Shown here: positions 1 through 64,000 of the stretch, piece by piece
How the letters are laid out: the number at the start of each line of letters is the position of its first letter
Numbering within the stretch: the first letter of the stretch is position 1
Source: Cephalothrix simula
Taxonomy: Eukaryota; Nemertea; Palaeonemertea; Archinemertea; Cephalotrichidae
NCBI GenBank assembly: GCA_035591015.1
Contig: JAXIUW010206952.1
Coordinates: 62,001-126,000 of the forward strand
Direction of reading: 5' to 3'
DNA: 64,000 nucleotides
Translations under genes and position numbers: made by a program
The notes under the pieces: model-generated
What the model was told of the DNA's origin: nothing
What the model saw: only the letters and a program-made list of their open reading frames with translations
Databases searched by the model: none

Positions 1-1477
1 CCAGCAGGTTAACGGTTTGCACCGAGTAATCATCATTCAAAAAATCTGTATCACCAACAAGAATAATGCTGTTTGTGGCACTGGCCTCGCTAATATGCTG
101 ATAATCATCAGGAATATTTCTGCCAGCGGTGTGCGCATCTTGTTCACCTACTGCGCCATGATTATGACCGTGGTGATGGTCATGGTCATCAACAGCTGCT
201 TCTGGGGCAGCCTCTGCGTTGTCTTTGTTGAGTAATTCGCTTGGTGTTCCTTCAGGGAAGGCAGACTTAAAAGCACCGGTAACCAGAGCGGCAGTGACTT
301 TTTTTGTATCGTCAGGTTTAATTTCTTTGGCTATTTCTAGCGGGCTACCTAGTCTCACTGACATAGGATTAACAAAACCAGATTGCTCAGAACTGGTGAT
401 TAAGGGGGTAACGGTATTATTAGAATCTTCTTTGAATTCAAAAACTCCAGCTTCTGGAAACATGATGTCGTCCAAATTACTAGTAATGACTGAATCTTTA
501 TCCATAGAATTAGTATTAAAAGAAATCCATACTGGATAGTCAACCAAGCCTTGCTGAGGCACTGATACTCGGGTTGAAAGCAGTAAGTCACCAAGTATTT
601 TTTCATTATCAAAGGTAATTCCCCACGTATCAAGCAGCTTCCCAAGGTTGCTAGATTGCAAAGCTCCGCCCATATCAGCTGGGTTTTGATTGCGTGAGAA
701 GGGGTCAAGCAACGCCACCAAGCGACCACCACGCAAAACAAACTGATCTATGGCGTACAAGCAACCCTCATCACAATTGTTGGGGTGCAAAGCTACTAGC
801 AGATCAATATCTTCAGGAATAAACACCGCTGTCGCCGGGTTAATATACTCAATATCAAAGTTTTTTTGTAATTCGCTGACAAAGGCCCATGGTCTAGGTG
901 GTTGCTGTTGACCGGGCAAGGGCGTGTCACCCATTATAGGCAGGCTCGTTATTATCCCAACACGTTGTCGTTCAGCAGTAGACAGCCTTGAGATAGCATC
1001 GCTGATATCGTATTCAAGAAATCGTTCACGGCTGAAATCAAAAAATGGAATGGCCGACTCACGCTGGCCAGAAAGCATCACCGCACCCATAAACAATCTA
1101 TCGCCAGAAGGCATGGGTAGTGAGTTTAGTCCATAGCGCATTGCCCACTCTTCAGCATCGGTATCAGGCTCAGGGTCAATAATCTCTAGGGTAACATTGC
1201 CCGAGTTTTCGTACTGGCGCAGGAAATCTTCTATCTTCCGAGCATAGGCACGAACCTGCACAGGTATGTTGGAACGGCTTGAAGAATGAAAAAACTTAAT
1301 CGTGATAGGTTCTTCTATCTCTTGAATAATGTTTTTTGTACCCTCAGATAGGGTATAGAGGCTGTCTTCGGTAATGTCTAATTGCCAAGGCAACAACGCC
1401 GCAATAACATTAATACCTATCAGCGCTAAGAACAGTGCAATTACCACTGCTGTAGATGAAAGACCGGTTTTTTGCAT
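1..1477 (-). CDS. GldG-like ABC transport auxiliary protein (3' part beyond window)
   Basis: The reading frame opens with ATG at 1477 and runs off the left edge, leaving about 492 codons in view. The protein starts with a short cytoplasmic end (MQKTGLSSTAVV) and one membrane segment (residues about 8-28), then a long extracytoplasmic part with the motifs FFHSSSRSNIPVQVRAY and LRGGRLVALLDPFSRN. These match the GldG / ABC_transp_aux family, periplasmic partners of GldF/GldA-type ABC-2 systems. A His/Asp-rich stretch (DDHDHHHGHNHG) lies around residue 430 and could bind metal, which is an inference. It is third in an operon after the ATPase and permease (20 bp after the permease stop). The C-terminal membrane helix expected for the family lies outside the window. 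Substrate unknown. Confidence 0.85.
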   Translation of the reverse strand, partial: MQKTGLSSTAVVIALFLALIGINVIAALLPWQLDITEDSLYTLSEGTKNIIQEIEEPITIKFFHSSSRSNIPVQVRAYARKIEDFLRQYENSGNVTLEIIDPEPDTDAEEWAMRYGLNSLPMPSGDRLFMGAVMLSGQRESAIPFFDFSRERFLEYDISDAISRLSTAERQRVGIITSLPIMGDTPLPGQQQPPRPWAFVSELQKNFDIEYINPATAVFIPEDIDLLVALHPNNCDEGCLYAIDQFVLRGGRLVALLDPFSRNQNPADMGGALQSSNLGKLLDTWGITFDNEKILGDLLLSTRVSVPQQGLVDYPVWISFNTNSMDKDSVITSNLDDIMFPEAGVFEFKEDSNNTVTPLITSSEQSGFVNPMSVRLGSPLEIAKEIKPDDTKKVTAALVTGAFKSAFPEGTPSELLNKDNAEAAPEAAVDDHDHHHGHNHGAVGEQDAHTAGRNIPDDYQHISEASATNSIILVGDTDFLNDDYSVQTVNLL

Positions 1478-1497
1478 AGCTTAAAACTAACCTAAAC

Positions 1498-2226
1498 TTA
1501 ACGACGCTTGCCCTCAATCACTATCACATTTAAGAGCAGCATAAATATAATCGTTGATAAAAAATACACCAACCCCTGTAGGGCAATGATTCCGTTTTTG
1601 AATTCATTAAAATAAGTTGTAACACTAAAACTAGTAATTATATCAACTAATTCAACTGGAAACACACTTGACATTCCCCGTGCAAATACTCCCCATCCTA
1701 ACAGAACAATAGCGGTGCAGGCTACACTGCCAAGCACAAAACTAATCACCTGATTTCTGGTTAATGCCGATGTAAATGCTGATATTGACAGCAGCGTTCC
1801 AACCATCAGAAAGCTACCTAGGTACGAAGAAAATATAATGCCTAAATCTGGATTACCTAAATAATAGACTGTAATTATCATCGGAAAAGTCAGCAGCAGA
1901 TTGATGCCCATAAACACCCATGCCGCCAAAAACTTGCCCAAAACCAATTTGATGATGCTTATAGGCAGAGTTAGAAGTAGCTCAACGGTGCCCGTACGAA
2001 GTTCTTCTGACCACAGACGCATACCCACCGCAGGAATCATGAATAGATAAATCCACGGTTGAAAAATAAAAAAACTATTTAATGAGGCATCATCGGTTTC
2101 GTAGAAATTGCCAATGTACCAAGTTGCTACCGCCGAAGAGGTCAAAAAAACAATTATAAACACGTAAGCTACTGGTGACACAAAGTAGCCATTTAACTCA
2201 CGCTTAAAAACACTAAGCAGTTTCAT
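1498..2226 (-). CDS. ABC-2 type permease, GldF-like
   Basis: A 242-residue inner-membrane protein with about six hydrophobic segments, starting MKLLSVFKRELNGYFVSPVA. The motif MRLWSEELRTGTVELLLTLP (residues about 63-82) is the cytoplasmic coupling region typical of GldF/ABC-2 permeases. It would form the membrane pore working with the ATPase encoded just upstream (7 bp gap) and the GldG-like protein downstream. Length agrees with the family. In Bacteroidota relatives are linked to gliding, but similar sets are widespread elsewhere with unknown substrates, so no function beyond transport is claimed. Confidence 0.87.
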   Translation of the reverse strand: MKLLSVFKRELNGYFVSPVAYVFIIVFLTSSAVATWYIGNFYETDDASLNSFFIFQPWIYLFMIPAVGMRLWSEELRTGTVELLLTLPISIIKLVLGKFLAAWVFMGINLLLTFPMIITVYYLGNPDLGIIFSSYLGSFLMVGTLLSISAFTSALTRNQVISFVLGSVACTAIVLLGWGVFARGMSSVFPVELVDIITSFSVTTYFNEFKNGIIALQGLVYFLSTIIFMLLLNVIVIEGKRR

Positions 2227-2233
2227 GATTTAT

Positions 2234-3175
2234 TCAAAGGGCTAGAGGCTGTGCAGTCATTGCGCGGAAAACTTCTTCAACCTTATTACCGCGAATATAA
2301 ATATTTTCTATAGAACCTTTATGCTTGCTGAGAATGCTATGCAAGGCCTTGGGCAGGCTGGTATCTGGGTTTAGACTTACCACCAGCACCGGCTGATTGC
2401 TCTCTACAGGAACAACGCTCTGGATGCCACTGATATTGCTAATGGCATCAATCAGGCTATCGGTATTGGTGTCTTCGGTCAATGCTATTTCTACTACATT
2501 TCCGTAGGTGGCCTTGCCCCGCAACTCTTCAAGGCTACCATCAAAAATAAGTTTGCTGCTTGATAGAATAAGCGCTCGTGTGCAGACAGCCTCTACTTCT
2601 TCCAGAATGTGGGTTGATATGATAATGGTTTTCTCTCCCTGCATTTGGCGGATTATTTGTCGCATTTCGTGCTTCTGATTGGGGTCTAGCCCATCAGTGG
2701 GTTCATCCATAATCAGAATTGGCGGGTCGTCCAGTAGAGCTTGGGCTAAGCAAACCCGTTGTCTGTAGCCCTTAGATAAGGCATCAATCATTCGGTAGCG
2801 CATTTCAGTTAATGATACAACCTCCATAACTTGCTCAACTTTGCGCCGGCGCTGAATGCTATCTAGGCCACGAATGCCGCCCATAAAATCTAAAAACTCG
2901 CCAACCTGCATTTCAGGATAGAGCGGAGTTGTCTCGGGCAGATAACCAATCATTTTTTTGGCTGCTAGCGGATTTTCAATTAAATTATGACCGCCAATGG
3001 TAACCGTGCCGTAGGTAGGCTCTAGGTAGCCGGTGATCATGCGGATGGCAGTTGATTTGCCCGCTCCATTGGGACCCATCAAACCCACAATTTCGCCCTT
3101 TTTTACGCTGAATGATACATCATCTACGGCGATGTTCTTGGCGAAGCACTTGCTTAAATTTTCTACGATTAACAT
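2234..3175 (-). CDS. ABC transporter ATP-binding protein, GldA-like
   Basis: A 313-residue ATPase. Walker A GPNGAGKST lies near residue 35, the signature-like SKGYRQRVCLAQALL near 135-150, Walker B ILIMDEPTDGLDPNQ near 155-168, and the switch His in IIISTHILEEVE near 190. The C-terminal extension (about residues 220-313) is the usual regulatory or dimerisation tail of ABC-2 ATPases. First gene of the minus-strand set with the permease and GldG-like protein. It starts with ATG at 3175, with a noncoding upstream region of about 500 bp that probably holds the promoter. Confidence 0.9.
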   Translation of the reverse strand: MLIVENLSKCFAKNIAVDDVSFSVKKGEIVGLMGPNGAGKSTAIRMITGYLEPTYGTVTIGGHNLIENPLAAKKMIGYLPETTPLYPEMQVGEFLDFMGGIRGLDSIQRRRKVEQVMEVVSLTEMRYRMIDALSKGYRQRVCLAQALLDDPPILIMDEPTDGLDPNQKHEMRQIIRQMQGEKTIIISTHILEEVEAVCTRALILSSSKLIFDGSLEELRGKATYGNVVEIALTEDTNTDSLIDAISNISGIQSVVPVESNQPVLVVSLNPDTSLPKALHSILSKHKGSIENIYIRGNKVEEVFRAMTAQPLAL

Positions 3176-3683
3176 TCTTAATTGCGTTTAATTAGAGGCT
3201 TTGTGCGAGACCCTTTAACTTTTAGACTAAAAACCTTTAACTTAATCCGTATGGCTTAACTGAACAGTTTATCATATTACAGAAGCGTATTATAAATTTC
3301 AAAAGCATATTATAAATTTCAGAGTAGCATTTACTAACGTATGGGCTAATTGTTAAAGTGCCGGCTATGTTCATCATGCTGCAGCGAGGCATTTTTTATG
3401 ACTGTATTCAGTTAGTGTTTGAGCAGCTTTAGTGAGTATTCCCTAGTAGGCATTGGCTAATAGTTAGCTCATTAGCCTGTGTTACCGTATTGCTGTGCAT
3501 TGTTGTGCATTACTGCGTTAAAATCAGCTTCTATATATTAAAGAGAGTACCAATTGACGATTAGTACTTCTATCACTAAAGTAGAGCCTTCTCAACGCCA
3601 TTAAGTTCATTTTAAGAGTCTTTAAGTTAGCCTAAGTTTTTGTAAGTTGCTTATAAGTTATTTATTGAGGCATTTATAAGTTG
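3176..3683. other. Intergenic region with short degenerate repeats
   Basis: No credible gene in this 508-bp gap between two minus-strand genes. Two near-identical 19-bp copies of aagcRtattataaatttca occur at about 3283-3301 and 3303-3321. The word aagtt (often taagtt or ataagtt) recurs many times at 3600-3685, downstream of the lytic transglycosylase. The first repeat pair lies about 110 bp upstream of the ATPase start and could be a regulatory site, which is speculative. Confidence 0.5.
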
Positions 3684-5825
3684 CTAATTAATTTGATATA
3701 TTCGTTGATAGGCCATCATTGAGCGAATAACCCGGCGTACATAATTGCGTGTTTCTGAGTAGGGTATTTCTTCTACAAACTCATCTAAGGCTAATTTTTG
3801 ATTAGCATTTACCCAACGGCGAGTAATGGTTGGTCCAGCATTGTAAGCTGAGGCAACATGCACGGGGTTATAGTCAAAGCGTTTAAGATTTTTGAGGATG
3901 TAGGCTGCGCCGATGGCAATATTTAGATTAGGTTCAATAAGACGTTCTACAGCATACTCAATGCCATTCTCTGTGGCGATGGCACTGGCCGTGGTTGGCA
4001 TGAGCTGCATTAGGCCAATGGCGCCCGATAGCGATATTACCCGAGGCCGAAAGTGGCTTTCTTCAATCATGATGGCCATCAGCAAGCTCAGGGGCGTTTT
4101 TTGAGCTAAATTAGTGGTGATAGCACGAAAGGCCGGCGGATAGCTGGCTTGAGCATCATCAAGATGCTGGCTACTGTCAAGTTTAAGCGTGAGCCATGAT
4201 AATTGATTATGCTCTAGCAGGACTTGCAGCCATAATTCGGCAGGCTTGATGCTGCTCATATTGGGCAGCAAGTATTGTTCAAACAAACTATAGTATTCGT
4301 TCTGTAGAAAAAATAAGGCTTCTTGCTGTGTCTGATTAGACCATAACTTTGTTAGCTCAACATTATTTAATTTTCTATAGGGGGCATCTAGCTGTAATGG
4401 CTGGCGATATGGAAAATTAAAGCCGGGATAATAGTTAGCCATTACCGTATAATATGACTGTGGATAGTCTTTTTTTAGTTTATCCCAAGCGTGTTGAGCC
4501 GCAGTCGTTGCATCAGTTTTCAGTAACATGCGCCCCTGCCAATACAAGAACATGCTTTTCTGCTCAATGTTTTTATTTTGACTGTTATCTATCCAGCGCA
4601 GGGCTTGTTCATATTCATTTTTTCGATAAAGTTTCCAGATTATTGCCCAATAGAAGTCATCTAAGGGATAATTGCTAGGTGCCAGCGCAATTGATTCTTC
4701 AACATAGGTAGCAAGCTCGGCAATATCTAATGACTTCCAACGAGCCTTAAACAGCATTTCGTGCAAGGCAAACCATTTTGCTGCCGGCTGCTTCTGCTGT
4801 TCCAGAACAAGTTGTTCGGCAGCGTTAAAAAGTTTTTGCGCTATAAGTAACCTCAACTGACTTTTGGCAAAGTCATTGAGCCGTTGCTTAGCCAATGGTG
4901 TCGTTAAAAACTTAGTGGCCTCAGTATACTTGCGGAGATTAAGCATACAATAGAAGTAGCTATCATAAAGGTCTAAAGCAGGCTGTATTTTTGCGGGTAA
5001 TTGATTGAATTCAGAATAGAAAATACGGCAAGAGCCAATTCTTGCTAATCGACTGAGCCGTTTTTTGTAGGCTGTTATGCGTAGAGATTGCTGCTTGGCA
5101 TTCTGCGGATTAGAGGCATCATTATGGGGAGCATAGAGCTTGTCTAAGGCCGTATAAAAGCCTTTGGCACTGGCTGTGGCGGTTTTATTGTCAATAGGTG
5201 ATTGACCAACAACCAGCTGCGCCCAATACCTATTTAGTAATGGAGGCGCTAAATCAAGATATTTTTGAGCTAAATCTGCATCGGCGGTGGTATCTTCTTG
5301 CAGATAGATTATGGCCTGTGTATAAACCTCAATCAAGCGCAATTTACCTGCTACATCAGAGGCTAGCCACTGCCGGAGGTCATCTTGGATGCGTGCAAAG
5401 TTGCTATTTTTAGAGAGCTGAAATAGATTGCTAACGGCCTGTTCTTCAAGGTTTAATAACCATTGTGTGCGAATAATATTGAATTCCCAAAAGTAGTCTA
5501 TGCGGTTAAACTGTTGGGCACCATAGCTGAACCAAGCCAGTGCAGGATCCAGTTTATTTTCAGCAAGGCATTGTGTGGCTTCATGATAGGTAGCCTGAGC
5601 TTTTTGCCAGTAATCGGGCATAGGGCTAGTGCTGGTCTGCGCTTCTGCTTGAGAGCAATGGGTGAGGCCATCTGCGGCCAATAGTTGAGGCTGAGCAGTT
5701 AAAATAGTCATGCCTAGCATTAAGCCTAAACAACGGCTCCAAAATTGCACGACTAAAGAGGCAGTTAGAGTTGCCTTAAGAAAGTTTAATTTACTAATCA
5801 TTAACCGCATAAAATATTGCCACAA
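3684..5825 (-). CDS. slt: Soluble lytic murein transglycosylase (Slt70 type)
   Basis: A 713-residue exported enzyme that cleaves peptidoglycan glycan strands with 1,6-anhydro product formation. The C-terminal SLT domain is clear: MIEESHFRPRVIS carries the catalytic Glu near residue 588, followed by SGAIGLMQLMPTTA and the VASAYNAGP motif. The long N-terminal helical region resembles the superhelical U-domain of Slt70. Signal peptide: hydrophobic core about residues 20-45, ending near AQPQLLAADG. The first listed Met may not be the real start; the Met of MRLMISKLN (residue 7) is as good. Acts in the periplasm. It is divergent from the 190-residue orphan upstream, with a gap of only 33 bp. Confidence 0.92.
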   Translation of the reverse strand: MWQYFMRLMISKLNFLKATLTASLVVQFWSRCLGLMLGMTILTAQPQLLAADGLTHCSQAEAQTSTSPMPDYWQKAQATYHEATQCLAENKLDPALAWFSYGAQQFNRIDYFWEFNIIRTQWLLNLEEQAVSNLFQLSKNSNFARIQDDLRQWLASDVAGKLRLIEVYTQAIIYLQEDTTADADLAQKYLDLAPPLLNRYWAQLVVGQSPIDNKTATASAKGFYTALDKLYAPHNDASNPQNAKQQSLRITAYKKRLSRLARIGSCRIFYSEFNQLPAKIQPALDLYDSYFYCMLNLRKYTEATKFLTTPLAKQRLNDFAKSQLRLLIAQKLFNAAEQLVLEQQKQPAAKWFALHEMLFKARWKSLDIAELATYVEESIALAPSNYPLDDFYWAIIWKLYRKNEYEQALRWIDNSQNKNIEQKSMFLYWQGRMLLKTDATTAAQHAWDKLKKDYPQSYYTVMANYYPGFNFPYRQPLQLDAPYRKLNNVELTKLWSNQTQQEALFFLQNEYYSLFEQYLLPNMSSIKPAELWLQVLLEHNQLSWLTLKLDSSQHLDDAQASYPPAFRAITTNLAQKTPLSLLMAIMIEESHFRPRVISLSGAIGLMQLMPTTASAIATENGIEYAVERLIEPNLNIAIGAAYILKNLKRFDYNPVHVASAYNAGPTITRRWVNANQKLALDEFVEEIPYSETRNYVRRVIRSMMAYQRIYQIN

Positions 5826-5858
5826 ATATAGGTGTTATTAATAAACCAATGATAAGTT

Positions 5859-6431
5859 ATGGGCGACAAAGAACTCAACTCATTATGGGTGGTAATTTCT
5901 AGATTTAAGAATAAATATTCTAGCGTAGGCTCTGTTGATGAGATTGACGCCGTCTATACACCCTACAAAAATGCTTACGACCCCTATTTTAGACGCCACG
6001 TAGCCAATAAAGAGGCCTCTACCGCTGCGCCTGATGCCTACCTGCCCGAGACTAGGCGACCACGAGCGCAGCCTACACCACCAAGCATCAATCGGCAAGG
6101 TAAGTACCTGAACCCCGATAAGATGCCGGGCAATAGCACTAAATTGCCGTGGCAAGTATATGATTTTTGCCAGACTATAATTAAACAATTAACTGATAAC
6201 CCACAATCATTAAAAACAGTTACCACTGAGCTAGTTATATTGCTCAATGAAAATAATATTACTATTCCCGAATATGAGAGCTATCGGAACATCAAAAATT
6301 GGACGCAGTTTATGCGTTTACTTAATGAGCTTAGTGCTTATCCATCGGTAGAGGTATTTGAGTTATTTTGCAGTGCTATTATAAGTTATTATCGGGCAGT
6401 TTACCAAAGCAACGACCAACCAAACACATGA
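5859..6431 (+). CDS. Hypothetical protein, 190 aa
   Basis: Not recognised. The product lacks a signal peptide or membrane segment. It has a Pro/Arg/Ala-rich middle (residues about 50-80, with LPETRRPRAQPTPP) that looks disordered, then a helical C-terminal half (LPWQVYDFCQTIIKQLTDNP onward) that may be a small globular domain. Starts with ATG at 5859, 33 bp from the divergent transglycosylase, and converges on the truncated haemoglobin gene. Codon use looks like neighbouring genes. Real gene likely because it is long, non-overlapping and well bounded. Confidence 0.6.
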   Translation: MGDKELNSLWVVISRFKNKYSSVGSVDEIDAVYTPYKNAYDPYFRRHVANKEASTAAPDAYLPETRRPRAQPTPPSINRQGKYLNPDKMPGNSTKLPWQVYDFCQTIIKQLTDNPQSLKTVTTELVILLNENNITIPEYESYRNIKNWTQFMRLLNELSAYPSVEVFELFCSAIISYYRAVYQSNDQPNT

Positions 6432-6473
6432 TGCAGTCAAGTTAATGCTTTATGATTTTAATAAGTTGCGGCG

Positions 6474-6914
6474 TTAATTGCCGTTTGGATTATTTTCTTT
6501 AATATCAGAATTGAAGTAGTAAGAATCTTTAATTGTAGGGTGAGAATTAATCATCATTTTGGCGATGGGGCGCAAAGCTGAATCAACCTCGTCAATTAAA
6601 TCTTGTTCGCTTATAGTTTTAGAGAGGCTACTCAAAGACAGTTTAAGCCATGCATCGTGTTCGGCCTGCCCTATTCTTATATGACGATGAGCATAGCGCA
6701 GAAACGGCTTGCCATAGTGCTGGGTGTATAGCTGAGGGCCCCCTAAGAACTGAGCCATGAAGAGTTTTTGCTTGTTGCGATTCTGGTCGGTATCGGTAAA
6801 TAATGGTTTAAGTACTGCATCATCGGGTATTGAATCGTAGAAAAGATCGATCCATCTGTCAATAACGCTCTGGCCACCCATGCGAGTATAAATAGAGTCT
6901 TGTTTGGTATTCAT
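6474..6914 (-). CDS. Truncated haemoglobin, group II (TrHbO-like)
   Basis: A 146-residue haem protein. YTRMGGQSVIDRWIDLFYD is the 2/2-globin N-terminus. FLGGPQLYTQHYGKPFLRYA and HRHIRIG carry the distal region and the proximal F8 His, and EHDAWLKLSL places a Trp at G8, a group II hallmark. Such proteins bind O2 and NO, and roles in NO or peroxide detoxification are proposed for the family. Single gene, no obvious operon partner. The C-terminal tail after about residue 125 (NSDIKENNPNGN) is extra and polar. Confidence 0.88.
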   Translation of the reverse strand: MNTKQDSIYTRMGGQSVIDRWIDLFYDSIPDDAVLKPLFTDTDQNRNKQKLFMAQFLGGPQLYTQHYGKPFLRYAHRHIRIGQAEHDAWLKLSLSSLSKTISEQDLIDEVDSALRPIAKMMINSHPTIKDSYYFNSDIKENNPNGN

Positions 6915-6996
6915 GGGTTATTTTGGTTACTATGCTAAAATCTAGTGCGGGCAAGCGTACATTAAAGCGACCAATTATAGTAGCATACAGTAGTTG

Positions 6997-8403
6997 ATGA
7001 AGGTAACTAGAGGCATGGCGATTAATCTTATACAAGCTATTAAGCCGCCCACAGCGGGGTTATGGCCAATTAGAGCGGTGGTCATTAGTTTAACTAAACT
7101 ACTTGTATCTGGAGCATCGCTTAAAATATTTGCATTTATAGTTATCTGCACTCTGCAAATGATTGCTGGCAAACCTGCTTTCGCTCAAAAAATGATTGAG
7201 GTTACCGGCGTAGTGCTCTCTAACACAGAGATTGTTGCCAGCGGTGTGCAGATTGTTCAGATAGGCATTAAAAATCTTCTTGATAAGTCGCTCAAAGTGG
7301 GCTTGCGAGCAGAAATAGTTACTGCAAACAATTTTCCGACGGCAATTTTTATTGAGCAACAGGCGCAGCTAGCGGCATCACACCTACAAAATGAATTTAT
7401 AGAGTTAATAGTGCCGGAAGAGCCGGGCTTGTATCGCATAGAATTGAGGATATTTGACAGCACATTCAATAGGCAACTTATAGAGTATAACCCGGCCTAT
7501 GTGCGCTCATTTTACGTTGTAGATAACCCTCGTGGCGAACGGCGTGAGATATTAATCAGACCCGGCGTAGAGTTAACAGAAGACCGTATTAGGGGCGAAC
7601 AAAGCTATCAGCCGGTGTATGGATTGCAGTTTGAACTGCCAGACTTGCGCATAGAAAATGCCAGCATAGAGCCGTTAGAGCTACTTGAAGAAGAAGACAT
7701 GCGCGTTAAATTTACTCTGCGTAATGTGGGCGGTGATATTGGTCGTAACATAGACGTTCAGATAACTTACTACTTTACTAAAATCACCAAGCGAGTTTTT
7801 CCGCTAGCTGCCTCTGAGGTAGATCTGCTAGTTCCCGGTGAAGGCCGTGAGATGGAGTTTGTGTTTAGATTTCCGCCAAAGTCATTATTAGGAGAATATA
7901 TAGTCAATTTTGAGATTGATGCCACCAATGCAATTGAAGAATCTGATGAAGAGAATAATGCCTTTAGCTACAGCCAGCCGATAACACTTGATAGCATCTT
8001 GCTTGACTTCCCACCCGATAATTTTTATTTTGGCACGACCGATGTTTTGCTATTCCGTTGGCGCAGCAATCGTTTTTCAGAATTCAAAGTAGAGCTTTCT
8101 TCTGTAGAAGACTTCTCTGACGAAGCCGGCAAGTTTCAAATACCCTTCGGTGATACGTGGCACAAAGGCTATGAGCTAAGTCCTCTTCCAGCTGAAATAG
8201 ATGCTATTTTGGCCGAATTATTAGAAATACAGCAATCTAATACTGCTTACTGGCGAGTTGTTGGTCGTACTGACCAAGAACAGAGCGCATTTACCAGCAA
8301 TTCTGGAGTACGAAGGATAGTTTTTCCTGAAAACGAAACCGAGCTTGAAGAAGCTCTGCTAGACAACGAATTTGTTGAAGATAGCTTAACACCAACCAAC
8401 TAA
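6997..8403 (+). CDS. Exported protein with CARDB-like domain
   Basis: About 468 residues. A long N-terminal stretch precedes a hydrophobic core (KIFAFIVICTLQMIAG) and a signal-peptidase-like site after PAFA. Start uncertain: ATG at 6997 or 7015 (TTG at 6994 also in frame). Residues about 220-320 look like a CARDB adhesion-like beta-sandwich: VKFTLRNVGGDIGRNIDVQI and NFEIDATNAIEESDEENNAF, the latter a typical CARDB ending. The rest is beta-rich without a recognised domain; the C-terminal 30 residues are acidic. Likely a periplasmic or surface protein. Function unknown. Confidence 0.72.
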   Translation: MKVTRGMAINLIQAIKPPTAGLWPIRAVVISLTKLLVSGASLKIFAFIVICTLQMIAGKPAFAQKMIEVTGVVLSNTEIVASGVQIVQIGIKNLLDKSLKVGLRAEIVTANNFPTAIFIEQQAQLAASHLQNEFIELIVPEEPGLYRIELRIFDSTFNRQLIEYNPAYVRSFYVVDNPRGERREILIRPGVELTEDRIRGEQSYQPVYGLQFELPDLRIENASIEPLELLEEEDMRVKFTLRNVGGDIGRNIDVQITYYFTKITKRVFPLAASEVDLLVPGEGREMEFVFRFPPKSLLGEYIVNFEIDATNAIEESDEENNAFSYSQPITLDSILLDFPPDNFYFGTTDVLLFRWRSNRFSEFKVELSSVEDFSDEAGKFQIPFGDTWHKGYELSPLPAEIDAILAELLEIQQSNTAYWRVVGRTDQEQSAFTSNSGVRRIVFPENETELEEALLDNEFVEDSLTPTN

Positions 8404-8456
8404 CCAATTATCAGCGCAAAGCGGCGTAAGCCGTGAAAATCAGCCCGCAAAAAATA

Positions 8457-9095
8457 TTAGAAGCGGTAGACGTTAACTACTTCCATTTGAGTAAACTGCT
8501 TCCAGTTATTCTGATATTTAAGAAGTTTGAATAAGAAATTACGTTGTTCTTCAATGGGTTGCTTTACCATCTTAGCAGCTTGGGCTTTGATGATCTTTTT
8601 TGCTGACTGGGGATGAATGATGATGTAATTAGACATTTTCCAGTCTTTGCCTACGGGGAAAATACGTGTATTGAACATTTCACCGCGTTCAATAGTTGTG
8701 GTTAGTGCAGGATCTGCAATGGTATAGCGTTTTTTGTTGAGCAGACTTTTAACAACAATGCCATTACTCTGAGTTTTGACGCACTCAAATAACGAATGTA
8801 GACCATCTTCTAAGGCACCTAATGCTTGCTGATCATGGGGTGAAAAGCGTGAATAGTGGCTGACAGAATAGCGTCTGAGCGGGGTTTCATTATAACTAAC
8901 TAACTTTCGGTCCAAGATATACCAGTTATGGAATGAGTTTACGTACTCGGTATAATCGTTTTGCGACTGATTAATGCTGCCGGTCATGCCTTCAAAATGC
9001 TCTTTGGCGGCAATTATTTCAGAGCGGCATTGCTCATCAGCTAGAATTTTATCGAGCATTTCATGAATATGCTCTACGGTTATGCTACTACTCAT
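8457..9095 (-). CDS. Hypothetical protein, 212 aa
   Basis: No named domain recognised. The central pattern FHNWYILDRKL, then a spaced TPLRRYSVSHY, then GLHSLFECVKTQSNG and LLNKKRYTI resembles an uncharacterised family I associate with myxobacteria-type genomes (F-x-W-F/Y-x-x-D-R ... S-L-F-E ... D/N-L-L ... Y-x-V). That likeness is from memory and not tested. No signal peptide or membrane segment, so probably cytoplasmic. Starts ATG at 9095 and converges with the CARDB-like gene. Confidence 0.62.
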   Translation of the reverse strand: MSSSITVEHIHEMLDKILADEQCRSEIIAAKEHFEGMTGSINQSQNDYTEYVNSFHNWYILDRKLVSYNETPLRRYSVSHYSRFSPHDQQALGALEDGLHSLFECVKTQSNGIVVKSLLNKKRYTIADPALTTTIERGEMFNTRIFPVGKDWKMSNYIIIHPQSAKKIIKAQAAKMVKQPIEEQRNFLFKLLKYQNNWKQFTQMEVVNVYRF

Positions 9096-9183
9096 AATTT
9101 AGTGTTTATCGGATAAATATTCTGTTTAAGAGCTTCATAATGAGCAGTTTACATAGTTTACATCTAGGGAGTATACCAATAAT

Positions 9184-9702
9184 CTAGCGAGGTTCTACCT
9201 CAGATGCAGTAAAAGTGGCTTCTATGTCCTTTTGGAAGTAGCGCATGTATATGTTACCACGATCAGGAAACCGTACTCCATAAATATTAGATTGCACTGA
9301 GCGTTGATAGTAGGCAAGCTCTACAACGCCTTGCCAGCCTTCGGTAATATGTTTTTTGAGTTTGATGATAACCGGCTCGCCAGCTCCGAAGAGCGGTTCA
9401 ACTGGTTCAGGGCGGTCGCAAACCGGCTCAAAGTTAGAGGTGTCGCCATAGCACATCCAAGTGGCCAACAGTATGACCGATATCATATAGTCGCCACCAT
9501 GATTAGCCTGATAGAGCTGGGGCGTCATGCCAGAAAACACCTGATAAGATGGGCAATCTACCGTATTATTTGCCGCAGAACAAGATTGTAGATCAAAAAT
9601 CTCAAGCTGATAGGCACGATATTCGGCTTGTGCGGTTGAGGCGTAAAAGGTCATCAGAACGCCTACAGCAATAAATAATTTTAGCAAGATGGGCTGCAAC
9701 AT
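9184..9702 (-). CDS. Exported hypothetical protein, 172 aa
   Basis: Not recognised by family. The N-terminus MLQPILLKLFIAVGVLMTFY followed by ASTAQA and EYRAYQLEIF is a clear Sec signal peptide with an AQA-type cleavage site. The mature part carries five cysteines (for example QSCSAANNTVDCPS and MCYGDTSNFEPVCDRP), which suggests disulphides in the periplasm, and ends in a predicted beta-rich half. It lies 39 bp downstream of the pseudouridine synthase gene on the same strand and may be cotranscribed with it. Confidence 0.65.
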   Translation of the reverse strand: MLQPILLKLFIAVGVLMTFYASTAQAEYRAYQLEIFDLQSCSAANNTVDCPSYQVFSGMTPQLYQANHGGDYMISVILLATWMCYGDTSNFEPVCDRPEPVEPLFGAGEPVIIKLKKHITEGWQGVVELAYYQRSVQSNIYGVRFPDRGNIYMRYFQKDIEATFTASEVEPR

Positions 9703-9741
9703 ATTAATAACCGTCTATTTTGATAGCTATAGCAGTTACAG

Positions 9742-10509
9742 TTAGTCATGCAAATTATCTGCAAACTTGAGTAAAGATTTTATTTCTATCATAGATAACG
9801 GCCTAGATTGACCAGGCTCTAGGTCATCTAAGGCAACCACGCCAATACTAAAACGTTTTATCTTCAAAACTGGATAACCAAAACGAGCAAAAAACTTCTT
9901 AATATGTTGATTTATTCCCTCAGCAATCACAAACTCAAGCCAGGTTTTATGCTCACGATGATGGATTATTTTTACCGATAACGGCTTGCGCAATCGGCCA
10001 TCAACCTTTGTGCCTTTACGCATGGCTACAAGTTCTTCTTTCTCAATAATGCCCTGAACTTTAACAAAGTATGTTTTTGGAATAGAATACGATGGATGGC
10101 AAATTTTTTGTGCAAAGTCGCCATCATTACTGACGAAGAGCAAACCTTCGGCATCATAGTCAAGCCGTCCAACATGGAATAGGCGTCTGCCACCAGTGGG
10201 CGGAAAGTAATCAACTAAGCAGGTTCGCCCTTGCGGGTCGCTCATAGTAGAAACGCAGTTGCGGGGCTTGTAGAAGGCTAAAATCTCTCGGTTAGCACTA
10301 GCCACTAATAATTTGCCAGATACCTTTATGCTATCTTCAGGAATAGATACACGCATACCCAGTACGGCCGGCTTGCCATTAACGGTTACTAGCCCATCTT
10401 GAATAAGTTGTTCTGCACCACGGCGTGAGGCTACGCCAAAGCGTGCCAAAGCCTTGTTAATACGAATTGCTTTAACGCCACTGCGTATACTGCCGTCGTC
10501 TTGGCCCAT
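9742..10509 (-). CDS. rRNA pseudouridine synthase (RsuA/RluB/E/F family)
   Basis: A 255-residue enzyme converting specific uridines of 16S or 23S rRNA to pseudouridine. Residues about 15-60 are an S4 RNA-binding domain (RINKALARFGVASRRGAEQL). The catalytic motif VGRLDYDAEGLLFVSNDGDF carries the catalytic Asp near residue 118. The motifs KTYFVKVQG and EGINQHIKKFFARFGYPV are typical of the RsuA/RluB branch; most RluB-type proteins have R in EGRNRQVRRM, here replaced by INQHIKK, so this copy is somewhat diverged. Three bases separate it from pnp, so it is probably the end of the pnp transcription unit. Which U is modified cannot be read from sequence. Confidence 0.87.
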   Translation of the reverse strand: MGQDDGSIRSGVKAIRINKALARFGVASRRGAEQLIQDGLVTVNGKPAVLGMRVSIPEDSIKVSGKLLVASANREILAFYKPRNCVSTMSDPQGRTCLVDYFPPTGGRRLFHVGRLDYDAEGLLFVSNDGDFAQKICHPSYSIPKTYFVKVQGIIEKEELVAMRKGTKVDGRLRKPLSVKIIHHREHKTWLEFVIAEGINQHIKKFFARFGYPVLKIKRFSIGVVALDDLEPGQSRPLSMIEIKSLLKFADNLHD

Positions 10510-10512
10510 AGA

Positions 10513-12564
10513 TTAGTTAGAGACACTATCTAGCTTTATTTTACCAAAGCGATCCTGACCAATTATCTTAACTGTAATCTCTGAACCTTCGGGCAGTTCA
10601 GTCTTAAAGTCATCAACATCGTTGATATTTGACTTATGGAGCAGTCCAGAGATGCCCGGCATTAGCTCTACAAACAGGCCGTAGTCGGCAACTTTGGTAA
10701 CTGTGCCTTGGTAGACATCACCAATTGATACACCGTCAGAAATAGTTAATATAGTCTTCTCTGATTGATCAATAGCCTCGGTAGACGTACCCATAATGGT
10801 CACTTCGCCACTATCAGCGATGTTAATGCGGCAACCGTAACGCTCTGTAATAGATTTAATAACTTTGCCACCAGCGCCAATCACCGCTCCAATTTTATCT
10901 GTTTTGATTCTAATCACTCGCAGACGTGGCGCATTGACAGCTATTTCGCTGTTATCGCTGATAACTTCGTCCATTTTATCTAAAATATGCAGCCTGCCAA
11001 CACGAGCCTGCTCTAAGGCTTGCTCTAAAATATCGCTGCTGAGGCCATCTATTTTAATGTCCATCTGAATGGCGGTAATGCCCTCTTTAGTGCCAGCAAC
11101 CTTAAAGTCCATGTCACCAAGATGGTCTTCATCACCAGATATGTCGGAAAGTATGGCGGTATCATCACCTTCTTTAATCAAGCCCATAGCTATGCCGGCC
11201 ACGGCATTTTTGAGCGGTGCGCCCGAATTCATTAACGACATTGATGCTCCACACACCGAAGCCATTGATGAAGAACCATTAGATTCAAGTATTTCAGAGA
11301 CTATGCGGATTGTATACGGAAAGTCTTTTTTGTTGGGTAGCACGGGAATAATAGCTCGGCGAGCCAGAAAACCGTGGCCTATCTCACGCCTTGACACTCC
11401 ACGGAGCATAGAAGCCTCTCCAACTGAATAGGGTGGGAAGTTATAGTGAAACATAAAGTCTTGAAAATTAACGCCATGTAAGTTGTCAATTAGCTGTTCA
11501 TCATCCTTAGAGCCCAAAGTTACGGCTACCAAAGCCTGTGTTTCTCCACGGGTGAATAAAGACGAGCCATGGGCTTTCGGCAGTGTGTTGATAGAGCAGC
11601 TTATGTCACGCACTTGGTCGGTTTTGCGTTGCCCAATGCGCATATTATTCTTGACCACATCATTACGCATACCATCTTTAACCGCCTGATTAAAGACGCT
11701 TGAAAAGTGAGGATTGTCATCTTCAACATTAATTTCTTCTTTAATTTTGTTAGACAGCTCAGACAATGCTGCCTTGCGCATTTTTTTGTCTGCTGTTTCA
11801 AGTATTGAGCGCAATTCGCTGTCAACTTTTTGTTTAACTAGGTTTACCAATTCTTGATCTGGCTCTTCAGGCACAAATTGACGCTTAGGTTTACCGCACT
11901 GGCTAACCAACTCTTCTTGCATTTCAATTAGTGGCAGAATATTTTTATGACCAAACTCTAATGCCTCAACTATTTCGGCTTCGCTAACCTCGTTGCCACC
12001 GCCTTCAACCATCAGTAGAGCATCTTTAGTAGCCGCAATGACTAGGTTGATGTCTGCGCCATCAATTTGCTCTAGGGTCGGATGGCCAATTAGCTCACCA
12101 TCCTTGCGCACCACCCGAATACCGGCCAAGGGCGTGCTAAACGGAATATCAGACAATAGGAGCGCACAAGAAGCCCCTGTAATAGAGGCCATTCCGGGGT
12201 CATTGTCATGATCAGTGCTCATGACAGTGGCGATTATTTGCGTTTCAAAGCGATATTTATTAGGAAAAAGTGGTCGAATTGGGCGATCAATAAAGCGTGA
12301 GATTAGCACCTCATGGTCTCCGGGGCGAGCTTCACGGCGTAAAAATCCACCCGGTATGCGCCCGCTGGCATAGTGTTTTTCAATATAATTTACGCTTAGC
12401 GGCAAAAAATTAACTCCTAAGCGTGGTTCACTTTCGCTAGTTGCGGTACACAAAACAACCGTATCTCCGTGAGTGATTAATACTGCGCCCGACGCTTGAC
12501 GAGCTAATCGGCCGGTTTCAATACTAAACGAGCTTTCATTTATGGTTCTGCTGACTTTATTCAT
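10513..12564 (-). CDS. pnp: Polyribonucleotide nucleotidyltransferase (PNPase)
   Basis: A 683-residue 3'-5' phosphorolytic exoribonuclease of the RNA degradosome. Two RNase PH domains are visible (first: SGAVLITHGDTVVLCTATSE, IPGGFLRREARPGDHEVLIS, DRPIRPLFP; second: LFTRGETQALVAVTLGS, GEASMLRGVSRREIGHGFLA, SDISGDEDHLGDMDFKVAGT with the metal-binding Asp residues). A KH domain (VIGAGGKVIKSITERYGCRI, about residue 560-575) and a C-terminal S1 domain (GDVYQGTVTKVADYGLFVEL) follow. It ends right after the S1 domain, so it is slightly shorter than E. coli PNPase. Sits downstream of rpsO (gap about 170 bp), the conserved arrangement in which PNPase usually autoregulates. Confidence 0.97.
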   Translation of the reverse strand: MNKVSRTINESSFSIETGRLARQASGAVLITHGDTVVLCTATSESEPRLGVNFLPLSVNYIEKHYASGRIPGGFLRREARPGDHEVLISRFIDRPIRPLFPNKYRFETQIIATVMSTDHDNDPGMASITGASCALLLSDIPFSTPLAGIRVVRKDGELIGHPTLEQIDGADINLVIAATKDALLMVEGGGNEVSEAEIVEALEFGHKNILPLIEMQEELVSQCGKPKRQFVPEEPDQELVNLVKQKVDSELRSILETADKKMRKAALSELSNKIKEEINVEDDNPHFSSVFNQAVKDGMRNDVVKNNMRIGQRKTDQVRDISCSINTLPKAHGSSLFTRGETQALVAVTLGSKDDEQLIDNLHGVNFQDFMFHYNFPPYSVGEASMLRGVSRREIGHGFLARRAIIPVLPNKKDFPYTIRIVSEILESNGSSSMASVCGASMSLMNSGAPLKNAVAGIAMGLIKEGDDTAILSDISGDEDHLGDMDFKVAGTKEGITAIQMDIKIDGLSSDILEQALEQARVGRLHILDKMDEVISDNSEIAVNAPRLRVIRIKTDKIGAVIGAGGKVIKSITERYGCRINIADSGEVTIMGTSTEAIDQSEKTILTISDGVSIGDVYQGTVTKVADYGLFVELMPGISGLLHKSNINDVDDFKTELPEGSEITVKIIGQDRFGKIKLDSVSN

Positions 12565-12735
12565 ACTTATCTCTTATGTATTTATCTTTTATTATTATTA
12601 TCTTTAATTCTGATTGTTATAGTGCGGTTCTTTTGACTAAGTACACCACGGGCATCATCAGCCAATAGGCCGGACATCAAGCAGGTGATAGCAAGTCTAG
12701 TCAATAGATTTTGCGTAATAGAAAGGGTCGAAAAA

Positions 12736-13002
12736 TCACTTGCGAATGTTTAGCATTCCGATGACCTTTCGGTAAGACTCATAGTCTTTAGCTTTCAAGA
12801 AATCTAATAACTTACGCCGATTGCGCACAATCTTCAGCAAACCATGCCGAGAATGAACGTCTTTCTTATGCACCTTAAAGTGTTCGGTGAGGTAGTTTAT
12901 TCTACTGGTAAGAATACTTATTTGAACCTCTGGCGAACCTGTATCTGCAGGCGAGCGTTGAAATTTCTCAATTACTGATTGTTTATCTCTTGCGTTGAGC
13001 AT
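12736..13002 (-). CDS. rpsO: 30S ribosomal protein S15
   Basis: An 88-residue small-subunit protein binding the central domain of 16S rRNA. The full S15 signature is present: FQRSPADTGSPEVQISILTS, RINYLTEHFKVHKKD and HSRHGLLKIVRNRRKLLDFL. I place the start at ATG 13002 (protein MLNARDKQSV); a TTG one codon upstream is also in frame but makes the protein one residue too long. It lies between truB and pnp as in most proteobacteria. Confidence 0.97.
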   Translation of the reverse strand: MLNARDKQSVIEKFQRSPADTGSPEVQISILTSRINYLTEHFKVHKKDVHSRHGLLKIVRNRRKLLDFLKAKDYESYRKVIGMLNIRK

Positions 13003-13075
13003 CAATTATAATCAAATTCGTTAAACATTAACCCTTGCAATATATCACAACCTGCGCAGGGAATAAACACAAACA

Positions 13076-14008
13076 TTAATCTAGCAACAGTTTTCTTGGT
13101 TGCACCATCACGCAATCAGATTGCTGATGGACAATCTCTCCAATGCCAATAAGCATTTTTTGCTCATCAACCAAGCTAACTAGCCCTTGTGGCAGTGTTG
13201 CGGTAAGGCTTGCATTCAGGCTTACAGTCATCTGTGCTGTAACTATTTGGCCATGACGAGCCTTAGCCACCATTCCACTTGATAGCATAACCTTACCTAA
13301 ATGGCTCAGAAAATCCAATTCATGACGAACAAAATCGTAATTCTTGGCTAAAGTTTTCTGCTGTAAGTCATTTAGATTAATGGCTTCTTCAAGTTTGAAC
13401 ATAGTTCCTGACAAAATACGATTTAAGGCACTAAGGCAGGCCGGCAGTCCAAGTTGAGTTCCAATATGCTCGGCAATAGATCTAATATAAGTGCCAGAAG
13501 AGCAGCTTACAGTAAAAGTTACATGCGGCAGGTCAAGCTGAATATCACTGACAGAATGAATATTAACATCCTTATACTTTTCAGGAACAGGTTTGCCTTG
13601 TCGGGCGAGTTTATAACTCCGTACACCATTTATTTTGCGTGCCGAAAGATTAGGAATACGCTGGCGTAAGGGGCCAGTTAAGTTTTGAAGAATACGATTA
13701 ACTTGTGAAAGTTCAATGCCTTCTACGGGGCGTTGTTCAATGATTGTACCTGTTATATCAAGGCTGTCGGTGGCTAAGCCCAGTTCAACGGTTGCCCGAT
13801 AGGTTTTGCTGAGGTCATCAAAAAGAGCTATCAGTGCGGTAGATTTACCGATGAACAGGGGCAATACACCCTCAGCGAGAGGGTCTAAAGTTCCTAAAAA
13901 ACCCATCTTTTTTTGTTTTAGAGAGCGCTTGACGGCACCTAGCACCGCATTAGAGGTTATGCCACTAGGCTTGTTGAGAACGATGATGCCACGGTTAGGG
14001 GTTGGCAT
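13076..14008 (-). CDS. truB: tRNA pseudouridine-55 synthase
   Basis: A 310-residue enzyme that makes pseudouridine 55 in the T loop of tRNAs. Motifs: GIIVLNKPSGITSNAVLGAV near the start, MGFLGTLDPLAEGVLPLFIG with the catalytic Asp near residue 43, KTYRATVELGLATDSLD, and CSSGTYIRSIAEHIG. A C-terminal PUA-like region follows. The ATG overlaps the rbfA stop by one base (TAATG), indicating translational coupling. Part of the rimP-nusA-infB-rbfA-truB-rpsO-pnp cluster. Confidence 0.96.
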   Translation of the reverse strand: MPTPNRGIIVLNKPSGITSNAVLGAVKRSLKQKKMGFLGTLDPLAEGVLPLFIGKSTALIALFDDLSKTYRATVELGLATDSLDITGTIIEQRPVEGIELSQVNRILQNLTGPLRQRIPNLSARKINGVRSYKLARQGKPVPEKYKDVNIHSVSDIQLDLPHVTFTVSCSSGTYIRSIAEHIGTQLGLPACLSALNRILSGTMFKLEEAINLNDLQQKTLAKNYDFVRHELDFLSHLGKVMLSSGMVAKARHGQIVTAQMTVSLNASLTATLPQGLVSLVDEQKMLIGIGEIVHQQSDCVMVQPRKLLLD

Positions 14009-14346
14009 TATTTATTGATTTCTTTAAGCAGTTGATCAATATGGAACATCTTATCTAACCCACTATCATGAATAAAATCAAGGCGTGGAGTTTTTCTGGT
14101 TTTAATGCTTTGCGACAATAATTGTTGAAAATGGCCACGGGCACGATTTAACTCAGCAGCGGTTTGTTGAGGGTCGCCATCTTGGTTGAGTAGGGTAAAG
14201 AAGATCTGTGCCTGAGCTAGATCAGGGCTGGTTTTGACAGCGTTAATCACCACAAATTCAAAGGCAGGGTCGCCAGATTTTTCACGGATAATGCTCGAGA
14301 GCTTGTTGCGAAGCATCTTATTGACACGCTCAACTTTTCTATGCAC
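14008..14346 (-). CDS. rbfA: 30S ribosome-binding factor A
   Basis: A 112-residue 30S maturation factor with a KH-like fold. HRKVERVNKMLRNKLSSIIR and a DPAFEFVVINAVKTSPDLAQ region with the spaced FFTLLNQDG fit RbfA, as does the C-terminal TRKTPRLDFIHDSGLDKM. The start appears to be GTG at 14346; the next Met (residue 11) would remove the conserved first helix. It overlaps truB by one base and lies 34 bp after infB. Confidence 0.92.
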   Translation of the reverse strand: MHRKVERVNKMLRNKLSSIIREKSGDPAFEFVVINAVKTSPDLAQAQIFFTLLNQDGDPQQTAAELNRARGHFQQLLSQSIKTRKTPRLDFIHDSGLDKMFHIDQLLKEINK

Positions 14347-14380
14347 AGCTTTGTGAGATTAGAAAGGGTTTGTTTGTACC

Positions 14381-17173
14381 CTAGGTTGATTTAGAATCAT
14401 TCTTGATAAGCTCGGGGCGTTTCTCTTGGTTAATAAACACCTCAACATGGTCGCCAACTTGGGTGCTAGAGCAGCCCTCAAGCAACAAACCACACTCATT
14501 GCCAGAGTTTACTCGGTCTACATTATCTTTGAAGCGGCGAAGCGAAGCGATGCTACCAGTAAAGGTCAGCTTGTCATTGCGGAATAGTCTTACCTTAGAC
14601 TTACTGTCAATATGACCATCGGCCACATAAACGCCAACCACCTGCGAGTTACTAGGTGCAGAAAATACCTCACGAACCTCACCTCGGCCAATAATATCTT
14701 CTGTCGTAACCAGAGACAAACTGCCCTCAAGTTCAGCAAAAATGCCATCAAGCAATTCGTAGATAATGCTATTCAATTGAACTTTAACGCCATGCTCATG
14801 CGCCTTTTGTCGTGCAGCACCGCCTATTTTAACATTAAATCCAAACACTATAGCTTCGGTGGTTTGGGCAAGATCTATATCAGTTTCGCTAATATCGCCT
14901 ATTCCCGAACGCACTATTTTGATTAGGGCATTCTCAAAGGTTTTATTGCCAACACTCATCGTGATGGCATCTAGCGAGCCTTGAGTATCAGCTTTGATGA
15001 TAACGCTCAGAGTGTCTTTAGCTGTTTCATTAAGACTGTCAAGGATAGACAATCGTGGTGCCTCAGTGGCTTTGGGTTGCTCTTGCTTGGCCGCAATGAT
15101 GCTGCGGGCTTGCTTTTCGCTGTCTACGGCTATTAACTCTTCGCCGGCCTTAGGCAAGTCAGAAAACCCGGTAACCTCAACCGGTGCGCTGGGCTTGGCC
15201 TCTTTGATCATTTTTCCGCTGTCATTTTGCATAGTACGGATTTTGCCGTAGGTTTCACCCACTACAAAGAAGTCGCCACGACGTAAAATACCCTGTTTAA
15301 CGATTAGTGTTCCAGTAGTCCCCCGCCCATGTTGTAACCGTGACTCAATCACAAAGGCGCGAGCACGACACTCCACCGGGGCGGTTAGTCCCATCATTTC
15401 AGCCTGTAGCTGCACCATCTCTATTAAATCACTGATGCCGGTGCCTTTAAGGGCTGATATAGCTACAAAAACGGTATCACCGCCAAACTCTTCAGCAATC
15501 AGATTATGCTCTAGCAACTGTTGTTTAATGCGATCAGGGTTAGCATCTTCACGGTCAATTTTATTAATGGCAACGATGATTTTTACTCCAGCATTTTGAG
15601 CATGTTGAATAGCTTCAACAGTTTGAGGCATAACTCCATCATCAGCAGCCACCACCAAAATAACTATGTCAGTTATGTTAGAACCGTGGATGCGTAACGA
15701 TGTAAAGGCCTCATGACCGGGAGTATCAAGCATTGTGATTACGCTTCCGCCGGTCTCAATTTGATAAGCTCCGATGTGCTGAGTTATTCCACCAAATTCG
15801 CCCGAAGCCACCCTGCTTTTGCGAATATAATCAAGCAAGGTTGTTTTGCCATGATCAACATGACCCATAATAGTTACAATTGGTGACCGTTCAAGCTGCG
15901 GTGCGGCTTCTTTGTCTTCAAGCAGATCTGTGGATGGTAGCTGAGCGATGACTGCATCTACGCCAAACTCGCTAGCGATAAGCTCAACGCTGGTTGCATC
16001 AACAACTTCGTGCTGCTCATATTCACGATCAATATTAGCTAGCGTCTTTATTATTTTTGAAGCCCTGATACCGAAGGCATTGGCCAAATCAGCTACAGTA
16101 CTACGTGCAGAAAGGCGTATCTTGCGCCGCCGAGGCTGAATAGCTTTTTGTTTGGCAGCTCCTCGCAATGGCCGTTTAGGCGTCTTAGCCCGTGGCATTT
16201 TAATCCATTCTTGGGTTGCTGCGCTGTCTAAACTGGGGTCGGCAAGGTCTTCAGTCCAAGCATGAGGCCGTTTGCGTGTTTGCTTTTCAGCAAAACGTTT
16301 CGGTCGTGAGGGGCGGCGTTCTTCATTCTCTAGAAGTTCGGCTTCTTTTTCTTTAATTTGTGGAATAACCTCAACTTCTGGTTGAGGTTCAGCGGTTTCT
16401 CCATCAGCCGTAGCTTCAGATTGTTCAGGCTGGGCTTCGGTCGTTAGCTCTTCTGCGGTTACAGCGGTTTTTTCTGCGCTATCAGGTTTAGTGCTAGTGG
16501 CAGAGATTTCTGGCGTGGCATCTTGAGCAACTTCTGTCGAGGCTTCAACTGCTTCTGCATCGGTAGCTGAAGGAGTAGAATCTGCTGTGGCGTCTGTCTC
16601 AGAAGTCTCAACCTTTCTAACTCGGCCACCACGACTGGCCGAGATGACTCGGCGGCGGCGTACGGGTTGTTCAGCTTCTTCGGTACTTTCTAGCGAGCTT
16701 TCGGTTATGCTGGTCTTACTATCAACGCTGGCAACGCCATTGGCCTGAATATGCGCAATAACCTTAGCCTTTGTCTGCTTGTCTATGGCCTGAAACTTAC
16801 CCTTAACCTTAATGCCCATGCCTTCAAGCACGGTAACAAGGTCACTGGTAAGCATGTTCAGCTCACGTGATAGGTCAAAGACGTGAGTAGTATCGCCGTC
16901 ATCAAGTTGTGTCTCTTGGCGGGCAATATTTTGTTCAGCAGCCTGTGTAGCCTCTTCAATACTAGTTACAGTCAATTTTCGCCGCTTCGCTATGCGTGGG
17001 CCTCCTGCTACAGCTTGATCAGCTTCACCATTAAAGGCTTTTTCAACCGCACTGGCAATATCTTCAGTTATGCCCTGCGAGGCACTTTTGAATTCAAGAC
17101 CAAGCCCTTCCATAAATGGAGCCAAGTCTTTGGCCTTAGTGCCTAGTTTTGAGGCTAATTCGTGTAACCGCAT
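14381..17173 (-). CDS. infB: Translation initiation factor IF-2
   Basis: A 930-residue GTPase that recruits initiator tRNA to the 30S subunit. The N-terminus MRLHELASKLGTKAKDLAPF is an IF2_N domain; a second IF2_N-like helix set lies near residue 360 (STVADLANAFGIRASKIIKT), with a long Glu/Ala/Thr-rich linker between. G-domain motifs: GHVDHGKTT near residue 436, LDTPGHEAFTSLR, NKID and a SALKG motif. Domains II-IV follow with VIIKADTQGSLDAITMSVGN and a C-terminal GNECGLLLEGCSSTQVGDHV. Length is normal for a proteobacterial IF-2. Only 14 bp after nusA; no ylxR gene lies between them, unlike many bacteria. Confidence 0.97.
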   Translation of the reverse strand: MRLHELASKLGTKAKDLAPFMEGLGLEFKSASQGITEDIASAVEKAFNGEADQAVAGGPRIAKRRKLTVTSIEEATQAAEQNIARQETQLDDGDTTHVFDLSRELNMLTSDLVTVLEGMGIKVKGKFQAIDKQTKAKVIAHIQANGVASVDSKTSITESSLESTEEAEQPVRRRRVISASRGGRVRKVETSETDATADSTPSATDAEAVEASTEVAQDATPEISATSTKPDSAEKTAVTAEELTTEAQPEQSEATADGETAEPQPEVEVIPQIKEKEAELLENEERRPSRPKRFAEKQTRKRPHAWTEDLADPSLDSAATQEWIKMPRAKTPKRPLRGAAKQKAIQPRRRKIRLSARSTVADLANAFGIRASKIIKTLANIDREYEQHEVVDATSVELIASEFGVDAVIAQLPSTDLLEDKEAAPQLERSPIVTIMGHVDHGKTTLLDYIRKSRVASGEFGGITQHIGAYQIETGGSVITMLDTPGHEAFTSLRIHGSNITDIVILVVAADDGVMPQTVEAIQHAQNAGVKIIVAINKIDREDANPDRIKQQLLEHNLIAEEFGGDTVFVAISALKGTGISDLIEMVQLQAEMMGLTAPVECRARAFVIESRLQHGRGTTGTLIVKQGILRRGDFFVVGETYGKIRTMQNDSGKMIKEAKPSAPVEVTGFSDLPKAGEELIAVDSEKQARSIIAAKQEQPKATEAPRLSILDSLNETAKDTLSVIIKADTQGSLDAITMSVGNKTFENALIKIVRSGIGDISETDIDLAQTTEAIVFGFNVKIGGAARQKAHEHGVKVQLNSIIYELLDGIFAELEGSLSLVTTEDIIGRGEVREVFSAPSNSQVVGVYVADGHIDSKSKVRLFRNDKLTFTGSIASLRRFKDNVDRVNSGNECGLLLEGCSSTQVGDHVEVFINQEKRPELIKNDSKST

Positions 17174-17187
17174 AAGTTATTTCAGGA

Positions 17188-18537
17188 TTATTCGGTCGGC
17201 GTTACGATTTTATCTTCTTGTGTAGCCTGTTCTTCAGAACCATTCGTTGCTGGTGCTGCCGTTAAGGCTTCAGTACTATCGGCATCAGCCTCTAGAGGAT
17301 TTTCTTCGGTGCTGATCGGTTGTTCTGTCGCAATTGTTTCGGTAGCTGCTTCGGCATCTGTTTCTGCCGCCGCTTTGGTAGCTTCAGCAAGTGCTTCTGC
17401 AGTTTGAGCATCGGCTTCTGTAGAGTCTGATGAAGCATCGGCGGTATCTTGATTGCGCTGCTCAACAAAGCGTGCTCGGATTTGCTCTTCAAGGCTAGCC
17501 GTTTTGTCTTCGTTGGCATTAACATTGATGGTATAGCCCACTAAGCGTGAGGCCAAGCGTACATTTTGACCGTTCTTACCAATGCACAAAGATAATTGAT
17601 CTTCTTCTACTTCAACGTCAATAGTCTTATTTTCTTCATCAATACGAATACGAGTTATTTCAGCCGGCGCTAAAGCATTAACCACAAAGGTGGCTAGGTC
17701 TTCACTCCAGCGGATTATATCTATTTTCTCATTATTCAACTCGCTAATAACGGCCTGAACTCTTGAACCACGCATCCCAACACAGGCTCCGACCGGGTCA
17801 ATATCTGGATAAGATGAACTAACGGCCATCTTGGTGCGCACACCGGCATCACGAGCAATGCTGACTATTTCTACGCTACTGTCAAATATCTCAGGCACTT
17901 CTATCTCAAATAGTTTTTTAACCAATGATGGGTGCGAGCGTGAGATATGCAACCGAGCCGGCTCTTTAGTGTCGCTAAGTACATCAAGCAAAATTACACG
18001 CACGCTTTCGCCGATGTTGTAGCGTTCATGCTGTGGCTGTTCACTGCGATGTAGCACTTCTTCAACCCGATTAAAGGTGATGTAAACGCGATTGCGCTCT
18101 ACCCTGCTAACCGTTCCGTGCAGAATTTCACCGATACGGTCTTTTAGCTCATCGTAGATTATTTCTCGCTCTACTTCTCTAATCTTCTGAAAAATTAACT
18201 GGCGTGCCGTTTGAGATATGGCACGGCTCAGTGTTGTATTTTCTATAGTATATTCAACCTCATCGCCTTCTTCGACATCTTTGTCAATGCGTCGGGCTTC
18301 TTCTAACGATATTTCATTTTGAGGGTCGGTGAGGTTTTCTCTGACTATCTTATAGTGAAATACCTCTAAGCTGCCCGTTTTTGAGTTAAAGCGAACTTCA
18401 ACATCGCTGTACTGCTTAAATTTGCGACGTGTAGCGGCCAAAATGGCTTCACTTATTATTCCTTCTAGCCTTTCTGCGCCAATGCCTTTTTCACGAGATA
18501 TATCGCTGAAGGCCTCAAGTACTGATTCTTTTTGCAT
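17188..18537 (-). CDS. nusA: Transcription termination/antitermination factor NusA
   Basis: A 449-residue RNA polymerase elongation factor. The N-terminal domain (KESVLEAFSDISREKGIGAE ... AILAATRRKF) is followed by an S1 domain (GEILHGTVSRVERNRVYI) and two KH domains (DPVGACVGMRGSRVQAVISE; LSLCIGKNGQNVRLASRLVG). The last 90 or so residues are a low-complexity Ala/Glu/Thr/Asp tail instead of the acidic AR repeats seen in E. coli NusA. Lies between rimP and infB as expected. Confidence 0.96.
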   Translation of the reverse strand: MQKESVLEAFSDISREKGIGAERLEGIISEAILAATRRKFKQYSDVEVRFNSKTGSLEVFHYKIVRENLTDPQNEISLEEARRIDKDVEEGDEVEYTIENTTLSRAISQTARQLIFQKIREVEREIIYDELKDRIGEILHGTVSRVERNRVYITFNRVEEVLHRSEQPQHERYNIGESVRVILLDVLSDTKEPARLHISRSHPSLVKKLFEIEVPEIFDSSVEIVSIARDAGVRTKMAVSSSYPDIDPVGACVGMRGSRVQAVISELNNEKIDIIRWSEDLATFVVNALAPAEITRIRIDEENKTIDVEVEEDQLSLCIGKNGQNVRLASRLVGYTINVNANEDKTASLEEQIRARFVEQRNQDTADASSDSTEADAQTAEALAEATKAAAETDAEAATETIATEQPISTEENPLEADADSTEALTAAPATNGSEEQATQEDKIVTPTE

Positions 18538-18575
18538 TCTATAATCTTTGCTATGTTTTACATGCCCAAGCGCAA

Positions 18576-19151
18576 CTAGCGTCTTAGCTCTTGAGGGTCA
18601 AGTCTTGCTTTAAGCACATCACCTATACTAACAACTAAGACTTCATCTTTACACTGTATATATAACTTTTCTCCATCAAACTCGTCTAGAGTACCCCGAA
18701 TGTTAGTCGTTAAGCTACTTTTAGTATTATTTTGATTAGTGCCGTTCTCTTGATGACTATCTTGGTTCTGCTCTAAATCATGGCTGCGGTCAACAACAAT
18801 CAACACATCTTTACCAATAGACAGCTTAAAGTCTCGTGGGGTTTTTAGTTTACGATTGATACCCGGGGTAGATACTTCAAGGTTAAATGAGTGCTCAATT
18901 AAGTCTTCTACATCTAAAATCCGATTAGCATATTCGCTTATGCGGGCGCAGTCATCAATGCCGGTTCGGCCGCTAGCACTTTCTATGGTTAGGCGCACTA
19001 TTGAATTTTTACCCGGAAAATAATCTGCTGATACTAGCTGATAGCCCATTTTTTGTAAGGGGTGGTCTAAAAGATCATATAGCCGCTGCGTTATGTCGGT
19101 GAGCACTGCGCAATAAAATTGATTGATTTTCAATAACCCAAACAACAGCAA
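18576..19151 (-). CDS. rimP: Ribosome maturation factor RimP
   Basis: Up to 191 residues; needed for 30S assembly. Recognisable core: HPLQKMGYQLVSADYFPGKN, VRLTIESASGRTGIDDCARI, EYANRILDVEDLIEHSFNLE and VSTPGINRKLKTPRDFKLSI. The C-terminal half carries an unusual Asn/Gln/Ser-rich insert (about residues 140-160, NQDSHQENGTNQNNTKSSLT) inside the SH3-like domain. Start unclear: TTG at 19151 gives 15 extra residues, while GTG at 19106 (VLTDITQRLYDLL) gives a usual N-terminus; neither has a good ribosome site. Confidence 0.87.
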   Translation of the reverse strand: MLLFGLLKINQFYCAVLTDITQRLYDLLDHPLQKMGYQLVSADYFPGKNSIVRLTIESASGRTGIDDCARISEYANRILDVEDLIEHSFNLEVSTPGINRKLKTPRDFKLSIGKDVLIVVDRSHDLEQNQDSHQENGTNQNNTKSSLTTNIRGTLDEFDGEKLYIQCKDEVLVVSIGDVLKARLDPQELRR

Positions 19152-19195
19152 ATGATACTAAAGATAATTCAGAAAGGCAATTTTCAGCAAGATAA

Positions 19196-20026
19196 CTAGG
19201 TGAATAACCACAAAAAACTTACTGTAAGCAATAGCCCTGAAGCATTGATGCGCTTGTTGGCTAGTGCATCTGGGTACCAATTTTGATTAATAGGTGCGCT
19301 ACGCGCCATAATGTATAATAACTCAATGCGGCTGCCAATGTTGGCTACGGTGGTGTCTACCCCAACCGATACGCTGCCCACCGGAAAACTGTAAAATGAT
19401 CCGCTTGCACTGGGAATGCTGCTGAAATCAAATAATACAGAACTTTTTAGAAAGCCTATTCCCAACCCTACAAAAGGATTAATTGATTCTGGCGTAGACC
19501 TAAGTAAAAAATAACGCAGAGGCATCAAGAACAAATATAAGTCGGCACTGAGTGACGGCGTATTAGGGTTTTTAATAGTTAGATTAGGCAGGGCATCATT
19601 TTCTGTTTGATAGAAGTGCCAATAGCTTGCGCCTACGCTAAATGCTCCCCCGTAAGGCAGATGAATGTTCCAGAGATATTCTAGTCCAAACTGAGGCATA
19701 TAGCTCAGAAACTTAGCAAAGCCACTAAGGTTAAGATCAGTTTTATCGCCCCATACAGCTAAGCTAACATTGGTGATATAGCTAGAGTCTTTGTAGAATG
19801 AATTCTGAGCAATACTGCTAAAGAGATGCTGATCCATTTTGTATGTAGAAATAATAGGAATAGTCAGCTTAAAGCCAACGGGAGTGATATACTGGTCTTG
19901 CCCATAAGTTAGCGAGGGCTTAGTGAATATTAGACCAACCAAGCCCAAATAAAGTATGGCCTTGAGCCATTTTCGGCTTAGAGAGTAAAGCCCTGAAGAG
20001 GTGCTGTTGAATGTAGAGCGTACCAC
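19196..20026 (-). CDS. Exported, probably outer-membrane beta-barrel protein
   Basis: Not recognised by family. The frame is open to ATG 20191, but that start would put a long non-signal stretch in front and overlap the divergent HemX-like gene. A GTG at 20026 leaves a short basic region, hydrophobic core AILYLGLVGLIF and a cleavage-like site at TYGQDQY. The mature part has alternating aromatic/hydrophobic strands (GGAFSVGASYWHFYQ, INPFVGLGIGF, FPVGSVSVGVDTTVANIGSR), ending in VSFLWLFT, consistent with a small outer-membrane barrel. It is 44 bp upstream of rimP on the same strand. Start and fold are inferences. Confidence 0.6.
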   Translation of the reverse strand: MVRSTFNSTSSGLYSLSRKWLKAILYLGLVGLIFTKPSLTYGQDQYITPVGFKLTIPIISTYKMDQHLFSSIAQNSFYKDSSYITNVSLAVWGDKTDLNLSGFAKFLSYMPQFGLEYLWNIHLPYGGAFSVGASYWHFYQTENDALPNLTIKNPNTPSLSADLYLFLMPLRYFLLRSTPESINPFVGLGIGFLKSSVLFDFSSIPSASGSFYSFPVGSVSVGVDTTVANIGSRIELLYIMARSAPINQNWYPDALANKRINASGLLLTVSFLWLFT

Positions 20027-20121
20027 GCTATTTATTGCAAGAAACTTTGAAAAGCGATAGTAAAGCCTCGCCAAGTTATTGTTATATTGTGCGATTACTA
20101 CTGTGCTATTGCCGGCAACAG

Positions 20122-20877
20122 ATGATGAGCTATCATAGCATGATATTAGATTTCGTGAGTTGGATGCCGGTATTGCTGTATAGCTCGGCATGGGGCTGCC
20201 TTGCCATTGATCAGCGCAGATTAGCGTTGATCTTTAGCTCTATGGGCTGTGGAGCTCAGATTGTATTGCTGATCATCTTGGCTAATCGGTTAGAGCCATT
20301 GTGGCCGATGGTGTTAGTTATGGCGGTGATGCTGGCACTTTTGGCACTGTGGCAAAACAGAATGGCTGTGCTGATGGCGCAACCCGTGGCGATTTTAGCC
20401 TTGATTGTGCTGTTGACAGTGCAAATTGCGCCCACGCCTCCCGTGGATCAAGGTTTTCTGCTATTACTACATATAATTTTTGTGCTGATAGGCTATGTTG
20501 TTTTTGCCTTATCGTGCTTGCTGAGCATTGCGTATCTATATAAAAGTGGCCAGCTTAAAAGTTCTAGGCTTCTAACGCCAAACTTACCGCCATTAGGAGT
20601 GCTTGAAACGTGGAGCACTAACCTAATTGTACCCGGCTTTGTGTGTATGACAGTGGGTATAATGTTAGGAGTTTTTCTGCCACAAACGCTTCCAGAGCAG
20701 TTGCTTAGTTTTCGCCAAGTGGCAGCTATGGTGGTTTGGCTATGCTACTTTATTTTGTTATTTAGACGGGCGTTATTTGGAGTGCATGGTCGGCATAACG
20801 CTCAATTGGCAATTATTGGTTTTGTAGCGGTTAATGCCATACTGATTTACGAATTAATTGACTGGTCATGGCGATGA
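20122..20877 (+). CDS. HemX/CcsA-like (YpjD-type) inner-membrane protein
   Basis: About 251 residues with eight hydrophobic segments. The pattern LLLLHIIFVLIGYVVFALSC carries the conserved His of the CcsA/CcmC/HemX haem-handling superfamily; a second conserved-type position is in GVHGRHNAQLA near the end. Likely involved in cytochrome c or haem maturation, but HemX/YpjD members are poorly defined. The frame opens further upstream (20035), where it would overlap the divergent gene, so I prefer ATG 20122 (ATGATG) with 20140 as an alternative. Its end overlaps the next gene by 10 bp. Confidence 0.75.
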   Translation: MMSYHSMILDFVSWMPVLLYSSAWGCLAIDQRRLALIFSSMGCGAQIVLLIILANRLEPLWPMVLVMAVMLALLALWQNRMAVLMAQPVAILALIVLLTVQIAPTPPVDQGFLLLLHIIFVLIGYVVFALSCLLSIAYLYKSGQLKSSRLLTPNLPPLGVLETWSTNLIVPGFVCMTVGIMLGVFLPQTLPEQLLSFRQVAAMVVWLCYFILLFRRALFGVHGRHNAQLAIIGFVAVNAILIYELIDWSWR

Positions 20878-21272
20878 TACATCAATGGCAACATGTTGGG
20901 TTATGCTTAGGGCTGTGTTGTGTGATGCTCTTATCGGGTTGTTCTACTGAAAAAAAGCCTACCACGCCCAAGGTTAAGCAGCAGCAGCTACGTAACCCCT
21001 TGAGCACTGATAATTCTAGCTTTAGTATTACCAACCCGGGTCAGCGTAATGCTTCAGCTACTGGTATTGGATGTGGGCATGACTTAAAAGAGGCTCGTCT
21101 TGCGGCGCAGAATGTGGCACGTTATAACCTGCGGAGTATAACGGGCAACATCAATATAAGAGTTGGCTATACTTTTTTAAGAGAGTTATCTGAGGCAGAG
21201 AGCAGCCGGTTCATACAGTCTCAGCAGAAAAAATGCCTTGAGGTTCAGGCATATCTTAATCCGGGTTATTAG
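20868..21272 (+). CDS. LPP20-like lipoprotein
   Basis: A 134-residue lipoprotein. Signal peptide with lipobox LLSGC near residue 25; mature part has ASATGIGCGHDLKEARLAAQ and NVARYNLRSITGN, the repeat-like motif of the LPP20 / DUF400 group (short alpha-beta domain, often outer-membrane associated). Starts with ATG 20868 overlapping the HemX-like gene end by 10 bp and ends directly before the next gene, so it is in a tight operon. Function of the family is unknown. Confidence 0.75.
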   Translation: MAMIHQWQHVGLCLGLCCVMLLSGCSTEKKPTTPKVKQQQLRNPLSTDNSSFSITNPGQRNASATGIGCGHDLKEARLAAQNVARYNLRSITGNINIRVGYTFLRELSEAESSRFIQSQQKKCLEVQAYLNPGY

Positions 21273-21863
21273 TTGTTTAGATTAATCATACGCATAAAAA
21301 GATTAAGGGTACGCTGGCGGCGCAGATGGTTCACAACTCGCCGCTCGTTACTTACGGCCAATCAGCGTGATGCTATGGTCAAAACTGTCCAGTTTATGGC
21401 TATAGTTTTGGCAGCAGCTCATATAGTGGCCTTATTGCTGTTTCCTAATGGTCACTTATTTATTGAGAAGGCTAATGATGTCAACGACATTAGTCATCTA
21501 TCACAGCTAAAACTTTTTTACGTGGATGACAGCTTTGGATTTTACCGTGCTGTAGAAGATGACGGTTACATAGTCTATCGGATATATACCGAAGATGGCC
21601 AGATTATAGATGGTTCGCTACCCCAGTTTATTAGCCCCCGTCTGCGCTATGATCGCTGGGCTATGATGTTTAATAAGCTCAGCGAAACCAAGGCCGGCGG
21701 CATACCCTTGTTTAACGAATTAATGGATTCTATGGCTGGAAAGCCTCTGCGCATGGAGATTTATGCTGCCTACCGCAATGATTACTTGCCACGCCCTAAA
21801 CAGTTTTCTTTAGTTAAAATAGCCGACTACGACGGCCTGCGCAAAGTTTGGTCTGATGAATAA
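21273..21863 (+). CDS. Membrane-anchored hypothetical protein, 196 aa
   Basis: Not recognised. An Arg-rich cytoplasmic N-terminus (IRIKRLRVRWRRRW) leads to one membrane segment (VQFMAIVLAAAHIVALLLF), then a soluble extracytoplasmic domain with YRIYTEDGQIIDGSLPQFIS and LRYDRWAMMFNKLSE. The frame starts with TTG immediately after the preceding stop; an ATG at 21375 (MVKTVQFM) would keep the membrane segment but lose the Arg stretch. It overlaps the HTTM-like gene by 8 bp, which suggests the two products act together. In several bacteria an HTTM protein is paired with such a single-span partner, an inference from memory. Confidence 0.6.
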   Translation: MFRLIIRIKRLRVRWRRRWFTTRRSLLTANQRDAMVKTVQFMAIVLAAAHIVALLLFPNGHLFIEKANDVNDISHLSQLKLFYVDDSFGFYRAVEDDGYIVYRIYTEDGQIIDGSLPQFISPRLRYDRWAMMFNKLSETKAGGIPLFNELMDSMAGKPLRMEIYAAYRNDYLPRPKQFSLVKIADYDGLRKVWSDE

Positions 21864-22773
21864 ACTAGGCACTCCACGGTTTTATAGGCTCATTCATGGG
21901 TTTTGGATTTTTGAAACTCCCGATTTGAATAGAATTATTATTCGCTTTGGTTTGGGCAGCTTACTTATTTATAGCCTGCTGATTAGAATACCAGATTGGC
22001 GAATGCAGTCATCGGCAATCACTAACATAGTTGTGGCGGGCTATGACACGCCCTTTTATGAGTGGGCAATGCGCATCAATATTTTGAATTGGTTTGCAGA
22101 CCCCATTTGGATTTGGGTAGTGCATATCGTATTTATACTATCGGCACTGGCATTGGCTTTTAATTATCGGCCGGCTCTGATGAGCTTAATTTGTGTGGCC
22201 TTGCAGTTTTTTTATATTAGTTATCGGCCAGCTCTTTTTTTGAGCTTTGATGGCCTAATGTTCTTGGTGCTGTTTTACTTGGCCATTACAGAACTTTTGG
22301 CGACCTTTGAACACCGAATACTCTTGTCTTCGGTGGCGTGGCGCACATTTCAGTTGCATTTATGTGTATTGTATTTTCAGTCGGGTATTGGTCGGCTTCA
22401 TTCAGATTGGCTAAGTGGCATAGCGTTGCAGCAACCCAATTTGCAAGAGATAGCCACCTCAACCAATTTAATTTTAGAGACCGGAAACCTGATGAGTGTG
22501 GTCTTAACCGCCGTTATATTATTTGATTTATTCTACGGAGTTTTGGTGTGGATACATCCACTACGGCTGTTTTGGTTGCTATTGATGGTCATCGTCCATC
22601 TTGTTTTAGGGTTTATATACAGTGCAATGCTCTTTAACTTACTGATGATAGTGGCCAGCTTGGTCTTTTTGAACCGCTACGAGATGCAAACTTTAATGCA
22701 TATTGTCTATAACACATTGATATATTTATGGAATATGGGAGTGAAAATTAATGATGCCCAACGCAAGCGTTAA
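21856..22773 (+). CDS. HTTM-domain-like multi-pass membrane protein
   Basis: A 305-residue protein with about seven hydrophobic segments. FETPDLNRIIIRFGLGSLLI, the periodic FLSFDGLMFLVLFYLAITEL and VLYFQSGIGRLHSDWLSGIA resemble the HTTM domain, related to the vitamin-K-dependent gamma-carboxylase membrane region. Bacterial members rarely have a known substrate and this copy lacks the eukaryotic C-terminal domains. Tightly linked to the preceding anchored protein (8-bp overlap) and overlaps the transporter gene that follows by 23 bp. Confidence 0.72.
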   Translation: MNKLGTPRFYRLIHGFWIFETPDLNRIIIRFGLGSLLIYSLLIRIPDWRMQSSAITNIVVAGYDTPFYEWAMRINILNWFADPIWIWVVHIVFILSALALAFNYRPALMSLICVALQFFYISYRPALFLSFDGLMFLVLFYLAITELLATFEHRILLSSVAWRTFQLHLCVLYFQSGIGRLHSDWLSGIALQQPNLQEIATSTNLILETGNLMSVVLTAVILFDLFYGVLVWIHPLRLFWLLLMVIVHLVLGFIYSAMLFNLLMIVASLVFLNRYEMQTLMHIVYNTLIYLWNMGVKINDAQRKR

Positions 22774-23410
22774 TAAAGAATCAATTAAAGATAAAGAATT
22801 GCCTTTTTTTGTGGCCTTGGTGCTGATATTTGGCAGTTGCTTAGTAGTGGCCAATATAACGGCCTTCAAGATGTTCACCATTGCCGGATTAGTTGTTCCA
22901 GCGGGAGTATTTGCCTATTCAATCACCTTTATGATCACCGATGTGGTCAGTGAGGTTTGGGGGCGGCGCTATGGTCAGCTGTTGGTTTATGGTGGTCTGC
23001 TGGTTTTGTTGGTGCAGTGGCTGCTGGTGTGGTTGGCTATTAGCTTGCCGCCGGTGGGTTTTTGGGGCTTTCAAGAAGAGTTTCAGCTTATTTTGGCTGC
23101 GGGCAATCGCATTGTTATAGCTAGCGCGGTAACCTTTATTATCAGTCAATCCTTGGATGTATGGGTGTTCCACAAGCTCCGCAATCTATTAGCGGGGCGA
23201 CATTTGTGGTTACGCAATAACGCTTCTACAATAGTATCGCAGTTGGTTGACACGACAATCTTTATCACCATAGCCTTCTATGGCGTATTCCCGATAATGC
23301 CCGCCATTATTGGCCAGTTTACGGTTAAGCTAATTATAGCTCTTTGTGATACACCGCTGGTCTACGGGTTGGTTTACTTGATTAGAAATAGCTCAGGCTC
23401 TAAAAAATAG
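22751..23410 (+). CDS. yhhQ: Queuosine precursor transporter (YhhQ/Vut_1 family)
   Basis: A 219-residue inner-membrane protein with six hydrophobic segments. The family core is clear: LVVANITAFKMFTIAGLVVP, AYSITFMITDVVSEVWGRRY, SQSLDVWVFHKLRN, RNNASTIVSQLVDTTIFITI and a final GQFTVKLIIALCDTPLVYGL. YhhQ imports 7-deazaguanine precursors of queuosine. Start ATG 22751 lies inside the preceding gene (23-bp overlap). Last gene of the plus-strand run. Confidence 0.9.
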   Translation: MMPNASVNKESIKDKELPFFVALVLIFGSCLVVANITAFKMFTIAGLVVPAGVFAYSITFMITDVVSEVWGRRYGQLLVYGGLLVLLVQWLLVWLAISLPPVGFWGFQEEFQLILAAGNRIVIASAVTFIISQSLDVWVFHKLRNLLAGRHLWLRNNASTIVSQLVDTTIFITIAFYGVFPIMPAIIGQFTVKLIIALCDTPLVYGLVYLIRNSSGSKK

Positions 23411-23454
23411 CGGAAACAACTTAGCCAGCGTCAGTGTTAGCAAGCTGGAAGTGC

Positions 23455-23688
23455 TCATGCCCATCTAATAAGGCCTATAATAGCAGAAGTGGCATAGAAG
23501 AATTGTAGACATAAGAATGCCCAACGCTTGTCGATTACTGCCCATGCAGCGAAGGGAACGGTAGAGAGTAGTAGAAGGGCGAAGCCAAAGATTTCGTTAC
23601 CAGTATTAGATGCTACAAGTAAAGAGTAAATGATTGCTAAAGCTGACCCAGAAAATTCAAAAATTGTGATTAGTTTGTTTTTTGTCAT
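23455..23688 (-). CDS. Small membrane protein, 77 aa (PnuC/SemiSWEET-like pattern)
   Basis: Three hydrophobic segments (IFEFSGSALAIIYSLLVA; IFGFALLLLSTVPFAAWAVI; WAFLCLQFFYATSAIIGLIR). The ending FFYATSAIIGLIRW resembles short single-domain relatives of PnuC/SemiSWEET small-molecule transporters, an impression only. ATG at 23688 without a strong ribosome site. It is followed toward lower coordinates by the convergent transporter gene, and it sits directly behind an attC-like palindrome, so it could be a gene-cassette product. Confidence 0.55.
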   Translation of the reverse strand: MTKNKLITIFEFSGSALAIIYSLLVASNTGNEIFGFALLLLSTVPFAAWAVIDKRWAFLCLQFFYATSAIIGLIRWA

Positions 23689-23710
23689 GGAACAAACAAG
23701 AATGTTGTAT

Positions 23711-23780
23711 GCCTGACGCCCGGTAGAGGCGCACAGTGAAAGCGATATGTTTGACAGCCTGCCAAAGCGATTGGTTAGGC
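23711..23780 (-). repeat. Weak attC-like palindrome
   Basis: On the minus strand the 70-bp stretch begins GCCTAAC right at the stop of the lipoprotein gene and ends GTCAGGC; the two 7-mers are complementary at six of seven positions. The end triplet is GTC rather than GTT of the integron consensus, and the internal arms pair poorly, although a TGACAGCCTGCCA near-palindrome sits in the middle. It is in the place expected for the recombination site after a cassette gene. A weak call on its own. Confidence 0.3.
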
Positions 23781-24275
23781 TTAATTTAGCTTCTTCATTT
23801 GTTTTCGTAATGAGTCTGGCACATCTTGCAATAGCACAATAGAAATACTCCCATCCGTAGTGTTATTATTATGTGTAGACTTTTCGCCTAAAGATGCCGA
23901 TATTTGTTCAGGAGAAAGTGTATACATTCCCCCATTAAAAGGATCTACAATAAGCCATCCTATTAATCCTCCAAAAAATAAATTCCCACCGATATACCAA
24001 AAATTCACGCCAGATCTAATTGGTATTTGTTGCTCCATATATCCGTCTTTAGAAATTTTTACCATGTAGTTTTTCTCGCCAAAATAAGTATCATCGCTCT
24101 TTTGTAGAGTAACAGTTGTTGGCGTTTTCCCATTAAATACCATAGCACCTATTTCATTGGTGATGAGTACGTTTGCTTCACTTGGAGTGCTTGATATAGG
24201 CACTATCTGTGTTTCGTCCCCTACTATTGTCGCACACCCTCCCGCTCCGAGAAGTAATCCCATTACAATAACCAC
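23781..24275 (-). CDS. PEGA-like lipoprotein with probable 5' frameshift
   Basis: 164 residues from an in-frame GTG at 24275. The start of the mature part (GGCATIVGDETQIVPI) is lipoprotein-like, followed by a PEGA-type beta segment (STPSEANVLITNE, FNGKTPTTVTLQK) and WYIGGNLFFGGLIGWLIVDP with a membrane-active segment. This family occurs widely as small orphan lipoproteins. The best start is ATG at 24301 with an ideal AAGGAG site, but it is one base out of frame: a missing A in the AAAAA run at codons 4-5 would join them and give a normal signal peptide. This may be a real mutation, slippage or a sequencing error. It lies directly behind an attC-like site. Confidence 0.65.
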   Translation of the reverse strand: MVIVMGLLLGAGGCATIVGDETQIVPISSTPSEANVLITNEIGAMVFNGKTPTTVTLQKSDDTYFGEKNYMVKISKDGYMEQQIPIRSGVNFWYIGGNLFFGGLIGWLIVDPFNGGMYTLSPEQISASLGEKSTHNNNTTDGSISIVLLQDVPDSLRKQMKKLN

Positions 24276-24315
24276 TGGTACGATTTGATTTTTAATTTCA
24301 TATCTCCTTTTTTAA

Positions 24316-24366
24316 GCCTAACCCCTCAGCCGGTGCATCAGCACCCGCTGGAGTGGTCTGTTAGTT
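24316..24366 (-). repeat. attC-like recombination site
   Basis: On the minus strand this 51-bp imperfect palindrome runs from ACTAAC to GTTAGGC, which fits the integron core G-TTRRRY. The arms CTCCAGCGGGTGC and GCACCGGCTGAG pair with one bulged C and one mismatch, as attC arms do. The next gene's ribosome site and ATG begin 8-15 bp after the core, the compact cassette layout. No integrase gene lies in the window. Candidate only. Confidence 0.45.
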
Positions 24367-24429
24367 CTATTCCAATTCTGGCAAGTAATCTGCCAGCACT
24401 GTATATCAATTCTCAAGTAGTGTAAAGCC

Positions 24430-24510
24430 CCTTGCTGAGGTTGTTAGGGGTGAAATCCTTAACCAGCTAAACTTCAAACCTACCCTTGCTTAATCTAAGC
24501 AAGGGTAGGG
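24430..24510. repeat. Diverged copy of the hairpin-repeat family
   Basis: Contains ggttgttaggggtgaaatcc, like the inverted ends of the element at 54532-55578, followed by a cttaacc...aaacttcaaacc...cttgcttaatctaa block that resembles 54575-54616. A perfect 14-bp stem with loop atc lies at 24479-24509 (CCTACCCTTGCTTA / TAAGCAAGGGTAGG). Neither side has a T tract, so it is not a classic terminator, though it sits just beyond the otsA stop. Confidence 0.55.
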
Positions 24511-24588
24511 CAACTCAAATATAGCTTAAATGAGATGCCTGACGAGGGTATTGCTGTTTTAACAGTAAGGCGAGCACTTCGGTTATAG

Positions 24589-26079
24589 CTAACCCTGCCA
24601 CCACCAAGAAATATCTAAGGCTGAAGACTCTTTTGATGGACGAGGACTAAAATACTGCGTGCCTTCTTCTAAGTCCTCAGCAGCACCAAGAAAAGAGTTA
24701 ACCCAGTCAAATACATCATGAGTTTTAATTATGCGGCGGATATCAGTCATTCTTGAGGTGCGTTCTTCTTTGGGCATGTGGTAGATCATATTGATGGCAT
24801 CAGCAACGCCTTCTATGTCATGCGGATTGACCAACACCGCTGCTGATTTAAGTTGTTCGGCAGCACCGGCGAATTCACTAAGCATCAATACGCTGTCGTG
24901 CTTAGTTGAGGCGCAGTATTCTTTGGCAACAAGGTTCATGCCATCTTCTAGGGGAGTAATCATGCCAACTTCAGATACTCTGTAGTAGGCCATAAGTTCA
25001 TCTCTGCTGAGAGAGCGATATTGATAGTGAATAGGCTGCCAAGTGCTGGTAGCAAACTGGCCATTAATTTGTCCGATAAGGTGTTCTATTTTATGTTTAA
25101 GATTGTCATAAGCAACTATTGATGAGCGACTAGGAACCACCACCTGAATAAGACTGATGTTTCCGCGTAGCTCTGGAAAGCGTTGCAATGCACTGCGGAA
25201 AGATTTTAGCTTGTAGGGCAAGCCCTTAGTGTAATCAAGGCGATCAATGCCAATAAACTTTTTGCACGAGATATAGCTGTTAATTTTGTTTAATTCGGTT
25301 TTAACTTGCCGTCCACGAGCATCTTGGGCAAATTTTTCGTAGTCTATGCCAATTGGAAAATAGCCCACTCGTGTTTTTCTGTCTTCAACCACAATGTCTT
25401 GCACAACACCATCGCCAACACATTGAATATCTTTACTGAACCAGCGCATTGAGTGCAAAAAATTATACTTGTCGCGTGAGGTTTGAAAGCCCAGCAGGTC
25501 GTACTGTAGTAAGGCTTCCATCAATTGCTTGCGCCATGGCAGCTTTATAAAGATGTCTTTGGGCGGAAAAGGTATGTGTAAGAAGAAGCCAATTCTGTTG
25601 GTGCTACCCAGCTTACGCAAAAAACCGCCGCAATTAATAAGTTGATAGTCATTAATCCACAAAAAATCGTGCTGCGATGCGTTTTCGTGAACTATCTTGG
25701 CGAACTTTTTATTGGCACTAAGATAGGCATCCCAATACTCGCTATTAAAGTTGCAGCGTGACTGCATAGAATGAAACAGTGGCCAAATCGCCTCATTAGA
25801 AAAGCCTAGATAGAAGTTATCTATTTCATTCCGATCTAGGTCTACGGGATGCATAGAGAAGTCTAGCAAACGGTTTTGTTCTTCAATAACCTCGTTTAGG
25901 CCATAGTTGTTGCGAGCGCCGGGCCAGCCAATCCAAGTGCCTCCAATACGACTAATAGTAGGACCCATAGCTGTCACCAAACCGCCTGAGCTTGGCTTAA
26001 CCACCCAGCCTCCCAAACTTTGGTGGCAAGTGATCGGCAAGCGATTAGAAACAACAACTAACGAACCTTCAATGCTCAT
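24589..26079 (-). CDS. otsA: Trehalose-6-phosphate synthase
   Basis: A 496-residue GT20 glycosyltransferase making trehalose 6-phosphate from UDP-glucose and glucose 6-phosphate. Motifs: VVVSNRLPIT at the start, WIGWPGARN, WINDYQLINCGGFLRKL, FFLHIPFPPKDIFIKLPWR, GIDRLDYTKGLPYKLKSFRS, EDGMNLVAKEYCAS and LSEFAGAAEQL. I start it at ATG 26079, preceded by GGAGG and overlapping the otsB stop by four bases (ATGA), rather than the upstream in-frame start. Cytoplasmic osmoprotectant pathway, cotranscribed with otsB. Confidence 0.95.
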   Translation of the reverse strand: MSIEGSLVVVSNRLPITCHQSLGGWVVKPSSGGLVTAMGPTISRIGGTWIGWPGARNNYGLNEVIEEQNRLLDFSMHPVDLDRNEIDNFYLGFSNEAIWPLFHSMQSRCNFNSEYWDAYLSANKKFAKIVHENASQHDFLWINDYQLINCGGFLRKLGSTNRIGFFLHIPFPPKDIFIKLPWRKQLMEALLQYDLLGFQTSRDKYNFLHSMRWFSKDIQCVGDGVVQDIVVEDRKTRVGYFPIGIDYEKFAQDARGRQVKTELNKINSYISCKKFIGIDRLDYTKGLPYKLKSFRSALQRFPELRGNISLIQVVVPSRSSIVAYDNLKHKIEHLIGQINGQFATSTWQPIHYQYRSLSRDELMAYYRVSEVGMITPLEDGMNLVAKEYCASTKHDSVLMLSEFAGAAEQLKSAAVLVNPHDIEGVADAINMIYHMPKEERTSRMTDIRRIIKTHDVFDWVNSFLGAAEDLEEGTQYFSPRPSKESSALDISWWWQG

Positions 26080-26876
26080 AACACGGCACCTCCGCCAGTA
26101 CACATTAATAGCCAACGTTCTAAAAAATTCAGCAAGCCTTTTGGTGCTTTAATACGACAATGGGCTAGGCTTGGTCGTGCCTCTTGCTCTACTAAAACGC
26201 ATAGTGCTACGTCTCTAAGTACCAAAAAGGCATCTTCATCGGTTAGGTCATCACCCAGATAAGCTATTTTGCCACTATGATTAACACCAAGATTAGCTCC
26301 GATGATGCTACGGGCTGCATCAGCCTTGGTTTTGCCTCCAACACGTAGCTCTATGCCGCCATTGAAGGGATGCACCACTGATTGTGGTCGTGTGCGACTC
26401 AATTTAAGCCAATTATTAAGTAGCTGCTCTTTAAGTTCTGACTCAATCTGGCGACCACGCCAGTGTATGGCAAGGCAACCGTATTTGTCTTCAAGGGCTG
26501 TTTGCCAGCTATCAGGCACTACTTCACGAGCCGTTTTGAGGAGCTGGAGATCTGCATCCGGTAGCTCTGGTCGGCTAATGTTGCCGGTGGCATCGCAACG
26601 CTCTAAGCCATGCGAACCCCACATTTCTAGGTCTAGGGGTAAGAACTTGCGCAAAACATCAATGCTGCGGCCGCTAATGATTACCACCCGACACAGGCGA
26701 CTTATTTGACTGATTAAAGGCAGCACGCCTTCATAGGGATAGGCCTGCATTCGGTCGGAATGAAAGGGCGCTAGAGTGCCATCATAGTCAAGCATTAAAA
26801 CGTGGTTTTGAAGCGAGCTGGCAGAAGAAAAAAAATCGTCTAGGCTTTGCTCCACAAAAACCTCGCAGGATTGCAT
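26076..26876 (-). CDS. otsB: Trehalose-6-phosphate phosphatase
   Basis: A 266-residue HAD-superfamily phosphatase completing trehalose synthesis. MLDYDGTLAPFHSDR (about residues 28-42) carries the nucleophile Asp, VVIISGRSIDVLRKFL the second motif and GSHGLERC a substrate-loop feature; GGKTKADAARSI and IAYLGDDLTDEDAFLVLRD give the remaining HAD motifs. Upstream of and overlapping otsA. Normal length. Confidence 0.94.
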   Translation of the reverse strand: MQSCEVFVEQSLDDFFSSASSLQNHVLMLDYDGTLAPFHSDRMQAYPYEGVLPLISQISRLCRVVIISGRSIDVLRKFLPLDLEMWGSHGLERCDATGNISRPELPDADLQLLKTAREVVPDSWQTALEDKYGCLAIHWRGRQIESELKEQLLNNWLKLSRTRPQSVVHPFNGGIELRVGGKTKADAARSIIGANLGVNHSGKIAYLGDDLTDEDAFLVLRDVALCVLVEQEARPSLAHCRIKAPKGLLNFLERWLLMCTGGGAVL

Positions 26877-27101
26877 AGTGATGAACAGTAACTCAACAAC
26901 GCTGAGTGGCTATTGTAACACCGGATGAAAACTAAAGCTAATAGAAGGCTGATTTATGGGGATAGATGATAGCATAAATGCCTTAAAAAAGCATTCTGTA
27001 CAGCGAATTAGATGATTATTTGCGAAGTGAGGGTTCGCGGACAAGGATTGAAGGGAGGGAGTATCCAAAATAGGAATAAGAGCACACCCTTATGGGTAAC
27101 G

Positions 27102-27560
27102 CTATCTTGGATTATTGTTTCCTTGCCCGCGATTTAACTCGCTATAAAACTTTCTCCAACGCTCAAGTTGAAGCCTTGTGGCTGCGGCTTGACGCTGCTT
27201 AATTTCTTGATCAGAGCGATTCATGATTTCTACATAGGCCGCTATGATTGGCCTGTTATCAATCGTGATGCTCTCAACGATGCGTTCACGCTCTTTGTAA
27301 GCACTATGCCAAGCTTGAACGCGTCTGGCTTCTTCTTCAGCCTTGAGTCGGAGGTAATAGTCAACCAAAACAGGATAGTTATAGAAATCTTCCATAACTC
27401 GTTCCTGACGGTTTTTATACCACTCTAGGCTAACGCCGTAGCCAGTAAATGGCGATTTTGGTTCGGTGCTACTTGTGCAGGCAGCCAAAATCAGTGCCAT
27501 TGCGGCAATTAGAATAAGGTATTTATTTTTGCTGTTCACATCCTTACTCCTTACAGTCAA
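27102..27560 (-). CDS. Small lipoprotein, 152 aa
   Basis: Not recognised. The signal region YLILIAAMALILAAC ends in a lipobox (LAAC, Cys near residue 28). The mature part is highly charged and helical (RLKAEEEARRVQAWHSAYKE; QRQAAATRLQLERWRKFYSE), likely a coiled-coil or periplasmic helical domain. Single gene in front of a membrane protein on the same strand, 174 bp apart. Confidence 0.65.
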   Translation of the reverse strand: MTVRSKDVNSKNKYLILIAAMALILAACTSSTEPKSPFTGYGVSLEWYKNRQERVMEDFYNYPVLVDYYLRLKAEEEARRVQAWHSAYKERERIVESITIDNRPIIAAYVEIMNRSDQEIKQRQAAATRLQLERWRKFYSELNRGQGNNNPR

Positions 27561-27734
27561 TAGATCGGTAAAGCGAGGGCAAACTTTAGCACTAAGGCTA
27601 AATAATTTTAGTTAGAGTGCTGTTTCAAGTCAAAAAAAACAGGCGTATTCAAACTAAACTTAGGTATAGCTAAAGTCTCTAAGTGAGGCTTGGGTAACGA
27701 CTAGATGCAGATATTAGATTAATTAATCGGCTGG

Positions 27735-28550
27735 CTAGGCGATTTTTTCTATGTATAACAATGAGAAACCAATGCGGATTAAGCATACTGGCAATAAAAA
27801 TAAGCCGCCTGCATCAAGCATAAGCAATACTAGCGGAAACAAGCCGGCCGGCAGCCAGTACAAAAGCAGCTCTTTAAGCATACGACTGGTAGCTGTAGAG
27901 CTCTCAAGGGCATCAATATGGCTCAAGAAAAACAGGAATAAATACACAAAGATAGACCACATCAATAGCGGTTCAATAGCTATTTTGGGATTGTTAGCAG
28001 ACAGTATCTCTAATAGGGTAATAGCTGCTAGTCCATCACTAAAAAAAACCAGCATTAGCAACAACAATCTAGCCATGTACGTAATAGACTTAAAGCCCTG
28101 ATTATGAATAAAAGGCACAATAATTAGCGTTGCGGCCAATATAGCCAAGATTATGTTAATTAAAGGCAAAAGCCATACAAATAATGCCAAGGCACTAACC
28201 GTTATTAACGCACCCACTACGGCCATAATTATCCAGAGCAAGAACTCAATTTTCTTAGCCTGAAAGGCGTTGCGTAGTGCGCCCAGCCAGCTTGGCGAGG
28301 GTGTCTGAAAGCCAGTAAGGAGCTTATAGTAAGCTATTATTCCTGCAAAAGAAGCCACGCTTAAAAATATTCTGCTGGGTAGACTTAGCTGGGTAATATT
28401 CAGCAAAGCCGCTCCAATAATGGCTCCAAAACTTAATAAGATACAATAAATATAAATGCTAGACTGCTTAGTATGCAGGCGTTCTGCTCCAAAGATATAC
28501 GGCAGAACTGATGCAGAAGAGTGTTTTTGAGAAGAATTATTCTGGTCCAA
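27735..28550 (-). CDS. Multi-pass membrane protein, 271 aa
   Basis: Not recognised by family. About eight hydrophobic segments from residue 28 onward (YIYCILLSFGAIIGAALLNI; FLLWIIMAVVGALITVSALA; ALFVWLLPLINIILAILAAT; MWSIFVYLFLFFLSHIDAL and others). The N-terminal 25 residues are polar and rich in Ser. It lies 21 bp behind the zinc-ribbon gene on the same strand and is probably cotranscribed with it. Confidence 0.62.
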   Translation of the reverse strand: MDQNNSSQKHSSASVLPYIFGAERLHTKQSSIYIYCILLSFGAIIGAALLNITQLSLPSRIFLSVASFAGIIAYYKLLTGFQTPSPSWLGALRNAFQAKKIEFLLWIIMAVVGALITVSALALFVWLLPLINIILAILAATLIIVPFIHNQGFKSITYMARLLLLMLVFFSDGLAAITLLEILSANNPKIAIEPLLMWSIFVYLFLFFLSHIDALESSTATSRMLKELLLYWLPAGLFPLVLLMLDAGGLFLLPVCLIRIGFSLLYIEKIA

Positions 28551-28571
28551 TTACAAAGTTAACTGTGCTGG

Positions 28572-29285
28572 TTAATCTGAGCTGGGGGTAAAAACCAAAA
28601 ACCGGCGACAGTGCGAACAATTGTGGAGTTTATCTGGATTAGCCAACACTATGTTATAGGTTTGCGGAGAAATGGTCATTGAACAGCCAGAACAGGCCGG
28701 ACTGTCTATCTTAACTATGGCAGGATTTTTACCAGACTGAATAAGCCTTTTGTAGAGCATGATAGTTGGGGCTTCAAACATCTCAAGGGTGCTCAAAACA
28801 TCTGCGATAAGTTTTTCTATCTTATCTTGCAGAGCTTGCATATTGCTTTCAGCCTCATTTTTGAGGCTTTCAAACTGAGCTTTGGCTTCGTCATACGCTT
28901 GACGAGCTTCAGTTACGCTCGGTTCAAGCTCATCAATTTTTATTCTATTTTCAAGGATACTGTTTTGGAGGCGATCATTGAGTTTGCGCACATCATCAAT
29001 TTGCTTTTGAGCGGCGGCATACTCTTTTTGGGTTTTAACGAGCTTTATCTGCTCTTCGTACTTGCTTAATGTATCTAAAGCAATTTCAATAGTGGCAGTA
29101 CTTTCATTATTTTGGGCTTTTAGTTCATCAAGGGGGGCACTGACTTCAGCAAAACGAGCGGCCTCAACTTCAAAATTTTGCTTAAGTTCATTAAGTTCGG
29201 AGGGGAGCTTTTTTAGGCTTCTGCTGAGTGATGCTATTTCTACATCTACATCAGCAATCCTAACTAAATCTTCATTTACAGACAT
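28572..29285 (-). CDS. CT398/FlgZ-like coiled-coil zinc-ribbon protein
   Basis: A 237-residue protein: a long coiled coil (residues about 20-170, with YEEQIKLVKTQKEYAAAQKQ and VRKLNDRLQNSILENRIKID) and a C-terminal C4 zinc ribbon (SPACSGCSMTISPQ ... HNCSHCRRFLVF), two CxxC pairs. This is the zf-RING_7/DUF164 family (CdsZ/CT398, FlgZ), found next to varied partners and proposed as an adaptor in secretion, flagellar or RNA-related systems. It lies 55 bp from the tRNA gene on the same strand. Confidence 0.85.
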   Translation of the reverse strand: MSVNEDLVRIADVDVEIASLSRSLKKLPSELNELKQNFEVEAARFAEVSAPLDELKAQNNESTATIEIALDTLSKYEEQIKLVKTQKEYAAAQKQIDDVRKLNDRLQNSILENRIKIDELEPSVTEARQAYDEAKAQFESLKNEAESNMQALQDKIEKLIADVLSTLEMFEAPTIMLYKRLIQSGKNPAIVKIDSPACSGCSMTISPQTYNIVLANPDKLHNCSHCRRFLVFTPSSD

Positions 29286-29340
29286 TAAAGCTCAAAGTTC
29301 AAAAAGCACCTCAACCTGCGCTCATTATAGCGCAACACAG

Positions 29341-29414
29341 TGGGCCTACCTGGGCTCGAACCAGGGACAGACCGGTTATGAGCCGGCTACTCTAACCAAC
29401 TGAGTTATAGGCCC
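29341..29414 (-). tRNA. tRNA with CAT anticodon (Met elongator or Ile2)
   Basis: A 74-nt cloverleaf on the minus strand: acceptor GGGCCTA / TAGGCCC with discriminator A, D arm AACTCAGTTGGTTAGAGT, anticodon arm CCGGCTCATAACCGG with loop CTCATAA, T arm CCTGGTTCGAGCCCAGG. The CCA end is not encoded. CAT reads Met, or Ile (AUA) if lysidine-modified; the sequence alone does not settle which. Confidence 0.92.
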
Positions 29415-30119
29415 CATATTCTACGTTTGCCAAACGGCTTACTGAATGTGAATCATAACCCTAACAAAACAGGTTTGCAAGCATTCAATAATTAAACAAG
29501 CCTAAACAGATAATCAGCCCTGCCTCAAGAACATTAGCACCTGAACAGCAATTTATTAAATATTATCAAAATTTTATGCTCAGTGAGATTACTATAACGG
29601 CTACTATAACGGTCACTAAAGCAGCCACGCAGCTACTAAAATAATCACCGCAACCATTACAAGTACTTAGAAGGCTAATCATCTAGTTGATGATGGCGCA
29701 CCGCAGACACTGTTACGGCCTTGGTGAGGCATTGATGAGCTACGCCACCGCCAGTGATAGTTATAAGATATTCCTAAGACACTAATAATATTCCGTTAAA
29801 ATACTGCTGATGTCGCCGGGTCGCTACTAGCTTACTACTTGCTTACTGCGAAGATGATCATAAGACGTATAAGACGCCATCTTATGTGAACTAAAGCCTA
29901 TGTTTTTGACTAAGAAAGATGCTGCGTAGTCGCTACAAGGCATTCTGCAAGAGGCACTATAAGAAGCGCGCCAAGAGGCTTCTTCAAAACACTCTATAGA
30001 GATCTGCAGGAACTTATAAAACGCTCTAAAAGACACTTATAAGACACTTTATAGTGCATCATGAAACTTTAGGAAGAGGCCTCAACTAGAGATAATCCAG
30101 TGGGCGAGATAGTCGGCAC
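29415..30119. other. Intergenic region, 705 bp, no gene
   Basis: No gene with convincing composition. The 3' part (29850-30060) has recurring ataagac/taaaagac words (for example acttataagacactttatag), a degenerate short-period pattern similar to those seen in other gaps of this window. A minus-strand frame at 29827-30036 has no recognised features. Confidence 0.4.
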
Positions 30120-31844
30120 TCAGTCATAGGTTACACGCCAAACTTCTTCAACAGAGGTTATGCCTTCTTTTACATGATCAATTCCATACTGACGCATGGT
30201 CTTCATGCCATCATTAATGGCGACATCACGCAAAAATGAGCTGTCATGGCTCTTTTGCAGGGCATCTTTAATGTTATCGGTAACTACTAATAGCTCAAAC
30301 AGGCCAATGCGACCCTTATAACCGCTGCTCTTACATTCTAGGCAGCCTTGAGGGCGGTAGATGGTGTCATTCTGGCTGAGAGAAACTCGGCTTGAGTTAA
30401 ACATAGCCATTGCGCTGGCTTTTTCTTCAGTATTAAGCGGTACCTTGCAATTACTACAAAGTCTCCGCAATAGTCTTTGGGCTAAAATAACATTCACCGT
30501 TGCTGACACAAGATAGCCATCTACCCCCATATCAACCAAGCGGGTGATAGTGGCTGCCGCACTGTTAGTATGCACCGTGCTAAACACAGAATGACCCGTT
30601 AATGATGCCTGAATAGCAATTTCGGCGGTTTCCTTATCACGCATCTCACCAACCATTATCACATCAGGGTCTTGCCGCAAAACAGAGCGCAGAGCATGCG
30701 AAAAAGTTAGGCCAAGCCGTTGATTGACCTCAATTTGTACATAGCCCGGAATCTTGTATTCAACGGGGTCTTCAATGGTCATTATGTTGTACTTAACCCG
30801 ATCAATCTCGTTAAGTGCGCTGTACAGAGTGGTCGTTTTACCGCTACCAGTTGGCCCGGTAACCAGTGCAATACCGCCGCTTTGATGGATTTTTGACATA
30901 AACTGATCATGGATATTAGGCGGCATTCCCAAGTGCGACAATCCAAAAACATTTGTATCTTGATACAGTAAGCGCATAACGGCCTTTTCACCATGCACCG
31001 TGGGAATAATTGAGATTCTAATATCAATGCGCTTGCCGGCAATCAAAATTAAGGTTCGGCCATCCTGAGGCAGGCCACGCTGTGATATATCCAGACGTGA
31101 CATTATTTTAATTCTATTGATTAGCGTTCGTTGAACAGCACGAGGCAAAACCAAAGTCTGGTGTAAGTCGCCATCCATGCGAAAGCGCACAATAACATCA
31201 GAGGGCGTGCCGTCAATATGAATATCGCTGGTGTTATTGTTGGCTGCCTGATAAAGAATGCCGTTCAGCATACGCTTAATAGGTTCTTCATCCTTAGCAT
31301 CAAGCAGGTCTTCAGGCTCTTCAATGCCCCATAATGATGTTTCTGACTGGCCAACGGAATCGATAACCTCGCCAACATGCTCAGAGGTGCTTTCTTCACG
31401 CTGATAGGCACGGTTGATTAGTGCAATTATGGCCTGATGCGTAGATAACTCGCAGATAATATTGCGATTAAATTTTTGACCAATATCCCAGATGGGCTCT
31501 TTAACTTCAGGGTCAGAGGTAGCCACCCATAGAGTTTCATCATCCATTGAAGTCGGAAAAAAACCAAAGCGCTTGGCATAGCGGATGGGAATATTTTTGG
31601 TGAATTCAGGCTGTACCTCAACTTTATCAAGCGATGGCTTAAAATTTATGCCATAAGAGAGTGCCACGCATTGCTGAACCATATTTTCAGTAATGCCATC
31701 TAGCTGTAGTAGCTCTGCTTTAAGCTGTGGCAGTTCAATTTCTGATTGTCCAATGCGCTGGGCTAAGGGGGCAATCATCGCCTCAGAAACCTTAAAGTTT
31801 TCTTGAAGCTGATGGAGTATGTTGGGCAATAATTCAGTGCTCAT
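30120..31844 (-). CDS. Type II secretion / type IV pilus assembly ATPase (GspE/PilB)
   Basis: A 574-residue cytoplasmic hexameric ATPase that powers pilus or pseudopilus assembly. The N-terminal part (residues about 1-150) is T2SSE_N-like. Walker A GPTGSGKTTTLYSAL is near residue 335, with DPDVIMVGEMRDKETAEIAI (Walker B and Asp box), VFSTVHTNSA (His box), and a zinc site LCSNCKVPLN ... GCLECKSSGYKGR in the C-terminal region. No other pilus or secretion genes are in the window, so the machine it serves is unknown. It follows the helicase gene by 6 bp. Confidence 0.92.
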   Translation of the reverse strand: MSTELLPNILHQLQENFKVSEAMIAPLAQRIGQSEIELPQLKAELLQLDGITENMVQQCVALSYGINFKPSLDKVEVQPEFTKNIPIRYAKRFGFFPTSMDDETLWVATSDPEVKEPIWDIGQKFNRNIICELSTHQAIIALINRAYQREESTSEHVGEVIDSVGQSETSLWGIEEPEDLLDAKDEEPIKRMLNGILYQAANNNTSDIHIDGTPSDVIVRFRMDGDLHQTLVLPRAVQRTLINRIKIMSRLDISQRGLPQDGRTLILIAGKRIDIRISIIPTVHGEKAVMRLLYQDTNVFGLSHLGMPPNIHDQFMSKIHQSGGIALVTGPTGSGKTTTLYSALNEIDRVKYNIMTIEDPVEYKIPGYVQIEVNQRLGLTFSHALRSVLRQDPDVIMVGEMRDKETAEIAIQASLTGHSVFSTVHTNSAAATITRLVDMGVDGYLVSATVNVILAQRLLRRLCSNCKVPLNTEEKASAMAMFNSSRVSLSQNDTIYRPQGCLECKSSGYKGRIGLFELLVVTDNIKDALQKSHDSSFLRDVAINDGMKTMRQYGIDHVKEGITSVEEVWRVTYD

Positions 31845-31850
31845 AGCGCA

Positions 31851-33788
31851 TTAGTATAATATCTTGCGATTATTATGTACTCTGTCCATGGCAAACGCAT
31901 ACATGTCATTATTTATTTTGACTAAGTTACGAGGCACTTCACGCAAAAAGCGTGACTCTCTGGCTAGTGTGCGGCGGTTATTCAAGCCTGCCATACGGGG
32001 TACAAATATCTCTAGGGCTTGTTGGGCTCTGGTTACCCCTACATAGAATAAACGACGCTCTTCTTCAATTTTCATCTCATCATACACAGAAAGTTCTGAT
32101 GGAAGCATGCCTTCGCAGAGGCCAATCATAAATACAACGTGCCATTCCAGACCTTTAGCCTTGTGAATGGTTGACAAACAAACTTGTTCTTGATGGCCTT
32201 CATTGCCTGATGAATTCTCTAGTAATGACATTTGCGATAAAAATTCTTCAAGGTCTTCAAAGCCAGCTGCTAAATCAAGCAGGGCTTCTATGTCAGCACG
32301 GCGTTCTTTATAGTTATCGTAGAGCAAGGCCATTTTTTCATGATAAAAGCCTTCCCAAGCAATGCTCAGCTGTGCCGGATGCGAGGTTTCTTCTAAGATC
32401 TCGCTAAAGGTTGCAGTTAAGTTATGCCACTCATCCCGGGATCGTTTAGGGATGGCCTTCTGCAAGGTTTCATTTTCTGCTCCCAAATGAACCCCCCCTG
32501 CCTCAGCAAAAATATCTATGATTTGTTGAACCTTTTTAGCTCCAATACCGCTGACCATTAAGAGTATTCTCTTCCAAGCGACTTCATCTAACGGATTGTA
32601 AACTACCCGCAGAAACGCCAAAATATCTTTGATATGCGCCTGCTCAGAAAAGCGCAGTCCAGAGTTGATGTTAAAGGGTATTTGCTGTTGAGTAAGCTCA
32701 AACTGCACCGACATTGAATGACGATGATTACGGTACAGCACACACATTTTATCTAAGGGAACACCGCAACGGTTATGATAGGCGATGCGCTTACTAAGCA
32801 GTCTAGCCTCAAAGGTAGAATCACTAACTTTGAAAATTTCGGGCGTATTTTCAAGAGGTTCATTGTTAGCACTAAGATTTTTGGGCAGTCGGCCTTGATT
32901 ATGAGCAATAGAGGCCGCCGCCACCGATATAATTTGAGGGCTGCTACGATAATTAATGGTTAACGGGTAAATTGTTGCTGCATAACGCTGATCGAAGCTC
33001 AGAATATTACGCACATCAGAGCCACGCCAGCTATAGATAGTTTGGTCATCATCGCCCACCGCCATAACGTTGGGGGTAGCCTTATAAAGTTCGTTAATGA
33101 TTTTTTCTTGAATATGATTAGTATCTTGGTACTCATCAACCAGCACATACTCTATCTGAGTAAGTATGTTGATTTGAGGGTGTTCTTTAAGCAAGCGATA
33201 CCAGTTAAGCAGTAAATCATCAAAATCCATGTAATTGTTGTTGATTTTCAGCTTCAAAAATTCTTCGTAGATTAGCGTTAGGGGGTTAATTAGGCCATCT
33301 AGCTGTGTAAAGTGGTCGTTGATGATTGCCGCAATATCTGTGCTATTAAAGCAGGTTGCCTGAGAGAACACAGAGCCAATTAGCCGATTTTTCGGTAATT
33401 CCTTGCTATTAAAGCTACAATTAGCAACGGCTTGGCGAATTAGATCTGTACGATCTTTGTCGTCAATAATGGTGTAGTTAGTGGCATAGCCAACCAAGTC
33501 AGCATAGCGGCGCAGAAATCTATTGGCGATTGAATGAAAGGTGCCCTTTAATATTTTATTGGCGTAGCTAGCATCATTAATAAGGTCGGTAACGCGTTGC
33601 CCCATCTCTTTGGCAGCCTTGTTGGTAAAGGTGAGCATCATGATTGATTCCGGAGGTTGACCTTCTTCAATCAATCTGGCGACTCGATTAACAATAACTC
33701 TGGTTTTGCCAGAGCCAGCACCGGCCAAGACTAGAGCTGCTCCGTGATTATGGGCTACAATATCAAGCTGTTGTTTATTGAGTTGCAC
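31851..33788 (-). CDS. ATP-dependent DNA helicase, UvrD/PcrA/Rep family
   Basis: A 645-residue superfamily 1A helicase (3'-5'). Motifs in order: Q motif LNKQQLDIVAH, I AGAGSGKTRVIVNRVARL, Ia MLTFTNKAAKEM, II VLVDEYQDTN, III GDDDQTIYSWRGSD, IV LTINYRSSPQI, V STIHKAKGLEWHVVF and VI EERRLFYVGVTRA. Slightly shorter than E. coli UvrD (720), lacking much of the C-terminal tail. DNA repair or replication restart; the exact paralog is not decided. Confidence 0.93.
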   Translation of the reverse strand: MQLNKQQLDIVAHNHGAALVLAGAGSGKTRVIVNRVARLIEEGQPPESIMMLTFTNKAAKEMGQRVTDLINDASYANKILKGTFHSIANRFLRRYADLVGYATNYTIIDDKDRTDLIRQAVANCSFNSKELPKNRLIGSVFSQATCFNSTDIAAIINDHFTQLDGLINPLTLIYEEFLKLKINNNYMDFDDLLLNWYRLLKEHPQINILTQIEYVLVDEYQDTNHIQEKIINELYKATPNVMAVGDDDQTIYSWRGSDVRNILSFDQRYAATIYPLTINYRSSPQIISVAAASIAHNQGRLPKNLSANNEPLENTPEIFKVSDSTFEARLLSKRIAYHNRCGVPLDKMCVLYRNHRHSMSVQFELTQQQIPFNINSGLRFSEQAHIKDILAFLRVVYNPLDEVAWKRILLMVSGIGAKKVQQIIDIFAEAGGVHLGAENETLQKAIPKRSRDEWHNLTATFSEILEETSHPAQLSIAWEGFYHEKMALLYDNYKERRADIEALLDLAAGFEDLEEFLSQMSLLENSSGNEGHQEQVCLSTIHKAKGLEWHVVFMIGLCEGMLPSELSVYDEMKIEEERRLFYVGVTRAQQALEIFVPRMAGLNNRRTLARESRFLREVPRNLVKINNDMYAFAMDRVHNNRKILY

Positions 33789-33930
33789 AATGCTACTTAG
33801 GATTTATCATAGATTAACAAATATTGACTGTGGCGGCTTGGGTCAATCCTCCAAATTTGCGCCACTATAATTATAGCTAATGTGGTCTAAAAATAGCTAG
33901 TGAACTAAGTAGGCATCCTAAGATTTATTA

Positions 33931-34821
33931 ATGTTACGGAAGAAGACATCATCTAAATTGCGCCCTCAAAATGGGCGTATGCCTAAGCAATACAAGGTAT
34001 CACGCAGTAAAAAAGCATCACGCAATAGTAAAAAACCAGCGACTTGGAGAGCAATGGCGGTTAGCTCTATGGCGTGGCTAGCTGCCAAATATTTAACGCT
34101 AATCTTGGTGCTGCTTAGTCTGTGGATTGCCTTAGGAGCATGGTTTAGTGTTTTGTCTATGCGCAGTCTGCCGATAAATAGCATTCGTATTAGCGGTGCT
34201 AACTCAGTTTTACAGAAAGATATTGGCGCAGTGCTAAAACCGTTTTTGGGACAAGATTTAAATAATTTAGATTTGCTGGCCTTATCACGTAGAATTTCTG
34301 AGATACCCGAAGTTTTGGCCGCTAAGGCACGCATTGACTATCCCGAGGGGTTGCGAGTGATTGTTGTTGAGCGCAAGCCTGTGCTTAAACTACAAGCTGC
34401 CAATGGCGAAAGTTTTTTGATGGATGATGCCGGCGTGCTGCTCTCTAAGGCACAGAGCGACTCTTTGCCAGAGATGCTGCTGCCCCTAGAAGATGCTTAT
34501 GCCGGTCTAAAGATAGAGCTAGAGCAGCTTGATGAAGGCTTGCATCTTTTAGAGAACTGGCCAGAGCCATACCTAGCATTGCGTGATAATGCTCGCATTG
34601 ATATAAGAGAACCGTTTCAGATTGTTCTTGATTTAGAAGCGATTAGGCAGAGAGTTTATTTGCCCCGAAGCTCTGCTAACGAAGCTCTAGGGCTTTACTT
34701 TGAGGTCAGCGGTCAGTATCCAGTAGAAAGCGTTAGCCCTCAACGGGTGCTGGTTTATGACTTGCGGGCGTGGGAGGCTCGCTATGGAGGCAGGGTCTAC
34801 CGTAGTTTACAGAAACCTTAG
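33931..34821 (+). CDS. ftsQ: Cell division protein FtsQ
   Basis: A 296-residue bitopic divisome protein. A basic cytoplasmic tail (KYKVSRSKKASRNSKKPATW) leads to one membrane segment (KYLTLILVLLSLWIALGAWF, about residues 52-71), then the POTRA domain (LPINSIRISGANSVLQKDIG) and the FtsQ domain (SRRISEIPEVLAAKARIDYP; VERKPVLKLQ). Fits FtsQ/DivIB in layout and length. It is not next to murC, ddl or ftsA as in most genomes but to dtd (15 bp downstream), an unusual location. Confidence 0.85.
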   Translation: MLRKKTSSKLRPQNGRMPKQYKVSRSKKASRNSKKPATWRAMAVSSMAWLAAKYLTLILVLLSLWIALGAWFSVLSMRSLPINSIRISGANSVLQKDIGAVLKPFLGQDLNNLDLLALSRRISEIPEVLAAKARIDYPEGLRVIVVERKPVLKLQAANGESFLMDDAGVLLSKAQSDSLPEMLLPLEDAYAGLKIELEQLDEGLHLLENWPEPYLALRDNARIDIREPFQIVLDLEAIRQRVYLPRSSANEALGLYFEVSGQYPVESVSPQRVLVYDLRAWEARYGGRVYRSLQKP

Positions 34822-34836
34822 CTAGATTTTTTAAGT

Positions 34837-35280
34837 ATGCGCTTAGTTATTCAAAGAGTTGATGAAGCCTTGGTTACCGTAGAAGAAAAACCGGTTGGAG
34901 TAATTGATAAAGGCTTGGCAGTGCTGGTTGGTTTTAGTCGTGATGATAACGAAGAGCTATTATTGCCAATGGCGAATAAGCTACTCAATATGCGCCTTTT
35001 TCCCGGGCAAAAGCCCACGGACTACTCAGTGCTTGATGTTGAGGGCGGATTGTTGCTGATTTCGCAGTTCACCCTCTATGCCCGCAACAAAAAAGGGCGA
35101 AGACCTGACTTTACTCGGGCTATGGACGGCGAGCAGGCTGCGGTGTTGTTTAATAGTTTTTGCCAAATTTGCCAAGACGGCGGAGCCAACGTAGAGCGTG
35201 GCAGCTTTGGTAATTTTATGACGGTTAAACTGAGTAATAGCGGGCCGCTGACTATCATTCTTGATAGTGATGATATCTAA
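34837..35280 (+). CDS. dtd: D-aminoacyl-tRNA deacylase
   Basis: A 147-residue enzyme that hydrolyses D-aminoacyl-tRNAs. Signature motifs: MRLVIQRVDEALVTV at the N-terminus, LLISQFTLYARNKKGRRPDF with the SQFTLYA loop, and NSGPLTIILDS near the end. Slightly divergent in the middle (ANVERGSFGNFMTVKLSN). Starts ATG 34837, 15 bp behind ftsQ. Confidence 0.94.
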   Translation: MRLVIQRVDEALVTVEEKPVGVIDKGLAVLVGFSRDDNEELLLPMANKLLNMRLFPGQKPTDYSVLDVEGGLLLISQFTLYARNKKGRRPDFTRAMDGEQAAVLFNSFCQICQDGGANVERGSFGNFMTVKLSNSGPLTIILDSDDI

Positions 35281-35470
35281 TTAGTTCTGATTTAGCCTGA
35301 AACTGCTTAATCGCCGATGACTGGTTGCTGTTCATCAACAGACCCAATGAGCCACAGCCTTTTATACAGCGGCATCTTATTTAGTGGTATTATATTTAGC
35401 GGTATTTTGCGGAGCAATATTTTTCTGAGTGCGCCGAGCAACACTTCGTTTGGAAGTAGTTATCTCAATT

Positions 35471-35502
35471 TGTGGCAGGCTTCTGCTAAGAGGCCTGCCA
35501 CA
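35471..35502. terminator. Stem-loop between convergent genes
   Basis: TGTGGCAGGCTTCT pairs with AGAGGCCTGCCACA across a gcta loop (14 bp, one G-T). It lies between the plus-strand dtd and the minus-strand RCC1 gene. No T tract on either side, so a bidirectional terminator is only an inference. Confidence 0.45.
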
Positions 35503-35571
35503 GGTAATTATCTTGATAAGCATCTTGATAAGCATCTTAATGCTCAGATTGGCTGAGGGTATCAGGCGATG

Positions 35572-38562
35572 CTAGTTAGTTATAAGCTGTACATATTCTA
35601 GCTTGTCACCCATCTCGGTTTGACCTGCGGGTATCGGTATAATAGCGGTGGGTTGAGCGGGGTTCTCAATATAGCCATCACCGCGATCATTGGTCGAGTC
35701 GTCACTTTGCAGGCCAGAGCCTAATTGTCCAAATTTATTACTACCCCAGCACTTAATTTTGCCATTATCAAGCAAAGCACAGGTGTGCTCAAAGCCACCA
35801 GCAACTTTTAATGCTCTACGATTTGTTCCCAAATTAATCGGATTAGCCGTATTGGGTGCTTTTAGTTCAACCTTTGAGTTTATGCCCAACTGGCCGGCTC
35901 TATTGTCTCCCCAGCAGAATAGTTGGGAATCAGTGGCACGGATAGCGCAAGAGAAGTATTCTCCTAAGCCCATTTCTAACACTTTATTATCGCCACCCAC
36001 AACAACGGGCTTAAGATTACCATTCATCTCTCCCGGTCCATCTCCAATATTATTTAGATTTCCGTTGCCCAGCTGCCCATGATTGTTCTGTCCCCAGCAC
36101 TTCAGCTGGCCTTGTTCAGCAGTAGAACTCATTACGACGCAACTATGATGGATGCCTGATTGAGTATCAGATACTAATCCGTTCAACTTGATGGCTCCAG
36201 TCGGCGGTTCTTTGACTGTTCCACCATAACTTCCATCACCTAATTGTCCGTGGTTATTATTGCCCCAGCATTTTACACCCCCAGCGATTATAGATAGAGC
36301 ACACACTCCGTTGTTTAGAGCAGAGGCTTTAGTTACGGTAAATGATGAGTCTGGATTAAGAGTGCTACTTACTAAGGAAGGACTATTTTTATTACCGGTA
36401 ATCCTTAAGCCGAGCTGGTTACCAAGGTTGTCGCCCCAGCAATAAAAATCATTAGCCGGACTAGCCGTAGCGATAGCGCAACTAAATTGAGTACCCACGG
36501 CAACACTAATTACGCCAGTTGGTGAGGTGATAGTGGTTAATGCATTCATTGCAGCAACGGTACTAATGTTGTTAGAGTTGCCAGTGCCAAGCTGACCATA
36601 ATGGTTATTGCCCCAGCAAACAGCCTTATCACCGGTGTCTTCAACTATGGCGCATACATGGTCTTTGCCCAAACTTAGTGCTCTGAATTTTTTATTGGTA
36701 TTGAATTGACCTACAACTTTTTGCGGCTTATTACAATTACCGCCGCTAGCTTTGGTGCAGCCTCTAGGAACGGAATCAATGGCCTCTCCAATGCCTAACT
36801 GTCCATTATTATTTTGCCCCCAGCACTGAACTTCGTAATTATCCATCAAAGCGCAGCTGTAGTAAGTGCCACTGAATACATCAATGGCCTTATTACCGGT
36901 TTGTAGATTGACGTTAGCTAAGTAGTTATCCATTTGTTCTGGTTTATTGCCCACTTTATCAGTTTGGCTATTTAGGCCTAGCTGGCCGTTTAAATTAGAA
37001 CCCCAGCATTTAATCTGTTCATTTAATAGCAATGAACAGACATGCTTTCCACCAGCACTGATTGCAGAGGCTTTACGCAAGGTTCCTAGCTGGGTATAGC
37101 TGGATGTAGTTGTTAATAATTCTACACTTTGTCCATCATTCCCTAGCCCCAATTGGCCGAAACTATTACCTCCCCAGCATAGTAAATCGCCCGTGTTTAA
37201 TCTTGCGCAGGTAAAATCATTTCCTAGTGCAAAATCAACTGCCTTTCTGCCGGAGGGCAGATTAATTTTGGGCATCTTTGCCCCTCGCTCTTCGTCTTCA
37301 TCACCAAGGTTCTGGCCGTTATTGCTTACACCTAACTGATGATTAAGATTGTTTCCCCAACACTTAGATATTCCGCTGCTCAGAATGCCGCAAGTATGCT
37401 CACCACCAGCATAAATGCCCACAAAAATTTCTTTGGCAGCAAAATTAACGACATCGGCGACTACCGGGTTTTCTTGATCGTTAGTATCAGCACCACGAGC
37501 TAACTGGCCTTTATCATTAGCTCCCCAGCAGAGGACAATGCCATTGTTCATCATGGCGCAGGTATGATTATTACCAGCTGTGAGTGCCACTGGGGTGTAG
37601 GTATACGTTGTGCCTTGATCATCCTTAGCCTCAAATTTAAGCACTGGCAGGTTGCTACCCATCTGATTATTTTGATTGCCTCTATTGCTAGTATCGCCAA
37701 TTCCTAATTGGCCTCTATCATTAAGTCCCCAACATTTAACAGTGTTGTTGTCAAGCAGGGCGCAATTATGGTTTGAGCCGCTTACTATTTGCAGAACCTT
37801 GCCGCCGTCTAAGTCTATTGTTTGAGGGTTGTCGCTAGGGTCAGCGAGCGGGGCAGTTAATTCAGTGGTGTTGCCGGTGCCCAGCTGTCCGTAGGTACTG
37901 TCTCCCCAACAGATAGCTTGCTCTGTAGCAGCGACTATACCGCAGGTATGCTTTTCTCCAGCACTAACTTTGGTGAAGGTAATTGGATTGCCGTTAGAAA
38001 GTTTAATTTCAGATTCTGCCGGTGCTGAGAGGCTTATTTTATCACCTGTTCCCAGCTGGCCATGGCTGTTGTTGCCCCAGCATTTTAGTTTTTTATCACC
38101 AAAAATAGCACAGCTGTGTTGTGTGCCTGTAGCAATAATTCCGCCACAGTCAATATGCACTATTTTGGCTTCTTTGGCAATTGCTATAGTAGCTGGGAAA
38201 CTGCAATATTCGTTACTTGTCGGCAGTTTAGGTGTTACTTTTAATGAATAGTTATCTTCAAGCATACTCCCAATGGGTACTATGCTGCCATTAGCCTGAG
38301 CAGTAGTTACTGTTTTTTCTAGTTTTTCTCCGTTTGGATTGCTGACTAGTGTAAGAGACAATGTTAAGGAATCTCCACGCAGACCTGATATTGAAAAAGA
38401 CAGCGGCGTGTTGCCACTAAAGGGATTGTAAAAGGCTGTTCCGCTGTTACCATCAGATACAGGAGCCGTGGTACAACCACCTAATGCCCAAGCACTAATC
38501 GCCAATAATATAATCCACGACCTTCCGGCCAGTTTGATCTTATTTATAAAAAAATGATGCAT
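35572..38562 (-). CDS. RCC1-repeat lipoprotein
   Basis: A 996-residue protein with signal peptide and lipobox (WALGGC, Cys near residue 29). After an N-terminal beta domain (residues about 40-135) come 14 RCC1 repeats, each with a CWGxNxxGQLGxG core preceded by a HTCAL/SCAI strand. Two turns of seven would form two seven-bladed propellers, an inference. Every repeat keeps Cys in HTC/SC and CWG, so disulphides within blades are likely in the periplasm or at the surface. Such proteins are common in environmental Gram-negatives; no function is known for this type. Confidence 0.88.
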   Translation of the reverse strand: MHHFFINKIKLAGRSWIILLAISAWALGGCTTAPVSDGNSGTAFYNPFSGNTPLSFSISGLRGDSLTLSLTLVSNPNGEKLEKTVTTAQANGSIVPIGSMLEDNYSLKVTPKLPTSNEYCSFPATIAIAKEAKIVHIDCGGIIATGTQHSCAIFGDKKLKCWGNNSHGQLGTGDKISLSAPAESEIKLSNGNPITFTKVSAGEKHTCGIVAATEQAICWGDSTYGQLGTGNTTELTAPLADPSDNPQTIDLDGGKVLQIVSGSNHNCALLDNNTVKCWGLNDRGQLGIGDTSNRGNQNNQMGSNLPVLKFEAKDDQGTTYTYTPVALTAGNNHTCAMMNNGIVLCWGANDKGQLARGADTNDQENPVVADVVNFAAKEIFVGIYAGGEHTCGILSSGISKCWGNNLNHQLGVSNNGQNLGDEDEERGAKMPKINLPSGRKAVDFALGNDFTCARLNTGDLLCWGGNSFGQLGLGNDGQSVELLTTTSSYTQLGTLRKASAISAGGKHVCSLLLNEQIKCWGSNLNGQLGLNSQTDKVGNKPEQMDNYLANVNLQTGNKAIDVFSGTYYSCALMDNYEVQCWGQNNNGQLGIGEAIDSVPRGCTKASGGNCNKPQKVVGQFNTNKKFRALSLGKDHVCAIVEDTGDKAVCWGNNHYGQLGTGNSNNISTVAAMNALTTITSPTGVISVAVGTQFSCAIATASPANDFYCWGDNLGNQLGLRITGNKNSPSLVSSTLNPDSSFTVTKASALNNGVCALSIIAGGVKCWGNNNHGQLGDGSYGGTVKEPPTGAIKLNGLVSDTQSGIHHSCVVMSSTAEQGQLKCWGQNNHGQLGNGNLNNIGDGPGEMNGNLKPVVVGGDNKVLEMGLGEYFSCAIRATDSQLFCWGDNRAGQLGINSKVELKAPNTANPINLGTNRRALKVAGGFEHTCALLDNGKIKCWGSNKFGQLGSGLQSDDSTNDRGDGYIENPAQPTAIIPIPAGQTEMGDKLEYVQLITN

Positions 38563-38984
38563 GTTTCGTTTAGCTCCCCCTCATTAATACACTTAGATAT
38601 TCCAGCTTAAAATGTAACGTAGCATCAAGCACTTAAGCACCTAAAACCACGGTAAACAAATACTTTATCGGAGGTAAAGACAAAGCCCTTTCATCCCCCA
38701 TGAAAGCGTCTGCTTTTATAATTTGCAGCTTTTGACTTAGTCATGTATTCTTCCACGACTTTAGTATTTACATCTGTGTGTCAAGCAATTTATGTTCCAA
38801 ACATAATCAATTTGACAATATGCCTATAAGGATTGTTTAGAACTAGGCCAAGACTGCTATTCAAGATTGTTGCCAGAAATGGTCATTGAGTTATTATAGT
38901 GGCAATAACTAGAGCCACTATCTGATTTTTACTACAGAAATCACTATTAGAATGTTATTAAGATGCTATTAAAGTGCTATTAAG
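38563..38984. other. Intergenic region with degenerate tandem words
   Basis: Divergent promoters for the RCC1 and pentapeptide genes should lie here. At 38945-38988 near-tandem copies of attaagatgctattaaagtg occur just before the plus-strand start. A hairpin CTTTCATcccccATGAAAG lies at about 38688-38706. No gene. Confidence 0.45.
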
Positions 38985-39716
38985 ATGTTGTCACAGCAGC
39001 GCAGAATAAAATATTGGAATTTTTTTCTGATCACCAGTTTAGCTACATTAACTGTTCTAGCTATAATCATGGCTTTACAGGGCTACTTTGCCTTGGCGAT
39101 GAGCCTGATTATGCTACCTCTAGCCGCCCTTATTTACACTATTGAACAGCACCTAAAGGCGCCGCTACTTAAGGTAGAACAGCTAGAAGAGCGCCTGACC
39201 GAAATAATCAGCTGGAAGGTAGGGAGCAGTCTTGAGCAAAAATCTAGCTACATTATGCAAATTAATGCCCTAGGAGCAGCTCCGTCAACCATGAACAAGG
39301 CTGAACTAGCAGGAATTAACCTTGATGGTTGTAACTTGAACAAAACCAATTTGCATCAGGCTAATTTAGTTGGAGCCTCGCTACAAGGAGCCGATTTAAG
39401 CGGTGCTGACATGTCTTATGCCGATTTAAGTGGTGCTGATCTTAGTCGTGCCGATTTAAGCGGTGCCGATTTTCGTCATGCCATTTTAAGCGAGGGATTG
39501 CTGGCCAATGCTCGAGTTGATGGTGCTAATTTTAGGCATGCTGAGCTGAGTAATGCCGACATTCGTGGTTGTAAGTTTTCAGCAGAGCAGATTTTGCGCG
39601 CTCGTTTTTTTAGAGCTAATGAACTTTTTCCACTAATGCATGTTAGCGTTGATGATTGGATTAGAGCAAATGTGAATTCTAAGGGACTGTTTATAAATGA
39701 TATTACGAAAAAATAA
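38985..39716 (+). CDS. Pentapeptide-repeat membrane protein
   Basis: A 243-residue protein with two N-terminal membrane segments (FFLITSLATLTVLAIIMALQ and YFALAMSLIMLPLAALIYTI), a short coiled coil, then about 15 A(D/N)LxX pentapeptides at residues 110-195 (LAGINLDGCNLNKTNLHQAN; GADLSGADMSYADLSGADLS), which form a right-handed beta-helix. The C-terminal 45 residues are non-repeat. Function unknown; membrane-tethered members are common. Confidence 0.8.
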   Translation: MLSQQRRIKYWNFFLITSLATLTVLAIIMALQGYFALAMSLIMLPLAALIYTIEQHLKAPLLKVEQLEERLTEIISWKVGSSLEQKSSYIMQINALGAAPSTMNKAELAGINLDGCNLNKTNLHQANLVGASLQGADLSGADMSYADLSGADLSRADLSGADFRHAILSEGLLANARVDGANFRHAELSNADIRGCKFSAEQILRARFFRANELFPLMHVSVDDWIRANVNSKGLFINDITKK

Positions 39717-40027
39717 ACATCTCTTTGAAAATAATGCTTGCTATAATCTATGAGTAGGGTAAATTGGTCAGCGGATGAGCAAATGCTCTGATAGTTGCGG
39801 ATATAACTTGCACTAGTGGCTGGTTATTGATACGCTTCGCTGTGAGTCTCGCTTTGCTGTAGCAGAGGCTCAAAAGTATAAACAAAAGCAACGCAGTTTG
39901 ATACCTGCTTGAAGCTAATGTTTGAAGTAGGATAATTATTAGATGATGATTATTAGATAGTTTGTTCTAGTTAAGCAGGTGTTAATCTGCGATAACTAGC
40001 AGTTTTATTCGGAATAATCCGATTTAA

Positions 40028-40055
40028 TTGTGCACCGTAAGGTGCTTGGTATAGG
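40028..40055 (+). promoter_or_regulatory. Candidate promoter for 16S rRNA
   Basis: TTGTGC at 40028-40033, 16-bp spacer, TATAGG at 40050-40055. The predicted start falls at about 40060, within the processing stem. The boxes are weak matches to sigma70 consensus but the placement mirrors the candidate in front of 23S. Not verified. Confidence 0.3.
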
Positions 40056-40076
40056 GAAAGTGGATTGAGTAGTGTG
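40056..40076 (+). other. 5' arm of 16S precursor processing stem
   Basis: GAAAGTGGATTGAGT then AGTGTG here is complementary to CACACT (41867-41872) plus ACTCAATCCACTTTC (41878-41892), with a 5-base bulge on the 3' side. The two arms enclose the 16S gene, the layout of an RNase III site in a pre-16S stem. Confidence 0.7.
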
Positions 40077-40091
40077 GATATATATCCACAC
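40072..40091. promoter_or_regulatory. Perfect 20-bp palindrome upstream of 16S
   Basis: GTGTGGATATATATCCACAC reads the same on both strands. It contains two inverted 9-mers (TGTGGATAT and ATATCCACA) that each match the DnaA box in eight of nine positions. It overlaps the 16S processing arm, so it could instead be only part of RNA structure. Confidence 0.5.
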
Positions 40092-40217
40092 AACATGGAT
40101 GACAATCTGCGTAAATGCAGATAAATTCCATGAGCTAGTTTTGTAATCATAGTCAGTAAATTTTGCTTTAGCCTTGTCAGTTTCCCTCCTTGGGAATTTG
40201 ATTAGGAAAGCAATATC

Positions 40218-40579
40218 AAACTCAAGAGTTTGATCCTGGCTCAGAACGAACGCTGGCGGTGTGCCTAATACATGCAAGTCGAACGCGAAAGCCGTCTTCG
40301 GATGGTGATTAGCGTGGCGCACGGGTGAGTAACACGTAGATAACCTGCCTTTTAGCCTGGAATAACCTCTTGAAAAAGAGGGTAATACCGGATATATTCG
40401 GCGACCGATGGTCATTGAATGAAAGGTTTACCACTAAAAGAGGGGTCTGCGCGGCATTAGCTTGTTGGTGGGGTAAAGGCCTACCAAGGCTACGATGTCT
40501 AGCGGGTCTGAGAGGATGATCCGCCACACTGGAACTGAGACACGGTCCAGACTCCTACGGGAGGCAGCAGTAGGGAATA

Positions 40580-40611
<32 letters not shown>

Positions 40612-40685
40612 ACCGCGTGAGTGAAGAAGGCTCTCGGGTCGTAAAACTCTTTTTTAGGGGAAGATAATGACGGTACCCTAAGAAT

Positions 40686-40740
<55 letters not shown>

Positions 40741-40964
40741 GTTCGGATTTACTGGGCGTAAAGGGCGTGTAGGCTGAAGCGTAAGCTAGGAGTGAAATCC
40801 CCGAGCTCAACTTGGGAACTGCTTCTAGAACTGCGCTTCTAGAGGAAGTCAGAGGCAGGCGGAATTCCTGGTGTAGAGGTGAAATTTGTAGATATCAGGA
40901 GGAACACCGGCGGCGAAGGCGGCCTGCTGGGGCTTACCTGACGCTGAGGCGCGAAAGCATGGGT

Positions 40965-40995
<31 letters not shown>

Positions 40996-41094
40996 TGCCG
41001 TAAACGATGGGCACTCGATGCACGAGGTGTGATCCCTTGTGTGTCCCAGCTAACGCGGTAAGTGCTCCGCCTGGGGACTACGGTCGCAAGACTA

Positions 41095-41135
<41 letters not shown>

Positions 41136-41235
41136 GATGTGGTTTAATTCGATACAACGCGAAGAACCTTACCTGGTCTTAACTTCCTGGTAAACCCTCA
41201 GAGATGAGGACTGCTTCTTTGAAGCAACCAGTGAT

Positions 41236-41306
<71 letters not shown>

Positions 41307-41363
41307 ATTTTCAGTTGCCAACAGGTAATGCTGGGAACTCTGGAAAAACAGCCGGTGATAAAT

Positions 41364-41394
<31 letters not shown>

Positions 41395-41489
41395 ATGGCC
41401 CTTACGACCAGGGCTACACACGTCCTACAATGGTGCCTACAAAGAGTCGCTAATCCGCGAGGACATGCAAATCTCAAAAAAGGCATCCA

Positions 41490-41526
<37 letters not shown>

Positions 41527-41557
41527 CGGAATCGCTAGTAATCGCGCAACAGCTTGG

Positions 41558-41611
<54 letters not shown>

Positions 41612-41675
41612 TGATGTCGGCAGAAGACGTTTCGCTAACCGCAAGGAGGCATACGTCCAAGCCGCTGTCGATGAC

Positions 41676-41714
<39 letters not shown>

Positions 41715-41733
41715 CTGCTGGATCACCTCCTTT
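40218..41733 (+). rRNA. rrs: 16S ribosomal RNA
   Basis: Full-length, about 1516 nt. Landmarks: AGAGTTTGATCCTGGCTCAG (40225-), GTGCCAGCAGCCGCGGTAA, AAACTCAAAGGAATTGACGG, CAACGAGCGCAACCC, TTGTACACACCGCCCGTC, and the end GGATCACCTCCTT with the CCTCC anti-Shine-Dalgarno. The GGGGACCCGCACAAGC block is unlike gammaproteobacteria. Ends placed by comparison with the E. coli layout (within a few bases). Confidence 0.96.
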
Positions 41734-41927
41734 TTAAGGAAGAAGATGGTTAAGCAGGATGTTTAGTGTGCTGAAGATACATCGCTTAAGAATACTTAAA
41801 AGTAGACTTAAGCATGTATTTATAGTTACATGAGGCATTCAACAAACACCATAGACAATTCCTGATCACACTAGCTAACTCAATCCACTTTCTTTTTTTC
41901 TTTCTATTTCCATGCTGATGGTTAGTT

Positions 41928-41934
41928 GGGCCTG

Positions 41935-41974
<40 letters not shown>

Positions 41975-42001
41975 CCGGATGTTCGACCCATCCCAGGCCC
42001 A
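41928..42001 (+). tRNA. tRNA-Ile (GAT)
   Basis: 74 nt: acceptor GGGCCTG / CAGGCCC with discriminator A, anticodon loop CTGATAA (GAT), T arm GGATG TTCGACC CATCC. CCA not encoded. It keeps its usual place about 195 bp after 16S, inside the rRNA spacer. Confidence 0.94.
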
Positions 42002-42393
42002 TAGTAACTTGGTGCTGTTTACAGATATCAAGGTATTGCTTGTTAACACCGTTTGCAGGATGACAGAGATGATAAGACGATACTAATGATAGAGACGGTT
42101 GGCGAGTTAGCGAACTTTTTAGTGCCTCACGATTTAATTCCTAATTTACTACTTAATATTGCCTTCTGATTTATCTCGTAATTTTATCTTTTAGTTTATC
42201 TCTCAATTCATCTACCATCATCTACCAAGTTATTTACCCTATTTGTTTCCTGATTTACTGCTTGATTTATTCTCATGTGTGCCAGAGAGTTGCCCAGCGC
42301 ATGCAGTCAGGCTTTTTAGATATGGGTGCTATAGGCAACATGCTTGGGGTGAACTATCAACGCAAAAATCAAAGATTACTGTTGAGTGCCTAG
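42002..42393. other. Gap after tRNA-Ile, T-rich, no gene
   Basis: No gene recognised. A weak hairpin gttggcgagttagcgaac followed by TTTTT at about 42099-42120 could be a terminator after tRNA-Ile, supporting separate transcription. The following 120 bp are T-rich with recurring tttatct/atctacc words. Confidence 0.4.
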
Positions 42394-43152
42394 ATGGGAC
42401 TGAGTATTGAGTTAATCATCTTTCTATTTTTAGTGGCTGTTATAGCTGGTTACGTTGATACAATTGCCGGCGGTGGCGGGCTAATCAGTATTCCAGCATT
42501 AATGTTGGCGGGACTTCTACCGGCTACCGCCATAGCCACTAATAAACTGCAAGGCAGTGTTGGAACATTGACTGCGTCTAGCTATTTTTTGAGAAAGCGA
42601 GCGGTTAAACTTGGTGATCTAAAGTTAGCGATTGTAGCAACATTTATTGGCTCTATCTTAGGTGGTTGGCTTGTATTGCGAATTGATGCGCAATATCTAA
42701 TGCGCTTGTTGCCATTTTTGTTGCTGGCTATGGGTCTTTATTATTTATTCTCGCCGAATATCAGCAATAAAGATCGGCAGCAAAAAATATCTTTATATAC
42801 ATTTTCATTATTTGTGGCTTTAATTCTTGGCTTTTACGATGGTTTTTTTGGCCCGGGAACCGGTAGCTTGATGGCACTTTCATTTGTAACGCTATTAGGA
42901 TACAGCCTGCCCAAAGCTACTGCCAATTCAAAAATACTTAATTTTGTTAGTAATATATCAGCCTTGATCTATTTTATGCTATTTGGTGATATAAGTTGGT
43001 CTATTGGCGTTTTAATGATGGCGGGGCAATACATAGGGGCAACAATCGGCGCAAAAATGGTCATTGAAAAAGGCGTTGCTCTTATCAGGCCAATGGTGGT
43101 TATCATTTGTTTTTTGATGTCACTAAATATTATACTAAAGCTCTACCTATGA
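42394..43152 (+). CDS. TSUP family transporter (TauE/SafE, YfcA-like)
   Basis: A 252-residue inner-membrane protein with eight hydrophobic segments. The two family repeats are present: AGYVDTIAGGGGLISIPALM with ATNKLQGSVG, and LGFYDGFFGPGTGSLMALSF with ATANSKILNFVSN. Closest by eye to YfcA. TSUP proteins export or import sulphite, sulphoacetate and other organic anions; substrate not determinable. It lies between tRNA-Ile and tRNA-Ala of the rRNA spacer, a place that normally holds no protein gene. ATG 42394. Confidence 0.9.
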   Translation: MGLSIELIIFLFLVAVIAGYVDTIAGGGGLISIPALMLAGLLPATAIATNKLQGSVGTLTASSYFLRKRAVKLGDLKLAIVATFIGSILGGWLVLRIDAQYLMRLLPFLLLAMGLYYLFSPNISNKDRQQKISLYTFSLFVALILGFYDGFFGPGTGSLMALSFVTLLGYSLPKATANSKILNFVSNISALIYFMLFGDISWSIGVLMMAGQYIGATIGAKMVIEKGVALIRPMVVIICFLMSLNIILKLYL

Positions 43153-43354
43153 AGGCTGCATAACAAAAAATCAGATTAATAATTATCGCCGCTATTGTTG
43201 AATAACTCGCTAAGTAGATATTGCCGATTAACATTGCTAGCTAGATATTATGCTGTATAATGTCGCTCTATGATGCAATGGCATAAGCATTAATTGGCTA
43301 TAGCAAGGTCATTAGATAGTTGTAAAGCCGATTTTATTACACGGTTACTAATTG

Positions 43355-44434
43355 ATGAAACGTATGGATAATTTTGCCGATAAAATTAAAGCTATTGCTG
43401 AAAAAATAAAAGAAGGACTACTAACCCGTAGATTTCTGACTTTCTTTATAATATTGGCCTGTATTTTTGGATCTTTCGCCTTACTTGATTATTTTCGTGC
43501 AATTTTAGACAGTGAGCGGCTTAGTATTACCTTGGGTAGCTTTTCTGTTTCTATTTACAAATTGATACGAATTTTGTTTGTAGTTGGGCTGTTGCTATGG
43601 GCTGCACGGACGGTTTCTATGTATAGTAGCCTACTTTTAGATAAGCTAGGTTCAGTTTCGGCAGGCAATAGAATGATTATCAGCAAGGCTATTGAGATCA
43701 GCATTTATGTGCTGCTGTTCATACTGGGCGTTGATTTTTTAGGGATTGATTTTAAGTCATTCGCTATTTTTAGCGGTGCCGTGGGCTTGGGTTTAGGCTT
43801 TGGACTACAAAAGATTGCGGCAAACTTTATTAGCGGAGTTATTTTGCTGTTTGAAAACTCAGTTAAGGTTGGAGATTTAATTCAGGTTGGTAATGCAAAG
43901 TTGGGCTATGTGCGTGATGTAGGCTTTAGAAGAACCTTAATAGCGGCTTTTGAAGGGATGGAGGTTTTGATTCCGAATGAAGAGCTTATTACTAGCCATG
44001 TCTCTAACTATACGCACAGTGATAATGCGGCGCGGGTGGATGTTCAGGTTGGAGTAGATTACTCATCAGACTTAGATTTGGTTCAAAAAATATTGCTTGA
44101 GTCTGCCGCCGAATATGATGTTGGAGATGATGCCCATCCTCCACGATGTTTTTTGCGAGAATTTGGTGACAATTCAGTTAACTTCTTGCTAATGTTCTGG
44201 ATTAAAGATATAAATGCGGGATCTTATGGAGCAAAAAGCGCAGTTATGTTTAAGATCTGGAATAGTTTCAAAAAGCATGGTATTGGTATTCCATTTCCGC
44301 AACGAGATTTACACATTAAAGGTATTGTGCATAATAGTATAGTACCTGAAGATGTTGAACAGATAATACAGGCTGATGCCGATAATCAAAAAGAAACCAA
44401 ACCGACTAGAGGTGTTAAGAAAAAATCTAAGTAG
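43355..44434 (+). CDS. Mechanosensitive ion channel (MscS family)
   Basis: A 359-residue channel (start at ATG 43355; a TTG one codon before is also in frame). Membrane segments at about residues 28-48, 70-90, 105-125, then the pore helix: SFAIFSGAVGLGLGFGLQKI and ANFISGVILLFENSVKVGDL, the MscS TM3/beta-domain junction. The beta domain VGFRRTLIAAFEGMEVLIPN and C-terminal alpha/beta domain follow. Protects against hypo-osmotic shock. Encoded between tRNA-Ile and tRNA-Ala; its stop is 21 bp before tRNA-Ala. Tail is Lys-rich (RGVKKKSK). Confidence 0.92.
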   Translation: MKRMDNFADKIKAIAEKIKEGLLTRRFLTFFIILACIFGSFALLDYFRAILDSERLSITLGSFSVSIYKLIRILFVVGLLLWAARTVSMYSSLLLDKLGSVSAGNRMIISKAIEISIYVLLFILGVDFLGIDFKSFAIFSGAVGLGLGFGLQKIAANFISGVILLFENSVKVGDLIQVGNAKLGYVRDVGFRRTLIAAFEGMEVLIPNEELITSHVSNYTHSDNAARVDVQVGVDYSSDLDLVQKILLESAAEYDVGDDAHPPRCFLREFGDNSVNFLLMFWIKDINAGSYGAKSAVMFKIWNSFKKHGIGIPFPQRDLHIKGIVHNSIVPEDVEQIIQADADNQKETKPTRGVKKKSK

Positions 44435-44455
44435 AAGCATCTTGGCCAATCACTA

Positions 44456-44524
44456 GGGGAATTAGCTCAATTGGTAGAGCGCCTGCCTTGCACGCAGGAG
44501 GTTACCGGTTCGATTCCGGTATTC

Positions 44525-44528
<4 letters not shown>
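44456..44528 (+). tRNA. tRNA-Ala (TGC)
   Basis: 73 nt: acceptor GGGGAAT / ATTCTCC with discriminator A, D arm AGCTCAATTGGTAGAGC, anticodon arm CTGCCTTGCACGCAG (TGC), T arm ACCGGTTCGATTCCGGT. CCA not encoded. Usually follows tRNA-Ile by tens of bases in rRNA spacers; here it is 2.45 kb away. Confidence 0.94.

Positions 44529-44555
<27 letters not shown>
44529..44555 (+). repeat. (CT)13 microsatellite
   Basis: Twenty-seven bases of perfect CT alternation starting at the base after the tRNA-Ala discriminator. Long perfect dinucleotide tracts are uncommon in bacteria and mutate by slippage; this one would be part of the tRNA 3' trailer. Confidence 0.95.
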
Positions 44556-45259
44556 GATTAACCGTTATCAGTCAAACTGAGGGCCACTTGAACGCCTTTA
44601 CAATTAATCATTAAAACTCTTTTATCTATAAAGGATTACGCCAGTTAGCTGAAGTTGTTTGAGGCTGCGTTTAAGGTTTGGTTTATGATATGTTTGGCCT
44701 GATACTGTGATATTTTCTGGTTAGTCGGACACCTGATTATTTAGCAGAAAAGCAAACAATCAATCCGCATAATGAACTGGATTGGATCGTTGTAGGCGCA
44801 ACGGCTTTAGCTAACAATAAGAAAAACTATTGCCAAATATCTGCCTAGCGTATTCAGCACCAGAAAAGCATTGCTCGCTCTCTAAAGAGGATGGTTAAGG
44901 CATGACTGAGGCAGAATACTTTAGCACTCATCCCAAGTTAGAGCTTGAAGAATTTGATGAGTAGATAGGTGTTGTAAATATAGAAATCCTGAGACAATGC
45001 AATCAGGTGCTATGTAAAGAGATTAGCAGGCAGTTTGTTCGTTACTCGCGCACAAACTTTGATGTAAAAATACTCTTGCGCTACACAAATGGTTATCAAT
45101 AGTCATCAATTGTAGGCCACGACTATCAAGTATTTGGATGGTCTTTCTGAAAGGTTCTTTGAGAGAAAAACCAAAGACAGGCTCAACCCAACTCAAGCAT
45201 CCATGGCAGGTTTGGTTAACTATGACTAAACAGTTGTAGAGCGAAGCTCGGTCAAGTTA
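44556..45259. other. Decayed sequence, possible gene remnants
   Basis: No intact gene in 704 bp. Coding-like pieces occur on the plus strand: an open stretch of about 45 codons ending at the TAG at 44846-44848 (includes NPHNELDWIVVGATALANNK), a short frame MTEAEYFSTHPKLELEEF near 44900, and a piece near 45020 (RQFVRYSRTNFDVKILLRY). They sit in different frames and broke apart, so I read this as the remains of one or more lost genes of unknown type. Confidence 0.35.
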
Positions 45260-46207
45260 TCAGAAACCGAAGTTATAATCAGATTTTATGCCAAACACAA
45301 AGGCATCACCAGATTTAACTTTGATGCCCGAGGCCGTGTAGTCTGGTCCAGAACCAGTGAAAAGAGTTTTGCCATTGCTCAGTATATGAGCTTCAAGATC
45401 TAACCTAAGTGACCAAGTATCATTGTTGATATTGCCCCCAAAGCCCGTAGAAAATATGATGCCCACGCCAGCACCGCTGCCCATAGCGATGCTTTCGGCA
45501 TAGTCAAGATCAGTATTTACAGCTAGGGCAACATCTAAACCTAGGGATAAATTTATATAGGCTGCGTCAGCAATGGGAAAGATAACACCATTATCTATGT
45601 TAAAGACCAGCCGCGAGCCAAATTTTGTGTCCAGCTCATCTGAACTACTTGAGCCCGAAGATGTAATGCCAGCAAGGTCTACTATTACTCCTGCGCCTCC
45701 AAGGTAGAGGCCACTGGTGTAGCGAACGTTAAGAGCAAAATCTCCATCATTGAGCATGTGTAGAGGCATTCTATGGGCATCATTATTGATATTTATCAGC
45801 ATATTCAAGACAGTTGAATCGTTGCCATCTTCATAAATAGAAGAAAATTTGATTGAACCGCCAAAGGTTGCCCCGCTTTCTTTATGACGATAACCACTGG
45901 TAGCAAGGCTAATATGCCTATAGTAAAAATTTGCGCCAGCTCCGAGTTCAATACCATTTGAAAAGCGCCAACCATAACCCAACCTAATCAATGAGTGATT
46001 GATGCTAGACTTTATGTTGCTTTTGTTATCTGAGTAAAAATTGAGAAAGCCGGTAACATTATCAGCATCAATAATCAGCCTAGAGCCACTATCATCCTGA
46101 CCTAAGGCTGTGGTTGAAGATATAAATCCTAGCAGCATGGCCACAACCAAGCCTAGCGCCTTAGTAGCAGTAAGTTGTTGAATATTGGTAAATTTAATTT
46201 TTAACAT
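45260..46207 (-). CDS. Outer-membrane beta-barrel protein (first of three)
   Basis: 315 residues. Signal peptide ALGLVVAMLLGFISSTTALG then QDDSGS. Alternating strands throughout (LIRLGYGWRFSNGIELGAGA; AGVGIIFSTGFGGNINNDTW) and a C-terminal VFGIKSDYNFGF ending in Phe, the usual signal for barrel insertion. A -10-like TATAAT lies at 46247-46252 (minus strand). More distant from the two paralog-like barrels downstream in the same block but shares layout. Located antisense between tRNA-Ala and 23S. Function unknown. Confidence 0.75.
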   Translation of the reverse strand: MLKIKFTNIQQLTATKALGLVVAMLLGFISSTTALGQDDSGSRLIIDADNVTGFLNFYSDNKSNIKSSINHSLIRLGYGWRFSNGIELGAGANFYYRHISLATSGYRHKESGATFGGSIKFSSIYEDGNDSTVLNMLININNDAHRMPLHMLNDGDFALNVRYTSGLYLGGAGVIVDLAGITSSGSSSSDELDTKFGSRLVFNIDNGVIFPIADAAYINLSLGLDVALAVNTDLDYAESIAMGSGAGVGIIFSTGFGGNINNDTWSLRLDLEAHILSNGKTLFTGSGPDYTASGIKVKSGDAFVFGIKSDYNFGF

Positions 46208-46323
46208 ACAGATTTTGAATGATATTACGTAGCTAGCAAAGCACAGATTATAGCCAAATAGGCCGATATACTAGGTCAATTATATAGGAATGGTTTAAGT
46301 AATCAAAAAAAAGCTGTGAAATT

Positions 46324-46509
46324 CTAAATTACGTTTATTAGTATATAGTTAGATAGCGTAGCATTCATGAGAAGGCCAAAATTATACCCTAGAGGCTGGT
46401 ATTTATTGCTAATGGTGTCGCCAATATTAAAGCCAAAACTACCATCGGCAATAAATGCTCGCTTATATTTAGATTCAAAAAAATCAGCCTCCCGACACTT
46501 ATAAAGGCT
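46324..46509 (-). pseudogene. Fragment of a barrel-like C-terminus
   Basis: An open minus-strand stretch of 61 codons with no start that ends in FNIGDTISNKYQPLGYNFGL and then LMNATLSNYILINVI before the stop. The alternating pattern resembles the end of an outer-membrane strand set. Upstream it is closed by a TGA in frame. Probably the remains of another copy of the barrel family; not proven. Confidence 0.35.
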
Positions 46510-46907
46510 TCATTTAGTGGCAACTGCTAAGACCATCGACAGCGTGTAGCATTAGTTTTCAGCTAATATTTAGACCAAAGTTAGTCGCAGTTGGCACGTA
46601 GTCGTAAGTATAAGGCACAGCTATTATTAGCACTATATGGCCACGGTGATGGAAATCTCTAATCGCCTTAGACTAAGTTTAGCCACCATATTAAAGCAAT
46701 TAGCTAATCAAGAGCATTATCGCCTTATGTAGCAACTGCCAAAAACCATCGGCTGAATATAGAGATTTAGCTTGATTCTAGTGGCAGTCGGCGTAACCTA
46801 TTCTTAAAGTACGACATTTTTATAGCTAAAGTTTTAATTCGCTACTCGGCAATGACTATAACCGGATAAAACGATTAATAGCTCACTTGCTGAGGGCATA
46901 AAAGGTA

Positions 46908-46933
46908 GCGCCCCGCATTATGAAACGGGGTGC
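46908..46933 (-). terminator. Intrinsic terminator of the second barrel gene
   Basis: On the minus strand GCACCCCGTTTCATAATGCGGGGCGC forms a stem, followed by a short T-rich tract (TACCTTTTA). It lies 19 bp beyond the stop and is homologous to the terminator at 48345-48370. Confidence 0.75.
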
Positions 46934-46952
46934 CGTTGGATGTAGTGCGGAC

Positions 46953-48167
46953 TTATAAACTAAGTTTATAGTTCATATCTAAGGTAATTTTGTAGGTGGG
47001 AGCGGCCTTTATAGCTACTTTTTCATTACCGATTTCAACGATAGGAGCTTTAATACTATAGAAGGCACTATCAAAATTCAGTACTATCGACCAGCGATGT
47101 TCGCCAACGGAACTGCCAATGCCCACTCCTAAACCCTGAACTAGAGCTACGCCGGAGTGTTCTTTGTTTTCTTCTTTATCTGCAGAGCTTTTGGGTAATA
47201 TATTTTTCATAACTAATCGCACAGTAGAGCGCCACTCCAATATCAAATCAAGATTTTCAGATAACTCTATGCCATCATTGCCATATTTGGCCATGAAAGA
47301 GAACTGCCACAGCGATTTAGCGGTGGTTGATGACCCAGAAACAGAAGGAATGCTGTACTTGATGGGAGAACCAAATTCTAAGACGATATCAGCGTAAAAT
47401 GAAGTAAAGGATGTGTTCAAATACCCGGCAATACTATAGGTGGGGATAGTCAATCCATAAGGTAGTTTCTCCTTCGTGCTATTATAAGCAAGGATTAATC
47501 CGGATGATATTAGTAGTGTATTTCCTTTTTCTTCTAAGTCTAGTGCTGCACCTAGTTTGAACGAACCACCAAAATCAAAGCCTTTTTCAGGGTTCGTCGT
47601 GCCGGTATATGCTTGGATACCCTGATGATATCTGAGTTTTAGACCAAGCCCTAACTCAAGCCCAGAGGCAAACAATCGGCTATAGTCTACGGTTGCATAA
47701 CCAACTCTATATGCCTCTTTGGTTTTTAATGTTTGCTGACCAATAGTATCGTACTCAACCTCGGCAAATAGGCTGCCGCCACTGAGGTGTACATCCAACT
47801 TGTGCCGATAGCCAGCAAAGGCGTTTATATCTTGAATTACCGCATTATCGGCTACTGAGGTATCGGTCGCTGAGATAGCATCATCAGCTTGAGTTACTAT
47901 ATCGGTTACGGGGATGATATCATCAGCTTGAATTGCCTCATCAGCTACTGAGGTAACGCCATCAGCTTGAGGTATTACATCGGCTGCTGGGATGGTGCTC
48001 TCGGTTTGAATTACTACATCATCTACTGTGGTGGCGTCATCAGCTTGAATTGCCGTATCGGCTTCTGGTGTGGTCGTCTCTTGACCGAAGGCCGGCAATG
48101 CCAAAAATATAATTGATGCGCTAACCATAGCCATCAAAAGGCTAATTAACCAAGAATATCTGAACAC
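46953..48167 (-). CDS. Outer-membrane beta-barrel protein with 13-residue repeats (second of three)
   Basis: About 404 residues from GTG 48167, which has AGGA six bases upstream; the frame is open to GTG 48194. Signal peptide WLISLLMAMVSASIIFLALP, cleaved after AFG/Q. Then five 13-residue acidic repeats and a barrel: AFAGYRHKLDVHLSGGSLFA ... ending YKITLDMNYKLSL. The barrel part is clearly homologous to the neighbour at 48390-49445 (AGYxxKLDxxL near the start; the GLGVGxGxxVGxxRW motif; YKITLDxxY at the end). Has its own sigma70-like promoter (48218-48246) and terminator. Function unknown; perhaps a surface porin or adhesin. Confidence 0.8.
   Translation of the reverse strand: MFRYSWLISLLMAMVSASIIFLALPAFGQETTTPEADTAIQADDATTVDDVVIQTESTIPAADVIPQADGVTSVADEAIQADDIIPVTDIVTQADDAISATDTSVADNAVIQDINAFAGYRHKLDVHLSGGSLFAEVEYDTIGQQTLKTKEAYRVGYATVDYSRLFASGLELGLGLKLRYHQGIQAYTGTTNPEKGFDFGGSFKLGAALDLEEKGNTLLISSGLILAYNSTKEKLPYGLTIPTYSIAGYLNTSFTSFYADIVLEFGSPIKYSIPSVSGSSTTAKSLWQFSFMAKYGNDGIELSENLDLILEWRSTVRLVMKNILPKSSADKEENKEHSGVALVQGLGVGIGSSVGEHRWSIVLNFDSAFYSIKAPIVEIGNEKVAIKAAPTYKITLDMNYKLSL
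47859..48053 (-). repeat. Five 39-bp tandem repeats in the second barrel gene
   Basis: Encodes five 13-residue units, consensus x-I-Q-A-D-D-x-x-x-V-x-D-x (first AIQADDATTVDDV, fourth AIQADDIIPVTDI). The neighbouring paralog has a single unit (VTQTDDTTTAADD). The units form an Asp-rich linker between signal peptide and barrel. Confidence 0.85.
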
Positions 48168-48217
48168 ACGTCTTCCTAAAAAGTTTTTACACACACCTAC
48201 TTAACTAGGTCTGCGTG

Positions 48218-48246
48218 ATGCTAAGTTAAAGCAAACGGCCTGTCAA
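48218..48246 (-). promoter_or_regulatory. Sigma70-type promoter of the second barrel gene
   Basis: On the minus strand TTGACA (48246-48241), 17-bp spacer, TAGCAT (48223-48218). The perfect -35 box and spacing are matched in the paralog upstream region at 49507-49535. Confidence 0.7.
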
Positions 48247-48344
48247 TAGTCTATATTTTTTAGTAGTGTTCTGCGCTTTCATCCTCAGCAAGGGCTATAA
48301 CCGAATAACACGGTCAATAACCTACTTGCCGAGGGCAAAAAGTT

Positions 48345-48370
48345 GCACCCCGCATTGTGAAACGGGGTGC
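48345..48370 (-). terminator. Intrinsic terminator of the third barrel gene
   Basis: On the minus strand GCACCCCG / CGGGGTGC forms an 8-bp stem around TTTCACAATG, followed by AACTTTTT. Homologous to the terminator at 46908-46933. Confidence 0.85.
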
Positions 48371-48389
48371 CGTTGGGTATAGGATGGCC

Positions 48390-49445
48390 TTAGAAGTTAA
48401 ATGTGTAGTCTACATCTAAGGTGATTTTGTAGGCTGGGGTGAGGTCAACACCTATATTAGGCGTATTAACCTCAAATTTATCAACCAAGTTGGCTAAGAC
48501 ATCAAAGGCTAGCAATGTTGACCAGCGATCTTTGCCAACGAGTCCGCCAACGCCCACCCCTAAACCTCCACCCAAAACCCAGTCGGTTCTATATTTTATA
48601 TTGGTTTCGCTAGCGGTGGTGGTAATGGTTCCACTGCCATTAACGCCACTGTGTATATTGAGGCGACCTTCTAACAGAAGATCAACATTGTCAGCGATTG
48701 CTATACCTCGGTATCCCAATCTAGTCGCAAAGACTAAACGGCCGCCTAAATCAATGACAATCTTTGTGCCTTCCTCAGCAAAGTTAGTGTACTTTTCTCC
48801 TAAATACATACCTATCACGAGGTCCCCATACGTACCGTCGTTTAATGATGCTTGCATGTAGAAGCTGATATCACCCTCTGGCCTAGTTAACTCATAAGAT
48901 AATCCCGGGGTCAAGTTAGTATAAGAACCTATAACACCTAGTGACATTACGTTGCTATTAAATGTTTCGATTACCCCACCAAGTTTGAGCATGGCACTAT
49001 AACTGTTGACACTAGTGGTTGTGCTTGTGCCAGTAGAATTTTTTGTGGTATCCCAGCCGTACAAATAACCTGCACCAACCCCTAGCTCAAACCCAAAATC
49101 AAACAGCCAATCATAACCTACAGTCAGATAACCCATTTCGTTGTGTTTTTTAGTTTTCAATGTCTGAATACCAAAAATATTGTAATCAACATCGGCAATA
49201 ACACTGACAAATCTCAGGCGTAGATCCAACTTACTTTGATAACCAGCCAGAGCATTTATGCCTTGTTCTGCTACATCATCGGCTGCTGTGGTGGTGTCAT
49301 CGGTTTGGGTTACTGTATCTGTCGCTGGAGCTTCTGGCTCTTGAGCCAACGCCGGCATTGTTGAAAAAACGATTATTGCCGAGCTAAACAAGCCTAATAC
49401 AAAGCTATTTAACGCAAGTCGGATGGGGTGTGTGAACATAATCAT
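48390..49445 (-). CDS. Outer-membrane beta-barrel protein (third of three)
   Basis: 351 residues from ATG 49445, preceded by GAGGA; the frame continues to a GTG at 49460. Signal peptide LNSFVLGLFSSAIIVFSTMP, cleaved near ALAQ/EPEAP. One Asp-rich repeat unit, then a barrel: INALAGYQSKLDLRLRFVSV, VGYDWLFDFGFELGVGAGYL, VGVGGLVGKDRWSTLLAFDV and ending YKITLDVDYTFNF (terminal Phe). Paralog of the second barrel gene, with its own matching promoter and terminator. Function unknown. Confidence 0.82.
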   Translation of the reverse strand: MIMFTHPIRLALNSFVLGLFSSAIIVFSTMPALAQEPEAPATDTVTQTDDTTTAADDVAEQGINALAGYQSKLDLRLRFVSVIADVDYNIFGIQTLKTKKHNEMGYLTVGYDWLFDFGFELGVGAGYLYGWDTTKNSTGTSTTTSVNSYSAMLKLGGVIETFNSNVMSLGVIGSYTNLTPGLSYELTRPEGDISFYMQASLNDGTYGDLVIGMYLGEKYTNFAEEGTKIVIDLGGRLVFATRLGYRGIAIADNVDLLLEGRLNIHSGVNGSGTITTTASETNIKYRTDWVLGGGLGVGVGGLVGKDRWSTLLAFDVLANLVDKFEVNTPNIGVDLTPAYKITLDVDYTFNF

Positions 49446-49506
49446 AGTAGGCGTCCTCACTAGATGGGGTTAATGTTTGCTTGTATTACTTAACTAAGTT
49501 TTGGAA

Positions 49507-49535
49507 ACGCTAAATCAAATCAACCTGCCTGTCAA
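49507..49535 (-). promoter_or_regulatory. Sigma70-type promoter of the third barrel gene
   Basis: On the minus strand TTGACA (49535-49530), 17-bp spacer, TAGCGT (49512-49507). Same architecture as the paralog at 48218-48246, and the flanking sequence (CTATTGACAGGC) is conserved. Confidence 0.7.
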
Positions 49536-49812
49536 TAGCTAATTTTCCCAAGCAATGCTAACCACTAACTACAGCGGTTTGTGCCGTATGATTAGCCAAA
49601 AGAGTAATTTACAACCACCCCCGTAGAATAGCTTTGTACTGCAATTTTAAGCCGTTACTAAAATAATCAAAAAATAAACTGAATATGGCGATAAAAAAGT
49701 CTTGCTATAACAAAATTTATTCTATAGGATGCTTGTTGGTCGTTGAAAAATGACTCCCAAATTTAGAGCCTGCGGCTATGGTCGTTAAGAACTGGGCAAT
49801 GCCCGTGTTTTC

Positions 49813-49842
49813 TTGATAAAAGCCTGTCGGGCGTGTTATAGC
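49813..49842 (+). promoter_or_regulatory. Candidate promoter for 23S rRNA
   Basis: TTGATA (49813-49818), 18-bp spacer, TATAGC (49837-49842). A start near 49849 would coincide with the first base of the 23S processing stem. Weak as a sequence, but placement matches the 16S candidate. Confidence 0.35.
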
Positions 49843-49847
49843 GAAAG

Positions 49848-49886
49848 TGAATTGTCAAAGTAAAAATATATATCAAAGACTTCTAA
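49848..49886 (+). other. 5' arm of 23S precursor processing stem
   Basis: TGAATTGTCAAA and ATATATCAAAGAC pair with GTCTTTGATATATTTTGGCAATTCA at 52981-53005, with a few unpaired bases between and TTCTAA / TTAGAA extending the stem. The arms enclose the 23S gene, as RNase III stems do. Confidence 0.7.
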
Positions 49887-49930
49887 TTAAGCGGCAATGT
49901 TTCTTGCTGTTTTGCCGTAGATAATTAAGG

Positions 49931-50411
49931 AGTCAAGTACAAAAGGGCGCAAGGTGGATGCCTTGGCTCTGGGAAGCGATGAAGGACGTGACAAGCTGCG
50001 ATAAGCTTCGGTTAGGCGCAAATAGCCTTTGACCCGGAGATTTCCGAATGGGGTAACCCGGTAAAAGTAATGTTTTATCATCTCTTTGCTAATACATAAG
50101 CTTAGAGAAGCTAACGTAGGGAACTGAAACATCTAAGTACCTACAGGAAAAGAAATCAAACGAGATTCCCTTAGTAGCGGCGAGCGAAACGGGAAGAGCC
50201 CAAACCGGTCGATGCGTCGGCCGGGGTTGTAGGACCACAACAAAGCATGGGAAGAGATAGAAAAACAGTCTGGAAAGGCTGGCCATAGAGGGTAATAGCC
50301 CCGTATTCGAAATCTCTAAGCCCAGTTTAGTGGTATCCTGAGTAGTTCGGGACACGTGAAATCCTGAGTGAAGCTGGGTGGACCATCATCCAAGGCTAAA
50401 TATTCCCCAGA

Positions 50412-50457
<46 letters not shown>

Positions 50458-50873
50458 GACAAGGGGAGTGAAATAGATCCTGAAACCTTGCGCTTAAAAG
50501 CAGTGGAAGCGCAACGCCCTTCGGGGCAAGGCGTGACCGCGTGCCTTTTGCATAATGAGCCAACGAGTTATGGTTTGTAGCGAGGTTAAGCTTTATGAGC
50601 AGAGCCGTAGCGAAAGCGAGTCTGAATAGGGCTAAAAGTTGCAGGCTGTAGACCCGAAACCGAGTGATCTATCCCTGTCCAGGTTGAAGCTTGGGTAAGA
50701 TCAAGTGAAGGACCGAACCAGTGTGCCTTAAAAAGCGCTTGGATGAGGTGGGGATAGGAGTGAAAGGCTAATCAAACTCGGAAATAGCTGGTTCTCCCCG
50801 AAATATATTTAGGTATAGCCTCGTTGACATCTTCCGGTGGTAGAGCACTGAATGGGCTAGGGGGCCCACCAGC

Positions 50874-50904
<31 letters not shown>

Positions 50905-51056
50905 AAAGATTAGCAACGGGAGTCAGACTGTGGGAGCTAAGTTCCATAGTCGAAAGGGAAACAACCCAGACCATCAGCTAAGGTCCCCAAATATCGATTA
51001 AGTGGTGAAGGATGTGGATATGCACCGACAACCAGGAGGTTAGCTTAGAAGCAGCT

Positions 51057-51096
<40 letters not shown>

Positions 51097-51811
51097 TCTG
51101 CGCCGAAAATATAACGGGGCTTAAATCGGTTACCGAAGCTATGGGTAGTCATGATTTATCATGGCTGCGGTAGGGGAGCGTTCGTTACGGGGTGAAGGTA
51201 GATCGACAAGAGCTACTGGACGGTAACGAAGTGATTATGTTGGCATAAGTAACGATAAAGCGGGTGAGAATCCCGCTCGCCGAAAATCCAAGGTTTCCTC
51301 AGCTATGTTCGTCAGCTGAGGGTTAGTCGGTCCCTAAGGTCAGGCCGAAAGGCGTAGTCGATGGGAAACAGGTTAACATTCCTGTACTGGCAAAAAAGTG
51401 TTTGAGTGAAGGGGTGACGTAGAAGGTTAGGTCATCCAGGTGATGGATATCCTGGTTTAAGAGTGTAGATGGACTGCATAGGCAAATCCGTGCGGTCGTT
51501 ACCATTGAGACTCGATGACGAGGGGCTTGCCCCGCAAAGTGATTGATACCATGCTACCAAGAAAAACCTCTAAACGAATTTTTTTGCCAACCGTACCGTA
51601 AACCGACACAGGTGGATGAGGAGAGAATCCTAAGGCGCGTGAGACAAATCATGCTAAGGAACTCTGCAAATTGGGTTCGTAACTTCGGAAGAAGAACCGC
51701 CCGGACTAGGTTAAGTCTCCTTGCGAGATGTAAGCCGAAACGGGTTGCAGTGAAAAGGCCCAGGCGACTGTTTAGCAAAAACACAGCACTCTGCAAACGC
51801 GCGAAGCGGAA

Positions 51812-51856
<45 letters not shown>

Positions 51857-51888
51857 GGTTAGAAAACTTGTTTTCGAAGCTTTGAATT

Positions 51889-51926
<38 letters not shown>

Positions 51927-51927
51927 A

Positions 51928-51971
<44 letters not shown>

Positions 51972-52429
51972 TGGCGTAACGATCTGGGCGCTGTCTCGGC
52001 ATGATACTCAGTGAAATTGAAATAGCTGTGAAGATACAGCTAACCCGCAGCAAGACGGAAAGACCCCGTGAACCTTTACTCTAGCTTGGCAGTGATTTTT
52101 GGATTAATTTGTGTAGGATAGGTGGGAGGCTTTGAAGCGTGTGCGCTAGCATGCGTGGAGCCAACCTTGAAATACCACCCTAATTGATTTAGGAATCTAA
52201 TTCTGGCCTGTGAATCCAGGTCGAAGACACTGTCTGGTGGGGAGTTTGACTGGGGCGGTCGCCTCCTAAACAGTAACGGAGGCGTGCGAAGGTTCCCTCA
52301 GGCTGATTGGAAACCAGCCATCGAGTATAAAGGCAAAAGGGAGCTTGACTGTGAGAGCGACAGCTCGAGCAGGGACGAAAGTCGGTCTTAGTGATCTGGT
52401 GGATTCCGTATGGAAGGGCCATCACTCAT

Positions 52430-52460
<31 letters not shown>

Positions 52461-52516
52461 AATCACGCCCAAGAGTTCACATCGACGGCGTGGTTTGGCA
52501 CCTCGATGTCGACCCA

Positions 52517-52581
<65 letters not shown>

Positions 52582-52582
52582 T

Positions 52583-52619
<37 letters not shown>

Positions 52620-52908
52620 TGCTGTGGGCGCAGGAAATTTGAGGGTAGCCACTCTTAGTACGAAAGGACCAGAGTGGACGAACCAATGGTGTTCCGGTTG
52701 TTCCGCCAGGGGCATCGCCGGGTAGCTATGTTCGGAAAGGATAACTGCTGAAAGCATATAAGTAGGAAGCCTCACCCAAGATAGATTTCCCTGAGGTGGA
52801 AGCACCTCCTAAAGACCACAGGAAGACTACCTGATTGATAGGCGGGATGTGTAAGCGTAGTAATATGTTTAGCTAACCCGTACTAATAGGTCGTGAGGCT
52901 TGACTCCT
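49931..52908 (+). rRNA. rrl: 23S ribosomal RNA
   Basis: About 2978 nt. Landmarks: GGTGGATGCCTTGGC near the 5' end, GTACCGTGAGGGAAAGG, AACTATAACGGTCC, GCAAGACGGAAAGACCCCG, GGGATAACAGGCTAATC, the sarcin-ricin loop AGTACGAAAGGACC, and GTACTAATAGGTCGTGAGGC at the end. No intron or large insertion noticed. Lies 8.2 kb after the 16S end. Ends estimated from the E. coli layout. Confidence 0.96.
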
Positions 52909-53027
52909 TTTTATCTATGGACTTTGTTTTTAGATAAATAATAGACAAGGATAAATACTAGAAGGATAATCCTTAGAAAGGTCTTTGATATATTTTGGCA
53001 ATTCATTGTTTTTTTGAAGAAAATTTA

Positions 53028-53144
53028 TTCCGGTGGCTATTGCTGAAGTGCTACACCTGTTCCCATTCTGACCACAGAAGTTAAGCCTTTAAGCGCCTAT
53101 GGTACTGCCATAGTTTTTGGTGGGAGAGTGGGTGCTGCCGGGGT
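53028..53144 (+). rRNA. rrf: 5S ribosomal RNA
   Basis: About 117 nt. Contains ACACCTGTTCCCATTCTGAC, CACAGAAGTTAAGC and GGTGGGAGAGTGGGTGCTGC, with ends TTCCGGTGGC and GCTGCCGGGG pairing. It sits about 120 bp after 23S. Ends estimated. Confidence 0.9.
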
Positions 53145-53236
53145 ATTCTCTTCAGCTTTCGTTATCAGTTTCTATATTATGGTTCTATGCTGTGGACCTG
53201 TGTTATTTACTCGCCGCTAGTTGATTTAACTCTGTT

Positions 53237-53309
53237 GGGCGCGTAGCTCAGTTGGGAGAGCGCTACCTTGACATGGTAGAGGCCGATGGTTCGATCCCGT
53301 CCGTGCCCA
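53237..53309 (+). tRNA. tRNA-Val (GAC)
   Basis: 73 nt: acceptor GGGCGCG / CGTGCCC with discriminator A, D arm AGCTCAGTTGGGAGAGC, anticodon arm CTACCTTGACATGGTAG (GAC), T arm GATGGTTCGATCCCGTC. CCA not encoded. Follows 5S by about 90 bp; next is a decayed restriction-modification region, so this tRNA could have been an insertion site (no flanking repeat found). Confidence 0.93.
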
Positions 53310-53420
53310 TTCAGTAGTGTGTTCATCATGAGTGTGGGTATCGTTGCCGTGTGATTGCTGCCGATGTATCATGGCGTATATACGTTGTGCGTATATTGCG
53401 GTGGATACGACTTATAGCCT

Positions 53421-54296
53421 ATGGCAGTGCTGACCACATCTAATCAAAAACAAGTCAAACCAATACAGTCTAATCAGCAGCTTGATGCATCATCTGCGCT
53501 CGCTCGCCCCTTCGTAAAGTGGGCTGGTGGCAAACGCTCTGTGCATAAAGAATTGTTGGGTCGGTTACCCAAATATTGGTCTAAGGCTGATGGCTATCAT
53601 GAGCCATTCTTAGGCGGTGGAGCATTATTTTTCGCCCTTGCGCCTCAGCAAGCTGATTTGGCGATATTAACGCCAATCTGATTACAACCTATCAAGCCTT
53701 CGTGATGATGAAGAGGCCGTAATCGCCAACCTTAAACGGCATAAAAGCGAACATAACCCCGATTACTATCAGCAAGCTCGGCAACGCTTGGGTGAGCATA
53801 ACTCGCCAACAGAACAGGCAGCATTGCTGATTTACCTCAATAAAACTTGCTATAACGGCCTGTATCGGGTTAATCGTTCGGGAAAATTTAATGTTCCGCT
53901 GGGCAAATATGCTAACCCAACTTTCTTAGATGCTGATAACTTGCGTGCCTGCTCAATGGTATTGCAAGAGCAGCGCATAGCTGAAAGAATTTTTCACGAA
54001 TGCCCGCTGATCAAAGGTGATTTTTACTATCTTGACCCACCCTATCATCAAACCTACAGTAGCTATGACGGGTCGGGTTTTGGTGATGCCGAACATCGCC
54101 AGCTAGCCGAGTTTTGCCAGCAGATTGATGCTGCCGGCGGCTATTTTATGCTTTCTAACAGTGATACAGAGTTGATTAGGGAGCTGTATGCTCGGTATGC
54201 TGACTATACCGAGGTGATTAGTGCCGGCGCTATATATCTTGTAATGGTGATAGCCGTGGACGCCAAAATGAACTGTTGATTAGGAATTATGCGTAG
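53421..54296 (+). pseudogene. Dam-family adenine-N6 DNA methylase, frameshifted
   Basis: A full-length D12-class methyltransferase (about 292 codons) is visible in three successive frames. Motif I FVKWAGGKRSVHKEL and YHEPFLGGGALFFAL are in the first frame; NKTCYNGLYRVNRSGKFNVP and the catalytic GDFYYLDPPYHQTYSSY with DPPY are in the second main frame; the usual ending (QNELLIRNYA) is in a third. The shifts lie near 53663, 53697 and 54225, each consistent with loss of one base in a G or C run. The last codons overlap the endonuclease start by 8 bp, as in genuine R-M pairs. Probably inactive, unless the shifts are sequencing errors. Confidence 0.8.
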
Positions 54297-54612
54297 CGGA
54301 GGCTCTCAAGCTAATTTATCGGGTAATTCCTTAGAGAAATTTGTAGAAAATGCTCTTATAGAAAATGGTTATAGTAACTCCGAACAAGACGCCAAGCACT
54401 ACATTAAGCAGCACAACTGCGGCAAGACCATTTATGGCACAAACCGCAAGTGCGACTTTTTTGTGCATAATATAGATAAATTCCCCAAGGGATTAGTTAT
54501 TGAATGTAAGTGGCAGCAAACACTGGGCAGTGTCAGGGGTTCCACCCCTAACAACCCCGGCAAGTCAACAAAACCCTTAACTAAATTAAATTCCAAACTT
54601 AATCTTGCTTAG
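54289..54612 (+). pseudogene. PD-(D/E)XK restriction endonuclease, truncated
   Basis: The first 80 or so residues look like the N-terminal half of a restriction enzyme that pairs with Dam-type methylases: GNSLEKFVENALIENGY, HNCGKTIYGTNRKCDFFV and FPKGLVIECKWQQTLGSV, which carries the D...ExK-type core (CDFF and IECK). After GSV the protein continues into the inverted end of the hairpin element (from 54532), giving an unrelated 27-residue tail. The C-terminal half of the enzyme is missing and is not found after the element. Starts ATG 54289. Confidence 0.72.
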
Positions 54613-55578
54613 TCTAACCCGGCAGGACAATTCTCTATTGTCCTGCTCCCACTGACTGGCCGAAGGCGTAGCCTTCGGCCAAGGTGGCAGTCACTATATA
54701 TTGCCTATAACTCCAAGCAGATTTGGTGCTAAATTAAACTCACGATAACCGCTTCAAACATTCCCCTAAACACCTTTGAGTGCAGGCATTGCCTGCGCTC
54801 AAGACTAGGGGTGCAGGGGCTAAAGCCCCTGCCGGGGGCTTGGGGGCGGTGCCCCCAAGTAATAAATACTTTGGCAAATAGCCTTGCTTACTTACGTGGG
54901 TGCAAGGCAATTCTCTATTGCCTTGCTGGAGCAGCAAACCCAGATAAAGCACTCTCCGAGGAAGGAGACTTATTTTGTCTTGCCGAAGCAGCCTCCTCAA
55001 AGTTAAAGAAACTCCTTGTCACTGGCAGTGAGGCTTTGTGAGGAGGACTAGTCCCCCTCACACTCCCCCAAGTGGGGAACTACTGCGTTCCCCACACTCC
55101 TAGCAACGGTGCTTATTCTATGCCTTTAGATATAGTCAAAAGGTAACTTTATCTTTAGGGGCGTCATTCAGCATGGTCATTTTTTCTATTTTGTCTGGGG
55201 TTAAGAGCAAAGCTCTTAACAATCCCAGCAATCTTTTTTAAGGGAGCTTCGCTCCCAGTACAATCCTATAGGTAGGGGCTGAAGTTTGTTGATTGGTCAC
55301 AGTAAGATGCAAAGTAGTTCCTTCACTGCCTAAGATCTTACGAGGTTGTGCAACAAATACTTTCTGAAGAGACCACAGTTTGTAGACTATTCTTGTATAT
55401 AGAAACGTTGTTGCTGGACAATACCCACAAAACCCTTTTAGTCTAAGTAATAGCAATGCTCATCTAATTTAAGTTATATAACGGCAAACTCATCGGCCGA
55501 AGGCGTGAGCCATCGGCCGAGTCAGAGGGTGCAGGGAGCGTGCTACCTGCCGGGGTTGTTAGGGGTGGAACCCCTGAC
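54532..55578. mobile_element. Hairpin-packed element with 31-bp inverted ends
   Basis: The first 31 bases (54532-54562, starting GTCAGGGGTTCCACCCC) are the exact reverse complement of 55548-55578. In between lie at least ten short perfect stem-loops, for example 54622-54646, 54658-54680, 54778-54800, 54813-54832, 54839-54859, 54902-54926, 55072-55095, 55201-55219 and 55242-55256. No open frame looks like a real gene, and no transposase is present, so it would be a non-autonomous element or a repeat cluster. No target duplication was seen at the ends. It cuts into the endonuclease gene. Confidence 0.65.
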
Positions 55579-55693
55579 GCCGCCCATCTACCTTATCACT
55601 TTGCTTACTTACATGGTGGTGCAAGGCAATTCTCTATTGCTTTGCCGGAGCGGAGCTACCGCAAATGCCGGATGAGCAAGGCAGGGGATTGTT
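55579..55693. repeat. Extra hairpin unit next to ribD-like gene
   Basis: Beyond the inverted end, tttgcttacttacatgg and the stem-loop GCAAGGCAATtctctATTGCTTTGC (55621-55645) repeat the unit at 54886-54926. It stops right at the end of the deaminase gene, suggesting the repeat cluster extends to 55693. Confidence 0.6.
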
Positions 55694-56146
55694 TTATGGA
55701 GTATGCCTCTGTAACCAATGCGCCAACTGTTCTGAAATTTCATCTTTTAACAATCCAGAATGAACATCTATACCAGCACTGCGAAGCTGGGCTAGGCCAC
55801 GACCACTGACTCGTGGGTGAGGGTCTTCTATTCCAGCATACACTGTAGCTATGTTGGCTTTGATTATAGCTGCACAGCATGATGGCGTCTTGCCCACAAA
55901 ATTGCAGGGCTCAAGGGTTACATAAAGAATCGCACCGCTAAGATCTAGGCCTTGGCTATGTGCTTCTTTAATGGCGATGGCCTCGGCATGACCCTGTCCG
56001 GCTGGTTGAGTGCAGGCCTTGGTAACAATCTTATTGTCAATGGTGATAACGCAGCCCACGGCGGGGTTATCATTGGGTTTTACCGTTGAGGTTTTCGCCG
56101 TCTCTAGGGCTATACGCATGAATTGATGGTGCATAGAGGTGGCCAT
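55694..56146 (-). CDS. ribD: RibD-type deaminase domain, reductase missing
   Basis: 150 residues matching the N-terminal cytidine-deaminase-like half of RibD (riboflavin synthesis): HHQFMRIALETAKTS, NPAVGCVI, QGHAEAIAIKEAH with the zinc-binding His and catalytic Glu, LEPCNFVGKTPSCCAAII with the two zinc Cys, and IEDPHPRVSGRGLAQLRSAG. The protein ends at LQRHTP, exactly where the reductase domain would begin and where the hairpin repeats start. Either a stand-alone deaminase or a truncated RibD; I favour truncation. It is 9 bp after metX. Confidence 0.82.
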   Translation of the reverse strand: MATSMHHQFMRIALETAKTSTVKPNDNPAVGCVITIDNKIVTKACTQPAGQGHAEAIAIKEAHSQGLDLSGAILYVTLEPCNFVGKTPSCCAAIIKANIATVYAGIEDPHPRVSGRGLAQLRSAGIDVHSGLLKDEISEQLAHWLQRHTP

Positions 56147-56155
56147 TATTTATTC

Positions 56156-57271
56156 TTATTTCTCTAAAAAATTAATGACAGGCTGGGCGAGGCGCTCTTC
56201 AATTACGGCCGACTTTAAGAAGAAATCATGCCCGTAGTCATCATCAATGCTTAAATGCTGAACATCTATAGAGCATTGTTGAGCCGCATCAAATAATGCC
56301 TCCGAAAGATATGGCGGAAAAAGATTATCACCCGTAGCGGTTATGAGCAGCATCCGAGCTTTCACACCTTCCAAGGCACATTTTAGCGAACCGTAACGCA
56401 TGGTTAAATCAAAATGATTCCATGTTTGTAGCAAATATACCATAGAATTAGGATCAAAACAGTTAGCAAAGGGCTCAGACACACGGCGTAAGTAATTTTC
56501 TGCCTCATGAAACATTTGCTGATGAAACTGAGCATCATTAAGCAGTTTGCGTGACGATTTATGGTATTTAAGAAACTTGCGCTCCATGGTGATTGGCGAA
56601 ATAAAGGTTGTAAAGCCAATCATACGAGCTACAGTAAGCCCGGCTTGGGGCGGATTTTGAGGGTCATAAATGCCGTTGTTATAATCTAAAGACCGCTGTA
56701 TGGCATCTATTTGAGCGCGATTGGTCATAATCATAAACTGATTAGAATAGGGCGATGAGGCCACTATTATGCTGCGCTCTACAAATGACGGATAACGGAT
56801 GCTCATGGCCAAGCTCACAAAGCCGCCCATACTGGGGCCAACTACGGCATGCAGTTTGGTAATGCCCAGATGGTCTAATAGTAGCTTGTGCGCCTGAACA
56901 GCATCAAAAATGGTTACTACCGGAAAGGTCAGCCCGTAGGGCTTGTTGGTGCTAGGATTGATAGAAGATGGACCACTGGTTCCACCACAACTACCCAGCA
57001 TAGATATGCACAGCACGTAAAACTTATCGGTATCAATGGCTTTGCCCTTGCCCACCATAGCCTGCCACCAGCCCGGATCATTTTTGCTACCGCAAGCATG
57101 ACTATTGCCCGTTAGTGCATGACAAACCAGTATGGCGGGATTATTTTTATTGCCCCAGCTTTCGTAGGCAACTTCTAATTTGTTGATTTTTTCTACCTCA
57201 GCCATGTGGAGCTGTTCAAATTCAAAGGGCTCATCGGAGGTGTAAGTAATTGCGTTAGGATGCCTATTCAT
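56156..57271 (-). CDS. metX: Homoserine O-acyltransferase (MetX type)
   Basis: A 371-residue alpha/beta hydrolase of methionine synthesis. LVCHALTGNSHA, SMLGSCGGTSGPSSINPSTN, the nucleophile motif VVGPSMGGFVSLAMS (Ser near residue 147), the Asp in TATGDNLFPPYLSEAL and the His in YGHDFFL. Length fits. Acetyl versus succinyl donor cannot be set by eye; members are often misassigned. Upstream of the deaminase gene on the same strand. Confidence 0.9.
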   Translation of the reverse strand: MNRHPNAITYTSDEPFEFEQLHMAEVEKINKLEVAYESWGNKNNPAILVCHALTGNSHACGSKNDPGWWQAMVGKGKAIDTDKFYVLCISMLGSCGGTSGPSSINPSTNKPYGLTFPVVTIFDAVQAHKLLLDHLGITKLHAVVGPSMGGFVSLAMSIRYPSFVERSIIVASSPYSNQFMIMTNRAQIDAIQRSLDYNNGIYDPQNPPQAGLTVARMIGFTTFISPITMERKFLKYHKSSRKLLNDAQFHQQMFHEAENYLRRVSEPFANCFDPNSMVYLLQTWNHFDLTMRYGSLKCALEGVKARMLLITATGDNLFPPYLSEALFDAAQQCSIDVQHLSIDDDYGHDFFLKSAVIEERLAQPVINFLEK

Positions 57272-57451
57272 GGCTAGTTTTAACTAGAAATAATAATTAA
57301 TATCGTTTTAATTTTGGTTAAACTCTATTGAGTGCTATTATTATGAGTTAATATGTAAAGGTTGCTTAGGCGAAAAAACCTTACAGGCTAGCCTAATACA
57401 CCTAAAGCGTAAATTAACACGAACTAAAGGGTATAGCATTACATAATTCAT

Positions 57452-58105
57452 ATGGCTACAAAGAAAATGAGCTCTAAAGAGCTTGTGCATGACAGAGTGC
57501 AAGACACTCTATATAGTGCGCTTTTATACATAAAAAAGCATGCGTTGCTAATAGGATTAATCATAATGGCGATAATAGCTGTTGGGCTTGGAATATGGTT
57601 TTACGGCTATTTAGAGCAGTCTTATCGGTTAGAGGTTTCAACGGCCTTTGAAACGCTAGAGCCGCAGCTAGCAGAGCAGCCCAGCACTGGCCGTAGCGTA
57701 GCCATAGCCGATTTTATGAAAGATTATGGACAAACTGTCTATGGTGTATCGGTATTGTGGCAAAAGGTTAAAGATAGTCTAGCCGAACAAGATTGGGATG
57801 CGGCTAAAGAGCTTTACGAAGAGATTATCAAGCATCCGTTGAGTCTGCCTCAGCATTTGGTAGAGGCTAAACTAGGATTGGCCAAGTATTGGGAAAAGCA
57901 GGGCGAGACAGACAAGGTGCTTGAGGCCATTCAATCTATTAATGAAGAAGGCTATGACGATGTCAAAGAATATGCTTTAGGTAGTTACAAAGCGGCTCAG
58001 GGTGATCTAGCAGCTGCCAAGGAGCATTTTGAAAAGGTGTCAGCTAGTGTAACTAGTGGCAATTTGGGCAGAAAAGCCAAGCAAATGCTAGAGTTTATAC
58101 CGTAG
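57452..58105 (+). CDS. YfgM-like TPR membrane protein
   Basis: A 217-residue bitopic protein: cytoplasmic N-terminus, one membrane segment (HALLIGLIIMAIIAVGLGIW, about residues 30-49), then a periplasmic TPR-like helical domain (AEQDWDAAKELYEEI; LGLAKYWEKQGETDKVLEAI; AAQGDLAAAKEHFEKV). The layout matches the YfgM/DUF2133 family, an ancillary SecYEG partner in E. coli. Single gene with ATG 57452. Confidence 0.78.
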   Translation: MATKKMSSKELVHDRVQDTLYSALLYIKKHALLIGLIIMAIIAVGLGIWFYGYLEQSYRLEVSTAFETLEPQLAEQPSTGRSVAIADFMKDYGQTVYGVSVLWQKVKDSLAEQDWDAAKELYEEIIKHPLSLPQHLVEAKLGLAKYWEKQGETDKVLEAIQSINEEGYDDVKEYALGSYKAAQGDLAAAKEHFEKVSASVTSGNLGRKAKQMLEFIP

Positions 58106-58429
58106 TGTGCTAAGTTCAGCAAGAAAGTCATGTTGTGGATGGTGGCGCAGGTTTATGTTGCGATTTTGTATTCTGACTTCGTGTCGTGATTTTGTGTTGC
58201 AATTTTTTATCGTGACTTTGTATTGTGAGGTGTTGTTGCCAAACGGTCTTTCCAGATTGAAGCCTACTAATTCTGGATGACCTAAAAGACTCTACCCAAG
58301 AAGATTTTTCTCAGTCTTCGGCTCTAAGTATTGAGGAACAGCGGGTATGCTCAATAGACACAGTGGTGGCATCAGACTCGATTTTTAGTATATTTTTAAC
58401 TAGTTAGCTATTAAAAAGAGGTTAATCCT
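58106..58429. other. Gap with degenerate tandem words
   Basis: No gene in 324 bp. At 58150-58235 the words gttgcgattttgtattctgac, gtgtcgtgattttgtgttgc and atcgtgactttgtattgtg form a loose 22-25-bp period. Presumably holds the promoter for the following rpoZ-like gene. Confidence 0.4.
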
Positions 58430-58648
58430 ATGGGAAATGATAACAAATCCGTTTATTTTGGCCATGTCAGCGATTTTGAGAAGGTGCTAGCCACCTCAAA
58501 GCGTGCGCGACACTTATTTGAAGAAAAGGCACGACCTTTAGTTGATCAAAAATATAAGTATCATTATGCAGCCTTGGCCGAATACGAAGAGGGTCTTATT
58601 GAATTGGCTCAAGAAGAAATCACAGATAGCGATCTAGAGCTTGAATAA
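58430..58648 (+). CDS. rpoZ: Probable RNA polymerase omega subunit
   Basis: 72 residues. The core ATSKRARHLFEEKARPLVDQ with AALAEYEEGLIELAQEE resembles the omega pattern (A-x-K-R-A-R-x-L ... P-L-V ... A-L-x-E-x-x-x-G). The N-terminus is shorter and lacks the usual RxTVEDC motif, so the call is tentative. ATG with an AAGAGG site 9 bases upstream. The stop overlaps the next start. Confidence 0.55.
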   Translation: MGNDNKSVYFGHVSDFEKVLATSKRARHLFEEKARPLVDQKYKYHYAALAEYEEGLIELAQEEITDSDLELE

Positions 58649-59225
58649 AAGCATCTTATTGATAATAGCTTCGCTGGGGCTGTTTGGGTGCTCATTTAGC
58701 GAAGATATTAGTTACGAGTTCGGGTTAGGATCTTCAGAAATTGTCGTTGAGGTTGCCTTTGAGGGCGAGCCACCGCCGGACGAAGTTATAATTGTTGCCG
58801 TAAGAAATGAATACATAGTGCCACCAGAGCTGCAAAGCACTATGGGGGACAATGGCAATCTCTATAACAATGCTATGGCCTTTGCTGAGGCTACTAGACC
58901 CGCAGTTAGTGCCTATGGATTAGCTGGCAAATCCAGACTGGCAATAGCTTTTCCACGTTCTGACAAAAACATCTACATTTGGGTAATGGTTCGGGGCTAT
59001 GCCGTAGAGCGACGCCGATTTAGTCATATAAGCGCAGTGAGTGCCATCAATACCATTGTCCGCATGAAAGAACTGCCAGACTGGGATGATTACTTTGTAA
59101 CTTACATAGCTCCGGTGATGCAAGACTATGTGCTTGACCAGCGTTATGGATTATCTGCACATGGGCAGTTGGCTCTAGGCCAGTGGCTATTGAATGAACG
59201 CAAACGGATTTTAGGGCTTGAGTAA
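58641..59225 (+). CDS. Lipoprotein, 194 aa
   Basis: Not recognised. It starts with TTG 58641 inside the end of the preceding gene (CTTGAATAAAAGC), needed to keep the signal peptide LLIIASLGLFGC with lipobox (LFGC, Cys near residue 17). The mature part (EVAFEGEPPPDEVIIVAVRN; AVERRRFSHISAVSAINTIV) has a beta-rich start and a helical end. Overlaps lpxB by 8 bp. Confidence 0.66.
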   Translation: MNKSILLIIASLGLFGCSFSEDISYEFGLGSSEIVVEVAFEGEPPPDEVIIVAVRNEYIVPPELQSTMGDNGNLYNNAMAFAEATRPAVSAYGLAGKSRLAIAFPRSDKNIYIWVMVRGYAVERRRFSHISAVSAINTIVRMKELPDWDDYFVTYIAPVMQDYVLDQRYGLSAHGQLALGQWLLNERKRILGLE

Positions 59226-60414
59226 AAAGCACAACTTGAAGCTGATGATGGTCGCTGCCGAGCTTTCTGGCGACCAACACGGAGCAGCATTGCTGCGTGA
59301 GGTAAAAAAAATCAGGCAGTGCGAAGCCTTTGGCGTAGGTGGTCCCAACATGGTGAGCGAAGGTTTTAGAACTATCCGTAGTTTTGAGCGTCTGCAACAT
59401 CTGGGGATTGCTGGCTTTATTAAGAATATATTTTATGTTTATGCGCTATTCAAAGAATTGGCGCAGCTTTGTGCAGAGCAAGAACCCGATGCAATTGTTT
59501 TAATTGATTATCCATTCTTTAATCTGCGTTTGGCGAGGCATTTGCGAAGGCTTGGGATTCCGATTATTCACTACAGTGCCCCACAGGTTTGGGCATCAAG
59601 GCCGGGTAGGGTTAAAAAACTTAGCTATACCGATTGTCTGATTGTCTTACTGCCTTTTGAAGAAGAAATATTTACCACCAAGGGCATTAACGCTAAGTTT
59701 TTTGGGCATCCACTGGTTGATGCAGCTCAAGATACTCAGAAGTATGACCAACTTTGCGCCAAGCTAAGGCAGCTCAACTGGAACTTTAATGCTCCATGCG
59801 TGGTCATTGCTCCGGGTAGTCGGGCATTATGGTTAAAACTAAATCTGCCTGCCTATTTGGGCATGGCTAAGCTCCTCAAGAGCAAAGTGCCTGATATACA
59901 ATTCATTTTGCCCTTGGCGGCTAGTCTTGATTGCAATTTTGTTGAGCAGTCTATCATTGCCAGTGGCCTTAATAGAGACTGTCTCTATATCAGTGATGAC
60001 CTTTCGGCAAGCCTTGATTTGGCCACCATTGGTGTAATAAACTTTGGTACAGCTACCATGCAAACGATGCTCAAGGGCGTGCCATTTTTTTCAACCACTA
60101 GAGGCAGCCGGCTTGACTATATAGTGTGGCGTATAGTCTATCGGAGCTTCAAAACGCTTAACATGGCTAACATACTGTGGCGATATCGGCATAACATACC
60201 TATAGCCGATGACAAGCAGTTTCTGATTAAAGAGCTTATTCAAAACGAATGTACAGCTGAAAACATGGCCAAGCACGCACTGCAATTGCTTGATGATCAA
60301 CAGCTTTACCAGCAACTAAAAACCGGATTGCTAGAATGCACTCAAACGCTTGGCAAGGGTGGCGCATACACTAAGGCCGCCGAGCTTATAATCAACTATG
60401 CCGAGGGGCGTTAG
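59218..60414 (+). CDS. lpxB: Lipid-A-disaccharide synthase
   Basis: A 398-residue GT19 enzyme joining UDP-diacylglucosamine and lipid X in lipid A synthesis. MMVAAELSGDQHGAALLREV, FGVGGPNMVSEGF, IPIIHYSAPQVWASRPGRVK, FFGHPLVDAAQDTQK, CVVIAPGSRALWLKLNLPAY and a C-terminal GTATMQTMLKGVPFF. Start is TTG 59218, using the same overlapping CTTGA junction as its upstream neighbour. Confirms a lipopolysaccharide-bearing cell. Confidence 0.93.
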   Translation: MSKKHNLKLMMVAAELSGDQHGAALLREVKKIRQCEAFGVGGPNMVSEGFRTIRSFERLQHLGIAGFIKNIFYVYALFKELAQLCAEQEPDAIVLIDYPFFNLRLARHLRRLGIPIIHYSAPQVWASRPGRVKKLSYTDCLIVLLPFEEEIFTTKGINAKFFGHPLVDAAQDTQKYDQLCAKLRQLNWNFNAPCVVIAPGSRALWLKLNLPAYLGMAKLLKSKVPDIQFILPLAASLDCNFVEQSIIASGLNRDCLYISDDLSASLDLATIGVINFGTATMQTMLKGVPFFSTTRGSRLDYIVWRIVYRSFKTLNMANILWRYRHNIPIADDKQFLIKELIQNECTAENMAKHALQLLDDQQLYQQLKTGLLECTQTLGKGGAYTKAAELIINYAEGR

Positions 60415-60619
60415 TTTACTATCTCTAGCAGAGTTTGCCATAGAGGCTTTTTGTGGTGACTTTGCTCATTGATTGTTAGCAAATTGATTGTGCTTAGGCA
60501 TGAGCGAAAAACGCAGTAACACCGCCGAGCTTCGCACTACTGGCCTCATGCTGTCGGGCTTGGTTCAACCATTGAAGCGAGGCCAAGAAGGCTAAACTAT
60601 TCAATGGTCGCAGGCGTAG

Positions 60620-60676
60620 TCATCAACTATTATGTATTATGCTGACTACGCTTACTTTTATGCTTACTACGCCTAC
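60620..60676. repeat. Short degenerate tandem repeat
   Basis: tatgctgactacgcttactttt is followed by atgcttactacgcctactatg, a loose 22-bp repeat between lpxB and the convergent lgt. No gene in the 266-bp gap. Confidence 0.5.
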
Positions 60677-60680
60677 TATG

Positions 60681-61553
60681 TTAAGACCTACGACCGGCTT
60701 TTTTGCCGACTTTCTGCCGTTTATTACTGTTTTTATTGACGAATAATGTGCCCGGCTGATTGAATGATGGGTGCTTAATAATTAGATAAACCCCAATAAG
60801 CATCATGGGCAGGCTTAGGAGCTGACCCATAGTGAAGTAGTTCAGAATATAGCCGATATGAGCATCAGGAAGGCGCACATATTCAACTATCCAGCGGAAT
60901 AGACCATACAGAAACAGGTACGCTCCAAACATAGTGCTGGCATATTTAGCTCGGGTTAGCATAATCTGCATTATTATAGCCATCACTAAGCCCTCTAAAA
61001 ATGCTTCATAGAGCTGCGTTGGGTGGCGAGGCAGGCCGTTCTGCTCAAAGATTACTCCCCAAGTGCCATCAGTGGCCATGCCATAAAGTTCTGCATTGAT
61101 AAAATTACCAATACGACCCAAGCCTAGGGCAATCGGAAACAGCGTTGTGCAAACTCGTACAGAATCACAAAACGGAATGCCACGCTTACTATCTAAGAAC
61201 AGCAAGGCGATTATTACACCCAGCAAACCACCATGATATGACATACCCCCACGCCAAGTTTCAATAACTCGCCACGGCTCTGCCCAGTAACTTGGCCCGC
61301 CATAAAAGATAAACCACCCCAAGCGACCTCCTAACACAACGCCTACAAATACCCACGGTGCTAAGGTAGCCAGCTGATCAGTATTTAGCCAACCCGTAGC
61401 ATTGGTAGCCTCCATGCGTAAGGCTTTGCGATGTGCAATCAGATAGCACAGCACATAAGATAAAAAATACATAAACCCGTACCAAGCCACATTAACTGGT
61501 CCAATGCTAAACATCACCGGGTCAAGATTGTGTGTGTATATCCAAGATTCCAT
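60681..61553 (-). CDS. lgt: Prolipoprotein diacylglyceryl transferase
   Basis: A 290-residue inner-membrane enzyme that adds diacylglycerol to lipobox Cys. VFVGVVLGGRLGWFIFYGGP, GGMSYHGGLLGVIIALL (the H-G-G-L motif), and the signature LGLGRIGNFINAELYG near residue 140. Seven hydrophobic segments. Lys/Arg-rich tail (KRQKVGKKAGRRS). It serves the many lipoproteins of this window. Confidence 0.95.
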   Translation of the reverse strand: MESWIYTHNLDPVMFSIGPVNVAWYGFMYFLSYVLCYLIAHRKALRMEATNATGWLNTDQLATLAPWVFVGVVLGGRLGWFIFYGGPSYWAEPWRVIETWRGGMSYHGGLLGVIIALLFLDSKRGIPFCDSVRVCTTLFPIALGLGRIGNFINAELYGMATDGTWGVIFEQNGLPRHPTQLYEAFLEGLVMAIIMQIMLTRAKYASTMFGAYLFLYGLFRWIVEYVRLPDAHIGYILNYFTMGQLLSLPMMLIGVYLIIKHPSFNQPGTLFVNKNSNKRQKVGKKAGRRS

Positions 61554-61733
61554 TGTTGATTATGTTAAATATTTAAGCTAGTTAAGCTATTTAGGTTCTA
61601 TTAGGTGCTTTAGGCTAAACAATATAACTTACGGATTTCCAAAGCTAATATATGAATAGCGCAAGGTTTGCCTGCGCTAAAGAATAATCTGATAACTAAG
61701 GCCAGCCCTATCAAGGCTGGGCACTAGAATTAA

Positions 61734-62768
61734 TTATCTGTGGTTCATGGTTATTTGGCGTAGTTCAGTCCAAATTTTAATCATGGATGCTAGCTCGGCT
61801 TCATCACTGATAGCCTGAAAGCCGTCTACTAAGGCATGCTTGGGGTTACTGTGGACATCAAGTAATATTCCATCAGCACCACCGGCTGCGGCCATGTTTC
61901 CCATAGATTGCACTGACTGACGATTGCCCGAGCTATGCGAAACATCAAACACTATAGGTAGAACGATTTTTCGGCGTAAAGTGATTATTTCGTCTAAATC
62001 GGCCTGATTACGCATAGAATGACCAATGCCTTTAACTCCCCTCAGACAGATCATAAGGCTTTGATTGCCCTGTTCCATAATGTAATTAGCTGCCTTTAGT
62101 GTTTCATCAATTGAGTTAGAAAAGCCACGCTTGTAGAGCACTGGTTTTTTTGTGCGTCCAACCTCAATCAGCAGCTCAAAGTTTTGAGCATTGCGAGTGC
62201 CTATTTGCAGTATGTCAATATCGTACTTCAAGAATAGGTCAAGATCACGAACGTCAAGTATTTCACTAACAATGGGCAGTCCAACCTCTTGGCGAACATC
62301 ATGAAGCACCTTGAGGCCGTCTTCCTTTAATCCTTGAAAATCGTAGGGGCTGGTGCGAGGTTTATAGGCACCACCACGGTTGATTTTAACCCCAGCCCGT
62401 TTAGCCATTTGATGCGAAGGTAGGGTATAGTCTTTGTCTACAGCGCACACACCGCCCATCACCACTAAGGGTTCATCGGCACCAATCTTAAAATCATAAC
62501 CGGGAATAGAGAGGGCTTCTCTGGTTCGTGAGTGTGCCAAGGCCATGTTCTGAGGCACGCCCTCAATGGGAATAACCTGCTTCACACCCGACATCTGGCG
62601 TATTTCAGAGCGATGACTGTCTGAAACATTGCCGAACACGTTATCAACTATAACGGAGTTATCTTTTTGACCCGGATTGGTTTTGATGCGCAATCCCCAG
62701 CCTTCTATGCGTTGGCGAACGGTTTGAATGTCTTGGGGGGCGGCGTTAAGATCGTACTGTATAATCAT
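61734..62768 (-). CDS. aroF: Divergent type I-beta DAHP synthase
   Basis: 344 residues: an N-terminal ferredoxin-like regulatory domain (MIIQYDLNAAPQDIQTVRQR; PGQKDNSVIV) then a TIM barrel of the DAHP synthase / KDO8P synthase type. KINRGGAYKPRTSPYDFQGL and DILQIGTRNAQNF are near-standard. Odd points: GVCAVD replaces GPCSVE (metal Cys108 kept), CLRG replaces the usual CERG near 242, DVSH replaces DPSH (His278 kept), and Asp304 stands where the family has the metal Glu (EVH). Catalyses the first step of aromatic synthesis if active as such. Start ATG 62768. Confidence 0.8.
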   Translation of the reverse strand: MIIQYDLNAAPQDIQTVRQRIEGWGLRIKTNPGQKDNSVIVDNVFGNVSDSHRSEIRQMSGVKQVIPIEGVPQNMALAHSRTREALSIPGYDFKIGADEPLVVMGGVCAVDKDYTLPSHQMAKRAGVKINRGGAYKPRTSPYDFQGLKEDGLKVLHDVRQEVGLPIVSEILDVRDLDLFLKYDIDILQIGTRNAQNFELLIEVGRTKKPVLYKRGFSNSIDETLKAANYIMEQGNQSLMICLRGVKGIGHSMRNQADLDEIITLRRKIVLPIVFDVSHSSGNRQSVQSMGNMAAAGGADGILLDVHSNPKHALVDGFQAISDEAELASMIKIWTELRQITMNHR

Positions 62769-63182
62769 GCTTATTACTATGCTTATTATTGCGCTTATTA
62801 CTAATGCTTAATTTTTTATGCTTATTTTTTGACTGATAGCATCGCCTAACATATTGCCTATGAAGTGCCACACCTTTCAGAAATATAGCATGGCTTAGTT
62901 ATTGAACGACCAAGCGTGCTTTTTAATACTTGGGCATTGTGTGCTTTGTTTTGTAAAACCTCTAATACAAATCACTTAGCATGGTCAATAAACCGCAACC
63001 TACGTGATTATAGTATCCTTTCCGATTATGATTGCAAAATAAATTTCAACATAAATCACAGCATAAGGGTGAAGTAATTACGAAATGAATTGCAACATAA
63101 ACCGGTGCCAGTATGCACAAACAATATGCAGAATATTCCCAAGTATTGCGCTAATTATTGTAGAATTGGTATCGTGAAGAAT
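62769..63182. other. Divergent gap with degenerate tandem words
   Basis: No gene. At 62770-62826 gcttatta-type words repeat (tgcttattactatgcttattattgcgcttatt) just upstream of the DAHP synthase start. The rest holds promoters for the divergent genes; the frame of rsfS is open into this stretch from 63090. Confidence 0.4.
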
Positions 63183-63584
63183 ATGCCGACACAAAATTAC
63201 ACACGCCCGCCCAGTATGGCCATTGATACATTGCTTGAAAAATCACTAAAAGCTGCAGCAGATACTCGTGCAGAAGATATTAAAGTTTATGACCTTAGCC
63301 AAAAAAGTAGCTTGGCCGATTTTGTAGTTATTATGAGTGGTCGGTCTTCAGCGCATACTCAGGGTATCAGTGAAAAGGTTCGCCAATCTTGCAAACCAAG
63401 CTATCCACGCTCTGAAGAGGGCTATGCAGAGGCTAGCTGGATTCTGATGGATTATGATGATGTAATCGTTCATATATTTCAGTCCACAGCCCGTAGCTAC
63501 TATCATTTAGAAGAGTTATTAAAAGACTATTCAGAGGTTAGCGAGCAGTTTGGTCATATTCTAGGCGCAGAAGATTCCACATAA
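63183..63584 (+). CDS. rsfS: Ribosomal silencing factor RsfS
   Basis: 133 residues from ATG 63183 (a second candidate start is 63216; the frame opens at 63090). KVYDLSQKSSLADFVVIMSG, RSSAHTQGISEKVR, ASWILMDYDDVIVHIFQ and a final SYYHLEELLKDYSEV are the DUF143/Iojap family signatures. Binds L14 and blocks subunit joining under starvation. Normally followed by rlmH and mreC genes; here the neighbour is an aminotransferase instead. Confidence 0.9.
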   Translation: MPTQNYTRPPSMAIDTLLEKSLKAAADTRAEDIKVYDLSQKSSLADFVVIMSGRSSAHTQGISEKVRQSCKPSYPRSEEGYAEASWILMDYDDVIVHIFQSTARSYYHLEELLKDYSEVSEQFGHILGAEDST

Positions 63585-63719
63585 ACTGCCTTAGATTAGC
63601 TGAGATATTTATCTAATAAGACAAATATCTAACATACGCAGATTTCGCTACGGGCAGTGTGTTACACTGAGCAACACTGGGTATTTATTTGTTAAGTAAT
63701 TATGGAGATAGATAACGCA

Positions 63720-64000
63720 ATGTCTTTTTTTAGCAAAGTTCCGCAAGCCCCAAAAGATCCGCTATTTGGATTGTTTGAGCAGTTTATGCAAGACGAGAAT
63801 CCTAAAAAAGTTAATTTGACCATTGGTGTTTATGCTGGCGATGATGGAGTTTCTGGAAAAGTTCTTAGCAGCGTTAAAGAAGCTGAACGGCGTGTTGTAG
63901 ACAAGATTAATGTTAAAGGTTACTTGCCAATTCAGGGTACTGCGGGCTTTGCCGATATTGTAGGCCGACATGTTTTGGGCGATGAGCTAGCTCAGAACAG
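63720..64000 (+). CDS. Aspartate/aromatic aminotransferase, 5' end
   Basis: The frame opens at ATG 63720 with GGAG 12-15 bases upstream and runs off the right edge (about 93 codons). FFSKVPQAPKDPLFGLFEQF, VNLTIGVYAGDDGV and YLPIQGTAGFADI match the AspC/TyrB group of class I aminotransferases (PLP-dependent), whose N-terminus contacts the other subunit. AspC or TyrB cannot be separated from this part. Confidence 0.85.
   Translation, partial: MSFFSKVPQAPKDPLFGLFEQFMQDENPKKVNLTIGVYAGDDGVSGKVLSSVKEAERRVVDKINVKGYLPIQGTAGFADIVGRHVLGDELAQN

Follow-up and report, generated by a model that had tools for sequence, protein, structure and literature searches.

How the balance between 16S and 23S rRNA persists after an rRNA operon breaks is an open question, and it is raised by a locus in a 64,000-nucleotide stretch of DNA (the window) that carries protein genes between the two rRNA genes and in which the ancestral layout is still legible, with order, tRNAs and stems kept. 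Our preferred reading, with a probability of roughly 0.78, is that this is the sole rrn locus found of a bacterium related to SAR324, and that its sequence records an operon that was interrupted at two points and now probably forms separate units.

Layout and integrity of the locus

The initial annotation described 16S, 23S and 5S in this order on the plus strand, with a spacer of about 8.2 kb holding five protein genes, and Rfam, tRNA and Pfam calls bear this out. The 16S rRNA gene (40218..41733; Rfam model 1–1533, 1583 bits) and the 23S rRNA gene (49931..52907; model 1–2925, 2908 bits) match their models end to end and are thus both intact. After 16S come tRNA-Ile(GAT) (41927..42002), a TSUP/TauE-family membrane transporter gene (42394..43152; Pfam E 3.6e-50), an MscS-type mechanosensitive channel gene (43352..44434; Pfam E 9.3e-20), whose start may be TTG at 43352 or, as likely, ATG at 43355, and tRNA-Ala(TGC) (44456..44529), 21 nt past the MscS stop; all are on the plus strand, with the two protein genes lying between the tRNAs as annotated. 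Three minus-strand genes for barrel-like proteins follow, as the layout confirms, and then, again on the plus strand, 23S, 5S rRNA (53029..53143; Rfam match) and tRNA-Val(GAC) (53236..53310). The 16S–23S spacer measures 8,197 bp, which places the locus among unlinked rRNA operons as PMC7761764 defines them (internal transcribed spacer over 1500 bp).

The count of other rrn loci that the initial annotation proposed yielded no second 16S or bacterial 23S: each gives a single match in the 8.6-Mb assembly among the best candidates, which were the ones scored (5 of 55 for 16S, 2 of 91 for bacterial 23S). No linked rrn copy was found elsewhere among these candidates, in an assembly that may be incomplete.

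Each rRNA gene is enclosed by a predicted plus-strand processing stem. The 5' arm of the 16S stem (40056..40070) is exactly complementary over 15 nt to the 3' arm (41878..41892), a length reached by 0/200 shuffles, and that of the 23S stem (49868..49880) is exactly complementary over 13 nt to its partner (52981..52993), a length reached by 2/200. The duplex energies of the 16S and 23S stems were reached in 4/300 and 0/300, respectively; a mismatched pair of 23S upstream and 16S downstream sequence folds at −60.0 against −57.7 for the true 23S pair, the mismatched partner being longer. Because flanking stems occur in linked operons too, they are no proof of separation.

These features bear on whether the contig is a false join between 16S and 23S ends that belong to separate places. 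PMC7761764 lists assembly error among the causes of false split calls, and the present assembly is a mixed one that includes animal-like mitochondrial DNA. Against such an artefact, the single 16S and single bacterial 23S match among the best candidates scored leave no confusing repeat found, and 5S and tRNA-Val lie downstream of 23S as in two relatives (G039 and G013). A chance mis-join is unlikely because tRNA-Ala, for which the assembly yielded no second match, sits mid-spacer on the same strand as the rRNAs, and because both rRNAs have flanking stems. We regard an assembly artefact as very improbable.

A probably derived split in a probable SAR324 relative

The organism carrying the locus appears to be a bacterial relative of SAR324, a group about which little is known. 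The closest 16S sequences found are 87–88% identical (87.8% at best) and belong to genomes in the phylum of genome G001, which we take to be Lambdaproteobacteria/SAR324; E. coli, the only comparison outside the phylum, stands at about 79% (78.6%, the best among those listed). Matches to its PNPase have 49–55% identity and carry names that include SAR324, Lambda- and Deltaproteobacteria, among others.

The initial annotation had also suggested comparing spacers in relatives. Among the 14 genomes searched, 16S and 23S are linked in all four in which a 23S was found, with spacers of 416 bp (G039), 551 bp (G043), 822 bp (G042) and 490 bp (G013), as against 8,197 bp here. The failure to find a 23S in the other 10 of 14, for each of which at most 5 to 7 candidates were scored, says nothing on their linkage; the contigs of the two nearest relatives (G008 and G009) stop before 23S, and G025 was set aside, with a 5,000-base run of N starting 175 bases past its 16S. 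The RNA scan covered 7 of 10 relative stretches, leaving out L042, L043 and L044. The four linked operons resemble our locus in carrying 16S and then 23S on one contig, with tRNA-Ile and tRNA-Ala in three of them and tRNA-Val(GAC) after 5S in two (G039 and G013). Because all four relatives with a 23S found are linked, the split looks derived; the sample is animal-associated, and the locus would stand out as derived amid relatives of the phylum with both genes linked (n = 4).

In five of five genomes with both tRNAs found (six scanned), tRNA-Ile and tRNA-Ala adjoin, 1–85 nt apart, in agreement with the annotated view that the pair was retained here and that insertions occurred at two points. 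The relatives suggest an ancestral linked operon of 16S, tRNA-Ile, tRNA-Ala, 23S, 5S and tRNA-Val. One insertion of 2.45 kb would have placed the TSUP and MscS genes between the two tRNAs, and another of 5.4 kb would have brought the three barrel-like genes into the interval from tRNA-Ala to 23S. To call the result an 'intermediate state', as the annotation did, is an inference, and nothing shows progress towards another state.

We lean towards a foreign origin for TSUP and MscS because these were matched in 26 and 24, respectively, of 52 genomes of the phylum, with best identities of 45% and 40%. An MscS scan of genome contigs gave one distant locus, at 21% identity, in a Lambdaproteobacteria genome. 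The TSUP search had a best identity of 73%, with 65% in Leucothrix, among the best 120 of 7,630 matches.

Matching promoter-like modules and opposing genes

A promoter-like module precedes each half of the locus on the plus strand. The 16S module (39708..39747) consists of AAAAAATAAAC (39708–39718), 18 nt and CTTGCTATAAT (39737–39747), and the 23S module (49669..49711) of AAAAAATAAAC (49669–49679), 21 nt and CTTGCTATAAC (49701–49711). By sequence, both are of one type, an A-tract followed by an extended −10 element. Because a matching promoter-like sequence precedes each half, separate reading of the two halves is suggested, and 16S on the one hand and 23S–5S–tRNA-Val on the other, each with its own module and flanking stem, are most likely transcribed separately. 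Excision of 16S and 23S would then proceed by the usual double-strand-specific cleavage, and tRNA-Ala would most likely come from 16S read-through or from the MscS transcript and be trimmed.

The match between the modules could be fortuitous, with some other promoter driving 23S, which would be compatible with separate transcription or with its absence. The two leaders share two words in the same order, one of 11 nt and one of 10 nt, whose spacings (18 and 21) are nearly equal, and this two-word match was reached by 0/2000 shuffles and 0/1946 random window pairs; the statistic was picked post hoc, once the match had been seen, and its margin is narrow, the best control scoring 20 against 21, one base shorter. 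The shared 10-mer alone arose in 296/1000 shuffled leader pairs, but TGnTATAAY occurred in both leaders in 3/1000 shuffled pairs, and a looser pattern, AAATAAAC-N14-25-TTGCTATAAY, has 2 occurrences in 8.6 Mb, exactly at the two modules; the reversed control gave 0. When the 16S and 23S leaders were aligned locally, with most of the 16S A-tract cut off, the best alignment fell outside the module and was reached by 17/500 shuffles. The module is without comparative support because TGnTATAAY is missing from the 600 bp before 16S in all six relatives with a complete 16S; neither it nor the two-word module was found in these six leaders and four spacers. A generic sigma-70 scan listed neither rRNA promoter and returned 20 sites, fewer than the shuffle mean of 28.2. 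On balance, we consider a chance match unlikely. One further copy of the core CTTGCTATAAY lies at 53846, within a broken methyltransferase region.

The three minus-strand genes, barrel-like gene 1 (45260..46207; product putatively secreted), gene 2 (46953..48194) and gene 3 (48390..49460), match no Pfam family at E 0.001. The label rests on N-ends that resemble signal peptides, on F/L at the C-terminus and on hydrophobic alternation at 170 degrees, which is in excess (z 4.3, 2.6 and 3.8, with alpha periodicity at z −0.9 to 0.5); one of the proteins has a sub-threshold DUF3575 match (E 0.0094; 15.7 bits, where the cut-off is 21.1). Gene 2 is 33% identical to gene 3, and no paralogue of gene 1 was found in the assembly. 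Gene 3, an ORF, had 0 homologues at E 0.001 among 7,997 scored database candidates, and its single-sequence structure model (mean pLDDT 29.6) is too low in confidence for use on the fold. Genes 2 and 3 have duplicated minus-strand flanks: promoter-like TTGACA-17-TAGCAT (48218..48246) and TTGACA-17-TAGCGT (49507..49535), respectively, the only two occurrences of TTGACA-17-TAGCRT in the window and the latter absent from the generic sigma-70 list, and predicted terminator-like hairpins after each gene (46909..46927 and 48345..48370). Because their promoter-like sites point away from 23S, the best reading is that genes 2 and 3, at least, form their own minus-strand units diverging from the 23S promoter.

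This arrangement modifies the case for separate transcription made in the initial annotation. Its conclusion gains sequence support from a module found solely upstream of 16S and 23S; its argument that opposite-strand genes would face head-on transcription needs correction, in that genes 2 and 3 run away from the 23S unit, and convergence would arise only with read-through from the 16S side. Such read-through is what a single long operon would entail, with an antiterminated 16S–23S precursor and the minus-strand genes as weakly expressed passengers. All RNA genes do share a strand and keep their ancestral order, and no plus-strand intrinsic terminator is predicted between tRNA-Ala and the first barrel-like gene. 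However, a module of the 16S type close to 23S, and the repeated promoter- and terminator-like flanks of genes 2 and 3, which would meet the precursor head-on, make a surviving long operon quite improbable.

Under the preferred reading of two separate units, we tentatively propose, at somewhat less than even odds, that at the split a lineage-specific rrn promoter, the one that serves 16S, came to be copied or matched in front of the 23S half. Matched promoters, not co-transcription, would then keep 16S and 23S output balanced; the bacterium may be an animal symbiont and the split recent, so that parts of the former operon can still be read. The matched promoter-like pair is directly testable.

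Relation to known split rRNA loci

In the Rickettsiales type of separation, 16S and 23S–5S form separate units that lie far apart; the putative units here are alike in composition, but only 8.2 kb apart. Split rRNA loci are known, as annotated, and inner protein genes have a precedent in relapsing-fever Borrelia (B. duttonii and B. recurrentis, the same having been reported for B. hermsii), in which protein genes lie between 16S and 23S (PMC2525819). Both that locus and ours have a sole 16S operon, in our case the only one found, protein genes between 16S and 23S, retained spacer tRNAs and variable tRNA-Ala/tRNA-Ile spacing. The inserted genes in Borrelia are hpt, purA and purB (PMC2525819), none of which a Pfam search found among the spacer ORFs here; our locus instead has the TSUP and MscS genes and, on the opposite strand, the three barrel-like genes, inserted on both sides of tRNA-Ala in a SAR324-related bacterium.

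A literature search found no report of unlinked rRNA in SAR324. Like the unlinked genes described in PMC7761764, those here have a spacer over 1500 bp and low rrn copy number; unlike them, 16S and 23S have stayed next to each other, share a strand and keep their ancestral order. That paper finds unlinked rRNA genes mostly in symbionts, whereas an animal host is hinted at here by a mitochondrial contig only. This contig, animal-like and contained in the same assembly, marks the assembly as mixed.

Locus layout and the arrangement in relatives

Rfam and ARAGORN place 16S (40218–41733), tRNA-Ile (41927–42002), tRNA-Ala (44456–44529), 23S (49931–52907), 5S (53029–53143) and tRNA-Val (53236–53310) on the plus strand, in the order that the initial annotation had given, and 16S and 23S match their Rfam models end to end. 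Solid Pfam matches likewise bear out the spacer genes named as TSUP (42394–43152) and MscS (43352–44434). The window spans positions 62001–126000 of a 144,661-bp contig (C326) in an 8.6-Mb assembly of 580 contigs, across which we found one 16S (5 of 55 first-look candidates scored) and one bacterial 23S (2 of 91 scored, again the best candidates). The split locus is real and is the sole rrn locus found in this genome. Thirteen consecutive CT dinucleotides (44529–44554) lie immediately 3′ of tRNA-Ala, and a 996-residue lipoprotein-like ORF (35572–38562) carries many CWGxNxxGQLG-like repeats, RCC1-like by eye.

A PNPase search returned matches of 49–55% identity, some labelled SAR324, Lambdaproteobacteria or Deltaproteobacteria (best 120 of 7,999). 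Our relatives were 52 genomes of the phylum to which G001, a Lambdaproteobacteria genome, belongs; we take this phylum to be SAR324. Fourteen of the 52 gave a 16S match, several fragmentary (top BLAST identity, 87%); in global alignments G009, G008 and G039 reached 87.8%, 87.2% and 86.2%, and three other phylum genomes 80.8–83.8%. The best E. coli 16S among the matches listed was 78.6% identical.

23S was recovered in 4 of the 14 genomes searched and was linked to 16S on the same contig in all four, with spacers of 416 bp in G039, 551 bp in G043, 822 bp in G042 and 490 bp in G013; a contig end truncates 23S in G042 and 16S in G013. tRNA-Ile and tRNA-Ala are 1–85 nt apart in five of six relative loci scanned, versus 2,453 nt in the window; the scan of the G043 locus found neither. 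The nearest genomes, G008 and G009, have the pair intact on contigs that stop before 23S. Like the window, G039 and G013 have tRNA-Val(GAC) after 5S. Because the relatives show linked rRNAs, a close Ile–Ala pair and tRNA-Val after 5S, the window order looks like the old order plus two insertions, in agreement with the proposal that genes entered at two points while both tRNAs were kept.

Split loci in scattered lineages, also mentioned initially, are on record: one survey gives unlinked rRNA genes in 574 of 15,521 complete genomes (PMC7761764), and another source describes relapsing-fever Borrelia as likewise carrying protein genes within the 16S–23S spacer (PMC2525819). What seems novel is the lineage, the choice of inserted genes, their placement to either side of tRNA-Ala and the occurrence of matching promoter-like sequences before the two halves; a limited literature search found no paper on unlinked rRNA in SAR324.

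Promoter-like modules and processing stems

Upstream of 16S (39708–39747) lie AAAAAATAAAC, 18 nt and CTTGCTATAAT; upstream of 23S (49669–49711) lie AAAAAATAAAC, 21 nt and CTTGCTATAAC. None of 2000 shuffled pairs and none of 1946 pairs of random windows yielded two collinear common words of such total length, the best control falling just one base short. The pattern AAATAAAC-N14-25-TTGCTATAAY, derived from these two sites, has only them as matches assembly-wide, and its reversed control has none in the whole assembly. Within the window, the TGnTATAAY core occurs six times on both strands together. Besides the two module sites, CTTGCTATAAY recurs once, at 53846 within a broken methyltransferase region, for three occurrences in all. 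The top local alignment of the two leaders, from a stretch starting within the A-tract, falls outside the module and was matched by 17 of 500 shuffles. Neither TGnTATAAY nor the module is present in the 16S leaders of six relatives or in the spacers of four, and a generic promoter scan listed neither site. With moderate confidence, we regard the module as the rrn promoter of this lineage. We infer that 16S and 23S are transcribed as separate units; the initial annotation had called this probable in view of the opposite-strand genes, and the shared module before each half favours it as sequence evidence.

16S is flanked by a 15-nt exact complement (40056–40070 with 41878–41892; 0/200 shuffles) and 23S by one of 13 nt (49868–49880 with 52981–52993; 2/200); the longer duplexes were equalled by 4/300 and 0/300 shuffles, respectively. 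A mismatched control joining the 23S upstream to the 16S downstream flank, a longer partner, scored −60.0 versus −57.7 for the true 23S pair, and the reciprocal pair −33.6. Since each rRNA has its own flanking stem, each could plausibly be released from a transcript of its own. Overall, we put at about 0.78 the probability that a linked operon was interrupted at two points and its halves are now read separately, lowered from 0.80 because of the mismatched-pair control and the copy counts from best candidates.

Minus-strand genes and possible head-on transcription

Genes 1 (45260–46207), 2 (46953–48194) and 3 (48390–49460) match no Pfam family at E 0.001, with a single sub-threshold DUF3575 match among them; each begins with a signal-like segment, ends in phenylalanine or leucine and shows alternation of the beta type. 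Genes 2 and 3 are paralogous (100 of 299 aligned columns identical), with duplicated flanks, a TTGACA-17-TAGCRT motif found nowhere else in the window and a terminator-like hairpin 3′ of each; terminator-like sites in the region number 19 versus 13.0 expected. A search of the assembly gave no paralogue of gene 1; the promoter scan lists a promoter-like site for this gene at 46306–46279. Gene 2 contains 39-nt direct repeats (47862–48067) past its signal-like segment.

As gene 3 starts at 49460, it and 23S diverge from a 470-bp gap, so the suggested head-on clash with the rRNA unit does not apply there; collision would arise only with 16S-side transcription past tRNA-Ala. The 730 nt at 44530–45259 hold no ORF of at least 60 residues and no predicted plus-strand terminator.

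Neighboring sequence and animal DNA

Two further LSU matches lie on one 16.2-kb contig of the same assembly, an animal-like mitochondrial contig. The 8.2 kb of it (G000:C12:8001–16203) read with the invertebrate mitochondrial code hold what we take to be ND4-, COB-, ND1- and ATP6-like frames; animal DNA therefore accompanies the bacterium, which may be a symbiont, a guest or a contaminant.

Just 3′ of tRNA-Val, a D12-class adenine methyltransferase is broken across two ORFs that differ in frame (53421–54279 and 54289–54612), followed by a PDDEXK_11-like ORF. A 42-nt inverted repeat (54524–54565 and 55545–55586; 93% complementary, 979 nt apart) has further palindromic repeats close by.
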